From: Candidatus Didemnitutus sp.
GTDB taxonomy: Bacteria; Verrucomicrobiota; Verrucomicrobiia; Opitutales; Opitutaceae
Length of the DNA stretch: 64,000 nucleotides
Assembly (NCBI GenBank): GCA_019634575.1
Contig: JAHCAY010000001.1
Location: 434,001-498,000 of the forward strand
Reading direction: 5' to 3'
In this document: positions 1-64,000 of the stretch, one piece after another
Layout: every line of letters begins with the position of its first letter
Numbering within the stretch: position 1 is the first letter of the stretch
Notes under the pieces: model-generated
Told to the model about the DNA's origin: nothing
What the model saw: only the letters and a program-made list of their open reading frames with translations
The model's database searches: none
Made by a program: the position numbers and the translations under genes

Positions 1-51
1 GGCGCCCGGGGCGACCTCTGCGCGCTCGACTTGCGCCCGCCTCCACTCTGA
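1..51 (+). CDS. 3' end of an upstream gene (partial)
   Basis: Frame 1 is open from the window edge to a TGA at 49-51 and encodes 16 residues ending in RPPPL. The next start codon (GTG at 63) follows 11 bases later, the spacing expected inside an operon, so this is probably the C-terminus of a gene that begins outside the window. Nothing about its function can be read from so short a fragment. Confidence 0.4.
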   Translation, partial: GARGDLCALDLRPPPL

Positions 52-62
52 ATTCTCCCGCC

Positions 63-1589
63 GTGTCCGCCACGCTCAAATCCTCCGCCCTCGCCGCCCT
101 CGTCCTGCTGGGCGCCGCACCGCTCGTCCGTGGGCAGGCTGACGCCGGCGTGACTGTCTTGCCGGGCGGGACCGGCAGCGCCGGACAAGCCCGCCCCACG
201 CCGCGCGATCCCAATTTTCTCCGCGACGCCCAACACTTCCCCGGCCTCGCCAACCAAACGTCGCTCACCGAGCTGATGCCGGTCTATTTTCCGGCGACCG
301 TGCCCGCGCTCGAAACCGAGCTCCCGTCCGCGCCCGCTGTCCGCGATCCGATCTGGAACGAACTCGCCGGCGAAGCCAACGAGCTCTTCTTCGCGCCGCT
401 CAGCTCGCGCCTCGCCAAGGGCGGCCTCGACCGCCGCCAACGCGAGCGCCTTGAACTCTATCGCCGCAAACGCACCGCGGCGCTCGCCGACGCCCGCGCC
501 GCACTCACCGCGCCGAGCGCCCCCGCCGCCACCGTCGCTGCCGCCGCGCTCGACGAACTCACCACGCTGGCCGACGGACTCCGCCGCGACCTCTACCGCG
601 GCGGCTTCCTCGTCGCCGATGCCGACTGGAACCAGCACCGCAACTGGCGCCTCGGCGATCCCGGCACGAAACGCACCGCACAGGAACTCCTCGCCGACGA
701 ACTCGCCGTCCTGCGCGCCGCGACCTATTATCAGGAAGGTCTTTCCGCCCCGCAGCGCCAGTTGCTCCGCGAGATCGTGATCGAACTCGCCGCCGCGCTC
801 GGCGACAGCGACTCCGGCGCCGCCTCCGACTTCGCGCCGGACGAGACGGTCTTTTTCCTGCCGCACGGCTCGCGCATCCGCCTGCCCGTCGACCTTCCGG
901 CGTCGCTCGCCGACCGCATCGACGCCCTCACGACCGAAAAACGCGCCCTCAAGCGCGAGCTGCGCGACGCGCTCTTCACGCTCGACCGCGAGAGCGAGTC
1001 GAAACGCGAGCGCGCCCTCCGCGACCTCGCCGCGCAGCAGGAACCGCACTTCCGCGCACTCGAGGTCGCCGCCGAGACCATCCGGCGCGAGCTCGCCGCC
1101 GTCTCGTCCGCGCATCCGGTCGCCCCGCGCTCCACTCTCCCGCCCGAACTCGAGCAACGCCTCGAAACCTATCTGCGCAACAAGGCCAGCCTCCAGCGCG
1201 TCGCGCGCCAGCAAGCCCAACCGGAAGCCGCCAAAGGTGGCGCGAAGAAAGAGCCGTCGGCCGAAGCCGCACGCGCCGCGCTCGCCGCCTTCGAGGCCGA
1301 CAACCGCACCCGCATCGCCGCGCTCGCCGCCGAGGCGCGCGCCTTGCGCGAGGAGGTCGCCCGCGTCGCCGCGCATTCCCCCGCCGGCGCGACCAAATCG
1401 GTCGACGCCCTGCTCGCGGATTTCGCCGCCGCGTTCAAGCAACAGCAGTTGCAGGCGCTCTATCAGGACTACCGCGCCGCGGTGCTCCATCCGGGGCTCA
1501 CCCACGCGCAACGCGAGCTGCTGTTCAACGCCGCCGTCGCCGCGCTCGACCTCACCGGCTTGAAGGACTGGCAGGCGGTTCCCGAGTGA
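63..1589 (+). CDS. Secreted coiled-coil protein of unknown function
   Basis: Starts with GTG. Residues 1-25 form a signal peptide (basic N-terminus, LAALVLLGAAPLV core, then a probable cleavage near RGQA). The remaining roughly 480 residues are rich in Ala, Arg, Glu and Leu, with long charged helical stretches typical of coiled coils, for example around residues 290-340 and 370-450. I recognise no catalytic motif or named family. The stop codon overlaps the ATG of the following histidine kinase (TGATG at 1587-1591), so the two are translationally coupled. The protein may be a periplasmic partner or ligand sensor for that kinase; this is inference from linkage only. Confidence 0.75.
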   Translation: MSATLKSSALAALVLLGAAPLVRGQADAGVTVLPGGTGSAGQARPTPRDPNFLRDAQHFPGLANQTSLTELMPVYFPATVPALETELPSAPAVRDPIWNELAGEANELFFAPLSSRLAKGGLDRRQRERLELYRRKRTAALADARAALTAPSAPAATVAAAALDELTTLADGLRRDLYRGGFLVADADWNQHRNWRLGDPGTKRTAQELLADELAVLRAATYYQEGLSAPQRQLLREIVIELAAALGDSDSGAASDFAPDETVFFLPHGSRIRLPVDLPASLADRIDALTTEKRALKRELRDALFTLDRESESKRERALRDLAAQQEPHFRALEVAAETIRRELAAVSSAHPVAPRSTLPPELEQRLETYLRNKASLQRVARQQAQPEAAKGGAKKEPSAEAARAALAAFEADNRTRIAALAAEARALREEVARVAAHSPAGATKSVDALLADFAAAFKQQQLQALYQDYRAAVLHPGLTHAQRELLFNAAVAALDLTGLKDWQAVPE

Positions 1590-2965
1590 TGTTCCGCCGC
1601 GAACTGCCCGCCCGCACCACGCTGCTCGCCGCCACGCTCGGTGCCGGTGCGCTGCTGCTCGCGATCTTCGGGACCTTGCTGCTCTATTTCCGCGACGGCC
1701 TGCATCGCGAGGTCCGCCGCACCGTCATCAACCGCGACACCGCCGTCCTGTCGCCCGTCACGCGACAGCAGATCGCCGCCGCCAGCAAGCGCGCCGCCCC
1801 GCGCGCGCTGCGCGCCCCGGAGCTGCTCGATGCCGTCCTCCCCGCCGCGCAACAGGACGGCATGCTCGCCGTCGCCGTGTTCAACGAGCAAGGCGACCTG
1901 CTGCGCGCCGTGCCCGACTCGCTGCTCTTCGCCGAACTCGCGACGACCGACTACGTCACGCTCCTCGGCAACGCGCCGATCAGCCGCTACCACCCGGAAT
2001 TCCCCCTCGACCGCTATTTCCGCGGCGCGCAGCCGAACACCACCGCTCCCGTGCTCGAGGTGCTGCTGCCGCTCGTCGAACCGGGGCGCACGCAACCGAC
2101 CGGCTTCGCGCAATACTACATCGATGCCCGCGGCCTCGCCGGCGAACTCGCCGCCATCGAGGACCGGCTCGATGGCCACACATGGTCGATCCTCGCCGCC
2201 GGCGTCATCGCCGCGGCGCTGGTGCTCGGCGGTGCATGCTTCGCCTTGCTGCGCGCACAGCGTCTCGTCGCCGAACGCAACGAGCGGCTCGCCCACGCCA
2301 ACCTTGAGCTCACGCTCGCCACGAAAGCCTCCGCGCTCGGCCAGATCACCTCGCACCTCATCCACGGCCTCCAGGGCTCCGTCGCCAGCCTGCGCTCCGC
2401 GGTGGCGCCCGCGCAGGAGCCCGATTTGCAGTCGGTCGCCTTCCACACCGAGCGCATGCAGGCGCTCATCACCGAGGTCGTCGCGTTGCTCGGCGACATG
2501 CGCACGGGCGCGACCTACGAGATTTCCACCGAAGAACTCGCCACGCTCATCCGCCAGCGCGGCGAAGCCCACGCCAATCCGCGCGGCGTGCAGCTCGACG
2601 TCGTCAACCGCACGCACCGCGCCCTCGACAACCATCGCGGCAGCCTGCTTTGCCTGATCGCGACCAACCTCGTGCACAACGCCGTCCGCGCCTCCTCCGC
2701 CGGCCAAGCGGTCGTGGTCGAGCTGACCGAATCCGCCGGGCAGGTGCGGTTGACCGTATCCGACCAAGGCGGCGGCATCGCGCCCGAGCTGCGGCCGCGA
2801 CTCTTCACGCCCGGCGCCAGCGGCACGCAAGGCACCGGGCTCGGCCTGTCGATCAGCCGGCTCCTCGCCCGGCAGATGGAAGGCGATCTCGAACTGGTCT
2901 CGACCGGAACGACCGGCACGGTGTTTCGCGCGCGCATCGCCATCGGGCGTTTGCAAATCGCCTGA
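1589..2965 (+). CDS. Membrane sensor histidine kinase
   Basis: A 458-residue kinase. A first membrane segment lies at about residues 11-33 and a second at about 199-222, enclosing a periplasmic sensor region of about 165 residues without a recognisable domain. The cytoplasmic part has a dimerisation/phosphoacceptor helix containing SHLIHGLQG, a divergent H-box in place of SHEIRTPL. An HATPase domain follows with N-box NLVHNAV, G1 DQGGGIAPE and G2 GTGLGLSISRL. ATG 1589 is chosen because it overlaps the upstream stop; a GTG three bases earlier is possible. No response regulator lies beside it, so its output partner is elsewhere. The coupled secreted protein upstream suggests it senses an envelope signal. 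Confidence 0.9.
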   Translation: MFRRELPARTTLLAATLGAGALLLAIFGTLLLYFRDGLHREVRRTVINRDTAVLSPVTRQQIAAASKRAAPRALRAPELLDAVLPAAQQDGMLAVAVFNEQGDLLRAVPDSLLFAELATTDYVTLLGNAPISRYHPEFPLDRYFRGAQPNTTAPVLEVLLPLVEPGRTQPTGFAQYYIDARGLAGELAAIEDRLDGHTWSILAAGVIAAALVLGGACFALLRAQRLVAERNERLAHANLELTLATKASALGQITSHLIHGLQGSVASLRSAVAPAQEPDLQSVAFHTERMQALITEVVALLGDMRTGATYEISTEELATLIRQRGEAHANPRGVQLDVVNRTHRALDNHRGSLLCLIATNLVHNAVRASSAGQAVVVELTESAGQVRLTVSDQGGGIAPELRPRLFTPGASGTQGTGLGLSISRLLARQMEGDLELVSTGTTGTVFRARIAIGRLQIA

Positions 2966-2986
2966 ACCCGATTCCTCTTCGCGGCG

Positions 2987-3514
2987 ATGAAGCACTACGA
3001 TTTCGCCAACCACTTCCGCGCGCTCTACGACAAGGCCGTGCGGCAATACGCCGCCGGCCAGCGCGGCGCCGCGACCTTCTTCGATGCCACCGAGCAGGCG
3101 TTCCTCGCCGCCAACGGCATCAACGCGCAGCACATGTATGATTACGCCGAGGATCACCACAACGGCGGCGAGCCCGGCTACGACCGCGCCCTCGCGATCG
3201 AGTCGATCCGCCGCGACTACTTCCTGAACGCCCAGCACGGACAGGCCTCGGCGCGCGTGCTCGACGAATCATCGCTGCCACCGAAAGACGCCGCCGTGCA
3301 AGGCATCTCCTGGCTGCCGCGCATCATCCCGAAGACGAAGGCCAAGCTCCGCGGCGAGCTGCCGCCCGCGCTGATGTATTCGTGCGGCGGCGATCGCCGC
3401 TTCTTCAAGGAACACGACATCCATCCCGCCGAATTCCTCAGCCTCGTCTGGCGCCACGAGAACGACGACGCCGCGATCGTCGCGTGGGTCGTGCAGCGCA
3501 GCAAGGCGCGCTGA
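2987..3514 (+). CDS. Conserved protein of unknown function
   Basis: A soluble protein of 175 residues with no signal peptide or membrane segment. It is rich in aromatic and charged residues (MYDYAEDHHNGGEPGYDRAL near 47-66; CGGDRRFFKEHDIHPAEFLS near 128-147). The conserved-looking CGGDRRFF and EDHHNGGEPGY segments suggest a folded, possibly catalytic or ligand-binding domain, but I do not recognise the family with confidence. It begins 21 bases after the kinase stop and ends before a strong terminator, so it is probably the last gene of the transcript starting left of the window. Confidence 0.8.
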   Translation: MKHYDFANHFRALYDKAVRQYAAGQRGAATFFDATEQAFLAANGINAQHMYDYAEDHHNGGEPGYDRALAIESIRRDYFLNAQHGQASARVLDESSLPPKDAAVQGISWLPRIIPKTKAKLRGELPPALMYSCGGDRRFFKEHDIHPAEFLSLVWRHENDDAAIVAWVVQRSKAR

Positions 3515-3533
3515 CGCAAGCCTGAGTTTCCCG

Positions 3534-3560
3534 GGGCGCAGTCACACTGCGCCCTTTTTT
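3534..3560 (+). terminator. Rho-independent terminator
   Basis: A perfect 9-bp stem (GGGCGCAGT / ACTGCGCCC) with a three-base CAC loop is followed by six T residues (3555-3560). It lies 20 bases after the stop at 3514 and ends the transcript of the first three genes. Confidence 0.93.
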
Positions 3561-3668
3561 CGAGCGCCCACATGTCGCTGGGAGCCCCCTCTTTCGAGGG
3601 ACACCCGGCGATGCGCGGCCGCTTGACGGCGCGACTGGCTTCGGCACGGTGAGAGCCGCTTTCCTCCC

Positions 3669-4145
3669 ATGCCCAAGTTTACCCTGAACGTGAATGGGCA
3701 GGCCCGCACCGTGGATGTGCCGGCGGATACTCCGCTGCTCTGGGTCCTGCGCGATAATCTGGAATTGGTCGGCACAAAATACGGCTGCGGCATCGGCCAA
3801 TGCGGCGCGTGCACCGTGCACCTCGCCGGCACGCCGGTCCGCTCGTGCCAGTTTCCCGTTTCCACCGTCGTCGGCATGCCGATCACGACGATCGAAGGGC
3901 TGTCACCCGACGGCTCGCATCCGCTGCAAAAGGCGTGGATCGATCACGACGTCCCGCAATGCGGCTACTGTCAGTCCGGCCAGATCATGACCGCCGCCGC
4001 GCTCCTGAAGAACAACCCGCATCCGTCCGACGAGGACATCGACGGCACGATGTCGGGCAATCTCTGCCGTTGCGGCACCTACCTGCGCATCCGCGCCGCG
4101 ATCAAGGACGCCGCGGCCGGCAACGTGAAAGGCGGTGCGAAATGA
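3669..4145 (+). CDS. iorA: Molybdenum hydroxylase, [2Fe-2S] small subunit (IorA-like)
   Basis: Electron-transfer subunit of a xanthine-oxidase-family dehydrogenase, 158 residues. The N-terminal plant-ferredoxin-type cluster is bound by C40, C45, C48 and C60 ([10 protein letters not shown]). The C-terminal helical domain binds the second cluster through C98, C101, C133 and C135 (CGYCQSGQ and NLCRC). The two-cluster layout and size match the isoquinoline 1-oxidoreductase alpha subunit and related aldehyde dehydrogenase small subunits; the true substrate cannot be read from sequence. It overlaps the large subunit by ATGA. No FAD subunit is encoded next to it, as is usual for Ior-type two-subunit enzymes that pass electrons to a cytochrome. 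Confidence 0.92.
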
Positions 4146-6433
4146 AACCTCACCCGACTCAGTCCTCGTCCAACGATGGTAGCCCGCGTCCTCCGGGCGC
4201 GGGTGAACCCGTCCGCGGTGCGGCCGGGCTACCCACCGAATTCACGCGTCGCGACTTCCTCCGTGTCACCGCGCTCGCCGGCGGCGGCTTCGCCCTCGGA
4301 CTCTCCTTCGTGCCCGACGTCCTCGCCCAGCCCGCGCAGGCGCTCGACAATACCGCGCGCGCCTTCACGCCGAATCCGTTCATCCGCATCACGCCGGACA
4401 ACGTCATCACCATCGTCGCGAAGAACCCCGAGATCGGCCAAGGCATCAAGACCTCGCTGCCGATGATCGTGGCGGAGGAACTCGAGGTCGACTTCAGCAA
4501 AATCGTCATCGAGCAGGCGCCGCTCAATCCGCAGCTCGGCGCACAATTCGCCGGCGGCTCGCTCTCCACGCCGCAGAATTACGACCTCCTCCGCAAAGCC
4601 GGCGCCACCGCGCGCACGATGCTCATCGAGGCCGCCGCGCAGACGTGGAACGTTCCCGCTTCCGAACTCACCGCGGAGAAAGGCACCGTCGTCCACCGCG
4701 CGTCCGGTCGTCGCCTCACCTACGGCGAGCTCGCCACCAAAGCCGCCACGCTCCCGCTCCCCGACGAGGGCACGATCAAACTGAAGGAGCCCGACGAATT
4801 CACGCTGCTCGGTTCGCGCGTCGGCGGCGTCGATAATCCCGCGATCGTCACCGGCCAGCCGCTCTTCGGCCTCGACCAGAAAGTCGCCGGCATGCGCTAC
4901 GCCGTCTTCGAGAAATGCCCCGTTTTCGGCGGCAAAGTCGTCTCCGCCAACCTCGACCAGATCAAAGCCATGCCGGGCGTGCGCGACGCGTTCGTGCTCG
5001 AGGGCGGCGGCAACTACGCCGGGTTGCTCTCCGGCGTCGCCATTCTCGCCGACTCGACGTGGGCCGCCTTCAAGGCCCGCACCGCCTTGCGCGTGACGTG
5101 GGACGAAGGCTCCGGCGCCAACCAAAGCTCCAACGCATTCGATGCCCGCGCGGCCGAACTCGCCGCACAACCCGGGCAGGTTCTCCGCAACGAAGGCGAC
5201 GTCGCCGCGGCGTTCGCGGGCGCCGCCAAGGTCGTGGAAGCGAAATACGTCTATCCCTACCTCCACCACGCGACGCTCGAGCCGATGAACGCCATGGCGT
5301 GGCCGACCCCGGACGGAGGCATGGAGATTCTCGCCCCGACGCAGACCCCCGGCGGCGCGCAGGATCTCGTGGCGAACACGCTCAAGATTCCGAAGGAAAA
5401 AATCAAAGTCCGCTTCACGCGCATCGGCGGCGGCTTCGGCCGTCGCCTCGCCAACGACTACGTCGTCGAAGCAGCCGCCATTGCCCAGAAGGCCGGCGCG
5501 CCTGTGAAACTCACCTGGACCCGCGAGCAGGACACGCAACACGGCCTCTACCGGCCGTGCGGCTGGCACCATTTCAAGGGTGCCGTCGACGCGCAGGGCA
5601 AGCTCGTGGCGTGGCAGGATCGTTTCGTCACCGTCGGACTCAACTCCGACAAGGAGCCCGGCAGCAGCGCGCGCATGAGCCCGTCGGAATTTCCGAGCCG
5701 CTTCGTGCCGAACTTCCGCCTCGAGCAGGCGATCGTGAACACGAACGTCCCCACCGGACCGCTCCGCGCGCCCGGCAGCAACGCACTCGGCTTCGTCATC
5801 CAGTGCTTCATCGACGAACTCGCCCACGCCGCCGGCCGCGATCAAGTCCAGTTCCGCCTCGATTTGCTCGGCGACAAGATCCAACCCGGCCTCGACGCCC
5901 GCAGCCTCCCCTACGACGCCCCGCGCATGGCCCACGTCCTCCGCACGGTCGCCGAGAAAGCCGGCTGGGGCAAAAAACTCCCGCGCGGCACGGGCCAGGG
6001 CGTGGCGTTCTTCTTCAGTCACCGCGGCTATTTTGCCGAGGTCGCCGAAGTCACGGTCGCACCCGACGGCACACTCAAGGTCCCGCGCGTCACCGTCGTC
6101 GGCGATGTCGGCCCGATCATGAATCTGAGCGGCGCCGAAAACCAGGTGCAGGGCTCCGTCATCGACGCGCTCGGCGCCGCCTGGCTCCAGGAAGTCACGC
6201 TCGATCGCGGCCGCATCACGCAGGCGAACTTCGACACTTACCCGTTGCTGCGGGTCAACGATGCGCCGACCGCCGTCGACGTGCATTTCATCCAGAGCAA
6301 GAATCCGCCCACCGGCCTCGGCGAGCCCGGCTACCCGCCGCTCCCGCCCGCCGTGTGCAACGCGATCTTCGCCGCCACCGGCAAACGCGTCCGCTCGCTC
6401 CCGCTCACGAAGCAGGATTTGCGCTGGAGCTGA
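4142..6433 (+). CDS. iorB: Molybdenum hydroxylase, molybdopterin large subunit (IorB-like, Tat-exported)
   Basis: Catalytic subunit of 763 residues that binds molybdopterin cytosine dinucleotide in this family. A Tat-type signal carries the twin arginine in TRRDFLRV near residue 39 and a hydrophobic stretch ([13 protein letters not shown]), so the IorAB pair probably acts in the periplasm. Visible landmarks are [20 protein letters not shown] and, near the C-terminus, GLGEPGYPP, which holds the conserved active-site glutamate. The start is the ATG overlapping the iorA stop. About 20 residues before the twin-arginine motif are encoded by a REP-like inverted repeat (4178-4233), so the signal peptide is unusually long. 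No XdhC-type maturation gene is nearby. Confidence 0.92.
4178..4233. repeat. REP-like inverted pair inside iorB
   Basis: The left half starts GGTAGCCCGCG and continues into CCTCCGGGCGCGGGT. The right half ends in CGGGCTACC, the inverse of the left edge. The left half is nearly identical to the element at 37498-37525 beyond alaS. The element is read in frame as part of the iorB N-terminus, just before the Tat motif. Confidence 0.7.
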
Positions 6434-6436
6434 CCC

Positions 6437-7324
6437 TCAGGGCGCGCCCCAGACGACACCGATGCTCAGCAGCACGCCGAAGGCCGCGAGGAATTTCGCC
6501 GTATCCGCGAGCACCGCGATCTGTTCGTGCGGATCGCCCGAACTCCCGAGCCGATGCGTCAACCGCATCGCCCAGGGCGCGAGCACCAATGGCAGCAGCA
6601 CCGGCCAGCGCCAGCCGACCCACATCAACGCTGGCGCGCTCAACAAGGCCGCGAGCGCCGACAGCGCGTATTGCCAGAACGCGAACTTCCGGCCGAAACG
6701 CACGACCAGCGTGCGCTTGCCCGCCTTCGCGTCGGTTTCGACGTCGCGATAATTGTTCGCGACGAGAATGTTCGCCGCCAGCAAACCGACCGCTCCAGCC
6801 GCCAGCATCACCGGCGCCGTGATCGTGTGGGCCTGCACGTAGAACGTCGCACCGACCGCCACGAGACCGAAGAAGATGAACACGAACAGATCGCCGAGTC
6901 CGTTGTAGCCGAGCGGATACGGCCCGCCCGTATAGGCGATCGCGCAGACGATGCTCACGATGCCGATCGGCAAAAGAATCCAGCCGCCTTCCGCCACGAG
7001 CAGCAGCCCGACGGCGAACGCCGCCGCCAGCACGATCGTGGTCGCGAGCAGCATCGTGCGCGGCGACACCAGACCCGCCGCCACGGCGCGGCGCGGACCG
7101 ACGCGCTCGTGCGTGTCGGCGCCTTGCACGAAATCGAAGTAGTCGTTCGCGAAGTTCGTGCCGATCTGCACGAGGAGCGAAAACACGAGGCAGATCGCTG
7201 CCCGCCCGACGCTCGCCGTGTGCGCGGCCGCAGCGAACGCCGTGCCGACGAGCACCGGAATCACGGCCGCCGGCAGGGTTTTCGGGCGCGCCGCTTCGAG
7301 CCAGACTTTCGCGGCCACGGCCAT
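6437..7324 (-). CDS. menA: 1,4-dihydroxy-2-naphthoate polyprenyltransferase (MenA)
   Basis: A membrane prenyltransferase of the UbiA superfamily that attaches the polyprenyl tail to 1,4-dihydroxy-2-naphthoate, giving demethylmenaquinone. About nine hydrophobic segments are visible. The first prenyl-diphosphate/Mg2+ motif is NFANDYFDFVQGAD (Asp-rich, near residue 60); the second is the NNYRDVETDAKAGKRT region. RPKTLPAAVIPVLVGTA at the N-terminus is typical of MenA. ATG 7324 is chosen because it lies one base after the stop of the upstream gene; an earlier ATG would overlap that gene. menD and menF lie about 9 kb away, so the men pathway is split here. Confidence 0.93.
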   Translation of the reverse strand: MAVAAKVWLEAARPKTLPAAVIPVLVGTAFAAAAHTASVGRAAICLVFSLLVQIGTNFANDYFDFVQGADTHERVGPRRAVAAGLVSPRTMLLATTIVLAAAFAVGLLLVAEGGWILLPIGIVSIVCAIAYTGGPYPLGYNGLGDLFVFIFFGLVAVGATFYVQAHTITAPVMLAAGAVGLLAANILVANNYRDVETDAKAGKRTLVVRFGRKFAFWQYALSALAALLSAPALMWVGWRWPVLLPLVLAPWAMRLTHRLGSSGDPHEQIAVLADTAKFLAAFGVLLSIGVVWGAP

Positions 7325-7325
7325 C

Positions 7326-7967
7326 TCACCAAGTGAGGTTGCGCCGGCGCGTGAAAACAACCATCGGCCGCTTGACCATCAGGCTCCAAATCACCGGCAC
7401 GAGCAGGATGATCGTATTGAAGGCGGCGAGCCGTTGATCGTCGCCGAGGAAGAAATTGAACGGCAGCAAAGTCAGCGCATACGCGGCCACGAACATCCGC
7501 GGCGTCGGAATCACCGGGTTCACCGCACACACCAGCAGGAAGGCCAGCACCCCGGGATAGCCGTTGCCCATGCCGCTGCTCAGACCGGCGTAGAAGAAAA
7601 TGGCGGCGAAAAACGTGATGCGCGCGCGCCAGCGCAGCGACTGGATCAGCACCCCGACAAACGTGACCGCGGCGCAAATCGCGAAGACCAGCATCGCCTG
7701 CTCCGGCTCGGCCTCGAAACTGAATCGCCACAGTGCCACCGCGCCCATGAAGCCGCGCAGCAAATCGAGGTAGTTGCGGTGATTCCGCAGTTCCCGTCCC
7801 AAGCGGACCGACTTGTCGTCCGGATCGTTCGCGCCGTCCTGCGCGAAGCGCTCCATCGTCTCGCGCTCCTTGCGTTTGTTGCGCCAGAGCTTGCCCAGGC
7901 GCATCCATTGACGAGGAAACCAGAGCGTCAGCAGAGCAAGAAGGAGATACGGCCAGTGGATGGTCAT
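7326..7967 (-). CDS. Multi-pass membrane protein of unknown function
   Basis: 213 residues with an N-terminal membrane anchor (HWPYLLLALLTLWF), a basic cytoplasmic stretch with KRKERETMERF, then about five hydrophobic segments (FMGAVALW, AMLVFAICAAVTFVGVLI, ITFFAAIFFYAGL, VLAFLLVCAV, YALTLLPFNFFL). No known motif is visible. The start ATG at 7967 follows the TPR-like gene by 49 bases, and the stop precedes menA by one base, so it is co-transcribed with menA. A role in quinone or lipid metabolism is only a guess from position. Confidence 0.8.
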   Translation of the reverse strand: MTIHWPYLLLALLTLWFPRQWMRLGKLWRNKRKERETMERFAQDGANDPDDKSVRLGRELRNHRNYLDLLRGFMGAVALWRFSFEAEPEQAMLVFAICAAVTFVGVLIQSLRWRARITFFAAIFFYAGLSSGMGNGYPGVLAFLLVCAVNPVIPTPRMFVAAYALTLLPFNFFLGDDQRLAAFNTIILLVPVIWSLMVKRPMVVFTRRRNLTW

Positions 7968-8016
7968 GCGGCGTGGTCGAACCGGATGGAGCCTCCGCGC
8001 TGTCGCGTTGTCAAAC

Positions 8017-8673
8017 TCACTCCCGCTGAAGTTCGCGCTCCCACTCGGCGCAGCGCGCGAGGACGAGCTCGCGCTGCGCCTCCGGCTCGTCCGCCGGCAA
8101 ACGCCCGCCCCACGCGCGCAGCCATTCCACGGCCTCGCGCCGCTGTCCGCTTCGCCACAGCAGCTCGCCGCAAATCCGGCCGGCATGCCACGGCGCTCCG
8201 ACCATCTCGGCGGCGCGGCGGTAATAGGCCGCGGCTTCGCGGCTGTCGCGGCGCGCGTAGAGCGCGATGTTGCCCGCCTCGATCCACAACTCCGGCGAAC
8301 GCCCCGGCGCGTGCTCCAGCACGGCCAGCGCCTCGCCCGCGAGTTCGGCGCGCCACGCCGCCTTCAGCGCCGACGGTGCCGTCGGCTGCTCTCGCTCCCG
8401 CCACTCGGGAAAATCGAAGGCGCGCATCCGCGCGGCGTTCACCCGGAAATAATCCGTCATCGGAGCCAGCGCCACCGCGAGCGTCGTCAGCTCGCGCGTC
8501 CGCGCCTCGTCGCGTTTTTCCCAGGCGAGATTCGCCTTCAACCAGCACCAATCCGCGGCGGCCGGCCACGCGATCGCCACCGGCTCATGCGCATCGCGCC
8601 ACGCTCCCGTCGCCGCCCCGAAAACCGCGAGCGCCGCGAACGCCAGCAGCGGAACGTGCCGTTCAGAGATCAC
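8017..8673 (-). CDS. TPR-like membrane-anchored protein
   Basis: Starting from GTG 8673 it encodes 218 residues: one N-terminal hydrophobic segment (LLAFAALAVFGAATGAW), then helical pairs resembling tetratricopeptide repeats, e.g. ELWIEAGNIALYARRDSREAAAYYRRAAEM and ELLWRSGQRREAVEWLRAWG. TPR proteins act as protein-interaction scaffolds. The start overlaps the permease stop by 11 bases, so it is coupled to the ABC transporter and may be an accessory subunit. A longer ATG start at 8718 would overlap the permease by 56 bases and is less likely. Confidence 0.75.
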   Translation of the reverse strand: MISERHVPLLAFAALAVFGAATGAWRDAHEPVAIAWPAAADWCWLKANLAWEKRDEARTRELTTLAVALAPMTDYFRVNAARMRAFDFPEWREREQPTAPSALKAAWRAELAGEALAVLEHAPGRSPELWIEAGNIALYARRDSREAAAYYRRAAEMVGAPWHAGRICGELLWRSGQRREAVEWLRAWGGRLPADEPEAQRELVLARCAEWERELQRE

Positions 8674-9406
8674 GGCGCGAAAAACACCAGCCGGCCAAAA
8701 AAATGTAGAGCGCGGCATACGCGGCCAGATATCCCAACGCGGAAGTCAGCGCGGCGGATTCGCCGATCGCGAGGTCAGGCACCAGCCAGCCCAACAACAA
8801 CCAAGCTCCCTTCGCCGCGCCGGTCGCTTTCGCGGCCGCGAACGCGATCACCGGCGCCAACCGTCCCGCCAGCGCAGCGGCCAGCGTCAGAACCGCCGCG
8901 AGCAGCGGAGTCCGACTGATCGTCGCGAAAAACAGGCTCATCGCCGCCGTCACGAGCAGCGGCGCCAATTCCATCGCCAACGCACGCAGCGCCGTCCCCG
9001 TCGCCGCCGCATGACCGAGCAATGAAAAGAGTCCCGCACTCGCCCCACCGCACAGCACCGCGAGCCAACCGAGGACGATCGCGACCGCGATCGCCTGGGC
9101 GGCAATCACCGCCCCGCGTGCACCGCCATGCATCAGCACGATCGATGTCACGCGCGACTCGAGGCCAGAGAAAAACAGCGCCGGTCCCGCCAGCGCCGCC
9201 AGCACGCTCCCACTGAGCGCGAAGACCGCGGTGCCGTAATCGATCAGGAAAACCTGCTCTGCGGAGCCGAAATGAAATTCGCGCAACACGGCGCCGCCGA
9301 CCATGAACGCCACCGCAGCCGCGCCCAGTCCCCACGCGACGCGCAAGCGCAGCGCCAGCGCGAGCCAGAACTGGACCAAAACCCAGAAGCGACGCCCCGC
9401 CCTCAT
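8663..9406 (-). CDS. ABC-2 type transporter permease
   Basis: 247 residues with six or seven hydrophobic segments and little else: N-terminal LGAAAVAFMVGGAV, then VFALSGSVLAALAGPALFFSGLESR, AIAVAIVLGWLAVL, LAPLLVTAAMSLFFATISRTPLLAAVL and the C-terminal YLAAYAALYIFLAGWCFSRRDL. The topology, the conserved-looking FFSGLESR loop and a terminal basic RRDL fit the membrane subunit of ABC-2 exporters. ATGA overlap with the upstream ATPase gene makes the pairing secure. The substrate is unknown. Confidence 0.82.
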   Translation of the reverse strand: MRAGRRFWVLVQFWLALALRLRVAWGLGAAAVAFMVGGAVLREFHFGSAEQVFLIDYGTAVFALSGSVLAALAGPALFFSGLESRVTSIVLMHGGARGAVIAAQAIAVAIVLGWLAVLCGGASAGLFSLLGHAAATGTALRALAMELAPLLVTAAMSLFFATISRTPLLAAVLTLAAALAGRLAPVIAFAAAKATGAAKGAWLLLGWLVPDLAIGESAALTSALGYLAAYAALYIFLAGWCFSRRDL

Positions 9407-10140
9407 GCTTCGCTCGCCTCCAGTTGGATTTGCTCCAGTCCGCCGCGCGCCGCCACCGCCGCACGGTCTCCCTCAAACACGAGCCGTCCGCGCTCCAACA
9501 CGACGAATCGGTCGCACAGCTCCTCCAAGTGCGGCGCGTCGTGCGAGCTCAGCACGACCGTGCGCCCGGCCGCCCGCTGCGCGACGAGCAGGGATCGCAC
9601 CTCGACTTGCGCCCGCACATCCAAGCCCGACGTCGGCTCGTCGAGCAGCAGCACCGCCGGATCGCGCAGCAGCGCCTGCGCAAGTCCGAGCCGCTGGCGC
9701 TGTCCCTTGGAAAGTTGCGCCGCCGCGCGCTCGGCCAGCGCGGACAGTCCCACTTGCGCGAGCGCACGTGCCGCCGCCTCTCTCGCCTCGCGCCGACTGC
9801 AACCGCCGATCATTGCCAAGCTCGCGAGGAACTCCGACGCCGCGACGAAGTCCGGCAAAATCGTTTCCTCCGGCAAATAGGCGACACGTCCCTCGCGCGC
9901 GGCCACGGCGGGCTTGCGCCCATCGACCTCGCAACTGCCGCTCGTCGCGTGGGCCAGACCCGCGCAAATCTTCAGCGTCGTGCTCTTGCCCGAGCCGTTC
10001 GCGCCGACCAGCGCACAGATCGTGCCGCGCGCCACGTGCAGCGTCACGCTGTCGAGCGCCCGCTGTGTCCGGCCGCGCCAATCCCCGGCGTAGCTTTTGG
10101 TCAGCCGCTCGATCCGCACGGCGGGCGCGAGGGAGGACAT
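9403..10140 (-). CDS. ABC transporter ATP-binding protein
   Basis: A 245-residue ABC ATPase. Walker A is GANGSGKST (near residue 41), the signature is LSKGQRQRLGLAQALL, and Walker B is VLLLDEPTSGLDVRAQ. The switch histidine lies in LSSHD. PEETILPDF after the Q-loop region is typical of the drug/gliding-type ABC-2 exporters (CcmA family) rather than importers. ATG 10140 is two bases after the acylphosphatase stop. It drives the adjacent permease, probably for export or membrane-lipid handling; the substrate is not deducible. Confidence 0.93.
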   Translation of the reverse strand: MSSLAPAVRIERLTKSYAGDWRGRTQRALDSVTLHVARGTICALVGANGSGKSTTLKICAGLAHATSGSCEVDGRKPAVAAREGRVAYLPEETILPDFVAASEFLASLAMIGGCSRREAREAAARALAQVGLSALAERAAAQLSKGQRQRLGLAQALLRDPAVLLLDEPTSGLDVRAQVEVRSLLVAQRAAGRTVVLSSHDAPHLEELCDRFVVLERGRLVFEGDRAAVAARGGLEQIQLEASEA

Positions 10141-10142
10141 CG

Positions 10143-10418
10143 TCAGCGAATCGTGAAGCCGGAAAACTGCGCGACGCGCCGCCCCGCCGTCCGCTCCGTC
10201 TTCCGGATGTAACCCGCGAGATGCTCCTGCACGGCGCCGACGAACGCGGCCACCTCCGCCTTTTCCCCCTCGGCCTCGAGCTGCACGCGACCGTCCGGGA
10301 GATTGCGCACGAAGCCGGAGACCTCGAATCCCTTGGCCACCTGCAAGGTCTGATAACGGAAACCCACGCCCTGCACGTGACCGGAAAAGAAGACGCTCTC
10401 GTGATGCACCTCGGCCAT
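10143..10418 (-). CDS. acyP: Acylphosphatase
   Basis: A small (91-residue) ferredoxin-like-fold enzyme that hydrolyses acyl phosphates. The family signature GHVQGVGFRYQTLQVA holds the phosphate loop and catalytic Arg (FR, about residue 20). The catalytic Asn is in GFVRNLPDGRVQLEAEG. ATG 10418 gives the normal length for the family; an upstream ATG at 10454 would add 12 atypical residues. First gene of a six-gene minus-strand run ending at menA. Confidence 0.95.
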   Translation of the reverse strand: MAEVHHESVFFSGHVQGVGFRYQTLQVAKGFEVSGFVRNLPDGRVQLEAEGEKAEVAAFVGAVQEHLAGYIRKTERTAGRRVAQFSGFTIR

Positions 10419-10547
10419 TCGCGCGATGACACCGCGCCGGCGAATTCCCGGCAAATCGAAACCGGCTTAGAACGAGAATTTTAATTGCGCGAGCAAGGTC
10501 GCTGCGCACACTCCCGCCAGCGTCCTTCCAGACGCTCCTTTTTTTCA

Positions 10548-11219
10548 ATGACCAATCAAGATTCCGACGGGATGTTCGAGAACGACTGGGAAGAACGCCG
10601 GGAGCTCTCGTGGACCGAAGCCGATTGGGAACAGTATCTGGCCGAGCACGAAACCGCGGTGCGCGACTACCTGAAACACTACGAGCAACTGCCCGCCGCC
10701 ACGGATCGCATCGATGAAGTCGCCCGCCGCATGGGCTGGGACATGCAGCCGGAGGAAGCGACCGAGGGCGAGATCGACGCCGCCAACGCCACCGAAAACG
10801 ACGAACCGGCATTCGACGAGGATTTCGATCTCTACACCGTCCACCGCAACCCGGTGCACATCGCCACCAAGGCCATCTACGTGAGCCTCGTCGCCAACTG
10901 GGAACGTGTCGCCTCCCACCCCGAGCGCATCCACCCCGCGGTCAGCCTGGCGGTGGCCGGCTCGCTCTACCGCGGCCGCGAGCACGCACTGCAGGCGGTC
11001 CAATCGCTCGACATGGGCGACTACGCGCTCGCCATCTGCTTCTTCAAACGCGCCCTCCGCGAACTCAACGACACGCTCGCCCGCCTCGGCGTCACGACCG
11101 ACTCCGACGGCGGCCTGCTGCAGCGTTACCGCGAATACGCCATGCCGCGCCTGTTCGATCTCCGCGAGATCTGGCTGCGGGTCATGGCCGAGTGCCGCCA
11201 CGCCGACAAGGGCGAGTAA
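10548..11219 (+). CDS. Acidic helical protein of unknown function
   Basis: 223 residues, soluble, with a strongly acidic N-terminal half (about 40% Asp/Glu in the stretch around residues 60-90) and a helical C-terminal half starting at HIATKAIYVSLVANWERV. The C-terminal half resembles a bundle or TPR-like pair, with ALAICFFKRALRELNDTLARLG near residues 160-181. I do not recognise the family. ATG 10548 is favoured over an upstream in-frame TTG or GTG because the residues before it are low-quality sequence. It is monocistronic: a divergent gene lies upstream and a strong terminator downstream. Confidence 0.8.
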   Translation: MTNQDSDGMFENDWEERRELSWTEADWEQYLAEHETAVRDYLKHYEQLPAATDRIDEVARRMGWDMQPEEATEGEIDAANATENDEPAFDEDFDLYTVHRNPVHIATKAIYVSLVANWERVASHPERIHPAVSLAVAGSLYRGREHALQAVQSLDMGDYALAICFFKRALRELNDTLARLGVTTDSDGGLLQRYREYAMPRLFDLREIWLRVMAECRHADKGE

Positions 11220-11251
11220 CCGCGCCACCGTTCCGCCCGCATCTTTCCCGC

Positions 11252-11278
11252 AGGCCTCACCGCACGTGAGGCCTTTTT
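11252..11278 (+). terminator. Rho-independent terminator
   Basis: A perfect 9-bp stem AGGCCTCAC / GTGAGGCCT with a five-base loop is followed by T residues to 11278. It lies 32 bases past the stop at 11219. Confidence 0.92.
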
Positions 11279-11298
11279 ATTGACCGCATTCGAATGCC

Positions 11299-11322
11299 GG
11301 AGGGCGCGGCTACCGCCGCGCC
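11299..11322. repeat. REP-like palindrome, GCCGCGCC family
   Basis: The 24-base element GGAGGGCGCGGCTACCGCCG... contains the stem GGCGCGGC / GCCGCGCC around a GGTA loop (read on the minus strand). The identical 24 bases recur at 55760-55783, where a second, inverted variant follows. Between here and uvrB (11323-11450) I see no gene. Confidence 0.7.
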
Positions 11323-11450
11323 GGGAGACTCGCTTGCGCGATGAATTTCTTCGGCTCGACCGAAGCCGGACTCCTCAGCCTAAGAAACCGCGAACGTGCC
11401 GAGGCGCGCGACGCGCACCGTCCTGTCCCAGACGCGCGCCATGGCCCACC

Positions 11451-13478
<2,028 letters not shown>

Positions 13479-13517
13479 CGGAACAGGGCTAACCAAACTC
13501 AGGCGCGCGGCAAACGC

Positions 13518-14930
13518 TCAAAGACCGAAGATGCGCAACAGTCCATCGCGCAGGCTCGCCATCCACTTCCGTTGTTCCGCCGCCTCGCCCTTGGCGGAAG
13601 TTTGCTGGCAGAGGAACACGCCGGTCCCCTCGAAGAGGTCGTCGAACAGCGGATTCTGACCGCGGAAATACGCCCAAAACGTCTCCGCGCGCACCGGCCG
13701 GTAGGCCAGCCCCGGCGTGAAACCGATCGTCGCGTCCTGATTCGCCCGCCGTCCCGGCACCGGCATCCCGGGTTGCGCCGCGAGCGCTTCCGCGCGCACG
13801 CCGCGACTGCCGGCGAGCAGCAACGTGCACGGGCCGACGAACTCGAAATACCGAAACTGGCCAGTCGCCCACGATTGCAGCGTGAACAACCGCCAGTGCC
13901 GCCGAATCGCCGTCGCCTTGCGCCCGAGCGGTCCGATCAAGCCGGCAAGATAGCTCGGTCGCAGAACCAGGCTTGCCCCCGCCGGCACGGTGACGACCGC
14001 GAGCTCCACATGCGCGTCGTCCTGACTCGAAAACGTCGCGCGCAGCTTGGCCTCGGGCGCGGCATTGCGCATCTCGATCAATTCCTTCAACCCCGCCGCG
14101 AGACAAGTGAACGGCATGCTCCAGTCGAGCAGCCAGCGCGTGCGCTTGAGCAGTCCTTCGTCGGAGGCCTGGAGGAATTTCTCCTTCACCCACAACACGT
14201 CGCCCGGTTCCAGCACGACATCGATCGATGCGTCGCTGCCACGCACGACGACCGCCTCCGCCGCCGGCTCGCCGAGCCGCACCGGCGCCCGGCTGGAAAT
14301 GAACGGCGCGACCACGAAATATGCCACCGCCCGCCCCAGCGGCGGTCCGAAAAACCAAATCGCGATGACCAGCAGCACATGTTTGCCGAACCGATCCCAC
14401 GCCGCGTGCGCGTAGTGCATCACGCGCGACTTCTGACGCTCCGCCGCCTGCCGCTGCACCTCGAGTTTGCCGAGCGCGATTTCGAGGCCGTCCTTTTCCC
14501 ATTGCGCGCGCTTCAGCGCCTCGCGCAGCGCCGCGACCTGATCGCGCGCCTCCTTCTCGGTCTGGCGGAGGCGGGCGAGACGTTCGTCGTTGAGCTTCAC
14601 CTGCTCGGTGGAAGTGCCCAGCCGCGCGAAGCCGCTGTTCAGCGCGTCGAGTTCGGCCGCAAGACGGCTCGCTTCGGCGGCCCGTTGCTCGTTGCGCGCC
14701 ACGTCGGCTTTCATGCCATCCGTGCGCACCTGCACATCGTGGAGAGCCTCGCGCAGCTTGCCGGCCTCACCGGTCAACACCCGGATGAGGTCCTGCCGGC
14801 GCAGATCGAAATCGACGTTGTCCCGCAGGTAGAGCCACAACCCAAACCCCGTCAGGCCAAGCACCAACAGCAGCAAGCCGAAGGTCAGCTTCTGCACGCA
14901 CCACGACAAAAATCTCGCCAGCGCTCCCAT
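13518..14930 (-). CDS. Membrane protein with coiled coil, unknown function
   Basis: 470 residues. A first membrane helix lies at about 17-35 (FGLLLLVLGLTGFGLWLYL). A coiled coil of about 120 residues follows (LREALHDVQ through LEVQRQAAERQK), then a second membrane region near 190-215 (HVLLVIAIWFFGPPLGRAVAYFVVAPF). The C-terminal half (220-470) is beta-rich and repeats a pattern of gated strands (EAVVVRGSDASIDVVLEPGDVLWVKEKF; VVTVPAGASLVLRPSYL; PCTLLLAGSRGV) that could be a jelly-roll or AIM24-like domain; I could not confirm it. It is separated from uvrB by 39 bases and probably leads the uvrB transcript. Confidence 0.78.
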   Translation of the reverse strand: MGALARFLSWCVQKLTFGLLLLVLGLTGFGLWLYLRDNVDFDLRRQDLIRVLTGEAGKLREALHDVQVRTDGMKADVARNEQRAAEASRLAAELDALNSGFARLGTSTEQVKLNDERLARLRQTEKEARDQVAALREALKRAQWEKDGLEIALGKLEVQRQAAERQKSRVMHYAHAAWDRFGKHVLLVIAIWFFGPPLGRAVAYFVVAPFISSRAPVRLGEPAAEAVVVRGSDASIDVVLEPGDVLWVKEKFLQASDEGLLKRTRWLLDWSMPFTCLAAGLKELIEMRNAAPEAKLRATFSSQDDAHVELAVVTVPAGASLVLRPSYLAGLIGPLGRKATAIRRHWRLFTLQSWATGQFRYFEFVGPCTLLLAGSRGVRAEALAAQPGMPVPGRRANQDATIGFTPGLAYRPVRAETFWAYFRGQNPLFDDLFEGTGVFLCQQTSAKGEAAEQRKWMASLRDGLLRIFGL

Positions 14931-15070
14931 AAATCACGGCCATTACTCTCGTAATAAGGCCTTTTCATTGAAGGGGCCGCCCGGCGGGAAGCCAATTGCT
15001 AAAGGGAACCCCGCCGACCATTGTCTCGTCCATTCGAACCCCGGCCCTCCGGCCAGAATCCTGTTATCCA

Positions 15071-16339
15071 ATGTCCCTTGCCAAAAGCATCTACACCTCG
15101 CCTGTCTTTCTCCAGGCCTGTAATCAATTCGACGCTGCCGCCGACATCCTCGGCATGGAAGCGGGCGTGCGCGAGCGCACCAAAGTGCCGCGCCGCACGC
15201 TGACCGTCAGCCTCCCCGTCCGCATGGACGACGGCCGCGTGATGACCTTCGAAGGTTACCGCGTGCAGCACAACATCTCCACCGGTCCCGCCAAAGGCGG
15301 CATCCGCTTCCACCAGGACGTCTCGCTCGGCGAAGTCGCCGCCCTCGCCATGTGGATGAGCTGGAAATGCTCCCTCGTCGGCCTGCCCTTCGGCGGCGCC
15401 AAGGGCGGCGTGGTCGTCAATGCCCGCGACATGTCCACCGGCGAACTCGAGCGCCTGTCCCGCCGTTACATGCAGGAAATCGCGACCTTCATCGGACCGA
15501 ACCTCGACATCCCGGCACCCGACGTCGGCACCAACGAACAGGTCATGGCGTGGATGATGGACACCTATTCCAACCACGTCGGCCACTACGACCCGGGCGT
15601 CATCACCGGCAAACCCATCGCGCTCGGCGGCTCCCTCGGCCGGCGCGAGGCCACCGGCGAAGGCGTCGCCTGGTTCACCAAGGCCTACCTCACCGACCTC
15701 GGCATCAAGCCCGCCGACACCACCGTGATCATCCAGGGCTTCGGCAACGTCGGCAGCGAGACCGCCCTCGCCCTCGCCGCATGGGGTGCGAAAGTCATCG
15801 GCATCTCCGACTTCACCGGCGGCATCTACAACCAGGCCGGCATCAACCTGAAGGACGCCCTCGCCTACGCCGCCACCAACAAATCCCTCCAAGGCTACAA
15901 GGGCGGCGCCTCGCTCACGAACGACGAACTCCTCGTGCAGCCCTGCACCGTCCTCATCCCCGCCGCCCTCGAACGCGTCATCACCGAAAAGAACGCCGGC
16001 CAGCTCAAGTGCCGCGTCATCGCCGAAGGCGCCAACGGCCCGACGACCAACGAAGCCGACAAGATCCTCGCCGAGCGCGGCGACATCGAGCTCATCCCCG
16101 ACGTGCTCTGCAACTCCGGCGGTGTCATCGTCTCCTACTTCGAGTGGCTGCAAAACCAGTCCGCCTATTACTGGTCGAAGGAGGAAGTCTTCGAGAAACT
16201 CCACCGCATGCTCGCCAAGGCGAAGGCGTCCGTCGACGAGACGAAGGCCAAATACAAGTGCTCGCGCCGCACCGCCGCCCTCGTGCTCGGCATCGCCCGC
16301 GTCGCCGAAGCCAAGGCCAAGCGCGGCCTGTTCCCGTAA
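15071..16339 (+). CDS. gdhA: Glutamate dehydrogenase (Glu/Leu/Phe/Val dehydrogenase family)
   Basis: 422 residues; catalyses reversible oxidative deamination of glutamate to 2-oxoglutarate and ammonia. Substrate-binding lysine is in GPAKGGIRFH, the catalytic lysine in GGAKGGVVV and the conserved Asp in PAPDVGTNEQVMAWMMD. The nucleotide fold has QGFGNVGSETA, followed by ISDFTGG with an acidic residue at the end of the second strand, which favours NAD over NADP but does not prove it. ATG 15071 gives the usual N-terminus. It has its own terminator, so it is monocistronic. Confidence 0.95.
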   Translation: MSLAKSIYTSPVFLQACNQFDAAADILGMEAGVRERTKVPRRTLTVSLPVRMDDGRVMTFEGYRVQHNISTGPAKGGIRFHQDVSLGEVAALAMWMSWKCSLVGLPFGGAKGGVVVNARDMSTGELERLSRRYMQEIATFIGPNLDIPAPDVGTNEQVMAWMMDTYSNHVGHYDPGVITGKPIALGGSLGRREATGEGVAWFTKAYLTDLGIKPADTTVIIQGFGNVGSETALALAAWGAKVIGISDFTGGIYNQAGINLKDALAYAATNKSLQGYKGGASLTNDELLVQPCTVLIPAALERVITEKNAGQLKCRVIAEGANGPTTNEADKILAERGDIELIPDVLCNSGGVIVSYFEWLQNQSAYYWSKEEVFEKLHRMLAKAKASVDETKAKYKCSRRTAALVLGIARVAEAKAKRGLFP

Positions 16340-16354
16340 GCAGCCGTTCGCCAA

Positions 16355-16377
16355 GTAGCGCCGGTCTCCGACCGGCG
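16355..16377. repeat. GTAG-headed REP palindrome after gdhA
   Basis: GTAG (16355-16358) is followed by a perfect 8-bp stem CGCCGGTC / GACCGGCG with loop TCC. This is the form of REP elements with a GTAG tetranucleotide head. It lies 15 bases after the gdhA stop. Confidence 0.7.
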
Positions 16378-16388
16378 AAAGCCATTCC

Positions 16389-16415
16389 GCCCGCGGTCAA
16401 AAGCCGCGGGCTTTT
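16389..16415 (+). terminator. Rho-independent terminator of gdhA
   Basis: Perfect 8-bp stem GCCCGCGG / CCGCGGGC with loop TCAAAAG, followed by four T residues. It lies 50 bases past the gdhA stop. Confidence 0.82.
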
Positions 16416-16452
16416 CATGATCTGTAGGCAGCGCGCTTGCGCGCGCCCCAGC

Positions 16453-16530
16453 TGTGGGAACCTCCTGGCAGGCGATTCGAGACGCCCGCCAACCGTTCAC
16501 GTGCCTATCGCCTGCAAGCAGGCTCCCACA
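16453..16530. repeat. REPIN-like inverted pair, TGTGGGA family
   Basis: The left arm begins TGTGGGAACCTCCTGGCAGG; the right arm, read on the minus strand, begins TGTGGGAGCCTGCTTGCAGG. The two face each other around a roughly 30-base spacer. A related single element (TGTAGGCAGCGCGCTTGCGC) lies just to the left at 16423-16446. It shares the TGTGGGAGC frame and the central CTTGC with the elements at 29216-29277 and 36511-36534, but has a different, still self-complementary stem. Confidence 0.78.
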
Positions 16531-16549
16531 GCAAAGCAAAGCCGCGCCC

Positions 16550-18268
16550 TCACCGCGCCGCCGCCGCGAACAGCGCCTTGCGCGTCGCCGCGTCCCGCTT
16601 CCGGTCCGTGCGCACCTCGAGCACGCGCACGCCGCGCGACGGCAGCTTCGCAAGCAACCGTTCGAAATGCCGCCAGTCGCGCACCAGCGTGTGACCGACA
16701 CCATACGTCGCACACAGCTTGGCGAAATCGACCGACTGCGGCGTCGCGAAGAACCGCTCGAACGGCGGCTCGAATTGCGCCACCGGCAAATGTCCGAAAA
16801 TGCCACCGCCGTCGTTGTTGATCAGCACCACCGTCAGGCTGCCGCGCAGCTCACGCGCGAGCAGAAAGCCGTTCGTGTCGTGCAACAGCGCGAGATCGCC
16901 CGTCACGAGCACGGTCGGCGCGCCACGATGCGCCAGGCCAATCGCCGTCGACAGCGTGCCGTCGATTCCATTCGCGCCGCGATTGCAGTGCACAGCGTGG
17001 CCGCAATCGTTGGCCGGCCAGAGATATTCCGCATCACGCACCGGCATCGAATTGGCAAACATCACCGTCGCGTCCTTCGGCAGCGCGCGCGGCAACAGCG
17101 CCATCGCCTGCCCTTCAAAAATCCCCTCGGCCTCCGCCAGACCGCGACGCAACCGACCCTCGACCCGACGCTCGAGCTCGCTCCAACGGCGCGCCCAATC
17201 GCGCGACGCCGGCCGAGCCCGCACCTTCGCCACGAAGCTCGCCACGTCCGAGCGAACCACGCGGGTCGCACTGTGCAGAGCATCGGGATTGTCGGTGCGC
17301 GTCGTCACGAAGGTCACGGGCACATCGCCCGCCTGCAGCCATTGCCGCAGCGGTTTGCTCGTCGGCCAGTCGTGCAGGCAGACCACGTGCGATGGTTGCA
17401 ATTCCTTCGCCCATTCCGCCGAGCGCGCGATGACGTCGTAGCGCGTGATCAATCCGGGCACCAGCGCCGCGAAATTCCGCAGCGGCGACAGCGCGTCCGC
17501 CAGCACCGGCCAGCCCAGTCGCTTCGCCAGCTTGCCGACCACTCGCGCGTAAGCCGCCGCGTCCGTCACACGCAACTGCCCGGCGACGATCACGCCGCGT
17601 CCACCAAGCGAGACCGCCTTGTCGGCCGTCGCGGCTGCCGCCGGCGCCTCGAGATGCGCGAAAAACTTCTCCCCGATTCCGCCCTTCAGTGCTTCCGCGC
17701 TTTCATCCTTGACCGGCGGCAACGGATCGCGGAACGGCGCGTTCAAGTGCACCGGCCCACCTACCGGCCACTGCGAACGTTCGACAGCGTGCGTCACCGT
17801 CTGCCGCAAGTAGCGCAGCATCGCCACGCTCGCCTCCGGCACGCACAGCTCGTGGTAGAAATTCACGTAGCCGCCGAACAACTTCTGCTGGTCAATCGTC
17901 TGCCCTGAGCGACACTCGCGCATCTCCGGCGGACGATCCGCCGTGATCACGATGAGTGGCACGCCGCTCTCGCGCGCCTCGATGATCGCCGGGAAGTAGT
18001 TGGCGCCCGCCGTGCCGCTCGTGCACAGGAGCACGACCGGACGATGCGATTGCCGCGCCAGCCCCAGGGCGAAGAACGCCGCCGAGCGCTCGTCGAGCAC
18101 CGGGATCGCCTCGAACGCGGGATGCGCCGCGAATTGCACCGTAAGCGGCGTCGAGCGCGAGCCGGGCGAGATCACCGCCTGCCGCACGCCGAGCCGCGCC
18201 AGCGTCTCGACCAGCACGCTGCCCCAGAGCGAATTCACATTGCGGAAATCGAGAGCGAGCTTCTGCAC
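16550..18268 (-). CDS. menD: SEPHCHC synthase (MenD), menaquinone biosynthesis
   Basis: A thiamin-diphosphate enzyme joining isochorismate and 2-oxoglutarate into SEPHCHC, the first committed step to menaquinone; 572 residues. The N-terminal pyrimidine-binding domain has SPGSRSTPLTVQFA and the conserved Glu region DERSAAFFALG. The C-terminal ThDP-binding part has NRGANGIDGTLSTAIGLAH, TGDLALLHDTNG and NNDGGGIFGHLP. GTG 18268 (MQKLALDFRN) matches the normal MenD N-terminus; an ATG further upstream would read through a dispersed inverted repeat and is rejected. menF lies directly upstream, in the same orientation. Confidence 0.94.
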   Translation of the reverse strand: MQKLALDFRNVNSLWGSVLVETLARLGVRQAVISPGSRSTPLTVQFAAHPAFEAIPVLDERSAAFFALGLARQSHRPVVLLCTSGTAGANYFPAIIEARESGVPLIVITADRPPEMRECRSGQTIDQQKLFGGYVNFYHELCVPEASVAMLRYLRQTVTHAVERSQWPVGGPVHLNAPFRDPLPPVKDESAEALKGGIGEKFFAHLEAPAAAATADKAVSLGGRGVIVAGQLRVTDAAAYARVVGKLAKRLGWPVLADALSPLRNFAALVPGLITRYDVIARSAEWAKELQPSHVVCLHDWPTSKPLRQWLQAGDVPVTFVTTRTDNPDALHSATRVVRSDVASFVAKVRARPASRDWARRWSELERRVEGRLRRGLAEAEGIFEGQAMALLPRALPKDATVMFANSMPVRDAEYLWPANDCGHAVHCNRGANGIDGTLSTAIGLAHRGAPTVLVTGDLALLHDTNGFLLARELRGSLTVVLINNDGGGIFGHLPVAQFEPPFERFFATPQSVDFAKLCATYGVGHTLVRDWRHFERLLAKLPSRGVRVLEVRTDRKRDAATRKALFAAAAR

Positions 18269-18279
18269 GACTGTTTTGA

Positions 18280-18356
18280 AACCACGAATGGACACGAATG
18301 AACACCAATAATTCACGAGGCCGAGCATTCGTGTCTATTCGTGTTCATTCGTGGTT
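18280..18356. repeat. Inverted repeat between menF and menD
   Basis: A 26-base arm (AACCACGAATGGACACGAAT...) at 18280-18305 faces an almost exact inverse at 18331-18356, two mismatches apart. The spacer is about 25 bases. Its AT-rich ACGAATG pattern is unlike the flanking coding sequence. The right end provides the stop codon of menF. Confidence 0.85.
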
Positions 18357-19779
18357 AACTTTCCGTCAGAGCCTCGATCAGGGCGCGGAACTTCAGCTCG
18401 GTTTCGGCGAACTCCTTCTCCGGATCGGAACCAGCCACGATGCCGGCACCGGCATAAGCCGTCGCTGTGCAGCCATCGACCAGCGCCGAGCGCAGGCCGA
18501 CGAAGAACTCGCCGCCGCCGCGATGATCGACCCAGCCGCAGGTGCCCGCGTAGAGCCCGCGCGCGAACGGCTCCAGCTGCGCGATGGCCGGCACGGCGCG
18601 CTCGCGCGGCGTGCCTCCGACCGCCGGCGTCGGATGCAGGCGAGCCACGAGATCGAGAATGTGCACCTCTGCGGGCAGCGTCGCGCTGATCGGCGTGTGC
18701 AGGTGCTGGACGTTGGCCAGGCCGAGCAGGCGCGGCTGCGCGGCATGTTCCAGCTGGATGCCAAGGTCGGCCAAGCGGCGTCCGATCGCGGCGATGACGA
18801 AGCGGTGCTCGCGCAGCTCCTTGTCGTCCTGCGCCAGCGCCCGGGCCAGCGCGGCATCTTCGCTGGCGGATTTACCGCGCGGTGCCGAGCCCGCGAGCGC
18901 TTCGGTGTGCATGCGGCCCTCGGTCACGCGCACGAGCCGCTCCGGCGAGGCGCCGATGAAACTTTGCCCACGGCCATTCGCGACCGAGAAGGCGTAGCAG
19001 CCCGCATAACGCTGGCGCAGATGATTCAATACGCCGAGCGGATGAAACGGCTCGGCGGTCGTCAGCCGCTGCGCGCGCGCCAGCACGATCTTCTCGTAGT
19101 CGCCGCGCGCGATGCCTTCGAGCCCGGCCGCGACCGCGCGCTGATAAGCGCCGGCGCCGCCAATTTCCTCGATCTGTTTCGGCGCGGACGGACGTTCGCG
19201 GTTGCGGGCCGAGGAATAGTCGAACGACCGGAACTTCGCGTGCGCCTTCGCAACCTTGGCCGTGACGAGGTCGAGCGGCAGCTCGGGTGTGATGACGAGG
19301 TTGGCCACCGCGACCGAGCCATCCCCACGCCGCGACACCTGCCAGCGCGGCACGAACACCCGCAAGGCCGGAAACGGCGCCCCGCCCGCCGCCTCGTCGG
19401 CGAAACCGGCCGCGACGAAGAAATGCGGTCCCGCGAACACCTCATCGAGCGGGCCAACGGCAATCGTCTGCGAGAGCGTTTGCGCAATGAATTCCTTGGC
19501 CGCCGCGAAACGCGACGGGCCGTGCGCTTCGAACGACAGCACCGCCTCCGCACCGGCCACGGCGAAACCCGAGCCGGGGCGCTCGATGTAGAAATGCGGC
19601 TCGCTCTCCTCGAAGATCGATTCGAGCACAGCGAGCGGATCGAGGCTCTCGACCGCCACGCTGATGCTCACGAGCTGCGGCCGACCGGCGACGCGCGCGC
19701 GCTCGGCACAGTCGCCCAAGAAAGCCCGCAGCGCCTCCGGGGTGGAGTTCGTCGTGGGGTTAATCGGGAGAATAGTCAT
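18355..19779 (-). CDS. menF: Isochorismate synthase (MenF)
   Basis: A chorismate-utilising enzyme of 474 residues that converts chorismate to isochorismate at the entry to menaquinone synthesis. Family landmarks are in the C-terminal half: IARGDYEKIVLARAQRL, SFIGASPERLVRV, EALAGSAPRG, DDKELREHRFV, LHPTPAVGGTPRE and GLYAGTCGWVD. It stands directly before menD, so isochorismate is passed to the next enzyme of the pathway. EntC-type siderophore function is possible in principle, but the menD neighbour argues for MenF. Confidence 0.93.
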   Translation of the reverse strand: MTILPINPTTNSTPEALRAFLGDCAERARVAGRPQLVSISVAVESLDPLAVLESIFEESEPHFYIERPGSGFAVAGAEAVLSFEAHGPSRFAAAKEFIAQTLSQTIAVGPLDEVFAGPHFFVAAGFADEAAGGAPFPALRVFVPRWQVSRRGDGSVAVANLVITPELPLDLVTAKVAKAHAKFRSFDYSSARNRERPSAPKQIEEIGGAGAYQRAVAAGLEGIARGDYEKIVLARAQRLTTAEPFHPLGVLNHLRQRYAGCYAFSVANGRGQSFIGASPERLVRVTEGRMHTEALAGSAPRGKSASEDAALARALAQDDKELREHRFVIAAIGRRLADLGIQLEHAAQPRLLGLANVQHLHTPISATLPAEVHILDLVARLHPTPAVGGTPRERAVPAIAQLEPFARGLYAGTCGWVDHRGGGEFFVGLRSALVDGCTATAYAGAGIVAGSDPEKEFAETELKFRALIEALTES

Positions 19780-19794
19780 GACGCCGCTAATTCC

Positions 19795-19881
19795 GAGGTG
19801 GTCGTCGACGTCCCCGGCGACGACACGTTGCGGCCATCATTCGCGCTGCAAGTCGCCGTCGGGGACGACGGCGACCACCTC
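19795..19881. repeat. Long imperfect palindrome between menF and metG
   Basis: The left arm GAGGTGGTCGTCGACGTCCC and the right arm (inverse GAGGTGGTCGCCGTCGTCCC) are about 28 bases long and differ at a few positions. A spacer of about 30 bases separates them. The two-arm layout resembles the other REP-like pairs in the window, but the sequence family is different. Confidence 0.75.
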
Positions 19882-19913
19882 ACGCGCGCGCGATCGACAT
19901 TCATGCGAACGTG

Positions 19914-21443
19914 TCAGCCCTTCTTCTCTGTCGCCGGCTTCGGGAACAGGATGTCCACCGCACCGAGCTTCGCGCCGGCGAGGCGACCGCCCCACTCCAG
20001 TTCACCTTCCCACTGCGCGAGCGGCGGCAGGGCAAGACCGGTGCGGATCTTGTCGACCGCGGACGGCATCACCGGCCAGAGCAGCGCCGAGCCGAGGCGG
20101 AGCGCCTCGGCGATGGTCGCGAGCGTCGTGCGGAGCTGCGCTTGCGCCGCAGGCGACGGATCCTTGGCGAGCTTCCACGGCGCGCGCTTCTCGATGTAGG
20201 CATTCGTCGCGGTGATGAACTGCATCGCGCGTTCCAGAGCGATATGGAACTGGAAGCCGTCGCACAGCGTGAGGAACTCGTCGCGCGTCTTCGGCCACAG
20301 CGCCTGCAACTCGCGCTCGGGGTCCTCGGTGACTTCGAATGTCGGCACGACGCCCGCGGCGAAGCGCGTCGTCATGTTCAGCGTGCGGTTGACGAGATTG
20401 CCGAGACTGTTCGCGAGCTCGCTGTTGTAGCGGACGAGAAATTGCTCCTGCGAGAAGTCCGCATCCATGCCGACCGTCATCTCGCGCACGAGGAAGTAGC
20501 GGAGCGAGTCGACGTTCCAGGCTTTGGTGAACTCGACCGGGTCGACGAAATTGCCGGTGCTCTTGGACATCTTGGCGCCATTGATCGACCACCAGCCGTG
20601 CACTAGCAGGCCCTTCGGCGGCGGCAGGCCGAGCGCGTGCAGCATGATCGGCCAGTAGATGCCGTGGGCCGGGATGAGGATGTCCTTGCCGATGACGTTG
20701 TAGTCGGCGGGCCAGTGACCGTTGTCCTTCACCGCGGTGTAGTAGTTGAGCAGAGCGTCGAACCACACGTAGGTGACGTAGTTCTCGTCGAACGGCAGCG
20801 GGATGCCCCACTCGAGGCGTTCCTTCGGGCGCGAGATGCAGAGGTCGTTCAGCGGCTCGCTGAGGAACTCGAGGAGCGACTTGCGACGGTGCGCCGGGAA
20901 CACGAAGTCCTCGTGCGCCGTGATGTAGTCGATCAGCCACTGCTGATAGGAGCGCAGCTTGAAGAAGTAATTGCTCTCGGTGATCTCGGTGACTTCCCCG
21001 AAAATTTCCGGCCACTTGCCGTCGGGGCCGCGGTCCTTCTCTTGCAGGAACTGCTCCTGACGGGTCGAATAGAAGCCCTGGTATTCGTGTTTGTAGATCT
21101 CGCCCTTGTCGAAGAGCTGCTGCAGGCAATCGCGCACGACCTGCTTGTGGCGCGGTTCGGTGGTGCGGATGAAGTCGTTGTTGGAGAGATTGAGAAGCTT
21201 CGCGAGCTGGACGAATTCCGCCGCGGTCTCGTCGACGAACTGCTGCGTCGGCACGCCCTTGGCGCGTGCGCTTTGCTGGATTTTTTGGCCGTGTTCGTCG
21301 GTGCCGGTGAGGAAGAAGACGTCCTGACCCTGCATTCGCTTGGTGCGCGCGATGACGTCGGACAGCACCTTTTCGTAGGCGTGGCCGAGATGCGGCGAGC
21401 CGTTGACGTAGTCAATGGCGGTGGTCAGGTAGAACGACTTCAT
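19914..21443 (-). CDS. metG: Methionyl-tRNA synthetase
   Basis: Class I aminoacyl-tRNA synthetase charging tRNA-Met; 509 residues. The HIGH box is seen as PHLGHAYEKV and the KMSKS loop as KMSKSTGNFVDP. The connective peptide carries GFYSTRQEQFLQEKD, without the Cys-x-x-Cys knuckle of zinc-binding forms, so this is a zinc-free subtype. The anticodon-binding helical domain is present, but the C-terminal EMAP/Trbp111-like tRNA-binding domain of longer forms is absent. ATG 21443 (MKSFYLTTAIDYVNG) is preferred over one five codons upstream. Confidence 0.96.
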   Translation of the reverse strand: MKSFYLTTAIDYVNGSPHLGHAYEKVLSDVIARTKRMQGQDVFFLTGTDEHGQKIQQSARAKGVPTQQFVDETAAEFVQLAKLLNLSNNDFIRTTEPRHKQVVRDCLQQLFDKGEIYKHEYQGFYSTRQEQFLQEKDRGPDGKWPEIFGEVTEITESNYFFKLRSYQQWLIDYITAHEDFVFPAHRRKSLLEFLSEPLNDLCISRPKERLEWGIPLPFDENYVTYVWFDALLNYYTAVKDNGHWPADYNVIGKDILIPAHGIYWPIMLHALGLPPPKGLLVHGWWSINGAKMSKSTGNFVDPVEFTKAWNVDSLRYFLVREMTVGMDADFSQEQFLVRYNSELANSLGNLVNRTLNMTTRFAAGVVPTFEVTEDPERELQALWPKTRDEFLTLCDGFQFHIALERAMQFITATNAYIEKRAPWKLAKDPSPAAQAQLRTTLATIAEALRLGSALLWPVMPSAVDKIRTGLALPPLAQWEGELEWGGRLAGAKLGAVDILFPKPATEKKG

Positions 21444-21536
21444 GCAAAGAACGGTCAAAGTAGTGGTCGGGACCCGTTTGTCGAAGATTTTGACGGGACT
21501 CGCGGACCGGGCTAAGACAGCTTCGCAAACGCCTTC

Positions 21537-22772
21537 ATGAGTCCCCTCGCCCGCGCGCTGCTGCTTTCAATCACCCTCGTCGGAGTGTTCCTCGTCGCGG
21601 CGTTTTCGTTGCAGGCGTGGTGGCTGCGAGAAGAAGCTGCTGCGAGAAGTGAGGCAGGTGATCGACTGGGCACCGCATTGATTTCAGTGCTGAGCCTATC
21701 GCCACGTCCGCCGGAACAATGGGATGAAGTCTATCGCAAGAATCTCAGCGCACTGGTGCAGGCAGACGTCCAACTGCACCAGCGCCCGATCGGACCGCCC
21801 GTCGGGCGTGATGTGCCTTTCTACTCCACGAGCCTCGGTGCCTATCCAGGCTGGCACGTGAGTGCGACTGGCAGTCCGCCGGCATTTGAGAAACTCCGCC
21901 GCTTTCACCGTTGGATTCTGGCGACCACGATCCTGCTGGCCTTGCTCCTCGGCTCGATCCCGCTCGCGCTGGCTGTGCTGAACTCGCGACAGTCACCCGA
22001 GCGCGACACCCGCGCGCCGTGGCGCCGCGACGCGGCGGGCCTCGAGCAATTCGCCCGTCTCACCGTCGAGCGCGGCACGGCTCTGGAAAAGGAGCACGAC
22101 GCCCGCCGGCGCGCCGAGGAGGACCTGCAAGTCAGCCGCACGCTGCTCGACCGCTCGCTCGAGGAGCGCATCAAACTCGGCCGCGAACTCCACGACAACA
22201 TGAGCCAGACGCTCTACGCCGTGAGTCTCGCCCTCGAAAGCGTGCGCAAGAAAATGACCGCGGCCCCCGCCATCGAAGAGCGGCTCGATCAGTGCGTCGT
22301 CGAGTTGCGCCGGCTGAATCAGGAAGTCCGCGCCTACATCCGCGAGCTCGAGCCGGACAATCTCCGCCGCGAGTCTTTCCCGATCGCGCTCGCCTCCACG
22401 CTCAAAGGCATCGTGCCCGACCATGTCTCGGTCGAGCAGCGCTTTGATCCCGCGGCGCTCGAACTGATCCCCGCCGAGCACGCCTCTGAACTCGTCAACA
22501 TCGTCCGCGAAGCCGTGAGCAACAGCGTGCGCCACGGCCGCGCTCAGCGCATCACCCTCCGCGCCGCGCACGACGCCGGAGCGCTCGCCCTCGCAATCGC
22601 CGATGACGGCGCCGGCTTCGCCGCCAGCCAAACCGGCTCCGGCGGCCACGGCCTCGCCAACATGCGCGCGCGCGCCGCCGCGCTCGGCGGCACGTTGCAC
22701 GTCGAGTCCGCTCCCGGAAAAGGCACTCGCGTCCTCCTCACGTTGCCCCTCGCCTCCCCTCCCTCCGCATGA
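21537..22772 (+). CDS. NarX-type sensor histidine kinase (HisKA_3)
   Basis: 411 residues. Membrane helices at about 8-27 and 126-148 enclose a periplasmic region of about 95 residues. A short coiled linker leads to the HisKA_3 helix with the phosphoacceptor H219 in GRELHDNMSQTLYAVSLALE. The HATPase domain has REAVSNSVRHG (N-box), DDGAGF (G1) and GGHGLANMRARAAALGG (G2). Its stop overlaps the start of the response regulator by ATGA, so the two form a classic two-component pair. Confidence 0.95.
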   Translation: MSPLARALLLSITLVGVFLVAAFSLQAWWLREEAAARSEAGDRLGTALISVLSLSPRPPEQWDEVYRKNLSALVQADVQLHQRPIGPPVGRDVPFYSTSLGAYPGWHVSATGSPPAFEKLRRFHRWILATTILLALLLGSIPLALAVLNSRQSPERDTRAPWRRDAAGLEQFARLTVERGTALEKEHDARRRAEEDLQVSRTLLDRSLEERIKLGRELHDNMSQTLYAVSLALESVRKKMTAAPAIEERLDQCVVELRRLNQEVRAYIRELEPDNLRRESFPIALASTLKGIVPDHVSVEQRFDPAALELIPAEHASELVNIVREAVSNSVRHGRAQRITLRAAHDAGALALAIADDGAGFAASQTGSGGHGLANMRARAAALGGTLHVESAPGKGTRVLLTLPLASPPSA

Positions 22773-23434
22773 ACGCCGCCCCTGTCCGCCGCATCCGCGT
22801 CCTGCTCGTCGACGACAGCCCGTTGATTCGCCTCGGCCTGCGCGCCGCGCTCGAAGACCGTGCCGACATCGAGATCGTGGGCGAGGAAGGCACGGCCACC
22901 GCCGGGGTCGCCGCCGCCGAGCGGCTGAAGCCCGACCTCGTGCTGCTCGACTTGCGCCTGCCCGACAAACCGGGCTTCGCCGCCTGTCGCGAGATTTCCG
23001 ACCGCCTGCCGACCGTGCGCGTGCTCATCCTTACCTCCGCGACCGATGAGCGAAACGTCCAGCAAGCCATCGCGGCGGGCGCCTACGGTTACCTGCTCAA
23101 GGACAACGACAGCGCCACGCTCGCGGCCGCAATTCTCCAAGTCGCCTCCGGTCGCTCCGTCCTCGACCCGACCCTCGCGGGCCAAGTCGTGAGCCTCGTG
23201 CGCCGCGGCCCCGAGCTCAGCGCCGCCGACAAGATCAAGTTGCTCTCGTTCCAGGAGCAGCGAGTCGTGGCCCTCCTCACCGAAGGCAAAACCAACAAGG
23301 AAATCGGCGACGCCCTCAATCTCACGGAGAAGACCGTGAAGAACTACCTCGCAACGATTTTCGACAAGCTCGGCATCCAGCGCCGCGCGCAAGCCGCCGC
23401 GCTTTTTACCGAAGCGCAGCGCGAGCAGCTCTGA
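22769..23434 (+). CDS. NarL/LuxR-type response regulator
   Basis: 221 residues. The receiver domain has the acidic pair D15/D16, the phosphorylated Asp D61 (VLLDLRLPD), a Thr in ILTSA and the Lys in YLLKDND. After a linker, a LuxR-type helix-turn-helix spans about 155-210, with GKTNKEIGDALNLTEKTVKNYLATIFDKLGIQRR. The first helix of that domain starts at LLSFQEQRVVALL in place of the usual LTPRE. Coupled to the upstream HisKA_3 kinase; probably a DNA-binding transcription regulator of unknown targets. Confidence 0.95.
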   Translation: MNAAPVRRIRVLLVDDSPLIRLGLRAALEDRADIEIVGEEGTATAGVAAAERLKPDLVLLDLRLPDKPGFAACREISDRLPTVRVLILTSATDERNVQQAIAAGAYGYLLKDNDSATLAAAILQVASGRSVLDPTLAGQVVSLVRRGPELSAADKIKLLSFQEQRVVALLTEGKTNKEIGDALNLTEKTVKNYLATIFDKLGIQRRAQAAALFTEAQREQL

Positions 23435-23560
23435 CCTGTCGCTGCCCACGGCAGCAGGCATTTTACACCCAGAGAGGCGTTAGCCTCTAGCCGGACGGGA
23501 GTCTTCTGCCGTGAGCCTAAGGCCATATCGGCTTCATGCCGGTGCAGGCATAATGGCCGC

Positions 23561-24199
23561 ATGCCAACAAAGCCTTTGTCCGTCGCCCGCCACCGCAGCC
23601 GCCGCGGCCTGACGCTGGTTGAGACGATGTTCGCCATGACTCTCATGGCCACCACGCTTCTCGGCTTTCTCGGGGCGTTCATCCAATCGCGTCGCGTCAC
23701 CGAGTCCAGCGTGCTGCACGCCGCCGCGACGAGTTTGGTCTACGGCATCGTCGAACAAATCAAAACCTTCGACTACACGACCCTCGTTCCCAGCACCGCC
23801 ACTGATGCCGATCAGGCCACCTATGATGCCTTCCCTGGCTCCGGCAAAGCCGCGCCCTACATCCGGGTTCGCCTCAATCAGGACCAAGTCACCTGGCTTC
23901 AGTGCAAGACCACCGGCGGTGCACCCACGACTCGGCCGGCGGACACGGCCACGGCGACGAGCCTCGACGTCCCCGACAACATCATCGGCCCGCTCGCACT
24001 TTCAAGCGTCAGCGGCACCTCGTCGCAACCGCTCACCCTCCACCTCTGGATGTGGATCGACGAGATCCCCGACGTCACGCGCGACGTCAGCGACGTGAAG
24101 AAAATCACCCTCGTCTACTCCTACACCTACGTCGACGGCGCGCGCACGCGCACCGCGATCGACCGCGAAGTGTTCCTCCGCACGCGCTTCGACCAATGA
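23561..24199 (+). CDS. Type IV pilin-like protein, PilV/GspI class
   Basis: 212 residues. It has a prepilin signal: a short basic leader to RRG (residue 16), then LTLVETMFAMTLMATTLLGFL, with Glu at +5 of the mature protein. Prepilin peptidase should cut after Gly16 and the hydrophobic helix should enter a pilus or pseudopilus. The remainder is a beta-rich, Thr-rich globular domain. First of three ATGA-coupled genes, and the order matches the I-J-K minor pseudopilin set. In Verrucomicrobiota similar multi-gene sets are called Verru_Chthon cassettes; membership is not verified. Confidence 0.85.
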   Translation: MPTKPLSVARHRSRRGLTLVETMFAMTLMATTLLGFLGAFIQSRRVTESSVLHAAATSLVYGIVEQIKTFDYTTLVPSTATDADQATYDAFPGSGKAAPYIRVRLNQDQVTWLQCKTTGGAPTTRPADTATATSLDVPDNIIGPLALSSVSGTSSQPLTLHLWMWIDEIPDVTRDVSDVKKITLVYSYTYVDGARTRTAIDREVFLRTRFDQ

Positions 24200-24966
24200 A
24201 AACTTCCCCGTCTCCCGTTTCCAGCCGCGCGTCCCGCTCGCCCTCTCGCTCCACACGCGGCTTCACCCTCGTCGAAGCGCTCATCTCGATGACCATCGTC
24301 GGCATGGCGATGGGCGGCGCCATGAGCATCTTCGTCATGGGACTGAAAGTCATGTATCGCGACACCGAGCGCCTCGCGACCAATGCTTCGCTCCGCTACT
24401 TCATCGCCCAGATGTCGAAGGAGACGCTCGACTCCACCGAGTTCTACGTCTTCCCGAATTACCAGGCGCTCGACGGCAGCGTGAACCTCGCGACGGACGT
24501 CTCGACCCTCCAATCCGACGCTTACGGCACACAGCTCGCGTATGGCGATTGCGTCGTCCTCGTGTCGCGCGTCGACACCGACGACAACACCTCAAACGTC
24601 CGCCAATTCCGCATCTATTACCGCGTCGCCGCCGACACGAGCGTGCGCGCGCCGATCCGTTATTACGAGAGTCAGGACTACGGCGCCACCGGCACCCCCA
24701 GTCCAATCACGACGCTGCTCAACACCGTCAACCTCCGCACCACACCCGCGATCACCCGCTCGCGTCAGATCGTCGGCAGCACGCGCGGTCGCCTCCAAGC
24801 CGGCTCCAATCCCGCCTACTACTACCCGATCTTCGCGACCGAGACCGACGCCGACACGCCCACGAACTACAGCGTCTCCGTGAACGTCGAGGTCATCAAC
24901 GGCACCGCGACCAACAACCTGCTCTCCAGCTCCAGCTTCAACTACACGATCTCCCCGCGGAAATGA
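24196..24966 (+). CDS. Type IV pilin-like protein, PilW/GspJ class
   Basis: 256 residues. Prepilin leader of 22 residues ends RSTRG, cut before FTLVEALISMTIVGMAMGGAMSIF (Glu at +5). The mature domain carries RYFIAQMSKETLDSTEFYVF in the conserved alpha1 extension, typical of the PilW/GspJ group, and a Ser/Thr-rich C-terminus. ATG 24196 overlaps the previous stop and its own stop overlaps the next start. Probably a tip or minor pseudopilin working with its two neighbours. Confidence 0.85.
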   Translation: MKTSPSPVSSRASRSPSRSTRGFTLVEALISMTIVGMAMGGAMSIFVMGLKVMYRDTERLATNASLRYFIAQMSKETLDSTEFYVFPNYQALDGSVNLATDVSTLQSDAYGTQLAYGDCVVLVSRVDTDDNTSNVRQFRIYYRVAADTSVRAPIRYYESQDYGATGTPSPITTLLNTVNLRTTPAITRSRQIVGSTRGRLQAGSNPAYYYPIFATETDADTPTNYSVSVNVEVINGTATNNLLSSSSFNYTISPRK

Positions 24967-27900
24967 TCCCCATGCACACGCCCATGCCTTCGCCCTCCGC
25001 CGCCGCTCTCCGCGCTCGCCGCGGCTCCGCGCTCATCGTCGTCATTTTCTTCATCTTCATGTTGGCGCTGCTCACCGGCAGCGTCCTGAGATACACCGTC
25101 AGCGAACGCCGTTCCAACGAGCGCCAGCGCCTCGTCCTTCGCGCCCGCAACATGGCCGAGAACGTCGCCCTCTACGGCTCGGAACAGATCACCACGAAGC
25201 TCTATAAAATCCGCAACCTCAGCACGCGCCGCTTCTCCGATATCTATCTGCCGCCTGATAGCGTGCTCACCACGGACTTCTCCGCACCCGCCGATTCGGA
25301 GACCTACGCCGGCCTCACCAGCACCGTCGATCTCCACCCGGTCACCGACACGAGCGATCCGAACTTCGGCCTCCAAGTCGCCAGCGGCAACGTCGACATC
25401 ATCGCCAAGTCCGCCATGTCGCACACCGCCGTCGGCGGCGTCACTGCCTACGCGCGCCAGCAACTTTCCGTCACCGAGATTCCGCTTTTCCAGTTCGCCA
25501 TCTTCTACAACAAGGACCTCGAGGTTTCGCCTGGCGCGAACATGACGATCAGCGGCCCCGTCCACTCGAACGGCAATTTCATCTCCCGCAGCCAATCCGG
25601 TTTCGCCAACACCATCCGCTTCACCGACCGCGTCACCGCCAAAGGCGGCTTCTTCGCCAACACCGGCTACAAGGGCACGATCTACAACGAAAGTGATACC
25701 GCCGACACCGGCCCCGGCGGCTCCGGTGCGCTCTATTTCCAGAACCCCGCCGGCTCCGCGACCAACATCTACAGCGGCAGCATCTGGCGCGATCACTTCT
25801 ACTCGTCCAACAGCGGCAGCAGCAGCTCCACGCCCACCGCCTCGCAACTCGCCAACTTCAAATCCTTCGCCACCTCGAGCTACGGCGGCAATTTCCGCAC
25901 CAGCGTCCACGGCGTCACCGAGCTCGTCCTCCCCGGTATCGACAACACCGCCACCGACAACGGCGGCCGCTACATCGTCGAACCCGCCGCGACCTCCGAC
26001 ACCGCCGGCATGGTGCAGAACAAATTTTCCCGCCGCGCCGGCCTCTACATCATCGTCAATCCCGACGACGAAGCCCGCACCGGCACACTCCCGGACGCCA
26101 CCACCGTCTCCATGCGCGCCCGCTCCTATCGTTGCTGGCTCAACACCGTCAACACCGACGGCTCGCACACCCTCACCGAAGTTGTCCTCCCCGGCCAGCC
26201 CTCCTACGGCGCCAACAACGCCACCGTCAACCTTCTCCCCAACGCCTACCGCACCGACACTTCCGTCGGCTCCAACCAAGTTCTCCGCATCCCCAAGGCC
26301 CGCCCCGCCACCATCGGTGCTCCGGATCCGAGCAACCCCGTCGACCTCGCCGATACCGGCTACGCCGACAGCTCCGCGCCCACTTACTCCAGCAACACCT
26401 ACACTTTCCAGGATGCGTTCTTCTACGACCTGCGGCGCGCCACCAACAGCAACGGCCACCCGTTCAGCCGCAGCACGAATCCTTTCGCCCCGCGCCCGAT
26501 CTCCAAAATCGATTTCGACATGACCCGCTTCAAGATGGCAGTCGATCGCACACTCAACGGCGCGACCACCAGCACCGTCTTCAACCCCGCGCGCCCCAAC
26601 AGCACCAACTGGAGCACTTCCATCTTCAACAGCGCCGCCAGCAGCGCTGCACTCGGCCTCGGCACCGGCAGCTTGTTCAACAATTTTTCCTCCACCAATT
26701 CCGTCGACGTCGTCCAGCGCTCGCAATCCACCGCCTACGCGCCCAGCTCGATCCTCATCGGCAGCACCAAGCAAACCGGCGTCAGCGGCACGCCAGCCGC
26801 ATATTCCGGTCGCTTCGTCATCGCGACCACGACGAGCACCCCGAGTTCCGCCGGCGGTCTGGAAGGTGCTGCCTGGACCAACGTCGAGTCGTCCAGCACC
26901 GACGAATCGGCGCACTCTTTCACGCCCCCCGCCGGCATTACTGGCATCCGCGTCAGCCACTACCTTGCCGGCGGCACCACCGTCCTCCTCGACCAGCAGA
27001 TCATTCCCGTCACGATCGACCGCGCCGGCGCCGGCGCGAATATCTTCTCGCTCTCCAACGACCGCGTCATCGTCCCCTCCACGAGCAACACCGGCGGCTT
27101 CCTCTTCACCAACGCCTACACCGACCTCCACGTCTACGTCGACGGCGTGGAGGACACGCCAAACTGGACCTTCACGTTCACCGTCACCGGCAGCTCCGTC
27201 GGCGGATTCGGCAGCACCAGTTCCAGCGTCCTCAGCAAAGGCGTCTACGGCAACGGCGACGGCTTCAATCGTTTCTGGCTCACCGGCATCTCCACCACCG
27301 CCGGCACGACCACCGGCACCGTCGTCTTCACCGCCGCCAAAGGCACCACGACGCTCACCCGCACTTTCACCTGGGTAAAGCAAAGCAGCATCGCCGGTCT
27401 CTCGCCGAGCAACGACCAGAGCGCCTACTGGCTCTCCGCCAGCGACACCGTCACCGCCGACCCCTTCAAGATTTACTACGCCGACAGCACTCCCACTGCC
27501 GTGCCCGGTTCCGCCCTTTTCGTCGCGGGCAGCAACACACCTTGGTTCGACGGCATCACGGTCTACGTCCATTCGGTCGACGCCGAGAGCACCGCCGGCA
27601 AAGTCCAAACCGCCGGCGTGCCCTCACGACTCGACTCCGGCGTCCGCCTCATCAACGGCCGCGGCCCCGTCGCCTCCATCACCACCAGCGGCTACACCGG
27701 CCTCAGTTTCACCACCAACGACGCTCTCTACATTGTAGGCCACTTCAACGCTGATGGCACCATCAACTCCAACAGCAACTCCAACACCAACCCCGGCGGC
27801 TACAGCGGACGCTATCCCGAATCTTCCAGCGAATACCTCACCGCCGTCATGGGCGACGCCATCACGATCCTCTCTCAACCCGAATTTACCCAGAGCGGCA

Positions 27901-28511
27901 GCGGCAACGCCGCGACGCCCTACGTCTACACGCAGACCTCCGGCTGGTGTGACGCGCTAAGCGGCAACACGCGCTCCGACCAAACCAGCAGCGCGCCCTA
28001 TTCGACCTCCTGGCAGACTTCCAATCCCAGTTCGAGCAACTCAATGGACGGCACCAATCAAAGCGTCGCGCTCCCGCCCACCCCCTTCCAAGGCACCAGC
28101 ACCAGCGGCGCCAGCACGACAACCCGCGACTACAAGTTCGAAGCCAGCGAAACCGAAGTCTCTGCCTGCCTCCTCACCGGCATCGTCGAGACCACCACGC
28201 ACCAGCACAGCGGTGGCGTCCACAACTACCCGCGCTTGCTCGAGCAATGGAGCTCCGGCGGCACGCAAATCGGCCTCTACATCCGCGGCTCGATGGTCGC
28301 GATGTTCGCCAGCGAAGTCGCCACCGAGCCGTGGAGTATCCGCATCTACACCGGCGCCGGCCGCTTCTGGGGCCTGCACGAAAGCCTCCGCGACGAGCAC
28401 CACGACGTCCCCCTCGAGCCCATCCTCCTCAACGCCCAGCGCCTCCACTACACCGAGCTCACGTCCAGCGAATACGAATCCCTGAAAACGACGATCACGG
28501 GCCTGCACTGA
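24963..28511 (+). CDS. Giant PilX/GspK-like pseudopilin with large extracellular region
   Basis: 1182 residues, several times longer than PilX or GspK. A basic leader (LRARRG, ending residue 21) precedes GSALIVVIFFIFMLALLTGSVL; the mature helix lacks the +5 Glu, as in PilX/GspK. Residues of about 130-250 include FQFAIFYNKDLEVSPGANMT and ISGPVHSNGNFISRS. The rest is a Ser/Thr/Gly/Asn-rich beta structure of more than 900 residues with few charged residues; Ig-like strands appear near residues 700-840. No protease or adhesin motif was identified. It is third in a coupled operon and may form a surface tip or adhesin presented on a pseudopilus. An internal alternative ATG at 24972 is possible. Confidence 0.85.
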   Translation: MIPMHTPMPSPSAAALRARRGSALIVVIFFIFMLALLTGSVLRYTVSERRSNERQRLVLRARNMAENVALYGSEQITTKLYKIRNLSTRRFSDIYLPPDSVLTTDFSAPADSETYAGLTSTVDLHPVTDTSDPNFGLQVASGNVDIIAKSAMSHTAVGGVTAYARQQLSVTEIPLFQFAIFYNKDLEVSPGANMTISGPVHSNGNFISRSQSGFANTIRFTDRVTAKGGFFANTGYKGTIYNESDTADTGPGGSGALYFQNPAGSATNIYSGSIWRDHFYSSNSGSSSSTPTASQLANFKSFATSSYGGNFRTSVHGVTELVLPGIDNTATDNGGRYIVEPAATSDTAGMVQNKFSRRAGLYIIVNPDDEARTGTLPDATTVSMRARSYRCWLNTVNTDGSHTLTEVVLPGQPSYGANNATVNLLPNAYRTDTSVGSNQVLRIPKARPATIGAPDPSNPVDLADTGYADSSAPTYSSNTYTFQDAFFYDLRRATNSNGHPFSRSTNPFAPRPISKIDFDMTRFKMAVDRTLNGATTSTVFNPARPNSTNWSTSIFNSAASSAALGLGTGSLFNNFSSTNSVDVVQRSQSTAYAPSSILIGSTKQTGVSGTPAAYSGRFVIATTTSTPSSAGGLEGAAWTNVESSSTDESAHSFTPPAGITGIRVSHYLAGGTTVLLDQQIIPVTIDRAGAGANIFSLSNDRVIVPSTSNTGGFLFTNAYTDLHVYVDGVEDTPNWTFTFTVTGSSVGGFGSTSSSVLSKGVYGNGDGFNRFWLTGISTTAGTTTGTVVFTAAKGTTTLTRTFTWVKQSSIAGLSPSNDQSAYWLSASDTVTADPFKIYYADSTPTAVPGSALFVAGSNTPWFDGITVYVHSVDAESTAGKVQTAGVPSRLDSGVRLINGRGPVASITTSGYTGLSFTTNDALYIVGHFNADGTINSNSNSNTNPGGYSGRYPESSSEYLTAVMGDAITILSQPEFTQSGSGNAATPYVYTQTSGWCDALSGNTRSDQTSSAPYSTSWQTSNPSSSNSMDGTNQSVALPPTPFQGTSTSGASTTTRDYKFEASETEVSACLLTGIVETTTHQHSGGVHNYPRLLEQWSSGGTQIGLYIRGSMVAMFASEVATEPWSIRIYTGAGRFWGLHESLRDEHHDVPLEPILLNAQRLHYTELTSSEYESLKTTITGLH

Positions 28512-28544
28512 TCCACCGCGAGTGCGACGTCATCGCCGCTCAAA

Positions 28545-28567
28545 GTAGCGGGAGCATCCTGCTCCCG
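28545..28567. repeat. GTAG-headed REP palindrome between convergent genes
   Basis: GTAG (28545-28548) precedes a perfect 7-bp stem CGGGAGC / GCTCCCG with loop ATCCT. It lies between the stops of the giant pseudopilin gene and rdgB and may also act as a transcript end on both strands. Confidence 0.65.
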
Positions 28568-28596
28568 CCTCCGGCCAAGGGAAGCTGGAAGCGTCC

Positions 28597-29196
28597 CTAC
28601 TTCGCCAGCCACTGCGCCAGCTGCGCCCACGCGCGGCCGCGGTGGCTGATCGCGTTCTTCTCGCTCTCGCTCAACTCGGCGTAAGTGCACGCAAATCCCT
28701 CCGGCACGAACAGCGGATCGTAGCCGAATCCCTTTCCGCCGCGCGGCTCCCGGCCCAGCACGCCCTCGCAACGTCCCTCGAAAACCTGTTCCACGCCGCC
28801 CGGTCCGCGCAACAGCAGCACGCACACGAAGCGCGCCGCGCGCTTCCCCTCCGGCACTGCGCGCATCACCTCTGTCAGCTTCCGCAAATTCGCCGCCGCG
28901 TCGCCCTGCGGCCCCGCGTAGTAAGCCGACTCCACGCCCGGCGCGCCGCCGAGCGCATCGACGCACACGCCGCTGTCATCCGCCAGCACCCACGCATCCG
29001 CCGCCAGCGTCGCCTGCAACGCCATCGCCTTCTTGCGCGCGTTGCCGATGAAAGTGCCCGTGTCCTCCTCGACTGCCGGCATCTTTTCCGCCGGCACCAC
29101 GCGCACGCCCAACGCCGCGCTCGCCGGCGTCTCGTCCGCGAGCCGCTGCATTTCCTGCGCCTTGTGCTTATTACCCGATGCGAGATGGATGATCAT
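28597..29196 (-). CDS. rdgB: Non-canonical purine NTP pyrophosphatase (RdgB/HAM1)
   Basis: Removes inosine, xanthosine and similar triphosphates from the nucleotide pool, giving the monophosphate and pyrophosphate; 199 residues. The N-terminal family motif is LASGNKHKAQEM. The metal/nucleotide region is LADDSGVCVDALGGAPGVESAYYAG. A C-terminal GYDPLFVPEG and SHRGRAW are also typical. ATG 29196 gives the normal N-terminus (MIIHLASGN); a longer in-frame start would translate the REPIN at 29216-29277. Confidence 0.96.
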   Translation of the reverse strand: MIIHLASGNKHKAQEMQRLADETPASAALGVRVVPAEKMPAVEEDTGTFIGNARKKAMALQATLAADAWVLADDSGVCVDALGGAPGVESAYYAGPQGDAAANLRKLTEVMRAVPEGKRAARFVCVLLLRGPGGVEQVFEGRCEGVLGREPRGGKGFGYDPLFVPEGFACTYAELSESEKNAISHRGRAWAQLAQWLAK

Positions 29197-29215
29197 GGTC
29201 GATGAATGGATTCCG

Positions 29216-29277
29216 TGTGGGAGCGAGCTTGCTCGCGACGACGCTCGAACCATATCGCGAGCAAGCTCGCGTCCACA
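29216..29277. repeat. REPIN, TGTGGGA family, between ribD and rdgB
   Basis: Left arm begins TGTGGGAGCGAGCTTGCTCG and the right arm is its near-exact inverse (reads TGTGGACGCGAGCTTGCTCG on the minus strand). The spacer is about 20 bases. The left arm is identical to the element inside alaS at 36511-36534. Confidence 0.85.
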
Positions 29278-29302
29278 GTTTGGCTGCGCCGCGACGGCCC
29301 CT

Positions 29303-30472
29303 TCACTCGACGAGACTTCGTTTGCTGAACGTCGCCTCGTCGACGAACATCTTCTCCGGATACTTCACGAACCCGCGGGTCAGCACGTCCTCGCCGAGCG
29401 TCTCGTGCCGCACGCGTTCGAGCCGCACCGCGTTCGCCAGATGCTCCGTGCGTAAGCCGCGGAAGATCGTCTTGCCCTTGTCGTCGCCGAACAGCACCGG
29501 CGCCTGATAGCTGAACAGATAGTCGAGCTCGCGCGCCTGCAACAGCTCGCTCACGAGCTGCGCGCCGCCCTCGAAGAACACCCCGGTGATGCCCTCCTCC
29601 GCGCACTTCTTCCGGAAATCCGCGAATGACACCTTCGGCGACGCATTCGACAGCACCCAGGTGCGCACACCCATCGCGTTCAATTTCCTCATGTAGCCGA
29701 GGCCGCCGTGCGAGGTCGTCACCACGATCGTGCGCTCGCGAAACTCGTCCGTGTAGAGGTTCGGCATCGCCTTATCGAGCACGCTGCGCAGCAACCCGTC
29801 GAAGACGAAGCGCACCGGACACCACTCGCCGACCGGCAGCCGCGACGTCAGCCGCGGATTGTCCGCGCGCAAGGTCCCCGCGCCCACCGCGATCGCCGGA
29901 AAATATCGGCGCCACAAGTGCCCGTTGGCCCGCGCCGACTCGCCCGTGATCCACTTCGACTCGCCGAGGCGCGTCGCGACCTTGCCATCGAGCGTCACGC
30001 CGGCCTTGGCCGCAAACAGCGGCTGCTGCGTCGTGATCCAGCGGTTGAAAATCAGATTCAGGTCCTCGCACTCGGCCGCCAGCACGCCGCGAATCACCTC
30101 GATGCCCGCCGCGCGCAGGATCTCGAAGCCGTGCCCCGCGTGCGCCGGATTCGGATCGGTGGCGCCGACCACGACCTGCGCGAATTGGTGCTCGATGATC
30201 GCGTCTGTGCACGGCGGCGTGCGGCCGTGGGTGCAACACGGCTCGAGTGTCACGTAAAGCGTCGCGCCGGGATGCGGGCGGCGGCCGAGCGCGCGCAGCG
30301 CATTGATCTCCGCGTGCGCCTCGCCCGCCTTCGCATGATGTCCCTCGGAGACGATCTCGCCTTTCTCCACGATCAACGCGCCCACGAGCGGATTCGGGTG
30401 CGTGTCGCCCCAACCGCGTTTCGCCACCTCGATGGCGCGGCGCATGAACCACTGATGATCGAGCTCCTTCAT
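29303..30472 (-). CDS. ribD: Bifunctional riboflavin deaminase/reductase (RibD)
   Basis: 389 residues, two steps of riboflavin synthesis. The N-terminal zinc deaminase domain carries H53 and E55 in HAEINAL, plus C79 and C88 in EPCCTHGRTPPC. The C-terminal reductase domain begins near AKAGVTLDGKVATRLGESKWITGESAR and includes FFEGGAQLVSELL and LFGDDKGKTIF. ATG 30472 is the only start that gives a family-like N-terminus. It stands alone from other rib genes. It lies 19 bases from the hydrolase stop upstream and is likely in one transcript with it. Confidence 0.96.
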   Translation of the reverse strand: MKELDHQWFMRRAIEVAKRGWGDTHPNPLVGALIVEKGEIVSEGHHAKAGEAHAEINALRALGRRPHPGATLYVTLEPCCTHGRTPPCTDAIIEHQFAQVVVGATDPNPAHAGHGFEILRAAGIEVIRGVLAAECEDLNLIFNRWITTQQPLFAAKAGVTLDGKVATRLGESKWITGESARANGHLWRRYFPAIAVGAGTLRADNPRLTSRLPVGEWCPVRFVFDGLLRSVLDKAMPNLYTDEFRERTIVVTTSHGGLGYMRKLNAMGVRTWVLSNASPKVSFADFRKKCAEEGITGVFFEGGAQLVSELLQARELDYLFSYQAPVLFGDDKGKTIFRGLRTEHLANAVRLERVRHETLGEDVLTRGFVKYPEKMFVDEATFSKRSLVE

Positions 30473-30491
30473 CGCGTCATACTTTGCCTTG

Positions 30492-31136
30492 TCATCGCGC
30501 GAGCGCCGACACGAACGGGTTGTTCTCCCGCTCCTCGCCCACGGTCGTGCGCGGCCCGTGCCCCGGGAGCACGATTGTCGCCTCCGGCAGCGTATAAATC
30601 TGCCCGCGGATCGATTCCGCCAGTTGCTCGAAATTTCCGCCCGGCAAATCCCAGCGGCCCACCCCGCCGTTGAACAACGCGTCGCCGACGAGAGCGACCT
30701 TTGCCTCGGCTTGGTAAAACAACACATTCCCCGGACAATGCCCGGGCACGTGCCGCACTTCAAACTCCCGCCCGAGTGCCGCGAGCCGGTCGCCTTGCTT
30801 CACGAAGGCGTCGATTTTGACCGCCTCGAGTTCGATGCCGGGCATCAGAAAATCGCGCATCACTTCGGGCGTCTCGATGAGCGTCCGATCTGCCTCGTGC
30901 GCGCGCACCACGGCGCCGGTCGCCCGCTTGATCGTCGCGGCATCCTGCGTGTGGTCCCAATGTCCGTGCGTCAGCCACAGCTCGCCGAGCTGGCATCCGT
31001 CCCGCGCGAGGATCGGCTGCGCCTTTTCCCACACCTCCGCGGGCGCATCCACCAGCACGGCCGCGCCGGTTTGCGGCTCGGTCAGCAGGTAGCCGATCGT
31101 TTGAATCGGGCCGGAAGGTAGCGGATAGATTTTCAC
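30492..31136 (-). CDS. Metallo-beta-lactamase-fold hydrolase (glyoxalase II-like)
   Basis: 214 residues starting from GTG 31136. The metal-binding motif is THGHWDHTQD (H57, H59, D61, H62). Further ligands are in VRHVPGHCPGNVLF and LVGDALFNGGVGRWDLPGG; the last resembles the GDTLF-x-x-x-GR-x-D motif of glyoxalase II-type enzymes. The final His lies in VLPGHGPRTTVGEER. The family hydrolyses thioesters or phosphodiesters using two metals; the substrate is not determinable. Likely transcribed with ribD. Confidence 0.92.
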   Translation of the reverse strand: MKIYPLPSGPIQTIGYLLTEPQTGAAVLVDAPAEVWEKAQPILARDGCQLGELWLTHGHWDHTQDAATIKRATGAVVRAHEADRTLIETPEVMRDFLMPGIELEAVKIDAFVKQGDRLAALGREFEVRHVPGHCPGNVLFYQAEAKVALVGDALFNGGVGRWDLPGGNFEQLAESIRGQIYTLPEATIVLPGHGPRTTVGEERENNPFVSALAR

Positions 31137-31287
31137 GTTCGCCAGAATCCGCGCGGCCCGCGGTTCCGCAAACGTAATTTGGCGCGCCGCGCGTCGCTTC
31201 GCGCAGCGGCGCCTGAACGAGCGGAGCGTCTCCTCCGCGCTGTCCGCGCGAACCACGCCGCTTCGCCGACGCGCGCGGCCGCGCATC

Positions 31288-31312
31288 ACGCGCCGACTAT
31301 TTGTCGGCGCGT
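31288..31312. other. Hairpin between the hybrid kinase and the hydrolase gene
   Basis: A perfect 10-bp stem ACGCGCCGAC / GTCGGCGCGT with a five-base loop TATTT lies just beyond the stop of the hybrid kinase gene. There is no convincing T-tract on either side, so a Rho-independent terminator is possible but not clear. The rest of 31137-31287 shows nothing I can name. Confidence 0.5.
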
Positions 31313-31313
31313 C

Positions 31314-34300
31314 CTATTGCCGCGCCACGCCGCCGGCCAGCAGCGCGGCCCGCACCTCGCGCAGGAGCGTCAGCGCCGTGAATGGCTTCGCCAGCACGCA
31401 GTGCACGCCGGCGCGTTCAGCCTCCTCCTTCGTCACGCTTTGGCCGAGACCGCTGCACACGATGACCGGAACGTCTGCCCGGTCGGCACGCAATCCGTAG
31501 ATCAAATCCCAGCCCTGCGCGCCGGGCATCATCAGGTCCGTGATCACCACGCGCACTCGCTCACGTTGCTGTGGCCAAGCCGCCAACGCCTCGGCCACGC
31601 CCGGAAAGTTCACGACTTCGTAGCCGACGCTCTCCAGCACCTCGCGCATCGCGATGCGAATCGCCTCCTCGTCGTCGACCACCAGCACGCGCTCGCCGTT
31701 GCCGCGCGGCAACTCTTCCTCCCCGCCCACCGGCACCGCGGAGCTCTCGCAGTCGAGCGCCGGCAGGAAGACCTCGAAACGCGTGCCGCGCCCGGCCGCG
31801 GAATCCACCTCGATGAAGCCGCCATGGCCGCGCACGATGCCCACCGCGGTCGACAGGCCGAGCCCAGTGCCCTTGCCCACTTCCTTGGTGGTGAAGAACG
31901 GATCGAAAATCCGCCGCAGCAACTCGGGCGTCATGCCGTGGCCGGTGTCCTGCACCGAGAGCACGACGAATTGCCCGGCGCGCACTCGATCGTGGGCCGC
32001 CGCCACAGCGGCGTCCACCGCGCGCTCCGCCACAGCGAGCGTGAGGCGACCGCCCTGCGGCATCGCGTCGCGGGCGTTGATGCAGAGATTCATCAGCACC
32101 TGGTGCACCTGCGTGGGATTCGCGAGCACCGACGGCAATCTGTGCGCCGACTCGCGCACGACCTCGATGTTGCGCGGGAGCGTCTCGTTCAGCAGCCGCG
32201 CGATTTCCACCACGAGATGTTCGACCTGCAACGGAACGCGTTCGCCGCCGATGCCGCGACTGAACGTCAGCAATTGCGCCACGATGCCGGCGCCGCGCTG
32301 CGCCGATCCCTCCATCAACTCGAGGTAGCGGCGCGTCTCGCCGTCGATCTGCCGGTCGCGGAGCAGTCCTGCCACCATGAGGATCGGCGCGAGGATGTTG
32401 TTCAGATCGTGTGCCACGCCGCTCGCGAGCGTGCCCACGGCCTCCATGCGTTGCGCGCGCAGGAAACGCTCCTCGAGACTCTTCTGCTCCGTCACGTCGC
32501 GCGCGACACCGACGATGCGAATCACTTTCCCATTTGGATCCGTGATCGGGTAGGCCCGATCGAGAATCCAGCGCTCGCTCCCATCGGGTCGCACGATGCG
32601 GAATTCCTCGCGATAACCGCCGCTCGCCTGGCGAGCCACGGCAGTCGTGACGCGCTCCGCATCCTCCGGCACGATGGCTTCCAACCACTCGCGGGGATTG
32701 GCGTAAAGCGCCTCGCGCGTGCGTCCCCAAACGATTTCGTAGCCGGGGCTGACGTAGATGAGCTCGTTGTTTGCCGCCGAGGCCATCCAAAACACCGCAT
32801 CGATATTCTCCGCCATTTGCCGGAAGAGCTCCTCGCTCTGTTTCAGCCGCTCGTGCAGCTGCAGTCTATCGAGCGTCGTCGCGACTTGATCGGCGACCGC
32901 CTTCATCAAGCGCACATCTTCCTCCGCAAACCGCCCGCGCGTCCGGCTGCCGAACGTGATCGTGCCGATCAAGCGGTCGCCGACCAGGAGCGGCTGCCCG
33001 CAATAGGCGCGCAGCCCGACCTCGATCAATGCCTGCGCCTGCGGCAAGGTCACCGCGGGCAGGTCGGCGAGCACCAACGGCTGCTTGCGCTGCGCCACCA
33101 ATCCGGCGAGCGACTCGCCGATGTCGAGCACCGCAAGTTTGCCGCACAGCTCTTCCGTCATCCCGCCGTAGTTCTCCAGCAGCAGGGTATTGCCGCTCGC
33201 GGAAGCCATGTGATTTGCGAACATGTCGCATTCCAACTCGCGAGCGATGTCCGCCAAAATGCCGCGCACCAACGAGCGCGGGTCGTCTCCCACCACCAGC
33301 CGACGCGAAATGTCCGCCAGCAGCGTGACCCGCCGCTGTTGCCGTCGGCGCGCCGTTACGTCGACCAGAGTGGACAGGATCGTCGCCTCGCCCTCCGAGG
33401 TCAGCAGACGCGTGGAGAGCTCCGCGGTGAACAGTTCTCCGTTTTTCTTGCGGAACGTCTCCTCCCACCCGCGCACCACGCCGTGCTCGCGCAGCATCGC
33501 CACGAACTTCGTTGCCGACGCCGGGTCGGCCCAGATGTGGCGGGCCGTGCGACCGAGCGCCTCCTCGCGCGAATAGCCCGTGAGCGCCACCCAGGTGTCG
33601 TTCACTTCCAGCACGAGGCCGTCCTCGAGCCGCGTCAGCGCGATGGCCGCCGGGTTGTTTGAAAACGCCTGGAGAAACTTCGCCCGAGACAGGCGCAAAT
33701 CCGTCTCAGCCTGCTTCCGCTCGGTGATATCCGTCGCGACGCCGTCCCACACCACGCCGAGTGTTTCCGTGTGGTGCGGCCGCGACTTCAACGACAGCCA
33801 GCGCCAGACACCGTCCGCCCGTTGGAATCGCAGCTCGACGTCAAAATCCCGCATCGTGCGGAAACTCTGTTCGCCCAGCGCGAAGATCCGGGCGTCGTCT
33901 TCCGCACTGATCTGGCCAAAAAGTTCGTTCGCATCCGCGAGCAGCGCTTCCACCGTGATCCCGTGCACGCGCTCCACCCCCGCGCTGGCGTAGAGAAAAC
34001 GCGGTCCCTTCTCCGTGCGCACCAGCCGATACACATAGCTGCCCGGCAGGTTGTCGCCCAGTGCGCGCAGCTGCTCCTCGCGTTGGCGGGCCAGCCGCTC
34101 CGCCGCGCCGCGCGCCGCGATGTGCTCCGCCAGTTCGCCAAAACTTTGTCGGAGCCAAAAGAACAGCAGCGTCGAGGTCACGACGACGAAAAACCACCCC
34201 TTGATCATCGCGAGATCGGCAAACAAATCCCGGTCCGGCACCATCGCCGCCAGCACGTGATCCGACAGACCGATCCACAGCGCCGAGAAGCCCGCGTAGG

Positions 34301-34379
34301 CCAAAACGATTTTGGCCGCCCGCGACCGATACGACTTCGGCGGGGGCGCAAGCGGTGCAGGTGAGACTTCGGGAGCCAT
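31314..34379 (-). CDS. PAS/GAF hybrid histidine kinase with C-terminal receiver
   Basis: 1021 residues. Two N-terminal membrane helices (IVLAYAGFSALWIGL and MIKGWFFVVVTSTLLFFW) flank a short periplasmic loop. Then follow two PAS domains (ending in VATDITERK and LVDVTARRR), a GAF domain of about 150 residues and a third PAS (VGVARDVTEQK). The kinase core has H-box VAHDLNNILAPI of the NtrB-like HDLNN group, N-box NLCINARDAM, G1 DTGHGM and G2 GTGLGLST. The terminal receiver has VVDDEEA, Asp in VITDLMMPG and Lys in LAKPF. ATG 34379 is chosen; GTG starts up to 34400 are possible. Presumably an internal sensor of energy or redox signals. Confidence 0.94.
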   Translation of the reverse strand: MAPEVSPAPLAPPPKSYRSRAAKIVLAYAGFSALWIGLSDHVLAAMVPDRDLFADLAMIKGWFFVVVTSTLLFFWLRQSFGELAEHIAARGAAERLARQREEQLRALGDNLPGSYVYRLVRTEKGPRFLYASAGVERVHGITVEALLADANELFGQISAEDDARIFALGEQSFRTMRDFDVELRFQRADGVWRWLSLKSRPHHTETLGVVWDGVATDITERKQAETDLRLSRAKFLQAFSNNPAAIALTRLEDGLVLEVNDTWVALTGYSREEALGRTARHIWADPASATKFVAMLREHGVVRGWEETFRKKNGELFTAELSTRLLTSEGEATILSTLVDVTARRRQQRRVTLLADISRRLVVGDDPRSLVRGILADIARELECDMFANHMASASGNTLLLENYGGMTEELCGKLAVLDIGESLAGLVAQRKQPLVLADLPAVTLPQAQALIEVGLRAYCGQPLLVGDRLIGTITFGSRTRGRFAEEDVRLMKAVADQVATTLDRLQLHERLKQSEELFRQMAENIDAVFWMASAANNELIYVSPGYEIVWGRTREALYANPREWLEAIVPEDAERVTTAVARQASGGYREEFRIVRPDGSERWILDRAYPITDPNGKVIRIVGVARDVTEQKSLEERFLRAQRMEAVGTLASGVAHDLNNILAPILMVAGLLRDRQIDGETRRYLELMEGSAQRGAGIVAQLLTFSRGIGGERVPLQVEHLVVEIARLLNETLPRNIEVVRESAHRLPSVLANPTQVHQVLMNLCINARDAMPQGGRLTLAVAERAVDAAVAAAHDRVRAGQFVVLSVQDTGHGMTPELLRRIFDPFFTTKEVGKGTGLGLSTAVGIVRGHGGFIEVDSAAGRGTRFEVFLPALDCESSAVPVGGEEELPRGNGERVLVVDDEEAIRIAMREVLESVGYEVVNFPGVAEALAAWPQQRERVRVVITDLMMPGAQGWDLIYGLRADRADVPVIVCSGLGQSVTKEEAERAGVHCVLAKPFTALTLLREVRAALLAGGVARQ

Positions 34380-34599
34380 GGGGTAGACGTCCACTCGCAC
34401 TCCGCAAATGCGAGCGGCCGGGAAAGTAGGGAGAATATCGCGAAACTCGATCCCTGACTCCGCATTTTGCGATAAACTTTCGTTCGCCTATTGCCGGGAC
34501 GGATGCCCCTATCGGCAGGGGATTCCATCCCGCTTCGCGTCAAATTTGCTCTCGCCGCCTCGCACACCGTCCTCTGTTCTCCGTCCTCTGTCTCCCGCC

Positions 34600-37497
34600 A
34601 TGACTTCCGCCGAAATCCGCCAGTCGTTCCTCGATTTCTTCGCCTCCCACGGCCACACGATCGTCCCGTCGTCGCCGCTGCTGCCGGACTCGCCCGGACT
34701 CCTCTTCACGAACGCCGGCATGAACCAGTTCGTGCCCATCTTCCTCGGCGACCGCGCCGCCGACGTCTCCAAGTGGGCCGGCGCCCGCCCGGCGAAAGAC
34801 ACCCGCGCCGCCGACACCCAGAAGTGCATCCGCGCCGGCGGCAAACACAACGACCTCGAGGACGTCGGCTACGATACCTACCACCACACGATGTTCGAGA
34901 TGCTGGGCAACTGGTCCTTCGGCGACTACTTCAAGAAGGAGTCGCTCACCTGGGGCTGGGAACTCATCACCAAGGTCTGGGGCATCCCGCCGAAGCGCCT
35001 CTTCGCGACGATCTATAATCCCGATAAATCCAAGGGCGATCCCGCCGACCGCGACGAGGAAGCCTACGCCATCTGGGCCGAGCTCTTCAAAAAGGAAGGC
35101 CTCGATCCCGCCGTCCACATCGTCAACGGCAACAAGAAGGACAATTTCTGGATGATGGGCGACACCGGCCCCTGCGGTCCGTGCTCGGAAATCCATTTCA
35201 ATCTTCTCCCCTCCGACGACGAGCAAGCCGGCCGCGCGCTCGTGAACTCGAGCTCGCCGCGCTGCATCGAGATCTGGAACCACGTCTTCATCCAGTTCAA
35301 CGCCAACGCCGACGGCACCTTCGCCCCGCTCGCCGCCAAGCACGTCGACACCGGCATGGGCTTCGAGCGTGTCGCCGGCATCTACGCCACGACGAAAGGC
35401 TTCAAGGACTTCTCCGCCGAGCCCTCGAACTACAACTCCGACGTCTTCGCCCCGCTCTTCACCAAAGTCGCCGCGCTCTCCGGCAAAACCTATCGCGGCA
35501 CCGTCCCGACCAAGCGCGAAGGCCTCACCGAGCAGGAGAACATCGACATCGCCTTCCGCGTCCTCGCCGACCACGCGCGCTGCGTGAGCTGCGCGATCGC
35601 CGACGGCATCATGCCGGGCAACGACGGTCGCAACTACGTCATCCGCCGCATCCTCCGCCGCGGCATTCTCTACGGAAAGAAACTCGGCTTCAAAGTCGGC
35701 GACTTCTCCCAACTCGTCGCCCCCGTCGTCGAGTCCCTCGGCCACGTTTTTCCCGAGCTGAAACAGCAGCAGGAAGTGATCCGCCGCGTGATCCACAGCG
35801 AGGAAGAGAGCTTCGGGCGAACGCTGGATCGCGGTCTACAGATTTTCGACAAAGCGGTCGCCGACTCAATCGAGGTTCTCGCACTTCAATCGGGCGCAAT
35901 CCAGCACTACAAGATTTGGGTCACTAACCCGACGCGCCCTGGTTCGAAGACTTCGACCGGATCGGCAACGCCTGGTCTTCCAGAGGTCACGTTTGACCCG
36001 ACCCGTCCTGACATTGCTCTCGCCATTCGTATCTTTGGGGAAGCCCCAGAAATCTCAGGCGAAAGCGCCTTCGAACTCTACGATACCTACGGATTCCCTC
36101 TCGACATGACCCAGTTGCTTGCGACTGAGCGCGGAATAACCGTCGATGCTACGGGCTTCGAAATCGAAATGGAGCAACAGCGCAACCGCGCCCGCGCCGC
36201 GCAGAAGAAGGAAGTCATCGTCGCCGCCACAGAGGGCGACACCGTCGCCGACCTCAAGCCGACGACCTTCCTCGGCTACACGATGACGAAGACGATGACC
36301 GCCGGCCCGGCGAAGCTCCTCGAAGTCGTCCACTCCGACAAAGACACCTTCCTCGTCTTCGACCAGACGCCCTTCTACGCCGAAATGGGCGGCCAGGCCG
36401 GCGACACCGGCCACGCGCTGATCAACCACCAGAAATTCGACATCGTCGACACGGTGAAGGACAAGGCCGGCCGTCACCTGCACAAGCTCTCGCCCGCCTC
36501 CGCGGCCCTCTGTGGGAGCGAGCTTGCTCGCGACTCCGCCGCCGAACTCGCGGTCGACGCGCAACGTCGCCGCGCCATCTCCCGCCATCACAGCGCCGCG
36601 CACTTGATCCACTGGGCGCTGCGCAAAGTCCTCGGCACGCACGTCCGCCAGGCCGGCACCTCAAAGACGCCGGACCGCATGCGCTTCGACTTCTCGCACT
36701 TCGAGGCGATGACCGCCGCGCAGATCAAGGAGGTCGAGCAACTCGTGAACGAAAAGGTGCTCGATAACGCCGTCATCGAGACCTACGAGACCGAGTTCGA
36801 CAAAAAGCCCGAAGGCACCCTCGCCTTCTTCGGCGACAAATACGGCAAGATCGTCCGCGTCGTCGACATCGGCGGCTACAGCCGCGAACTCTGCGGCGGC
36901 ACGCACACATCCACCACCGGCGAGATCGGCCTGATCAAAGTCGTTGCCGAGATGGCCGTCGCCGCCGGCACGCGCCGCATCGAAGCCGTCGCCGGCCAGC
37001 CAGCCTACGAGTTCGTCCTCGCCGAGGAAACCGCGCTCAAAGCCGTCAACGCCCGCCTCAACGCCGGCGTGCAGGACGTCGCGCAGAAACTCGAAGCCGT
37101 CTTCGCGCGCCAGAAGGAACTCGAGCAAAAGTTGAAGGCCTTCGAAGCCAAAGCCTCCGCCGGTCTCGCCGAGGAACTCGTTGCGAAAGCTACGACCAAA
37201 GACGGGCTGAAGTTCGTCACCGCGATCGTTTCGGCTGAAAATCCCGACGCGCTCCGCTCGCTCGCGAGCCAAGTGTTGAACAAGGTCGGCGAAGGCGTCG
37301 TCACGCTCGGCGCCGCGTTCCCGGACAAGGCCAGCGTCGTCGCGTTCTGCTCGCCTGCCGCGATCAAGGCCGGGCATCAGGCCGGCAAGATCATCAGCGA
37401 ACTCTCCGCCAAGCTCGGCGGCAAAGGCGGCGGCAAACCCGACTTCGCCATGGGCGGCGGCAAAGACCCGGCCAAACTCGCCGAAGTTCTCAAGTGA
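34600..37497 (+). CDS. alaS: Alanyl-tRNA synthetase, with inserted segments
   Basis: Class II synthetase charging tRNA-Ala; 965 residues, longer than the usual 870-900. The N-terminus has the IRQSFLDFFASHGH start, FTNAGMNQF and MFEMLGNWSFGDYF. The editing domain has HHSAAH and the zinc/editing CGGTH. A C-terminal coiled part and the C-Ala domain (GGKGGGKPDFAMGGG) complete it. Two oddities stand out. Residues of about 424-486 are an extra linker absent from typical family members, in a tract of reduced GC. Residues 638-646 (CGSELARDS) are the in-frame translation of a REP element. A terminator follows. The gene appears intact. Confidence 0.96.
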   Translation: MTSAEIRQSFLDFFASHGHTIVPSSPLLPDSPGLLFTNAGMNQFVPIFLGDRAADVSKWAGARPAKDTRAADTQKCIRAGGKHNDLEDVGYDTYHHTMFEMLGNWSFGDYFKKESLTWGWELITKVWGIPPKRLFATIYNPDKSKGDPADRDEEAYAIWAELFKKEGLDPAVHIVNGNKKDNFWMMGDTGPCGPCSEIHFNLLPSDDEQAGRALVNSSSPRCIEIWNHVFIQFNANADGTFAPLAAKHVDTGMGFERVAGIYATTKGFKDFSAEPSNYNSDVFAPLFTKVAALSGKTYRGTVPTKREGLTEQENIDIAFRVLADHARCVSCAIADGIMPGNDGRNYVIRRILRRGILYGKKLGFKVGDFSQLVAPVVESLGHVFPELKQQQEVIRRVIHSEEESFGRTLDRGLQIFDKAVADSIEVLALQSGAIQHYKIWVTNPTRPGSKTSTGSATPGLPEVTFDPTRPDIALAIRIFGEAPEISGESAFELYDTYGFPLDMTQLLATERGITVDATGFEIEMEQQRNRARAAQKKEVIVAATEGDTVADLKPTTFLGYTMTKTMTAGPAKLLEVVHSDKDTFLVFDQTPFYAEMGGQAGDTGHALINHQKFDIVDTVKDKAGRHLHKLSPASAALCGSELARDSAAELAVDAQRRRAISRHHSAAHLIHWALRKVLGTHVRQAGTSKTPDRMRFDFSHFEAMTAAQIKEVEQLVNEKVLDNAVIETYETEFDKKPEGTLAFFGDKYGKIVRVVDIGGYSRELCGGTHTSTTGEIGLIKVVAEMAVAAGTRRIEAVAGQPAYEFVLAEETALKAVNARLNAGVQDVAQKLEAVFARQKELEQKLKAFEAKASAGLAEELVAKATTKDGLKFVTAIVSAENPDALRSLASQVLNKVGEGVVTLGAAFPDKASVVAFCSPAAIKAGHQAGKIISELSAKLGGKGGGKPDFAMGGGKDPAKLAEVLK
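36511..36534. repeat. REP element inside alaS
   Basis: The 24-base element begins TGTGGGAGCGAGCTTGCTCG and forms the palindrome GCGAG / CTCGC. It is identical to the left arm of the REPIN at 29216. It is exactly eight codons long plus frame-preserving flanks, so alaS stays in frame. Confidence 0.85.
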
Positions 37498-37525
37498 GGT
37501 AGCCCGCGACCTCCGGGCGCGGGTC
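37498..37525. repeat. GTAG-headed REP palindrome after alaS
   Basis: Begins GGTAGCCCGCG and continues CCTCCGGGCGCGGGT, one base different from the left half of the iorB element at 4178. It starts right after the alaS stop codon. Confidence 0.75.
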
Positions 37526-37538
37526 GATTTCCGTCATC

Positions 37539-37564
37539 AGGCCGGTCTCACGACCGGCCTTTTT
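37539..37564 (+). terminator. Rho-independent terminator of alaS
   Basis: Perfect 9-bp stem AGGCCGGTC / GACCGGCCT with loop TCAC, followed by four T residues and then GTTT. It lies 41 bases past the alaS stop. Confidence 0.9.
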
Positions 37565-37628
37565 GTTTGCGCCACCCAGGTGGCGCCGGCGTGGCGCTCC
37601 GCCCATTCATCCCTGATCGTTCATGCCT

Positions 37629-37662
37629 CGCCATTTGGCATAAAGCTTTACGCCATTTGGCA
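37629..37662 (+). promoter_or_regulatory. Operator-like repeats upstream of the Xre-RES pair
   Basis: CGCCATTTGGCA occurs twice (37629-37640 and 37651-37662), 22 bases apart, which puts the copies on the same face of the helix. Each copy contains an inverted GCCA / TGGC. The perfect palindrome TAAAGCTTTA fills the 10 bases between them. The layout is typical of an autoregulatory antitoxin-binding site; the antitoxin starts 42 bases downstream. Confidence 0.68.
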
Positions 37663-37704
37663 GATACCCCTTGCCTTAGCTGCGAAAATGCCGATACTCG
37701 GAAC

Positions 37705-38121
37705 ATGAAAGCCCGCAAGACGAAGGCCGCGATCGCCGACTACCTCCACGATAACCACGCGCTGAAAGACCGCGTGGAGGAAGGGTTGCCGGTCGTCGAG
37801 ATCGTGCAGTTCGGCAAGCAGGCGGGCTTCACCAACGACGAACTCGCGCGCCTCATCCAAATCCCGCCGCGCACCTACGCCCGCCGTGTCGCCGAGAAGG
37901 CACGTCTCAAGGTCCACGAAGGCGAGCGCGCGGCGCGGCTGATGCGCCTCTTCGATCGCGCCCGGGAGATTTTCGGCACCGACGAGAACACCCGCAGCTG
38001 GTTCAACGCCAAGCTGCTCGCGCTCGGCGGCAAGACGCCGCTCGACTACGCGCAGACCGAACCCGGCGCGCGCGAGGTGGAAAATGTCCTCGGGCGCATC
38101 GAGCACGGCGTGTTCTCGTGA
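37705..38121 (+). CDS. Xre/MbcA/ParS-type antitoxin
   Basis: 138 residues. An Xre-like helix-turn-helix spans about 31-60 (FTNDELARLIQIPPRTYARR). The C-terminal DUF2384 toxin-binding domain follows (LFDRAREIFGTDENTRSWFNAKLLALGGKTPLDYAQTEPGAREVENVLGRIEHGVFS), which is the classical partner domain of RES toxins. The stop overlaps the toxin's GTG start, giving tight stoichiometric coupling. It most likely represses its own promoter through the repeats at 37629-37662, with the toxin as co-regulator. Confidence 0.93.
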   Translation: MKARKTKAAIADYLHDNHALKDRVEEGLPVVEIVQFGKQAGFTNDELARLIQIPPRTYARRVAEKARLKVHEGERAARLMRLFDRAREIFGTDENTRSWFNAKLLALGGKTPLDYAQTEPGAREVENVLGRIEHGVFS

Positions 38122-38582
38122 GTTCGCTCGTCGTCTGGCGCCTCTGCGCCGCGAAATACGCCGCCACCGCCTTCTCCGGCGAAGGCGCGGAACTCTACGG
38201 CGGCCGCTGGTCGCCGCCCGGCTTGCGCGTGGCTTACTGCGCGGAATCCCGCGCGCTCGCGATCGTCGAAGTGCTCGCCAATGCCGACGAGCCCGACCGA
38301 CTGCTCCACCTCAAATGGAGCTTCGTCTCGGCCACGCTGCCCGAAAGCACCGTCGAGAAGCCGGCGCGCTTTCCGACGAATTGGCGGCAGTTCCCCCACC
38401 CGCCCGAAACGCAGGAAGTCGGCGCGGCCTGGCTGAAGTCCGGCACACACCTCGCGTTGCGCGTGCCGAGTGCGGTCGTGCCGGGCGAGTTCAACTACCT
38501 GGTCAATCCCGCACACCCGGCATTCGCGAAGCTCGTGTTCACGAAGCCGGAGCCGTTCGCCTTCGACCCGCGCTTGCTCTGA
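38118..38582 (+). CDS. RES-domain toxin
   Basis: 154 residues from GTG 38118. RES toxins (MbcT, ParT and relatives) degrade or transfer from NAD+ in an ADP-ribosyltransferase-like fold. Seen here: GGRWSPPGLRVAYCAES with R30, ALAIVEVL with E51, and VPSAVVPGEFNYLVNP with S118 and N130. These match the Arg, Glu and Ser that name the domain. Neutralised by the upstream antitoxin. All three key residues are present, so it is probably active. Confidence 0.93.
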   Translation: MSSLVVWRLCAAKYAATAFSGEGAELYGGRWSPPGLRVAYCAESRALAIVEVLANADEPDRLLHLKWSFVSATLPESTVEKPARFPTNWRQFPHPPETQEVGAAWLKSGTHLALRVPSAVVPGEFNYLVNPAHPAFAKLVFTKPEPFAFDPRLL

Positions 38583-38595
38583 GTTTGCCGCAGTT

Positions 38596-38678
38596 GTAGG
38601 ACGGAGTCTCCCGACCCCGCCGCAAGGCCTAACGCGCGCCGCCAGTTCGGCGGGGCCAGAAAGACCCCGCCCCGCTAC
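38596..38678. repeat. Inverted pair of GTAG-headed elements
   Basis: GTAG at 38596 opens a GC-rich segment that continues with GACCCCGCC-like sequence. CTAC at 38675 is the inverse head of a second copy (on the minus strand GTAGCGGGGCGGGGTC...). The region lies between the RES toxin and the permease gene, whose 3' ends converge here. Confidence 0.6.
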
Positions 38679-38695
38679 GTCGGCATCACGCCGCC

Positions 38696-41188
38696 TCACT
38701 CGTCACGCAGCGCCACGAGCGGATCGATCTTCGCCGCGCGTCGAGCCGGCAGATAGCTGGCGAGCAGCGCCACTACAATCAGCACGAGCGACACGACGGC
38801 ATACACGATCGGCTCCGTCGGTTTCACGCCGAACAGCAGGCTGGTCATGTAATGGCTGAGCAAAGCGGCGCCGGCCAAGCCGAGCACGATGCCGAGGCCG
38901 GTTTTCCACAGACCCTGCTTCAGGATGAGACCGATGATCTCGCCGTGCGAAGCGCCGATCGCGCCACGCACGCCGATCTCGCGCGTGCGCTGCGAGACGT
39001 CGTAGGCGAGCACGCCATAGATGCCGAGCGCGGAGAGGAACAGCGCCAAGCCCGCGAACGCCGCGAGCAAGAGCATGACGGCGCGGCGATTGTCGTAGGA
39101 CGAGTCGACGACCTGCGCCATCGCTCCCGTGTCAAAGAGGGCGATCGCGGGATCGATCTCCTTCATCTTCGCCCGCAGCGACGCGACGACATCCGCCGCC
39201 GGCCGCTCGGTGCGCAGGAACAGCGTCAGCCCGCCCGGCCGGCCGCCCTGCATGACCTGGTAGATGAAAGGATTCCCGCTCTTTTCCTCCACGCCGTTGT
39301 GCGGCAGGTCCTTCACCACGCCGACGATCGACGGCCAGTCCGCGTCCTTTTCCGGACGGGCCCCGAAGGTGAAGCGCCCGCCGAGCGCTGAGCGTCCCGG
39401 GAAGAATCTTTTCGCGAAACTCTCGTCCACGACGTAAACGCGCCGGTTTGGCGCGAGATCCGCCTCCTCGAAAAAGCGCCCCTCGACGAGTTTGAGCCCT
39501 AGCGTTTCCAGATAGCCCGGCGTCACGACCACGCGAAACGCGCCGGGCTGCGGCGCGCCGGGCGGCAGCGTGTCGTTCTCGAGCGTGAAGGCGTTGATCG
39601 GCAACCCGCCTTGGAACGGCGTCGCGAAACCGAGCGCGACGGAACTCACTCCCGGGATCTCCCGCAACGACGCCAGCAGCCGCTCGCGAATCTTGTTCGC
39701 CGCCTCGTCGCTCGCCCGGTGCGCCTGCGGCAGCGCGATGCGCCCCGTGACGACGTGCGAAGGATCGAAGCCCGGACTCACATCGAGCGCCTTGGCAAAG
39801 CTGCGAATGAGCAGACCCGCGCCCGTCAGCAGCATCAACGCCACCGCGATCTGCGCGACCACCAACGTGCCGCTCAACGCGCGCACGCCGCGCCCTGAAG
39901 AGGCGCCGCGCGTGCCGCGCTGGATCACCTCGGCGAGGTTGGTCCGCAATACATGGAAAACCGGAATCAGTCCGATCAGCACGCCGACCACGAGTGCCAG
40001 CGCGACAGCGAAGCCGAGCACGCGCAGGTCGATCGTCGCGGCGAGCGCCTGCGGGAGCATTTTGGCCAGGTAGAAATTCGTCGCCTTGAGCGCGCCCCAC
40101 GCCAGCAACACGCCCAGCACGGCGCCGAGGCCGGTGAGCAGCAGGCTCTCGAGCAGCAATTGGCGTGCGATGATGCGCCGGCTCGCGCCGAGCGCAGAGC
40201 GAATCGCGAGCTCCGACTGGCGCGCGTTCGAGCGCGCGAGGAGGAGGTTGGCGACGTTCACGCAACCGATCAGCAGCACGAACGCCACGCCGCCCTGCAG
40301 CAGCAGCAACGTGGGCCGCACCGGTTGCACGCGCTGATCCTGCACGCCGCCGACGTTCATCGTCATGCCGGAGCGCTCGGCGAAGGCCTTCAGCGCCGGC
40401 GGGCCCGCATCGACGTAGATTTTCTCAAGTGTCTTCGCCTCGGCGTCCGCCGCGCCGGCGGTCGCGCCGGGTTTCAGCCGGCCGTAGAGGTTGATACCAA
40501 CGCCGTAACGGCCTTGCGGACTCTCGGCAGCCGCGGGCCAGCTCAGCGGCAGGATGAATTTCACCCGCGCGTCGAAGGCCTCGAATGTCCGCGGCGCCAC
40601 GCCGATGATCTTGTAGGCGTCGCCGTCGATGCGGATTTCGCGCCCGATGACCTCGGGGCTCTCGTTGAATTGCGCGCGCCAATACGACTGCGTCAGCACG
40701 GCGACGCGATCCGCGCCCGGCTTGTTCTGTTCCTGGGTGAAAAAGCTGCCGAGGATCGGTTGCACGCGGAGGATGGGAAAAATCTCCGCCGTCGCCTTGG
40801 CCAACGGCGTGCGCACCACCGCGCCCTCCTCGCCCACCATGTTGTAGGAAAACGACCACAGGCCGAGCGTCTCGTAGGACGTGGCATTCTTCGAATAGTC
40901 GAGGTAGAACGGCACATTGGCCGGCATGTGCATGAGGCCGGCCTTCGCCGCGGAGGTGTAAAGTTCGACAATGCGGTCCGGCTCGTCGAACGGCAGCGGC
41001 TTGAGCATCAGTGAATACACGGTCGAGAAGATCGCAGTCGTCGCGCCGATGCACAGCGCGAGCGTGAGCAGGGTCGTGGCGGCGAACCCGCGGCTTTTCC
41101 AAAGCAACCGGAACGCATGGCGAAGGTCGCCCGGGACGCCAGCGAGCAAACCGCTGGAGCCCGGCGCGGAAGCGTGGGGGGAAGGCAT
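38696..41188 (-). CDS. MacB/FtsX-type orphan ABC permease (ADOP family)
   Basis: 830 residues with two MacB-type periplasmic domains and two FtsX permease cores. The first helix is FAATTLLTLALCIGATTAIFSTVYSLML. The helices of the first core are near LLLLQGGVAFVLLIGCVNVANLLLARSNARQSELAIRSALGAS. The second half repeats the pattern with RREIG-like SQRTREIGVRGAIGASHGEIIGLILKQGL. Length and duplication match the permease type common in Acidobacteria and Verrucomicrobiota that is usually found without a cognate ATPase; none is nearby. ATG 41188 gives MPSPHASAP. Likely substrates are lipoproteins, peptides or toxic compounds; not deducible. Confidence 0.9.
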   Translation of the reverse strand: MPSPHASAPGSSGLLAGVPGDLRHAFRLLWKSRGFAATTLLTLALCIGATTAIFSTVYSLMLKPLPFDEPDRIVELYTSAAKAGLMHMPANVPFYLDYSKNATSYETLGLWSFSYNMVGEEGAVVRTPLAKATAEIFPILRVQPILGSFFTQEQNKPGADRVAVLTQSYWRAQFNESPEVIGREIRIDGDAYKIIGVAPRTFEAFDARVKFILPLSWPAAAESPQGRYGVGINLYGRLKPGATAGAADAEAKTLEKIYVDAGPPALKAFAERSGMTMNVGGVQDQRVQPVRPTLLLLQGGVAFVLLIGCVNVANLLLARSNARQSELAIRSALGASRRIIARQLLLESLLLTGLGAVLGVLLAWGALKATNFYLAKMLPQALAATIDLRVLGFAVALALVVGVLIGLIPVFHVLRTNLAEVIQRGTRGASSGRGVRALSGTLVVAQIAVALMLLTGAGLLIRSFAKALDVSPGFDPSHVVTGRIALPQAHRASDEAANKIRERLLASLREIPGVSSVALGFATPFQGGLPINAFTLENDTLPPGAPQPGAFRVVVTPGYLETLGLKLVEGRFFEEADLAPNRRVYVVDESFAKRFFPGRSALGGRFTFGARPEKDADWPSIVGVVKDLPHNGVEEKSGNPFIYQVMQGGRPGGLTLFLRTERPAADVVASLRAKMKEIDPAIALFDTGAMAQVVDSSYDNRRAVMLLLAAFAGLALFLSALGIYGVLAYDVSQRTREIGVRGAIGASHGEIIGLILKQGLWKTGLGIVLGLAGAALLSHYMTSLLFGVKPTEPIVYAVVSLVLIVVALLASYLPARRAAKIDPLVALRDE

Positions 41189-41348
41189 GGTCGGGATAAC
41201 CCAGCAAATCGGAGCGAAGTTACAACGTTTCCCCGCGCGTCCGGCCACCGAGCCCACCGTCGGGTATTTCGCCCAGGTCGCCGCAAACAAAATTTTCGCT
41301 CCCCAACACGCGACTTTGCTTCGGCGCGGAAGCGGTTATTTTCCCCGC

Positions 41349-41597
41349 ATGGATCCGAAGACCATCGCCAACGAAATCTGCGATCAGGCCGATGACTTCC
41401 TCGCCGGGGTGCGCAAACGGGACGAAGCCAAAGCCGGCATCGCGGAATACCTCACCCTGCACCACCGCTCGCTCGCTCCCGCCGACAAGAAGGCCGTCAT
41501 CGACCAGACGATGCGCATCCTCGACAACGAAGGCTTCTTCGAAGCCGAAGCCGGGGGCGAGGACGCCGGCGACTTCTCCGAAGCCGAGGAAAGCTGA
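41349..41597 (+). CDS. Small acidic protein of unknown function
   Basis: 82 residues. A helical N-terminal part (TIANEICDQADDFLAGVRKRDEAKAGIAEYLTLHHRSLAPADKKAVIDQTMRILDNEGFF) precedes a very acidic tail ending GEDAGDFSEAEES. No cysteine pair or HTH. It is divergent from the permease gene, with a 160-base gap holding nothing recognisable. It stops nine bases before the stop of the convergent hybrid kinase gene. Unknown; supported by good coding character and a normal start. Confidence 0.7.
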   Translation: MDPKTIANEICDQADDFLAGVRKRDEAKAGIAEYLTLHHRSLAPADKKAVIDQTMRILDNEGFFEAEAGGEDAGDFSEAEES

Positions 41598-41606
41598 GCC
41601 GCCCGC

Positions 41607-44600
41607 TCAGTTGCGCGGTCGCGAGAATTTTTCCACCGCGCTCGCGAGGTCGTGCTTGCGCACCGGCTTGGATAGGAATCCCGCCATGCCGAGCGATTCG
41701 CAACGTGTCCGGTCCTCGACGCTGCTGTTGGCCGTCAGCGCCACGATCGGAGGAGTCCGCGACCCGTCCCGCCGCCGAATCGCCGCGGTCGCCTCGTAGC
41801 CATCCCGCACCGGCATGCGACAATCCATGAAGATGAGATCGTAGCGCCGCTCGGCGGAGCGCGCGATCGCCTCGTCGCCGTTGACCGCCACGTCGACCAC
41901 GCAACCGAGCGCCTCGAGCATGGATTTCGCGATGTAACGGTTCACCTCGTCGTCTTCGACCAGCAGGATGGTGCGCGGCGCGAGCTTCGCCGGCATCGCA
42001 TCCCCTGGCGCGGATGGCTGCGGTGCCGGGCGGCGCAGCCGGTTGAGTTCCTCGACCAAATATTCGGGGTGCAACATCGGTTTGCGCACCAGCCCGGCAG
42101 GCGCGAGCTCCGCGGCGTCCTCGAGCTCGTAGCCCCACGGCGCAGCGAGGATCACGGGGACATTGGCTGCGAGCGTCTGGCGCAGCTCCCGCAGCGCGGA
42201 GCGCTCGAGCACCGCGACCGAGATGTCGACCAACAAGGCCGTGAACGCGCCGCTCCGCAGGCGCTCGCGCGCTTCGGCCACGCTGCCCGCCGCCACGACC
42301 TCCACCCCTGTCCGCGCGCCGAGCGCCACGCTTGCCTCGGCGGCAGCCGGCAGATCATCGATCGCGAGCACGCGCCATCCACGCGGCGGCATCACCACCG
42401 CGGGTAGTTCCACCGGCATCTCGATCGCAAAGGCGAACGTCGACCCGCGGCCCTGCTCGCTGACGACCTCGATCACCCCGTCCATGAGCCCGACGAGGTG
42501 CTTGCAGATGGCGAGTCCGAGCCCCGTGCCCCCGTAACGACGCGTCGACGAGGTATCCTGTTGGGTAAATTTGTCGAACAACCGCTCCCGCGCTTCCGGC
42601 GCGATGCCGATGCCCGTGTCCGTGACGGAAAACCGGATTCGCTCCGCGCCGGCTGCCGCACCGGGCTCGCGGGTCACTCGCACCGCGATGTGCCCGCGCT
42701 CGCTGAACTTGATCGCATTGGAAACGAGATTGAGCAGCACCTGCCGCAAACGCCCCGCGTCGCCCACGACCATCGCCGGCAGGTCCGGCGCCAGCACCAA
42801 GGTCAATTCGAGCTCCTTTTCGAGCGCTTTGGCGTGCAACGTTTCGACGGCATCGATCACCGGCTGGCGCGGCTCGAACGACTCCCGCGCGAGCGTCACG
42901 TGCCCCGCCTCGATCTTGGAGAAATCCAGCACGTCGTTCAGCAGCGTCAGCAAGCCGCCCGCGCTCACCCGCAACGCGTCGAGGAATTCCCGCTGCGTGG
43001 CGTCGAGCGCGGTGTCGGCGAGCAAATCGGCCGAGCCGACGATGCCGTTCAGCGGCGTGCGGATCTCGTGGCTGACGGTGGCAAGAAAATCGCTCTTCGC
43101 CTTGCTGGCGGCGGCGGCGGCCTCCTTCTCCCGCCGTTCGTGCTCGGCGCGCGCCTGCGCCTCGGCGACGAGGCGCTCGTGCTCCAGTCGCTCGCGCTGG
43201 CGACGCAGCCGCAAACTCTGCGCGGTCCACGCTCCGGCGCCCACCAGCGTCGCGAGCAGAATAACGCCCCCGTAGCGGAACCAGAGCGTCTCCCAAAAAT
43301 GCGGTGCCAGCTCCAGCACCGGGATCTCTGCAGCGGGACCGCGCCGCCCATCTCGACCGACCGCGCGCACGGCGAAACGGTAGCTCCCCGGCGCGAGTTC
43401 GAAGAGATCCACGCGACGATTCGGCCCGGCGTCGCGCCACTCCTTGCGTCCGCCATCGAGCGAATACTCGAAGCGCAGCGTTTCCGCATCAGTGAGATTG
43501 ACGGCGGAGAAGCTCACCGACACCCGGCGCGTGCCAGCCGGCAGTTCCACCCGCTCCATCGGCCCCGCCGGCCGCGGGACGCCATCGATTTCCAAGCCCG
43601 TGAGCAAAGTCGGCGCCACGGGCACCACCTCGAAGCGTTGCCGTGGGTCGAGGAACGTCACGCCGCGCATCGTCGCGATGACGAAACGTCCATCGCTCAC
43701 TCGCCGCCAGAGCGGCGAAACGCCGTCGCGCAGAGCGAAAGGCAATCCGTCAGTCTGATCGATGAGGACGAAGTCCAACGCGGGCGGCCCGCCGGCGAGC
43801 CAGCGCTCCACCGACTGGTGCGTGATCCGCAGCAATCCGCGCTCGGTGCCGGCCCAGATGTTGCCGTCGTCGTCGTGGAAAATCAGCTGCGCGATCCCCG
43901 GCGGCAGGCCCGATGCCGCGGTGAGCCGCCGCCAGACGCCGCTCACGCGCACGGCCAGCCCGCCGTCTTCCCACGCCACCCACAAGCGTCCGGCGGCGTC
44001 GCAATGCACCGCCTCGACACCCGTGGCGCGATCCGCGACGGCCTCGTGGCGCACTTGATCCGCCTTGAACGCAAACAAGCCCGCCGAGCGACTCGCCGCC
44101 CAGATCGTCCCATCCAAATCCTCCGCCAGCGCGTGGAACCGCGTGGCCGGGACGCCGTCCGCCGCCGTGTAGACGCGAAACCGGCCGGCGCGCTCGCTCG
44201 CGACACCGGTATTCGTCGCGAGCCAGAGCGTGCCGTCGCGCGCCGCGTGCAGACCATAGACCACTTCGTCGCCCGTCCCCGAACGTGGATGAAGTCGTGC
44301 ACCGGTGTCGCTGACCTCCAGCGCGCCCTCGCCAAACGTGCCCGCCCAAATATGTCCCTGCGCATCGCGCTCGAGCGTCATCGGCCACGAACCGGTCGGC
44401 TTGAATCGCTCGCCGAGCAGTCCGGGGGCCGGCTGAAAAACCCCGTCGCGCAGCAACACCACGCCGCCGCCGTGCGTCGCCACCAGGAACTCGTTGGGGC
44501 CGGTTTCGAGCACGCTGTTGACGACCGGCTGCTTCAGGCCCGCCTGCCGCCCGAGCGTCAGCACGCGATTCGGCCGCAAGCGGGCGAGTCCGCCGCCGTT

Positions 44601-45563
44601 CGTGCCGAGCCAGATGTTGCGCGCGTTGTCCTCGAACACCGCCTGCACGGCGTCGTTTTCCAGCCCTTCCTCCATCGTGGTGCGGAGCCACTGGCCGGCC
44701 GCCAGACGCGCGTAGGCTCCGCGCGTGGAGCTGGCGATCCAGAGCCGGCCACGCGAATCCTCCAACAACCGGATGTAGTCGGGCGGCAGAAATTCGGGCC
44801 GCGGCAAATCCTCCACCACGCCGCCGTCCTGCCAGCGCACAATCCGGCCGCGGATCGCGATCCAGACGCCGCCCCGCGCGGAACGCGCGATGCCACCCAG
44901 CTGCTCCCGCGGATCGGTGGACTGGAACACTTCCTCCCAACGGCCGTCCCGCCACCGGCAGATGCGTTGCGGCTGCGTGAGCCAGAGATTGCCTTCGCCA
45001 TCGGTCTCCAGCGCGGAGCCCTGAATCGTCCGCGGCCCGATGTCCGGCAGCGGCATATTGCGGAAGTGCTCGCCGTCCGCGCAAGCGAACGCCTTGCCGC
45101 CGAAGGTGACGAGGATCTGGCCCTTCCACTCGACCAACGAGTGCGACGGCTCCATGGGCAACCCCTGCTCCGCGCCGAACCAGCGCCACTTCCCATCCCG
45201 CAGGCAGCCCACGCCGCGATTGCCCGAGAGCCACAGGGCACCGTCGTGCGCGACCAGCAACTGCAACACCATGCCGTCGTGCAATGCCGGCACATCGGGC
45301 GGCGCGATCACCTCGAAACGCATGCCGTCGAACCGCGTCAGGTTCGAATACGAACCGATCCACAAATACCCGTCCGGCGTCTGCGCGATGCAGGTCGGCG
45401 CCACATGCGGGTATCCCGCCTCGACCGTCCACACGCGCACTTGATACTCGGCCGTCGCCGCCGTGAAAATCTCCCGCTGAGCCAGCACAGTGCTCGTCAC
45501 AAGGAAGCAGGCGGCAAGGAATGACTTGCGGGCGTGTGCGAGAGTTCGTCCTGTGAGTGTCAC
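41607..45563 (-). CDS. Beta-propeller hybrid two-component system protein
   Basis: 1318 residues from GTG 45563. Signal peptide 1-29. Periplasmic two-component propeller repeats follow with many WIGS/WLG/WAG-type strands ([31 protein letters not shown]), then a Y_Y_Y domain ([16 protein letters not shown]) and one membrane helix ([16 protein letters not shown]). The kinase has H-box [20 protein letters not shown]-box LVSNAIKFS and G2 [12 protein letters not shown]. Two receivers follow: the first keeps IDD, VDIS and RKP but has Ala in place of the usual Ser/Thr; the second is complete ([24 protein letters not shown]). No C-terminal HTH, unlike Bacteroides HTCS proteins. Confidence 0.93.
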
Positions 45564-45570
45564 GTGATTC

Positions 45571-45590
45571 GTAGGGCCCCTTGGCCCTAC
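45571..45590. repeat. GTAG-headed palindrome
   Basis: GTAGGGCC / GGCCCTAC stem of 8 bp with loop CCTT, between the divergently transcribed hybrid kinase and the DUF5069-like gene. A regulatory role is conceivable because both starts lie within 45 bases. Confidence 0.6.
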
Positions 45591-45633
45591 TGTTTCGCGG
45601 CGCTTTCCAGTCGTCCAGCTTCGTTTCGATTTT

Positions 45634-46083
45634 ATGAACTACTCGACACCTGACCTGAGCCAGCATCCGCCGCGCAGTCCCCGCGCCCGCCTCGGCGGCT
45701 ACGCTCACCTGCCCCGCCTCCTCGACAAGGCCCGCGCCCAACTCGCCGGAAAAATGGGCGAATACAACTGGAACTGCCCGCTCGACCAGCGCTTCTTCGC
45801 TTTCGCCGGCGTGACGGCCGACGCGTTGCTCGCCGCCGTCAAGGAAGGCAAGGGCGACGCGGAAATGCTCGAATGGCTCGCATCCAGCCAGCAGCCCAAA
45901 CGCGCCGCATGGGAAATCCTCGCTTGGTCGCAATGGCTCGAGAATCTCGCGCCCGGCGACGTCACGCGTCACGAGACCTTCGCCGAGCACATCCGGAAAA
46001 TGGCGCCGAAACGCGACGACATCCGCACGATGTTCGACCGGCTGGAGCTCGACGACTACTTCAGCTTCGGCGGCAAAGCCTGA
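45634..46083 (+). CDS. DUF5069-like conserved protein
   Basis: 149 residues, soluble. Conserved-looking features are [48 protein letters not shown], i.e. a [18 protein letters not shown] start and CPLDQ. From memory this resembles Pfam DUF5069, frequent in Verrucomicrobiota; no function is known for it. C-terminal [16 protein letters not shown] 45634 is well placed after the GTAG palindrome. It stands alone. Confidence 0.75.
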
Positions 46084-46113
46084 AGCCGGCCTCGCGTCCG
46101 CGTCGGCGTTGCC

Positions 46114-46752
46114 TCACGGCATCAGCCGCTCGACGGTCCACTTTCCCTCGGCCTGCCGGCGATACATGAACCGGTCGTGCAGCCGGTTGGGCCGGCCCTG
46201 CCAGAACTCGAAGCTTCCCGGCGTCACGCGATAGCCGCCCCAATTGGTCGGCAGCGGAATCTCGCCCTGCGCGAACTTCGCCTTCATCTCCGCGAACTTC
46301 TGCTCGAGCAACGCGCGCGTGGTGATAACCGAGCTCTGCCGCGATGCCCATGCACCGATCTGGCTGTCGCGCGGCCGCGACAGAAAATACTTCAGCGACT
46401 CCGCCGCACCGATCTTCTCCGCCGTGCCGGTGACGACGACCTGCCGCTCGAGCGGCAGCCAGGGAAACATCAACGCCACGCGCGGATTCGCTGCGAGGTC
46501 GCGGGCCTTGGAGCTCTCGTAATTGGTGTAGAAAACGAAGCCGCGCTCGTCGAAGCCCTTCAGCAGCACGGTGCGCAGATTCGGACGCCCAGATGCATCG
46601 GCCGTGGCCAGCGACATGGCGTTCGGCTCCAGCACCTGCGTCTCGATCGCCTCCCGCATCCAGAGATCGAACTGCGCGAACGGACTGGCATTCAGGTCGG
46701 GCAGATCGAGCGAGCGCGACGCGTAGTTGCGGCGGAGTTCCTGCAAATTCAT
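46114..46752 (-). CDS. pdxH: Pyridoxamine 5'-phosphate oxidase (PdxH)
   Basis: FMN enzyme oxidising pyridoxine/pyridoxamine 5'-phosphate to pyridoxal phosphate; 212 residues, standard size. Landmarks: MNLQELRRNYASRSL start, RTVLLKGFDERGFVFYTNYESSKARDL (FMN binding), SRPRDSQIGAWASRQS, WGGYRVTPGSFEFWQGRPNRLHDR and the C-terminal ERLMP. The gap to ispH (46753-46879) shows no clear promoter or gene. Confidence 0.97.
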   Translation of the reverse strand: MNLQELRRNYASRSLDLPDLNASPFAQFDLWMREAIETQVLEPNAMSLATADASGRPNLRTVLLKGFDERGFVFYTNYESSKARDLAANPRVALMFPWLPLERQVVVTGTAEKIGAAESLKYFLSRPRDSQIGAWASRQSSVITTRALLEQKFAEMKAKFAQGEIPLPTNWGGYRVTPGSFEFWQGRPNRLHDRFMYRRQAEGKWTVERLMP

Positions 46753-46879
46753 GCCGTGCAGCCTCGCGGTTTCGCGGGTCCGACGCAAGCAGCCGGCGCG
46801 GGCGGCCAGCACAGTGCGCGGTCGCGACACGTGCGACAGGAAGTTTGACGCTCCTCGCGGTTGTGCTTCCGTCGGAGCT

Positions 46880-48598
46880 GTGTCCGTCGCCACCGCCCGC
46901 CTCCCGCTCCTCCTCGCGTTCAACCCGAGCAACCAACTCGCGGTCGCCGTGGACAGCGCGCGCGTGAAGTTGCCCTTCGCCGGCGAACATGCCGGCGCAG
47001 ACCTGAACCGCGCCTTCCCGACCAGCACGGCGCCGGCGGAGTATTTTTCCTTCACGCACGCAGGCACGGAGTGGGCCGTCTCCTTCGTGCAGGTCTCCAC
47101 CCAGGCGGCGGGGGACCTTGCGTTTCGCTCGATCGAACAGCTCGAGCGCCAGGGCGACCGTCTCGACCCGCTGCTCGCCGCCGTGTTGCCGCGCCTCGAG
47201 CCCCATCTGATCGAGATTCCCTACCTGCATCTCGGCGAAAACGACTACATCTATCGCTTCCGCGTCGAGAAAGACCGCAACCGCTCCATCTACCAGCAGG
47301 ACGACGACGCCCGCGGCCTCTACCAGAGCAAGCTGTGCGAAGCCATCAAGGCCCTCGCGCGCACCAACGAGCGCTCGGCTTCCGCACCCGCCGTGCTCGA
47401 TTTCGGCGCTGTGCGCTACGTCATCCCCAGCCACTTCGGCTTCTGTCTCGGTGTGAAGAACGCCATCGAGCGCGCCTACGAGTCCCTCGCGGAGAATCCC
47501 GGCCGCCGCGTCTTCATGCTCAGCGAACTGATCCACAATCCGTTCGTGAACGAAGACCTCCTCCGCCGCGGCCTGCGCTACCTGCAGACGGACAAAGGCG
47601 TGCCCTTCACCGTCAGCGGCCGGCCTGCGAGCGCCGACCAGCCGGAGCCGTGGTTGTGGGATTCCCTCACCAGCGAGGACGTGGTGATCATCCCGGCCTT
47701 CGGCGCGACCGACGAGGACAAGAAACGCCTCATCCGCAAAGGCATTCGCGTCGCCCAATACGACGCCACCTGCATGCTCGTGGAAAAAGTCTGGAAAGCG
47801 GCCCGCGCCTTCGGCCGCGAAGGCTTCACCGTCGTCATCCACGGCAAAAGCGAGCACGAGGAGACGAAAGCCACCTTTTCCAACACCCGCCGCTACGCGC
47901 CGGCGATCATCATTCGCTCGCTCGACGAGGCTCGGCTGCTCGGTGACTACATCGCCCAGCCCACACCGGCCGGACGCGCCGCGATCCTGAAAAAATTCGA
48001 GGGCAAGACCACGCCCGGCTTCGATCCCACGCTGCACCTGGATCGCGTTGCCGTCGTCAACCAGACCACGCTCCTGATGAACGAGACGGCGAGCATCATC
48101 GACTACTTCAAGACCGTCTTCACCGCGAAATACGGCGCGGAGAGCGGACTCGAACATGTCGGCGGCGCGGGCAAGAAGGACACGCTTTGCTACGCGACGC
48201 AGGTCAACCAGGACGCCCTCGCCCGCGCACTGGGCGAGCCGCTCGATGCAGCCTTCGTCGTGGGCGGCAAAAACTCCTCGAATACCTACCAGCTCTACCG
48301 CGTGTGCGAGCACAAGCTCGGCAGCCGCGCGTTTTTCATCCAATCCGAGTCCAGCATCCGCTCTCGTTGCCAGATCGAGCACTACGTTTTCCCCGCGAGC
48401 GGACACGGCAAAGGCGGGCACACCGAAGTCCACCCGCTGTGGAAGGATTGCGATATGGCGCCCAAGCGCGTGCTCATCACCGGCGGCGCCTCGTGCCCCG
48501 ACGGCCTCGTCCAGCAGGTGATCACGCGCATCAACTCCTTTTTCCCCGCCGCGGAGCTGCGCTCGATCGACGCGGTCCTCGCCGATCTGGAGCAATAA
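46880..48598 (+). CDS. ispH: 4-hydroxy-3-methylbut-2-enyl diphosphate reductase (IspH) with N-terminal extension
   Basis: Last enzyme of the MEP pathway, producing IPP and DMAPP; iron-sulfur protein. Cluster cysteines: C189 (SHFGFCLGVKNAI), C298 (YDATCMLVEKVW) and C437 (LCYATQ). Other landmarks: HGKSEHEETKAT and NSSNTYQLYRVCEH. The protein has 572 residues, far more than the usual 300-410; residues 1-180 form an extra N-terminal domain of unknown nature (for example EIPYLHLGENDYIYRFRVEKDRN). The only credible start in the open frame is GTG 46880. The catalytic half resembles the longer plant/cyanobacterial form. Confidence 0.92.
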   Translation: MSVATARLPLLLAFNPSNQLAVAVDSARVKLPFAGEHAGADLNRAFPTSTAPAEYFSFTHAGTEWAVSFVQVSTQAAGDLAFRSIEQLERQGDRLDPLLAAVLPRLEPHLIEIPYLHLGENDYIYRFRVEKDRNRSIYQQDDDARGLYQSKLCEAIKALARTNERSASAPAVLDFGAVRYVIPSHFGFCLGVKNAIERAYESLAENPGRRVFMLSELIHNPFVNEDLLRRGLRYLQTDKGVPFTVSGRPASADQPEPWLWDSLTSEDVVIIPAFGATDEDKKRLIRKGIRVAQYDATCMLVEKVWKAARAFGREGFTVVIHGKSEHEETKATFSNTRRYAPAIIIRSLDEARLLGDYIAQPTPAGRAAILKKFEGKTTPGFDPTLHLDRVAVVNQTTLLMNETASIIDYFKTVFTAKYGAESGLEHVGGAGKKDTLCYATQVNQDALARALGEPLDAAFVVGGKNSSNTYQLYRVCEHKLGSRAFFIQSESSIRSRCQIEHYVFPASGHGKGGHTEVHPLWKDCDMAPKRVLITGGASCPDGLVQQVITRINSFFPAAELRSIDAVLADLEQ

Positions 48599-48622
48599 AA
48601 AGCCGGGCGATAGGGCCCGGCT
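48596..48622 (-). terminator. Rho-independent terminator (minus strand)
   Basis: Stem AGCCGGGC / GCCCGGCT (8 bp) with a six-base loop. On the minus strand it is followed by TTTTATT, so it ends the beta-barrel gene. It overlaps the last bases of the convergent ispH gene, so it may also end that transcript. Confidence 0.85.
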
Positions 48623-48649
48623 CAGGAGTGGTGCGATGGCGCGGCGGGG

Positions 48650-49948
48650 TCAGAACTTGAAGTTCATGCCGCCGCGGATGCCGACCGCGTTGCCGAAATC
48701 GATCTTCGCGGTGCGCCCGCCGACTTCCATGTCGTAGGAGCCGAACTTCTGCATGTTCACGCCGGCATAGAAACCGGTGCGCTCGGTGGCCGCCCAATCG
48801 AGGTTCACGTCGGCATAGATGCCGCCGAGGAACGCGCTCTTCGAATCGTCGGCCTCTTCGGTGATCGGCGTGGGCAGGTCGGAAACCGTGAGACTTTCGA
48901 CGACCGAGTAACGCGTGCCGCTGAACGCGCCGGCCATGCCGAGGCTCGCGCTCACGCCGAGCCGTTCGGTCAACTGGGCCCGGATTTGGGGGCCGACGCG
49001 CATGAGGAAATACGCGCCCTTGATCTTCCAGTTTCCGTCGATCGTGGCGCCACCGACCGTGGTGACGGTCTTGCCCGTGCCGGCGACGGTGGTATCGGGC
49101 GCCGCGCCGACCGGCACCGTCGTTTCAAGCGACTGGTCGTCGCCGTCGACGGTCGTGTCGAAATCCGTGAAAGTCGGGCCGCTCTTCACGCCATCCGGCA
49201 AGGTGCCGCCGATGCGGAAATAGTCGCTGTAGACCGAGAGTGTCGCGCGCACGGCGCCGCCCGTCTTCGCGTTGATCGGGTTCAGCGCGATGCCTCCGGC
49301 GATGCCCCATTCGAGGCGCTTGCCGAGCTTGCCGAACACGCGCGACATCGAGAGTTCGATGCCACTGTTCGCGCCTTCCTCTTTCTCCGCGAACGCGCCT
49401 TCGGAAGTGGCGCTGTAGTTGCTCATGCGGAGCAGAGAACCGTCAATCAAACTGGTGGAGGAAGCCGACCACTCGCGGCTGAAGGCGGCATCGTAACTGA
49501 GCCCCTCGCCGACCACCTTGTCGGTCAATGGACCACCTTCCTCGGCGCGCGTGACTTGGTGCGCGCGATAGCGGCCATTGCCGATCGGCTCGCCGTAGAA
49601 GGTCGGAGTGCCCACCTTTGTGTCCGGATCCGGCGCGGTCTTGGTCTCGAACGGATCGCGCAGCGCGTCCTTCTTCACATAGCCGGTGTCGTAGACGTAG
49701 TTGCCCGAAGCGTCCGGACCCGTCGTGCGCACATTGGAGATGCTGCCGAGATTGCCGAACCGCACCGCCGCGCCCTTGTTCAAGATGCGAATGCCGAAGT
49801 TGAGGTTGTTCTTGGGCACATACCACTCGTCGGTGGGGAGCGTGAGGGCGAGATTGGCCTCTTCGTCGGTGGACGATGCAGATTGCGCAAAAGCCGGGGC
49901 AACGAGCGCGGCCAACAGGGCCACCGTGGAAACGGGACGAAGGTTCAT
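48650..49948 (-). CDS. Predicted outer-membrane beta-barrel protein
   Basis: 432 residues with a signal peptide (MNLRPVSTVALLAALVAPAFAQS). No further membrane helix. The mature part has alternating strands with many Gly, aromatic and polar residues and ends in F (GIRGGMNFKF), the typical C-terminal signal of BamA-assembled barrels. No channel or adhesin family was recognised. It lies downstream of the ParA operon, separated by 59 bases, and may be transcribed from its own promoter. Function unknown, perhaps a porin-like protein. Confidence 0.75.
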   Translation of the reverse strand: MNLRPVSTVALLAALVAPAFAQSASSTDEEANLALTLPTDEWYVPKNNLNFGIRILNKGAAVRFGNLGSISNVRTTGPDASGNYVYDTGYVKKDALRDPFETKTAPDPDTKVGTPTFYGEPIGNGRYRAHQVTRAEEGGPLTDKVVGEGLSYDAAFSREWSASSTSLIDGSLLRMSNYSATSEGAFAEKEEGANSGIELSMSRVFGKLGKRLEWGIAGGIALNPINAKTGGAVRATLSVYSDYFRIGGTLPDGVKSGPTFTDFDTTVDGDDQSLETTVPVGAAPDTTVAGTGKTVTTVGGATIDGNWKIKGAYFLMRVGPQIRAQLTERLGVSASLGMAGAFSGTRYSVVESLTVSDLPTPITEEADDSKSAFLGGIYADVNLDWAATERTGFYAGVNMQKFGSYDMEVGGRTAKIDFGNAVGIRGGMNFKF

Positions 49949-50007
49949 TCAGGAAAGGGAGAAAGCAGAGTAAGTTGGCTTGGAAAAGCCAATTCAAACC
50001 TTGTTCC

Positions 50008-50739
50008 CTACGCTTTTTCCCTGATTTCGGGCGGTTCGTCCCCTCCCAAGCCGAGTTGCCGGGCCTTCCGCTTCAAATCGTCGGCGAGCTGCTCCAGCTC
50101 GGTCTCCTTCTCCTGCTGCTCCTGCATCTTCGAGAAGAGCCTGGCTTCGCTCTGCTCCAGAAACTCCTCCCGTTCCCGCAGGGCCTCGCGCTGTTCTTTC
50201 ACCGCCGCTTCCTGCCGGTCGAGTTCCTCCTTCAGCTTCCTCATCGCCTCGACCTGCTCGCCGGAAACCGCCGGACCGGCCGTGGTCGTCTGTTTGCGGG
50301 CCGCCTCCACGACGCGTTCGCGGGCCGCCAGCAAGGCCTCGGCCTCGGCCAGCTCCCGCTCGCGCTCCGCCAGCTTGGCCTGCGCCTCGTTGACCGCCAA
50401 ATCCCGCTCGGCGAGCTTCGCCTCCAGCGCCCGGATCGCCTTCTGCAACTCGTCCACCTGGGTGCCGCTGAGCTGCGGCGTTTCCCCGCCCCACGGCGTC
50501 CGCGACTGGGCGAGGATCGCGTCGATCGACTTGCGGGCCTCCACCGTCGCCGCACTCGTGGCTGCGGCCGCTTCCTGTGCGCGCAGCAGCGGGCTGGCAC
50601 GCCGCGGCAGCACGAGCGGCTTGGCCCCGCCACTGGCAGGCTTGGGCGTGATGACGCCCGGGGGCGGCGCGAAACTCGGGGGCTTCGGGAACGGCGGCGG
50701 AAGGCCGGTGGGAGCGGGCGGGTTATTCTCCACGCCCAC
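50008..50739 (-). CDS. Proline-rich coiled-coil protein, third gene of the ParA operon
   Basis: 243 residues. Residues 1-50 are Pro-rich and likely disordered (PPAPTGLPPPFPKPPSFAPPPG). Residues 80-225 form a long coiled coil of Glu/Ala/Leu/Arg heptads (LAERERELAEAEALLAARERVVEA; LREREEFLEQSEARLFSKMQEQQEKETELEQLADDLKR). No signal peptide. The disordered-plus-coiled-coil design resembles scaffolds of ParA-type positioning systems such as PomX or McdB, but no homology is shown. It begins three bases after the preceding gene, so the three genes are co-translated. Confidence 0.8.
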   Translation of the reverse strand: MGVENNPPAPTGLPPPFPKPPSFAPPPGVITPKPASGGAKPLVLPRRASPLLRAQEAAAATSAATVEARKSIDAILAQSRTPWGGETPQLSGTQVDELQKAIRALEAKLAERDLAVNEAQAKLAERERELAEAEALLAARERVVEAARKQTTTAGPAVSGEQVEAMRKLKEELDRQEAAVKEQREALREREEFLEQSEARLFSKMQEQQEKETELEQLADDLKRKARQLGLGGDEPPEIREKA

Positions 50740-50742
50740 GAA

Positions 50743-51702
50743 TTAACGCCCAAACAGGCGCGAAAACAAGCCGCCCTTCTTCGGTGCGGCGGGCATCGTG
50801 GCAGCTGCGGAATTCAGCTTGGCGGCCAAGGTCGTGCGGACGAAGCGCGCCGCCACCGCCTCGCGCACCGGATCGCCGAGCACCACGAGTTCACGTTCCA
50901 GGGAGCCACCGGCGTTCAGCTTCGCCACCAACGCGGACGTAGCGTCTTTGAACCAGTCGAACGTCGCGTTCATCGCCAGCTGCACACGCTGCTCCGCCTG
51001 CGCCTGCGCTTCGGCCGACAACACTGTCGCTCCCGCCTCCGTGCCGGTCAGGGTGGCGCCGTAGGCTTTCGCCAACGCCGCCTGCTCGGACCGGCCGACC
51101 GCCGCCGCCGCGAGGCCGAGCGCTTCCGGCAAGTGCAGACCGCTCGCGCCCTTCCGGAACGGCAGGAACTGCCCGATGCCCTCCTCGTCGCCGTGCGAAA
51201 GCGCATTCAGCAATCCGCGGAAATCGCCGCCGATCACGACGCGCGTGGACATCTGCTGCGCGAGGTTCGCGAACTCGCCGATCGTCTTCACACCTTCGGA
51301 CGCGCACACCGCCCGCGTGCCCTCGCTCACATTGACCAAGGCGAGCGGATAAGCCTCCGGGATGCCCAGGCGGCCGAGCGTCTTCAGCACGGCGTTTTCC
51401 TTCGACGAGCTTTCCTCGACCTGCGCGACCATGTCGCCGAACGGATCGTCGAACGCCAGCGTCTCCTTGAGGATGCCGACGAGATGATCGACTCGCTTCT
51501 CGCTGCCGGCGATCTCCGGCAGCATGAGGAGCTCCTCATAGTTGAAATCGATGTATTTCGACGGCCTCTCCTCGTCGCCCTTCACCGGCCAGTCGGCGAT
51601 GTCGAGGTTTTGCGCGAGGCTGCTCAGCGAGGTGTCCGCCATGATGGAGCTGTGGAAACGCTTGCGGACGTCTTCCCAATCTTTCGCGGTGTATTTGGCC
51701 AT
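50743..51702 (-). CDS. Unknown soluble protein, second gene of the ParA operon
   Basis: 319 residues without signal or membrane segment. The N-terminal part (AKDWEDVRKRFHSSIMADTSLSS) is helical. Residues of about 110-150 (LGIPEAYPLALVNVSEGTRAVCASEGVKTIGEFANLAQ) look like a helix-hairpin-helix module of the kind seen in RNA polymerase alpha CTD. A mostly helical region follows and ends in a basic patch (KKGGLFSRLFGR). No known family recognised. Eleven bases separate it from the ParA gene; a ParA partner or adaptor is the natural hypothesis. Confidence 0.8.
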   Translation of the reverse strand: MAKYTAKDWEDVRKRFHSSIMADTSLSSLAQNLDIADWPVKGDEERPSKYIDFNYEELLMLPEIAGSEKRVDHLVGILKETLAFDDPFGDMVAQVEESSSKENAVLKTLGRLGIPEAYPLALVNVSEGTRAVCASEGVKTIGEFANLAQQMSTRVVIGGDFRGLLNALSHGDEEGIGQFLPFRKGASGLHLPEALGLAAAAVGRSEQAALAKAYGATLTGTEAGATVLSAEAQAQAEQRVQLAMNATFDWFKDATSALVAKLNAGGSLERELVVLGDPVREAVAARFVRTTLAAKLNSAAATMPAAPKKGGLFSRLFGR

Positions 51703-51713
51703 GGTGTCCTCCG

Positions 51714-52607
51714 TCAGGTGGCGGGCGCGTGCTCGACGATCTCGGCGGCGAGCTGGCGGTAGTCGTTGGTAACGCTGTCGGTCTCGGTGCCCTCGGAGCC
51801 GACGAGCGCGACGGGCAAGCCGAGCGTCACGGCGCGGCGCACGACGATCGCGTCGCGGATCTGCGTGGAGAAAATCTTCGCGCTCGGCGCGCAGCCGCGC
51901 TTCTGCGCCTTGAATTGATTCAGGCGGAGCTGCATCCGCATCTTCGGCACCTCGATGTCGACGTTCGTCTTGATCGCGTTGAACACGATGCCGTAGACCT
52001 GCGCCGCCGGCCCCATCGCCGCGGTGCGGAAGCTCGCCGAGCTCTGCTGGAAGCGCATCAGCTTTTCCACGAGCAGCGTGAAACCGATCAGCGACAGCGC
52101 ATCGGGATTCGACGGCACGTAGATCTCGTTCGCGCAGAAAATGCCGTTTTGCGACGCGCGCAGGATATTGGGCGGGCAGTCGAAGAGGACCACGTCGTAA
52201 TCCTTTTCCACCTCCGCCAGCTGCTCTTGGAAGATCGCGTAGCTCGGCCGCTTCGGATCGGGCTTATATTCGCCCTCGAGATCGACCAGGTTGAAGGTCG
52301 TCGGGATCAGGTCGAGTCCCGGCAGAAGCTTCTCGCCCTCCTTGCCCTCGACGACGCTTTTGATGATCAAGTCGCGCACGCGCGCGGTGCCGGGATCGAA
52401 GATCGAGTAGACCGCGCCGACGCCGCTGGCGTTGATCTTGTTCCAGCGGTCGAGCTTGAGGAGCCAGATGCTCGCGTTGGATTGCGTGTCGAAATCGACC
52501 AGCAGGACGCGCAGGCCCCGCTGCGCGAGCGCCGCCGCGATGTTGACGATGAGCGAGGTCTTGCCGACGCCGCCCTTGTAATTGATGAATGCGATTTTGC
52601 GGGCCAT
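51714..52607 (-). CDS. parA: ParA/MinD-family ATPase
   Basis: 297 residues. The deviant Walker A of the ParA superfamily is FINYKGGVGKTSL with K11 and K16. Walker A' is VLLVDFDTQSNAS. Walker B is DVVLFDCPPN. A chromosomal soj gene would be expected beside parB; none is present here, so this is an orphan ParA-type ATPase likely positioning some cargo rather than segregating the chromosome. ATG 52607 is the family-like start (MARKIAFINYKGG). First gene of the three-gene operon with the unknown proteins at 50743 and 50008. Confidence 0.92.
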   Translation of the reverse strand: MARKIAFINYKGGVGKTSLIVNIAAALAQRGLRVLLVDFDTQSNASIWLLKLDRWNKINASGVGAVYSIFDPGTARVRDLIIKSVVEGKEGEKLLPGLDLIPTTFNLVDLEGEYKPDPKRPSYAIFQEQLAEVEKDYDVVLFDCPPNILRASQNGIFCANEIYVPSNPDALSLIGFTLLVEKLMRFQQSSASFRTAAMGPAAQVYGIVFNAIKTNVDIEVPKMRMQLRLNQFKAQKRGCAPSAKIFSTQIRDAIVVRRAVTLGLPVALVGSEGTETDSVTNDYRQLAAEIVEHAPAT

Positions 52608-52740
52608 CAGGGATATCGCGACGGCGCGAGGATGGCCGCAACCCGCCGGCACGAGCGAGTTAAAAAACCTTTGAATCCCCGCCGCGCGTGGCGCGACTTT
52701 CGGTTTTTCTTTTGCCGAATCTTCCGCCCTGCTTCGCGCC

Positions 52741-53205
52741 ATGTCCGAACTTTCGCTTCAGGAACGTTTTTCCCCGCAAAGCATCTGTTTCGGCTGCGGC
52801 CCCGCCAACCCCAAGGGCCTGCACATCCGCAGCCACGCGCGCGGCGACGAGGTCGTAGCGACCTGGACGCCCGAGAAACACCACGAAGCCTTCCCCGGCG
52901 TGCTGAACGGCGGCATCATCGGCTCGCTCCTCGATTGCCACTGCAACTGGACCGCCGCGTGGCACCTCATGCAACAGGGCCAACTCGAAAAACCGCCCTG
53001 CTGCGTCACCGCCGACTACGCGATCAGGATGATGCGCCCCACCCCGACTGACGGCCCCGTCGAACTCACCGCGCGCGTCGTCGAGTCCTCCGCCGACCGC
53101 GCCGTCGTCGAAGGCGTCCTCACCGCCGCCGGCAAGCCGCGCGCCACCTGCCGCGGCACCTTCGTCGCCGTGCAGCCGGGCCATCCCGCGTATCACCGTT
53201 GGTGA
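52741..53205 (+). CDS. PaaI-type hotdog thioesterase
   Basis: 154 residues. Hotdog fold with the hallmark PGVLNGGIIGSLLDCHCNWTA (the loop and active-site helix; HGG of relatives is NGG here). CFGCGPANPKGLHI near residue 16 is typical of this thioesterase clade. It hydrolyses acyl-CoA thioesters in known relatives; the substrate here is unknown. It is divergent from the ParA operon, with a 133-base gap carrying no obvious feature. Confidence 0.87.
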   Translation: MSELSLQERFSPQSICFGCGPANPKGLHIRSHARGDEVVATWTPEKHHEAFPGVLNGGIIGSLLDCHCNWTAAWHLMQQGQLEKPPCCVTADYAIRMMRPTPTDGPVELTARVVESSADRAVVEGVLTAAGKPRATCRGTFVAVQPGHPAYHRW

Positions 53206-53303
53206 TCGGCATCAGCCGCGCCGACCGGAGCGTAACGCGAGATTTCACCTCGTCGTAACGCGGTTGTCGCACGGGTGCCACACGACGACGCCATGCTCCG
53301 GCG

Positions 53304-53696
53304 ATGCCCGCCGCCCACATCCTCGCCGTCGACGACGAACCGGAAATCCTCGAGCTGATCGCCTATCAACTCCGCAAGGCCGGCCATTCGGTGGCGACCG
53401 CCGGCAACGGCTGGGAGGCGCTCGCCGAAGTGCGGCGCCAGCGCCCCGACCTGATTCTCCTCGATCTGATGCTGCCGGATCTCGACGGCTTCGGCGTCTG
53501 CGAAATCCTCCGCCGCGATCCGGCGACGGCGACGATCCCCATCGTGATCATTTCCGCGTGGGCCTCGGCCGACTCGCGACACCTCGGCCTCGAACTCGGC
53601 GCGCTCGACTACCTGACGAAGCCGTTCAGCCCGCACGAACTGGTGCAGCGCGTGAATCGCCTCACCGAGGTCCGTGCGGACCGAGCGGCAAACTGA
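53304..53696 (+). CDS. Stand-alone receiver (CheY-like) response regulator
   Basis: 130 residues, receiver domain only. The acidic pair D10/D11, the phosphorylation site D54 (LLDLMLPD), Ser in VIISAWA and K106 in YLTKPF are all present. No output domain. No kinase is adjacent. It converges with tonB, with three bases between stops. It could be a CheY-like relay for one of the hybrid kinases in the window or elsewhere. Confidence 0.93.
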   Translation: MPAAHILAVDDEPEILELIAYQLRKAGHSVATAGNGWEALAEVRRQRPDLILLDLMLPDLDGFGVCEILRRDPATATIPIVIISAWASADSRHLGLELGALDYLTKPFSPHELVQRVNRLTEVRADRAAN

Positions 53697-53699
53697 GCG

Positions 53700-54392
53700 T
53701 CAGTCGCGATCGTTCATCGTAAACCCGATCGGCACGACCATCCGGAACGGCACGGGCTTGCCTTGGCGTTTCCCGGACTCGAAGCGCCACTTCAGCACCG
53801 CGCGCACCGCCGGCTCCTCGAACTCGCGCGCGGAGCTCTTCAACGCCCGCGCCGAAGTCACCCGGCCGCTGGCATCGACGTCGAACTCCACCGTCACGTT
53901 GCCTTCGACACCGGCGCTGCGCATCGCGAACGGATATTCCGGCGGGATCTGCGCCTTGGCGCGCGGGTGCGCGTCGAGCTGATCCATGCTGAAGATGCCT
54001 GGCCCGCGCGGGTCGCCCACGACAGGCGCTCCCGTCGTGCCATCGCCCCATTCTTTGGGAATCTGATCGGTCTTCACGTCGACCTTCGCCGCTGGCGGCG
54101 TGAACGGATCGACGACGACATCGGGTCGCACGTCGACCGAGCGATCTTCCGTGACCGGCTTGACGGGGCCGGGCTTGCTCAGCGGCTTCACGGCCTCGAC
54201 CGGCGGATCGGGATCGACCTTGGGCGTGATGAGTTCAACCGGCATCGGCGGGAGCTTGATCGGTGGATCGAGTTTGAATCCGTCGATTATGGCTGGGACG
54301 TCAGGACGAATCCCAAACAGCAACACGACGTGGAACGTCGCTGCGACTAACGCGGGAACGCCGAAGCGTTGAGTCATGGTGGCGGTGTGCAT
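53700..54392 (-). CDS. tonB: TonB-like energy transducer
   Basis: Couples the proton-motive force across the inner membrane to outer-membrane transport. 230 residues: N-terminal membrane helix (VPALVAATFHVVLLFGI), then a Pro-rich periplasmic spacer (KLPPMPVELITPKVDPDPPVEAVKP), then the C-terminal TonB domain (AQIPPEYPFAMRSAGVEGNVTVEFDVDASGRV through FRMVVPIGFTM). exbB/exbD are not adjacent. ATG 54392 is chosen; an ATG six codons upstream is possible. Confidence 0.92.
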   Translation of the reverse strand: MHTATMTQRFGVPALVAATFHVVLLFGIRPDVPAIIDGFKLDPPIKLPPMPVELITPKVDPDPPVEAVKPLSKPGPVKPVTEDRSVDVRPDVVVDPFTPPAAKVDVKTDQIPKEWGDGTTGAPVVGDPRGPGIFSMDQLDAHPRAKAQIPPEYPFAMRSAGVEGNVTVEFDVDASGRVTSARALKSSAREFEEPAVRAVLKWRFESGKRQGKPVPFRMVVPIGFTMNDRD

Positions 54393-54496
54393 GATAGTCT
54401 CCAACCGCACGACGCGCCGCCGCGCGGTTTCTTAGGTGAAACATGCGAGTTTCCCCTCCAACCGCGCCGGTCATCGGTCCCGCCAGTCGTGGCATC

Positions 54497-54513
54497 ATTA
54501 CGTAATACGTAAT
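54497..54513. promoter_or_regulatory. AT-rich tandem ACGTAAT site between divergent genes
   Basis: The palindrome ATTACGTAAT (54497-54506) is followed directly by a second ACGTAAT. It is strikingly AT-rich within a GC-rich intergenic region of 234 bases, midway between the starts of tonB and the following thioesterase. It may be an operator or promoter core; no regulator can be assigned. Confidence 0.45.
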
Positions 54514-54626
54514 AATGTTCGCCCGGCAGCGCGGCGCGCGGAGGATTCGTCATCGCCGCGCTCCGCGACCGCGCCGCCGCGCAAACTTCGTTGCCAAACC
54601 GCGCCGCGCGCGCGTCACATCACGGC

Positions 54627-55058
54627 GTGAAACCCACCGACCTCGCGTTCAGCCAAGCGCTCGGCCTCGTCGCCGCGCCCGCCGGCGCGGAGCATTTGCT
54701 CGAACTGCCGTTCGGCGCGTTCGTGCAGAATCACGTCGGCACGACGCACGCCGCCGCACAGTTCGCCCTCGCCGAGGCCGCCAGCGCCGCCTGTCTCCAA
54801 CGCGACTTCCCCGCGCTCGATGGGAAGGTCTTCGCCGTCGTGCGCGGCGTGCAGCTCAAATACCGCAAGGCCGGCACCGGCGACCTGCTCGCCTTCGCCC
54901 GGCCCGACGACCTCACCCGCGCCAATCTCGTCCGCGATCTCGAGACCAAGACGCGCACCGCCGCGACCGTGCTCGTCGAACTGAAGGACCGCGCCGGCAA
55001 CGTGACCTTCTCCGGCAGTTTCGATTGGTTCATCGCCCGCGGCGAGACCGCTCCGTGA
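54627..55058 (+). CDS. Hotdog-fold thioesterase (DUF4442/PaaI-like)
   Basis: 143 residues starting from GTG 54627. Helix FGAFVQNHVGTTHAAAQFALAEAASAACL corresponds to the central hotdog helix with the conserved N-H-x-G-T-x-H pattern; the strand VFAVVRGVQLKYRKAGTGDLLAFAR follows. No signal peptide. Presumably acts on acyl-CoA or related thioesters. The next gene begins five bases later. An upstream ATG at 54591 gives an atypical Arg/His-rich leader and is not preferred. Confidence 0.82.
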   Translation: MKPTDLAFSQALGLVAAPAGAEHLLELPFGAFVQNHVGTTHAAAQFALAEAASAACLQRDFPALDGKVFAVVRGVQLKYRKAGTGDLLAFARPDDLTRANLVRDLETKTRTAATVLVELKDRAGNVTFSGSFDWFIARGETAP

Positions 55059-55063
55059 TTCCC

Positions 55064-55744
55064 ATGCGCCTGCGCCTCGCCCTTTCCTTCTGCCTGCTCG
55101 CTGTCGCCGCCACCGCGGCCGAGTTGCCGTCCTATTTCGCCGCTGCCCTCGCGCGCTTCACGTCCGACGCCCCGCGCGGCTGGGCCTACACGTTGACCAC
55201 CACGCGCGAAGGCGACACCTCCGTCGAGCGCTACGATCCGTCGCGTCCCAAGGGCGGCGAATGGACCTTGCTCGAACGCAACGGCCGCGCGGCCACCGCT
55301 GACGAGATCGAACGCTACCTCCGCTACAAGGCCAGCAGCACGCCGCCCACCGCGCGCGCCACTTTCGAGAAAGGCGACCTCGACCGCTCGACGTTCGAAC
55401 TCGTGAGCGAGACCGCGACGAGCGCCGTCTTCCGCGGACGGTTTCGCGAGGACCTGAAGGAGCCGCTGCTCGCGCATCTCCTGCTCGAACTGCAAATCGC
55501 CAAGGCCGATCCCGCCGTGCAGTCGTTCACGATGCGCCTGACCGCACCGTTCACGCCCGCGCTCGGCGTGAAAATGCACGAGCTCGAGGTCGCGATGGAA
55601 TTTTCCCCGCCGAGCGACGACCGGCCGTCCCTCCCCCGCGCCTCGCGCTCCCGCTTCCGCGGCCGGCTTTTCTTCTTCAAGTTGATCGAGGAAGATCTGC
55701 GCATCGCCTACTCGGATTTCACGCGCGTCGTGCCGCGTCGGTGA
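55064..55744 (+). CDS. Secreted protein of unknown function
   Basis: 226 residues with a signal peptide (MRLRLALSFCLLAVAATAAELP). The mature part is about 200 residues, beta-rich, with polar strands (WAYTLTTTREGDTSVERYDPS; ELVSETATSAVFRGRFRED; EVAMEFSPPSDDRPSLPRAS) and a basic C-terminus. No lipoprotein Cys and no membrane helix, so it should be periplasmic or surface-exposed. Family not recognised. It is coupled to the thioesterase gene by five bases; a functional link is unproven. Confidence 0.8.
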   Translation: MRLRLALSFCLLAVAATAAELPSYFAAALARFTSDAPRGWAYTLTTTREGDTSVERYDPSRPKGGEWTLLERNGRAATADEIERYLRYKASSTPPTARATFEKGDLDRSTFELVSETATSAVFRGRFREDLKEPLLAHLLLELQIAKADPAVQSFTMRLTAPFTPALGVKMHELEVAMEFSPPSDDRPSLPRASRSRFRGRLFFFKLIEEDLRIAYSDFTRVVPRR

Positions 55745-55759
55745 CGCAGCGCGCTGGCT

Positions 55760-55838
55760 GGAGGGCGCGGCTACCGCCGCGCCGCGAACCTCCGCCGCCG
55801 CCCGTCTGCCCTGCGGCTCGGCGGTAGCCGAGCCCTCC
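55760..55838. repeat. REPIN, GCCGCGCC family
   Basis: Two 24-base elements face each other. The left (55760-55783) is identical to that at 11299; the right (55815-55838) has the stem GGCTCGGC / GCCGAGCC. The G-C pair of the first stem is replaced by a T-A pair in the second, so the palindrome is kept. The loop GGTA and the outer CCTCC are conserved. Located between the secreted protein gene and glgB, whose 3' ends converge. Confidence 0.85.
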
Positions 55839-55877
55839 GAAATCAGCCGCGCCCGCCACAATGACGGGAGCCAGCGA

Positions 55878-58094
55878 TCAGGATGCCGTCCACTTGTAGA
55901 CCAGCGTGCTCAGCCCCGGCAGCGTGAGCGTCAGCGATTGCGCCTGGCCGTCGCGCGGCTCCGGCGCAGCGAGCCGGCTGCCGAAATTGCCCACGCCGTT
56001 GCCGCCGTAGATTTCTGCGTTCGTGTTGAACACTTCGGTCCATTGGCCGGGTTGCGGCACGCCCACGCGATAGTTCGCCCGCTCCACCGGCGTGAAATTG
56101 CCGATCACGAGGTAGAACGTCTTCTCGTCGGGCGCGACACGCAGGAAGCTGAGGACGGAATTCTCGCCGTCGTTGGCGTTGACCCAGCGGAAGGAGGACG
56201 GGTTGAAGTCGTTCGCCGAGAAGACCGGATCCCCCGCGTAAAGACGGTTCAGATCCCGCACGACCGACTGGATACCGGCATGCAGCGGCGTATCGAGCAG
56301 GTGCCAGTCGAGCGAGCCGTCGTGATTCCACTCGTGCCACTGACCGAACTCCGCGCCCATGAAGAGCAGTTTCTTGCCCGGATACGTCCACACGAAGCCG
56401 TAGAGTGCGCGCAAGTTCGCGGCCTTGTCCCGGTCGGAGCCGGCGCCCATTTTGCCGAGCATCGACGCCTTCAAGTGCACGACCTCGTCGTGCGAGTAGA
56501 CCGTGATGAAGTTCTCCGAGTATTGGTAGACCATGCCGAACGTGAGCTTGTTGTGCGCCCACTTCCGGTAGACCGGGTCTTTCTGAAAATAGGCCAGCGT
56601 GTCGTGCATCAGGCCCATGTTCCACTTGTAGTCGAAGCCGAGGCCGCCGTCCTTCGTCGGCCGGCTCACCATCGGGAACGCCGTCGATTCCTCCGCGATC
56701 GTGACCGCGCCCGGATAATACTGGTGCACGAGATCGTTCACCTGACGGAGGAACGCGATCGCCTCGAGGTTCTCGCGACCACCGTATTTGTTCGGAATCC
56801 ATTCGCCGGCCTTGCGCGAGTAATCGAGGTAGAGCATCGACGCCACCGCGTCGACGCGCAGGCCGTCGATGTGATAGCGATCGAGCCACGACAGCGCGCT
56901 GGCGATGAGAAAGCACCGCACCTCGTGGCGCCCGTAGTTGAAGATCAGCGTGCCCCAATCCATGTGCGCGCCGAGCCGCGGGTCCTCGTGTTCGTAGAGG
57001 TGCGAACCGTCGAATTGCGCGAGCGCGAAGCTGTCGCGCGGGAAATGCGCCGGCACCCAATCGACGATCACGCCGATGCCGCGCTGGTGCAGGTGATCGA
57101 CGAAGAATTGAAAATCCTCCGGCGTGCCGAAGCGGTGCGTCGGCGCAAAATAGCCCGACACCTGGTAGCCCCACGATCCCGTGTAAGGATGCTCCGCGAC
57201 CGGCATGACCTCGACGTGCGTGAAACCCAGCTTCACGACGTAGTCCGCCAGCAGCGGCGCGATCTCGCGATAGTTCAGCGGCCGCCCGCCATCCTCCGTC
57301 ACGCGGCGCCACGAGCCGAGGTGCACCTCGTAGACCGACATCGGTTGGTCGACCTTGCCGGCCTGCTCGGCCCGCTTGGCCATCCAAGCATCGTCGCCCC
57401 AGGTGTGGTGCTGCACGTTGCGCACGATTGCGGCGTTGTTCGGCGGCGACTCGAAATACGTGCCGTAGGGATCGGTCTTGAGCCGCTGGTGCCCGTGCCG
57501 GTCCCACACGGCGAACTTGTAGAGCTCACCCTCGTTCAAGCCCGGCACGAACAGTTCCCACACGCCCGACGCACCGAGCGGCCGCATCGGATGATAGCGC
57601 GCATCCCAGCCATTGAAGTTGCCCACGACCGACACACGCGACGCGCTCGGCGCCCACACCGCGAACGCCACGCCGGGCACGTCGCCGAGTTTGCGCAGGT
57701 GCGCCCCGAGCTTCTCGTAGATGCGGTGCTCGTTGCCCTCGTTGAAAAGATACAGGTCCTGCTCGCTCAGCGTCGGGAGAAACGAGTAGGCGTTGTAGAC
57801 TTGGTGGATGTCGCCCCACGAAGTCTGGTAGCGCAGCTGATGGCGGAAGACTGCTTTGCGCTTCGGGATGAACAGCTCGAAAAAACCCTCCGGCGCGAGC
57901 AACTCCATCGCCAGCGGCGGCGCGCCCGCGGCATCGAGATCCACGACCTCGCACTTCACCGCGCCGCGCACGAATGCGCGCGCCACCACGCCTTTGCGCC
58001 GCCCCACCGTCACCGGGTGCATGCCCAGCCAACCATGCGGGTTCGACTGGCGGTTCTGGAGGAAAGCGTCGAGTTCCGACTGAGGGATAATCAC
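55878..58094 (-). CDS. glgB: 1,4-alpha-glucan branching enzyme (GlgB)
   Basis: Introduces alpha-1,6 branches into glycogen; 738 residues from GTG 58094. An N-terminal domain precedes the CBM48 region (FAVWAPSASRVSVVGNFNGWDARYHPM) and a GH13 barrel. Catalytic residues are the Asp in GLRVDAVASMLYLDYSR, the Glu in TIAEESTAFPMV and the Asp in YSHDEVVHLKASMLGKM. A beta-domain ends the protein. The N-terminal start is MIIPQSELDAFLQ. No other glycogen genes are in the window. Confidence 0.97.
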   Translation of the reverse strand: MIIPQSELDAFLQNRQSNPHGWLGMHPVTVGRRKGVVARAFVRGAVKCEVVDLDAAGAPPLAMELLAPEGFFELFIPKRKAVFRHQLRYQTSWGDIHQVYNAYSFLPTLSEQDLYLFNEGNEHRIYEKLGAHLRKLGDVPGVAFAVWAPSASRVSVVGNFNGWDARYHPMRPLGASGVWELFVPGLNEGELYKFAVWDRHGHQRLKTDPYGTYFESPPNNAAIVRNVQHHTWGDDAWMAKRAEQAGKVDQPMSVYEVHLGSWRRVTEDGGRPLNYREIAPLLADYVVKLGFTHVEVMPVAEHPYTGSWGYQVSGYFAPTHRFGTPEDFQFFVDHLHQRGIGVIVDWVPAHFPRDSFALAQFDGSHLYEHEDPRLGAHMDWGTLIFNYGRHEVRCFLIASALSWLDRYHIDGLRVDAVASMLYLDYSRKAGEWIPNKYGGRENLEAIAFLRQVNDLVHQYYPGAVTIAEESTAFPMVSRPTKDGGLGFDYKWNMGLMHDTLAYFQKDPVYRKWAHNKLTFGMVYQYSENFITVYSHDEVVHLKASMLGKMGAGSDRDKAANLRALYGFVWTYPGKKLLFMGAEFGQWHEWNHDGSLDWHLLDTPLHAGIQSVVRDLNRLYAGDPVFSANDFNPSSFRWVNANDGENSVLSFLRVAPDEKTFYLVIGNFTPVERANYRVGVPQPGQWTEVFNTNAEIYGGNGVGNFGSRLAAPEPRDGQAQSLTLTLPGLSTLVYKWTAS

Positions 58095-58213
58095 GGTGCC
58101 GCCACTCTGTCCGCACGGCCCGATGGGTCTAGCGCAAATCGCCCGGCACAATCTCCGGCAATCCCAGTCGAATTCTCGTTGCGCCACCCCAACCGCCAAG
58201 ACAGTTGAAACGG

Positions 58214-60295
58214 ATGCTTCGCCGCCTGGCCCTCTGCTTCGTCTTTGCCGCTCTCGCGGGCACCGCCGCGCGCGCCCAGACTGCGGGCGACATGCCAAAC
58301 GTCACGGGCAAGGAAACCGTCTACGACGACCGCACCAAGGAGCTCGTCGTGCACGGCGCCGCCCGCCTCGTGTGGGGCGAAGTCGTGCTCACCGCCGACG
58401 AGCTGCGCTACCGCCGTGAGAGCAACACCGTCAGCGCCTCCGGCCATTTCATCCTCACCCGCGGCGCGCGCCGCCTCGTCGCCGACGAAGGCACCTACGA
58501 CCTCGCCTCCGGCACGCTGCATGTCCGCAACCTCCGCGTCGGCGAGTTCCCGGTCTACGTCACCGGCGAGTCCGTCGACGGCACCTTCGACCAACTCGTC
58601 TTCACCAACGCCACGATCTTCTTCCGCGAGAACGCCGCCTACGCGCCGTCGATCCGCGCTCGCAAAGTCGTCTACGAAAAAGGCCAGATCGTCTCCGGCG
58701 AGGGACTCCAACTCGGCCTGCTCGGCGGCCATTTCCTTTCGCTGCCCACCTTTCAGCACAAGCTCGGCACGGAGCTCTTTTCCTACTTCGTCGGCAAGGT
58801 CGGCTATCGCGCGAGCCTTGGGCCGTTCGTCGAAGCCGACGGCCGCGTCCCGATCGCCCCTGGCGTGAAAGCCGGCGCCGACATCGGCCTCTACGGCTCG
58901 CGCGGCGTGATGGTCGGTCCAGCCGCCACCTACCACACGGGCGACGACAACAACTTCGTCACCGGCGGACTCTCCAGCGGCTACATCAACGACCACGGCG
59001 ACCGCAAAACCGACATCCTCGGTCGCGCCGTGCCGGAAAACCGCAAGTTCGTCGAATGGTGGCACCGCCAGCGCATCGGCGAACACTTCACGCTCGACGG
59101 CCAGTTCAACTACTGGAGCGACTCCGAAGTCCTCCGCGACTTCCGCCCCAAGCGCTTCTTCCCCGTCCAGCAACCCGACTCCTACCTCGAGGGCACCTAC
59201 ACCGGCGACAACTTCGTGCTCAGCGCCTTCTCGCGCGTCCACCCGAATCGCTTCCACCAAGTGCAGGAGCGGTTGCCCGAAATCCGCTTCGACCTGCTCC
59301 CCTCCGAAGCGCCCGCCGGATTCTACGAACGCGCCAACGCCTCCCTCGCCGTCCTCGAGGAGGACGCCTATCTCAACCTCCCGAAGCAGCGCTCCACCCG
59401 CTACGACGCCTACTACGGCATCGAGCGCCCCATCGCCCTCGCACCGTGGATGACCTTCACGCCCGTCGCCGGCGGACGCCTCACGCATTACGCGAACGCC
59501 ATCGGCGGCAAAGACACCTACACGCGCGCCATCGGCGAAATCGGCTTCGATGCCCGCCTGCGCGCCGCCGGCGTGTTCGACTACAAGAACCCGCTCTGGG
59601 ACATCGACGGCCTCCGCCACCTCATCGAGCCGCGCCTCTCCTACCGCTACGCGCCTGAAGCGGACCGCGGCGCGCGCTACATCCCCGCGATCGACCGTCG
59701 CGTCTTCTCGACCTACCTGCAACCGCTCTCCATCGGCGACCAGCGCAACATCGACGACCTCGATGCGATGAACACCGTGCGCCTCTCGCTCAACAACACC
59801 CTCCAGACGCGCAGCTCCACCGGCTCGCGCGATCTCGCCGCGCTCAACTTCGCCGCCGACTACCGCTTCGACCGCAAACCCGGCCAGCGCCCGCTCACCA
59901 ACCTCCACTCCGAGCTCGCCCTCACGCCCGCCGACTGGATCACGTTCTCCGTCTACGAACGCTTCACGCCGCAGACGTCCGCGCAGCAGGAGCTGAACTA
60001 CGCGCTCGAAATCACCGATCAGGAATGGTGGGCCGCCAAACTCAGCTCGCATTTCCTCCGCGACGACTACGAAGAATACGCCCTCGATTACCGTCAGCGC
60101 GTGAACGAGGTCTTCGACGTCGTCGGCCGCTGGCGCTACGACGTCCGCCACAGCCGCTTCAACGAGCAGACCTACGGCATCTCGCAGCGCCTCGGCCAGA
60201 CCTGGGCGATCAAATACGAAGTCTCCTTCTCCGAAGGCCCGCGCCGCGAAAGCAATTTCGGCTTCAACCTCGAAGTCGAACTCCTGAAATTCTGA
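58214..60295 (+). CDS. lptD: LPS assembly protein LptD
   Basis: 693 residues. The signal peptide ends at ARAQ. The N-terminal OstA/LptA-like beta-jellyroll has the repeating strands VYDDRTKELVVHGAARLVWGEVVLTADELRYRRESNTVSASGHFILT. The large C-terminal part is a beta-barrel with aromatic-rich strands (WSDSEVLRDFRPKRFFPVQQPDSYLEGTY) and ends in F. The family inserts lipopolysaccharide into the outer leaflet together with LptE. No disulphide-forming cysteines are seen in the mature protein, unlike E. coli LptD. ATG 58214 is preferred; a TTG three codons upstream is possible. Confidence 0.9.
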   Translation: MLRRLALCFVFAALAGTAARAQTAGDMPNVTGKETVYDDRTKELVVHGAARLVWGEVVLTADELRYRRESNTVSASGHFILTRGARRLVADEGTYDLASGTLHVRNLRVGEFPVYVTGESVDGTFDQLVFTNATIFFRENAAYAPSIRARKVVYEKGQIVSGEGLQLGLLGGHFLSLPTFQHKLGTELFSYFVGKVGYRASLGPFVEADGRVPIAPGVKAGADIGLYGSRGVMVGPAATYHTGDDNNFVTGGLSSGYINDHGDRKTDILGRAVPENRKFVEWWHRQRIGEHFTLDGQFNYWSDSEVLRDFRPKRFFPVQQPDSYLEGTYTGDNFVLSAFSRVHPNRFHQVQERLPEIRFDLLPSEAPAGFYERANASLAVLEEDAYLNLPKQRSTRYDAYYGIERPIALAPWMTFTPVAGGRLTHYANAIGGKDTYTRAIGEIGFDARLRAAGVFDYKNPLWDIDGLRHLIEPRLSYRYAPEADRGARYIPAIDRRVFSTYLQPLSIGDQRNIDDLDAMNTVRLSLNNTLQTRSSTGSRDLAALNFAADYRFDRKPGQRPLTNLHSELALTPADWITFSVYERFTPQTSAQQELNYALEITDQEWWAAKLSSHFLRDDYEEYALDYRQRVNEVFDVVGRWRYDVRHSRFNEQTYGISQRLGQTWAIKYEVSFSEGPRRESNFGFNLEVELLKF

Positions 60296-60315
60296 GCCGC
60301 GCCCGCGCGCCTGAC

Positions 60316-61548
60316 ATGAACCCGCGCATCGCCGCGAACCAGCAGCGCACCTTCCTCGCGCAACTCGCCGTCGTGCTCCCGCACGTCCGCACCGACAGCG
60401 CGCTCCCGCGCCGCATCAAGGAACTCCTCGGCCGCAACCGCGCGCTCGGCTCCCGCGACCGCCGTCTCTACCGCGAGCTGATCTATACCGTCATCCGTCA
60501 CCTGCCGTGGTTCGAGCCGCTCCTCGCGCGCGACGAAAACGCCGCCGCACAACTCGCCGCCTGGCTCGCGCCCGAGATGAAGGACACCGGCGCCTATCGC
60601 GCCGCGCTCCTCGAAGGCTGGCCGCCCGCACCCGCAACCCTCGCGGAGAAATCGTCCGTTCTCTGCACCCGGTTTTCCCACGACGCCTTCGATCCGGCCG
60701 CGCTCCTCCCCGCGTGGTTCCGCGACCACTGCCCCGACGCGTTCGCGCCGGCGCAGCTCGACGCCCTCCTCGCCCGCGCCCCGATCTGGATTCGCCTCCA
60801 AGCCAACGACCGCGAGATGGTCCTCGACGAGTTCCGCCGCCAGAGCTGGGAGCCGCGCCCGACTCCCGTCTCGCCCGACGCTTTCGCCCTGCCGCCCAAC
60901 GCCGAAGTGGCCAACACCGACGCCTACCGCCGCGGCTTCGTCGAAATCCAGGACCTAGGCTCCCAACTCGTCCTCGCCCACGCACCAGTCGCGATCGGCG
61001 AGCGTTGGCTCGACGCGTGTGCCGGCGCCGGCGGAAAAACCCTGCAACTCGCCCATGCCGTCGGCCCGACCGGCAGCGTCGACGCCGCCGACATCCGCCC
61101 CGCCATGCTCGAGGAGCTCCGCGAACGCGCCGCCCGCGCCCGCCTGAGCAATGTCCGCCTCGTCCGCGCGGCCGACGGTCAATACGACGGCGTGCTCGTC
61201 GACGCGCCGTGCAGCGGCTCCGGCACCTGGCGCCGTCTGCCGCACATGAAGTGGCACACGCAGCCGGCGACGATTCCTGAGTTCGCCACGCAGCAGCTCT
61301 CGATCCTCTCCGCCAACTCCGCGCACGTGCGCCCCGGCGGCTTGCTCGTCTACGCGACCTGCTCGCTGAGTCACGTGGAGAACCACGACGTCGTCGCCGC
61401 GTTCCTCGCCGCCCATGCGGGATATTCCGCCGAGAAACCCGCGCGCGACCTCGGCGGCCGTTTCGACGGTGCCGGCACGACACTGCTCCCCGCCACGCAC
61501 GACAGCGACGGATTCTACGTCGCGATCCTGCGCCGACGCGCGTCGTAG
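60316..61548 (+). CDS. rsmB: RsmB/NOP2-type 16S rRNA m5C methyltransferase
   Basis: 410 residues. NusB-like helices appear at the N-terminus (LYRELIYTVIRHLPWFEPLL). The catalytic RNA methyltransferase domain has WLDACAGAGGKTLQLA (SAM binding), VDAADIRPAMLEELRERA and DAPCSGSGTWRRLPHMKW with C299, followed by YATCSLSHVENHDVV with C349. These are the two cysteines of RNA m5C methyltransferases. Known RsmB methylates C967 of 16S rRNA; assignment to this family is firm, the exact position is inferred. The stop codon TAG is contributed by the GTAG of a REP-like element. Confidence 0.9.
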   Translation: MNPRIAANQQRTFLAQLAVVLPHVRTDSALPRRIKELLGRNRALGSRDRRLYRELIYTVIRHLPWFEPLLARDENAAAQLAAWLAPEMKDTGAYRAALLEGWPPAPATLAEKSSVLCTRFSHDAFDPAALLPAWFRDHCPDAFAPAQLDALLARAPIWIRLQANDREMVLDEFRRQSWEPRPTPVSPDAFALPPNAEVANTDAYRRGFVEIQDLGSQLVLAHAPVAIGERWLDACAGAGGKTLQLAHAVGPTGSVDAADIRPAMLEELRERAARARLSNVRLVRAADGQYDGVLVDAPCSGSGTWRRLPHMKWHTQPATIPEFATQQLSILSANSAHVRPGGLLVYATCSLSHVENHDVVAAFLAAHAGYSAEKPARDLGGRFDGAGTTLLPATHDSDGFYVAILRRRAS

Positions 61549-61649
61549 CGTCGGCTTCCGGCCAGCATTGAAAGTCGGCGTTTATCGCACCGCACGCGCG
61601 ACGCGATTTCCCCCTTGCGCGCCCTCCACGCCGTCCCTCGACTCGACCC

Positions 61650-62657
61650 GTGGTCGCCGAAGCCGATTATCGCATCAAACTCCCCGTTTTCGAGGGTCCG
61701 CTCGATCTCCTGCTCTTCCTTATCCGCAAGAACGAGCTGGATATCTACGACATCCCGATCGAATCGGTGACCAAGCAATACCTCGAAGTCCTCTACGCCA
61801 TGAAGGACTTGGAGCTCGAGGTCGCTGGCGAGTTTTTCGTGATGGCCGCCACGCTGATGGAGATCAAGAGCCGCATGCTCCTCCCGAAGCATCAGCAGGC
61901 GATCGACCCGAACGCCGACGACGAGGAACTCGATCCGCGCTGGGAGCTCGTCCACCAGCTCCTCCAATACAAGAAATTCAAGGAAGCCTCCGGCAAACTC
62001 GGCGAGATGGCCCGCTACACGCAGGACATGCTCCCGCGCCCCGCCAGCGCATTCGCCCCGCTCGCAGAGCGCCCGCTGAAGAGCGTCGACCGCATCGAAC
62101 TCTGGAACAGCTTCAACGTCGTCCTTCGCCGCCTCGCCGAGAAACTCGTCGTCGGCGAAATTCACGCCGAGCAGGTCACCGTCGCCGACCAGATGGAATA
62201 CATCCTCGAGCGCGTGAAGACGCAGAAGGAGTTCACGTTCTCGAGCCTGTTCACGACCAAGATCCCATTGCGCACGCTCGTCGCGACTTTCCTCGCGATG
62301 CTGGAACTCACCCGCCTCAGCAAACTCCGGCTGCGTCAGGACGAGGCGTTCGCAGACATTGTTTGCACGGTAGTCGAGAACGCACCTGCTGATGCCCCGT
62401 CCGTCGCCGACGCGACGACTGAGACCGCTCAAGCCGACGCAACAGCCGAGACAGTTGCCGCCGACACTCAACCCGCGACCGCTGCCGCCGAAGTCGTGCC
62501 AACGACGACTGAGCCCGCCGCCGAAGCCGCGCCGACGCCAGAATCGCCTGCTCCGGCTCCCACGCCTGTCATGGAGCAAAACGCACTTGAAACGCCCGAC
62601 TCGGCGAACACCGTCACGCCCCAAGATGAAAAAAGCGCCCCGCCGCCGTCCGTCTAA
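61650..62657 (+). CDS. scpA: Segregation and condensation protein A (ScpA)
   Basis: Kleisin subunit of the SMC-ScpAB complex that organises the chromosome; 335 residues from GTG 61650. The N-terminal kleisin motif is VFEGPLDLLLFLIRKNELDIYDIPIESVTKQYLEVL. A central EFFVMAATLMEIKSRMLLP is also typical. The C-terminal winged helix is at about 195-240. Residues 244-335 form an unusual low-complexity acidic tail rich in Ala, Pro, Thr and Glu. The tail overlaps the next gene by 32 bases. scpB, usually adjacent, is not present. Confidence 0.93.
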   Translation: MVAEADYRIKLPVFEGPLDLLLFLIRKNELDIYDIPIESVTKQYLEVLYAMKDLELEVAGEFFVMAATLMEIKSRMLLPKHQQAIDPNADDEELDPRWELVHQLLQYKKFKEASGKLGEMARYTQDMLPRPASAFAPLAERPLKSVDRIELWNSFNVVLRRLAEKLVVGEIHAEQVTVADQMEYILERVKTQKEFTFSSLFTTKIPLRTLVATFLAMLELTRLSKLRLRQDEAFADIVCTVVENAPADAPSVADATTETAQADATAETVAADTQPATAAAEVVPTTTEPAAEAAPTPESPAPAPTPVMEQNALETPDSANTVTPQDEKSAPPPSV

Positions 62658-62901
62658 GTCGGCGAAGAAACCCAAGGCGAACGCGCACCTGCTCGGCCTC
62701 GGACTCGACAACGACGACGGTCACAAACGCATCACGCAGGGCGAAAAATTCTCCCTGTTTGGCGGTTCCGAGGAGACGCACGGCCGTATGGCCGAGACCA
62801 TGATCAAGACCTTCGAGGAGCTGAAACACCGCGGCAAACACCTCGAATCCGTCGAGCCCAAGGAGCTCGCCGAGATCATCCATAAATCCACGCCACGCTG
62901 A
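62626..62901 (+). CDS. Small basic protein of unknown function
   Basis: 91 residues starting with a strongly basic, nucleic-acid-like stretch (MKKAPRRRPSKSAKKPKAN) and continuing with a helical region (HGRMAETMIKTFEELKHRGKHLESVEPKELAEIIHK). The start lies 32 bases inside the scpA tail in another frame, so it is translated by coupling or reinitiation. It may bind DNA or RNA; not recognised. Confidence 0.65.
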   Translation: MKKAPRRRPSKSAKKPKANAHLLGLGLDNDDGHKRITQGEKFSLFGGSEETHGRMAETMIKTFEELKHRGKHLESVEPKELAEIIHKSTPR

Positions 62902-62949
62902 GACGCGCTGTTGTCTTTTTTCCGAACCGCACTTCACTTCCCTCCCAAC

Positions 62950-63273
62950 ATGGCCGCGAATATCCTCAATCTCGATACTAACTCGTTCAAACCCGCCGTC
63001 TCCGGCGCCACGCCCGTCCTCGTCGACTTTTGGGCTCCCTGGTGCGGCCCCTGCAAGGCCATCGCGCCGATCCTCGAAGACCTCTCGACCGAGCTGGCCG
63101 GCAAACTCCAGATCGCGAAGGTCAACGTCGACGATAATGGCGACCTCGCCGCGCAATACGGCGTCCGTGCCATCCCCACGCTGCTCCTCTTCAAGAACGG
63201 CGCCGTCGCCGAGCAGTTCGTCGGCATGATGGACAAAGGCACCCTCAAGGCGAAACTCGCCGGCAAGATCTGA
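62950..63273 (+). CDS. trxA: Thioredoxin
   Basis: 107 residues. The active site WCGPC is at residues 31-35 (VDFWAPWCGPCKAIAP). The cis-Pro loop is in GVRAIPTLLLFKNG. Standard Trx length and fold; reduces disulphides of ribonucleotide reductase and other targets. ATG 62950 is preferred over one 13 codons upstream. Own terminator follows. Confidence 0.97.
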   Translation: MAANILNLDTNSFKPAVSGATPVLVDFWAPWCGPCKAIAPILEDLSTELAGKLQIAKVNVDDNGDLAAQYGVRAIPTLLLFKNGAVAEQFVGMMDKGTLKAKLAGKI

Positions 63274-63298
63274 GCATAGCCGCTCGTTCCCTTTCTCG

Positions 63299-63325
63299 AG
63301 CCGGAGCATTTGCTCCGGCTTTTTT
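63299..63325 (+). terminator. Rho-independent terminator of trxA
   Basis: Perfect 9-bp stem AGCCGGAGC / GCTCCGGCT with loop ATTT, followed by five T residues (63321-63325). Confidence 0.94.
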
Positions 63326-63347
63326 GCGCCCCGCTCCGGCGACCGCG

Positions 63348-64000
63348 TCAGAATCGTTTCAGCTCGAACACCAACGCGTCCGACGGTGGCGTCCCCTCAG
63401 CGAGGACGTCCACGTGCACCTTCGTCCCCTTGGGCAAGCCCGCTGAAAACCGATCGTCGAGCGCGGCATTGAACATCCGCATCGCGGCCGCCGGCGTCTG
63501 CGCGACACGCGCGTCGAACCGCGCCTCGGGAATGCCGTTGCTGATCACGTCGCCCGGCGGCAGACGCAGCTGAACCTTCACGTCGCCCGCGATCTTCGTG
63601 CGCAGCACCGCGCCATTCAGCGAATCCCACTCCTGAGCCAGCGGCGTGACGAGCAGGGAGGACACCTGCGCGCCGGCCGACAACACTCCGACAGCGACCA
63701 AGCCGCCCAACGCCGCGAAGTGCCACACCGGCTTCTTGCCCGTTTGCTCGCCGCTGCCGCGCACCGCGGCCACCAAACCCACCACGACGATGCCACCGAG
63801 CGGCCACAGCGAGCGATACCCGCCGTGCCAGTTCGGCGAAAACACCGCGACCGCGCTGAACAGCACCATCGCCATGCCCAACGCCAGCAACCAACCGAGT
63901 CGCGCGCGCGGCTCGGTCCGGCTTTCGCGCCGCGCGAGAGCGATCAAGCCCACGATGACGATCGCGCCGATCGCGGCCGCCAACACGCGCGCCGAGCCGT
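63348..64000 (-). CDS. Membrane protein, partial at window end
   Basis: The reading frame is open to the window edge (residues GSARVLAAA precede the first possible GTG start at 63986), so the gene probably starts beyond it. Visible: three hydrophobic segments (LAAAIGAIVIVGLIALA; LGWLLALGMAMVLFSAVAVF; YRSLWPLGGIVVVGLVAAV), then a further hydrophobic segment near the middle (HFAALGGLVAVGVLSAGAQ) and a soluble tail of about 100 residues. No named family recognised. Confidence 0.65.
   Translation of the reverse strand, partial: GSARVLAAAIGAIVIVGLIALARRESRTEPRARLGWLLALGMAMVLFSAVAVFSPNWHGGYRSLWPLGGIVVVGLVAAVRGSGEQTGKKPVWHFAALGGLVAVGVLSAGAQVSSLLVTPLAQEWDSLNGAVLRTKIAGDVKVQLRLPPGDVISNGIPEARFDARVAQTPAAAMRMFNAALDDRFSAGLPKGTKVHVDVLAEGTPPSDALVFELKRF

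Follow-up and report, generated by a model that had tools for sequence, protein, structure and literature searches.

The operon at positions 23561..28511 of the forward strand, within the 64,000-nucleotide stretch of DNA analysed here (the window; C1:434001-498000 of a 5.25 Mb genome that is 99.87 percent complete), probably encodes the tip complex of a type IV filament, whose largest component, the product of the third gene, carries a ligand-binding arm. Genes 1 and 2 would supply the V/I- and W/J-type minor pilins of this tip (priming) complex and gene 3 a K/X-type pilin, too bulky to be packed within the fibre, which it would therefore cap. The prepilin peptidase, ATPase, platform and secretin would be provided by gene clusters for a type IV pilus or a T2SS-like system at other places in the genome. 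In the gene 3 product, the conserved part that resembles a beta-solenoid would act as a rigid head, and an FN3+Ig insert, acquired from or held in common with phage tail fibres, would project from it as a binding arm. The ligand of this arm would most likely be a carbohydrate or another surface ligand, by which the filament would gain a new target.

More tentatively, we suggest that the HpsA-like proteins of Verrucomicrobiota, cyanobacteria and Deinococcota may form a single family of giant tip pilins with a ComZ fold, and that in one Opitutae lineage a phage tail fibre may have supplied the tip with a new receptor-binding unit. If true, cyanobacterial HpsA, which is listed without a known function, would acquire a definite task at the end of the filament, and the bacterium would be presenting a binding arm of phage type on a retractable pilus. 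One predicted architecture would tie together the DNA-uptake tip of Thermus, cyanobacterial HpsA and unannotated giant proteins of Verrucomicrobiota, and the question of HpsA would become testable, namely whether it is a prepilin at a filament tip. Orthologues with and without the phage-tail-type arm at the same site moreover constitute a natural experiment. The principle of modules grafted on pilins is already known (PMC8179133, as far as its available text goes). A literature search, with most subscription journals lying outside it, yielded no paper on a ComZ-like carrier in HpsA-like proteins, on a phage-tail-type graft in a pilus tip protein, on HpsA together with pseudopilin and hormogonium polysaccharide, or on the Verru_Chthon cassette.

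Organisation and conservation of the operon

Gene 1 (23561..24199, forward strand) encodes a PilV/GspI-type prepilin of 212 aa with the leader RRRG/LTLVE (the stroke marks the presumed cut), gene 2 (24196..24966, forward strand) a PilW/GspJ-type prepilin of 256 aa with the leader TRG/FTLVE, and gene 3 (24963..28511, forward strand) a giant tip prepilin of 1182 aa, assigned by profiles, model and leader to the GspK/PilX class and within it to the HpsA/ComZ kind. The genes are joined by ATGA overlaps; coordinates, order, overlaps and lengths are all as given by the sequence-only reading, which had recognised three prepilin-leader genes in I-J-K order. The match of gene 1 to NCBIfam type_IV_pilV is weak (1.3e-4, under that model's cut-off), and gene 2 matches TIGR02532 with 19 bits (cut-off 16.3) and PF07963 at 3e-7. 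Promoter-like and terminator-like matches near the operon stay at chance level (1 vs 0.5 and 3 vs 3.9 expected).

Glu is found at +5 in the leaders of genes 1 and 2 and is missing from that of gene 3, RRG/SALIV (residues 1-21, 24963..25025, forward strand), which was recognised from the sequence and from column counts over 60 rows and is presumably cut after Gly21. Across alignment A3, which comprises the gene 3 protein and 59 relatives, residue -1 is Gly in 55/60 rows and Ala in 5/60, Glu at +5 occurs in 0/60, and the GspK/PilX-class combination (Gly/Ala at -1, Glu5 absent) is present in all 60. GspK and PilX are described as devoid of Glu5 in the available part of PMC7541494, and this K-class leader bears out the earlier designation of the 1182-residue end protein as PilX/GspK-like. 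The portion of the protein said to be rich in Ser, Thr and Gly is indeed so (13, 13 and 9 percent, respectively), its extent being about 1100 residues after the helix instead of some 900. Two further suggestions fared less well. Gene 3 does not exceed all such proteins in size, as the 71 listed relatives span 653 to 1246 aa and several frames that match Verru_Chthon A at their N-terminus are longer than 1000 aa, and it is a single copy in its own genome in a search at E<=10, so that paralogous cassettes are not supported.

The cassette was followed through 98 loci, that of the window included, after removal of 12 recognised duplicates; their genes were called by a simple codon-usage script, so that all figures are approximate. 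Where at least two upstream genes had been called (86 loci), both small pilins are found at most three genes ahead of the gene 3 relative in 81 loci, the exceptions being L029, L030, L037, L045 and L052. Gene 1 relatives occupy position -2 in 79/98 loci and gene 2 relatives position -1 in 82/98. Such retention of the leader despite divergence, together with the kept gene order, exceeds chance expectation. Opitutaceae, Opitutia and Opitutae are among the names attached to the loci of the relatives. A small gene directly 3' of the gene 3 relative, present in 26/98 loci, is missing at the window locus.

Two candidate regulators precede the operon on the same strand, a histidine kinase (HisKA_3; 21537..22772, forward strand) and a response regulator of the NarL/LuxR type (22769..23434, forward strand), the latter ending 126 bases before the start of gene 1. 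Same-strand counterparts occur at most five genes upstream in 20/98 and 28/98 loci, respectively, counts for which 75/98 loci offer four called upstream genes. The operon may be regulated by this adjoining two-component pair.

Predicted architecture of the gene 3 product

The AlphaFold2 model of the gene 3 product, computed from 60 sequences (pLDDT 79.4, pTM 0.75), places the pilin helix alpha-1 at residues 22-80 (25026..25202) and a pilin sheet with strands within residues 112-174 (25296..25484). A beta-solenoid-like head, which is outlined by both the model and the HpsA profile, follows in two parts, residues 180-583 (25500..26711) and 828-1148 (27444..28406), and the chain returns to the pilin module with the last strand and a C-terminal helix at residues 1154-1179 (28422..28499; all on the forward strand), the last long strand being 1154-1166. 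Structure prediction, proposed earlier as a check on the large protein, thus yields a pilin helix, a sheet and a giant insertion before the last strand, i.e. a predicted pilin fold with a giant head inserted ahead of that strand. The earlier suggestion that the large protein is displayed at a tip is judged likely, and we infer a tip location for it.

The GspK/PilX minor pilins are similar in being the last of an I-J-K or V-W-X set, in having a leader without Glu5 and in carrying an extra domain in the pilin fold. Their extra domain is alpha-helical, however, whereas that of the gene 3 product is predicted to be solenoid-like, and gene 3 is much larger and lies outside a T2SS or pil operon.

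An insert resembling phage tail fibres

The two parts of the head are separated by an insert at residues 584-827 (26712..27443, forward strand), which was delimited by alignment, PHROG match, tblastn and fold comparison and consists of an FN3-like part (about residues 584-685) and an Ig-like part (about 689-809). Apart from one stray aligned residue it has no counterpart in nine insert-free orthologues, and it is present at the same site in six intact loci. It was found in 5/150 genomes of the family, in 1/288 of the phylum, namely the own genome, and in 5/13 of the genus, the fifth of which (G011) holds a degraded copy flanked by the same neighbours. This decay shows that it can be dispensed with, a point against the tip reading. 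On the tree the carriers occupy two places, and a single clade is not rejected (p-AU 0.093).

Several comparisons point to phages. Gene 3 matches phrog_8704, named tail protein in PHROGs, at 1.9e-11, and the insert alone matches the PHROGs tail protein at 4.8e-12. Among 50,697 phage records, 35 are hit by the insert in tblastn at E<=0.01. The strongest hit (8e-14) is to a tail fibre from Microcystis phage MaeS, where the unit is repeated in tandem, with a single nearly complete copy (107 bits) and two incomplete ones, and the insert corresponds in extent to one such unit. The insert is modelled with low confidence (block means of pLDDT 31-81), and its FN3-like part matches FN3 domains including that of the lambda central tail fibre (Z 6.5). 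Among 27 viral models at E<=0.001, nine are named tail, tail fibre or tip attachment and three Ig or FN3, the remainder having no telling or other names, in a table that does not give the matched part of the query model. No solved relative of the insert was found by sequence at E<=1. A search of IMG/VR with the insert's own peptides returned six candidates, none of them confirmed, and one with an alignment of six inserts returned three weak viral loci, two of which (L180, L181) also match the profile and one (L179) does not, in a check that took frames >300 aa only.

Alternatively, the insert may not derive from phages at all: FN3/Ig-like domains are traded among surface proteins, and phages and the present lineage may both have drawn on a common pool. 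The Ig-like part matches the S-layer protein Sap (Z 8.8) and intimin (7.0), and the fold matches include cadherins. The GC content of the insert (0.653) is like that of the rest of the gene (0.641), which argues against a recent transfer; if there was one, it must be old or well fitted. Furthermore, the plasmid control, with matches in 5 of 72,556 records, all Bacillaceae, provided the best match overall, at 6e-19 better than any from a phage, within a discoidin protein of 3034 aa whose neighbours are hypothetical genes. The next plasmid match, however, has a distal tail protein gene on one side and amidase and holin genes on the other, and this plasmid is thus itself phage-like. Against a common pool stand likewise the phage records, the PHROGs name and the MaeS tandem repeat, as well as the confinement of the insert to gene 3 in the 150 family and 288 phylum genomes (the frame in G174 being assigned by its length). 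On the bacterial side, the searches covered samples of the genus, the family and the phylum, as well as the plasmids. We regard a common pool as a serious possibility without thinking it likely; the insert would have been acquired from phage tail fibres or be shared with them, and its surface ligand is putative.

The head appears to tolerate grafts at at least two places. Five further loci (L081, L085, L086, L087 and L096) have a second, different insert, situated near residues 444-470; of the two scanned, that of L087 matches a phage major head family at 1.3e-6 and that of L085 has only matches that are weak or under cut-off. The grafting of modules on pilins is treated as a general strategy in the accessible text of PMC8179133. 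Gene 3 appears to resemble the modular pilins described there, e.g. S. sanguinis PilB, in that a pilin bears a grafted, putatively functional module that is probably displayed at the tip. The difference is that the module, a unit of the phage-tail type, sits within a carrier that is itself predicted to be a tip pilin with a solenoid. As to the traits of modular pilins, the leader of gene 3 is conserved and an insert is present, and no match to Pfam, the leader motif included, was obtained at E<=1.

Relationship to HpsA

By profile similarity, the gene 3 product is a distant relative of cyanobacterial HpsA (NCBIfam NF038301; E 6.3e-20, 70.5 bits, equivalog cut-off 400 bits). The matches are collinear along the profile, with residues 162-220 on profile positions 277-332 and the best match, residues 1045-1146, on 1318-1420. 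All 29 proteins of alignment A1 match HpsA, a count that is circular in part because 28 of them stem from loci first found by the HpsA model. Among 36 relatives chosen from the 71 listed, HpsA is matched by 35, GspK by five and ComGG by three; they came from loci found with gene 3-based patterns and tblastn, and are only partly independent, as the patterns were built from alignment A2 (the gene 3 protein and seven HpsA-found proteins). Within Verrucomicrobiota, 30/57 near relatives and 30/194 genomes across the phylum match the model, its cut-off being exceeded in 0/57 and 0/194, and one of 14 control genomes, Deinobacterium chartae, matches as well. A weak tblastn search of plasmids with the C-terminal part of gene 3 gave five records at E<=1, three of them with products (812, 581 and 578 aa) whose HpsA matches reach 1.2e-14, 2e-16 and 3.3e-21, so that Deinococcus, Thermus and Picosynechococcus possess plasmid-borne distant relatives of HpsA. 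Each of the three is preceded by genes annotated as, or scoring as, prepilins, and in a global alignment they have motifs in common with the gene 3 product all the way from where the head begins to its C-terminal end.

Verru_Chthon A (TIGR02600) was rejected as a family for gene 3, which does not match it at E<=1 (cut-off 332.3 bits); no protein of the own genome exceeds that cut-off. The Verru_Chthon connection drawn by the sequence-only reading is therefore not upheld. Protein A of that cassette is likewise a very large verrucomicrobial prepilin, but its likeness to gene 3 in hhalign is restricted to the N-terminal 67 residues, the rest being without similarity in the profile comparison.

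HpsA itself is functionally unknown according to the available portion of PMC4284469. Given that it is the closest curated family, the cassette might be a pseudopilus for polysaccharide secretion, as proposed for cyanobacterial Hps, that exports motility or capsule polysaccharide and in which gene 3 would be an export or capping subunit, not an adhesin. Like HpsA of the cyanobacterial hps locus, gene 3 encodes a large protein together with pseudopilins. Its score lies far under the equivalog cut-off, however, and no glycosyltransferase was recognised adjoining the cassette in the gene calls of the window, inspected by eye with a minority of genes scanned. The gene groups that recur beside the cassette elsewhere, also judged by eye, are housekeeping genes, regulators, pilins and one unknown small gene. 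We consider polysaccharide export unlikely.

Predicted similarity in fold to the competence pilin ComZ

The predicted placing of the head has a counterpart in ComZ, the competence tip pilin of Thermus thermophilus, in which a beta-solenoid precedes the last strand of a pilin module (PDB 6qvi; PMC6561018, here and below in its available part), and for which the same source gives a steric argument for a position at the tip. In VIA structure comparison, the full-length model of the gene 3 product matches ComZ at rank two (Z 8.2, 358 residues, rmsd 8.1), the match spanning residues 96-1168. By the tool's own scale, a Z of 8.2 is middling. With Foldseek the full-length model found no PDB match at E<=0.001, and ComZ was not among the best 50. 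Since ComZ had thus been seen only in the VIA comparison, a minimal relative of 670 aa (L106) was folded as well (pLDDT 84.9), and its model likewise has a pilin fold with a beta-solenoid placed ahead of the last strand. Its sole solved match in Foldseek at E<=0.001 is ComZ (2.8e-7), and in structure comparison ComZ (Z 13.9, 333 residues, rmsd 7.5) is followed by the ice-binding protein FfIBP (Z 10.4), the first unrelated fold reaching 4.8. FfIBP is the nearest relative of the ComZ solenoid (PMC6561018).

Gene 3 thus appears to have in common with ComZ an FfIBP-like solenoid, by prediction before the last strand, as well as a leader without Glu5 and adjoining partner pilin genes. It differs in being about twice as long, in the additional FN3+Ig insert and in that no sequence similarity was detected: profiles A3, A7 and a Thermus relative gave no sequence link to ComZ, a result that is compatible with remote kinship.

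By analogy, gene 3 could be a DNA-uptake tip whose solenoid head binds DNA for natural transformation. ComZ binds DNA and the neighbouring pilin PilA2 (PMC6561018), and the predicted fold is ComZ-like. That no sequence relationship was detected, on the other hand, counts against this alternative, which we hold to be improbable; a filament tip with a binding arm is the reading that we retain. The nearest characterised proteins suggest three jobs, namely DNA uptake, polysaccharide secretion and adhesion, an observation that counts against the tip reading.

Assembly machinery in the genome

None of the ten T2SSE ATPase family matches and none of the six secretin matches of the genome falls within the window, in agreement with the earlier remark that neither lies nearby. 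Elsewhere the genome does contain pilin assembly genes, including all of these matches and one prepilin peptidase A24 N-terminal domain, which is consistent with the view that the machine is supplied in trans. The genome as a whole has 24 N_methyl leaders at E<=0.01. A search for PilY1 as the missing adhesin gave 0/57 genomes, with 0 control genomes matching either.

By eye, two T2SS-like sets can be recognised, one in G-H-I-J-K order at C5:113-125 kb and a further one at C1:2129-2143 kb. That the operon encodes T2SS-like minor pseudopilins for one special substrate, with gene 3 as a substrate-recognising GspK, is very unlikely, since both sets have their own small pilins in order (by eye) and gene 3 itself does not match the GspK model NF037980 at E<=1, despite the presence of two such clusters and of GspK matches near 6e-5 in 2/29 and 5/36 relatives. 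The tip complex that we favour would presumably be served by one of these sets or by the type IV pilus genes, although the distance of the operon from every such machine counts against this reading. PilB-, PilT- and PilC-like genes, identified by position, sequence and eye, lie at C1:410-416 kb, 42-48 kb from the start of the operon at 457.6 kb.

Variation in and around the cassette

In the genus member G011, the three-gene cassette is present on contig C5 as a decayed copy (locus L167, approximately 7000-10650), which has stops in all three translated frames, still includes the phage-tail-like insert, and sits beside the same neighbour genes. The closest match to this insert seen outside Opitutae lies within a 3034-residue discoidin protein encoded on a Cytobacillus plasmid (L183, 9441-18545), where the surrounding genes are hypothetical.

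At the loci L081, L085, L086, L087 and L096, the large protein carries a different insert near residues 444-470, built of repeats of about 80 residues; in L087 this insert is similar to a family of phage major head proteins (1.3e-6).

Directly 3' of the large gene, a small gene of about 220 residues, often with a signal, was found in 26 of the 98 loci (e.g. L035, 9284-9835), the window not being among them; one such gene, scanned against Pfam, gave no match. Within the window, an open frame of 888 codons runs antisense through the large gene (24942-27608, minus strand), which looks like a composition artefact because the large gene has a high third-position GC content.

Other genes of the window

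A ParA/MinD-type ATPase adjoins a 319-residue gene without a match in a Pfam scan (50743-52607, minus strand). The window also contains an Xre/MbcA/ParS antitoxin paired with a RES-domain toxin (37705-38582) and a hybrid two-component propeller regulator of 1297 residues (41607-45500, minus strand).
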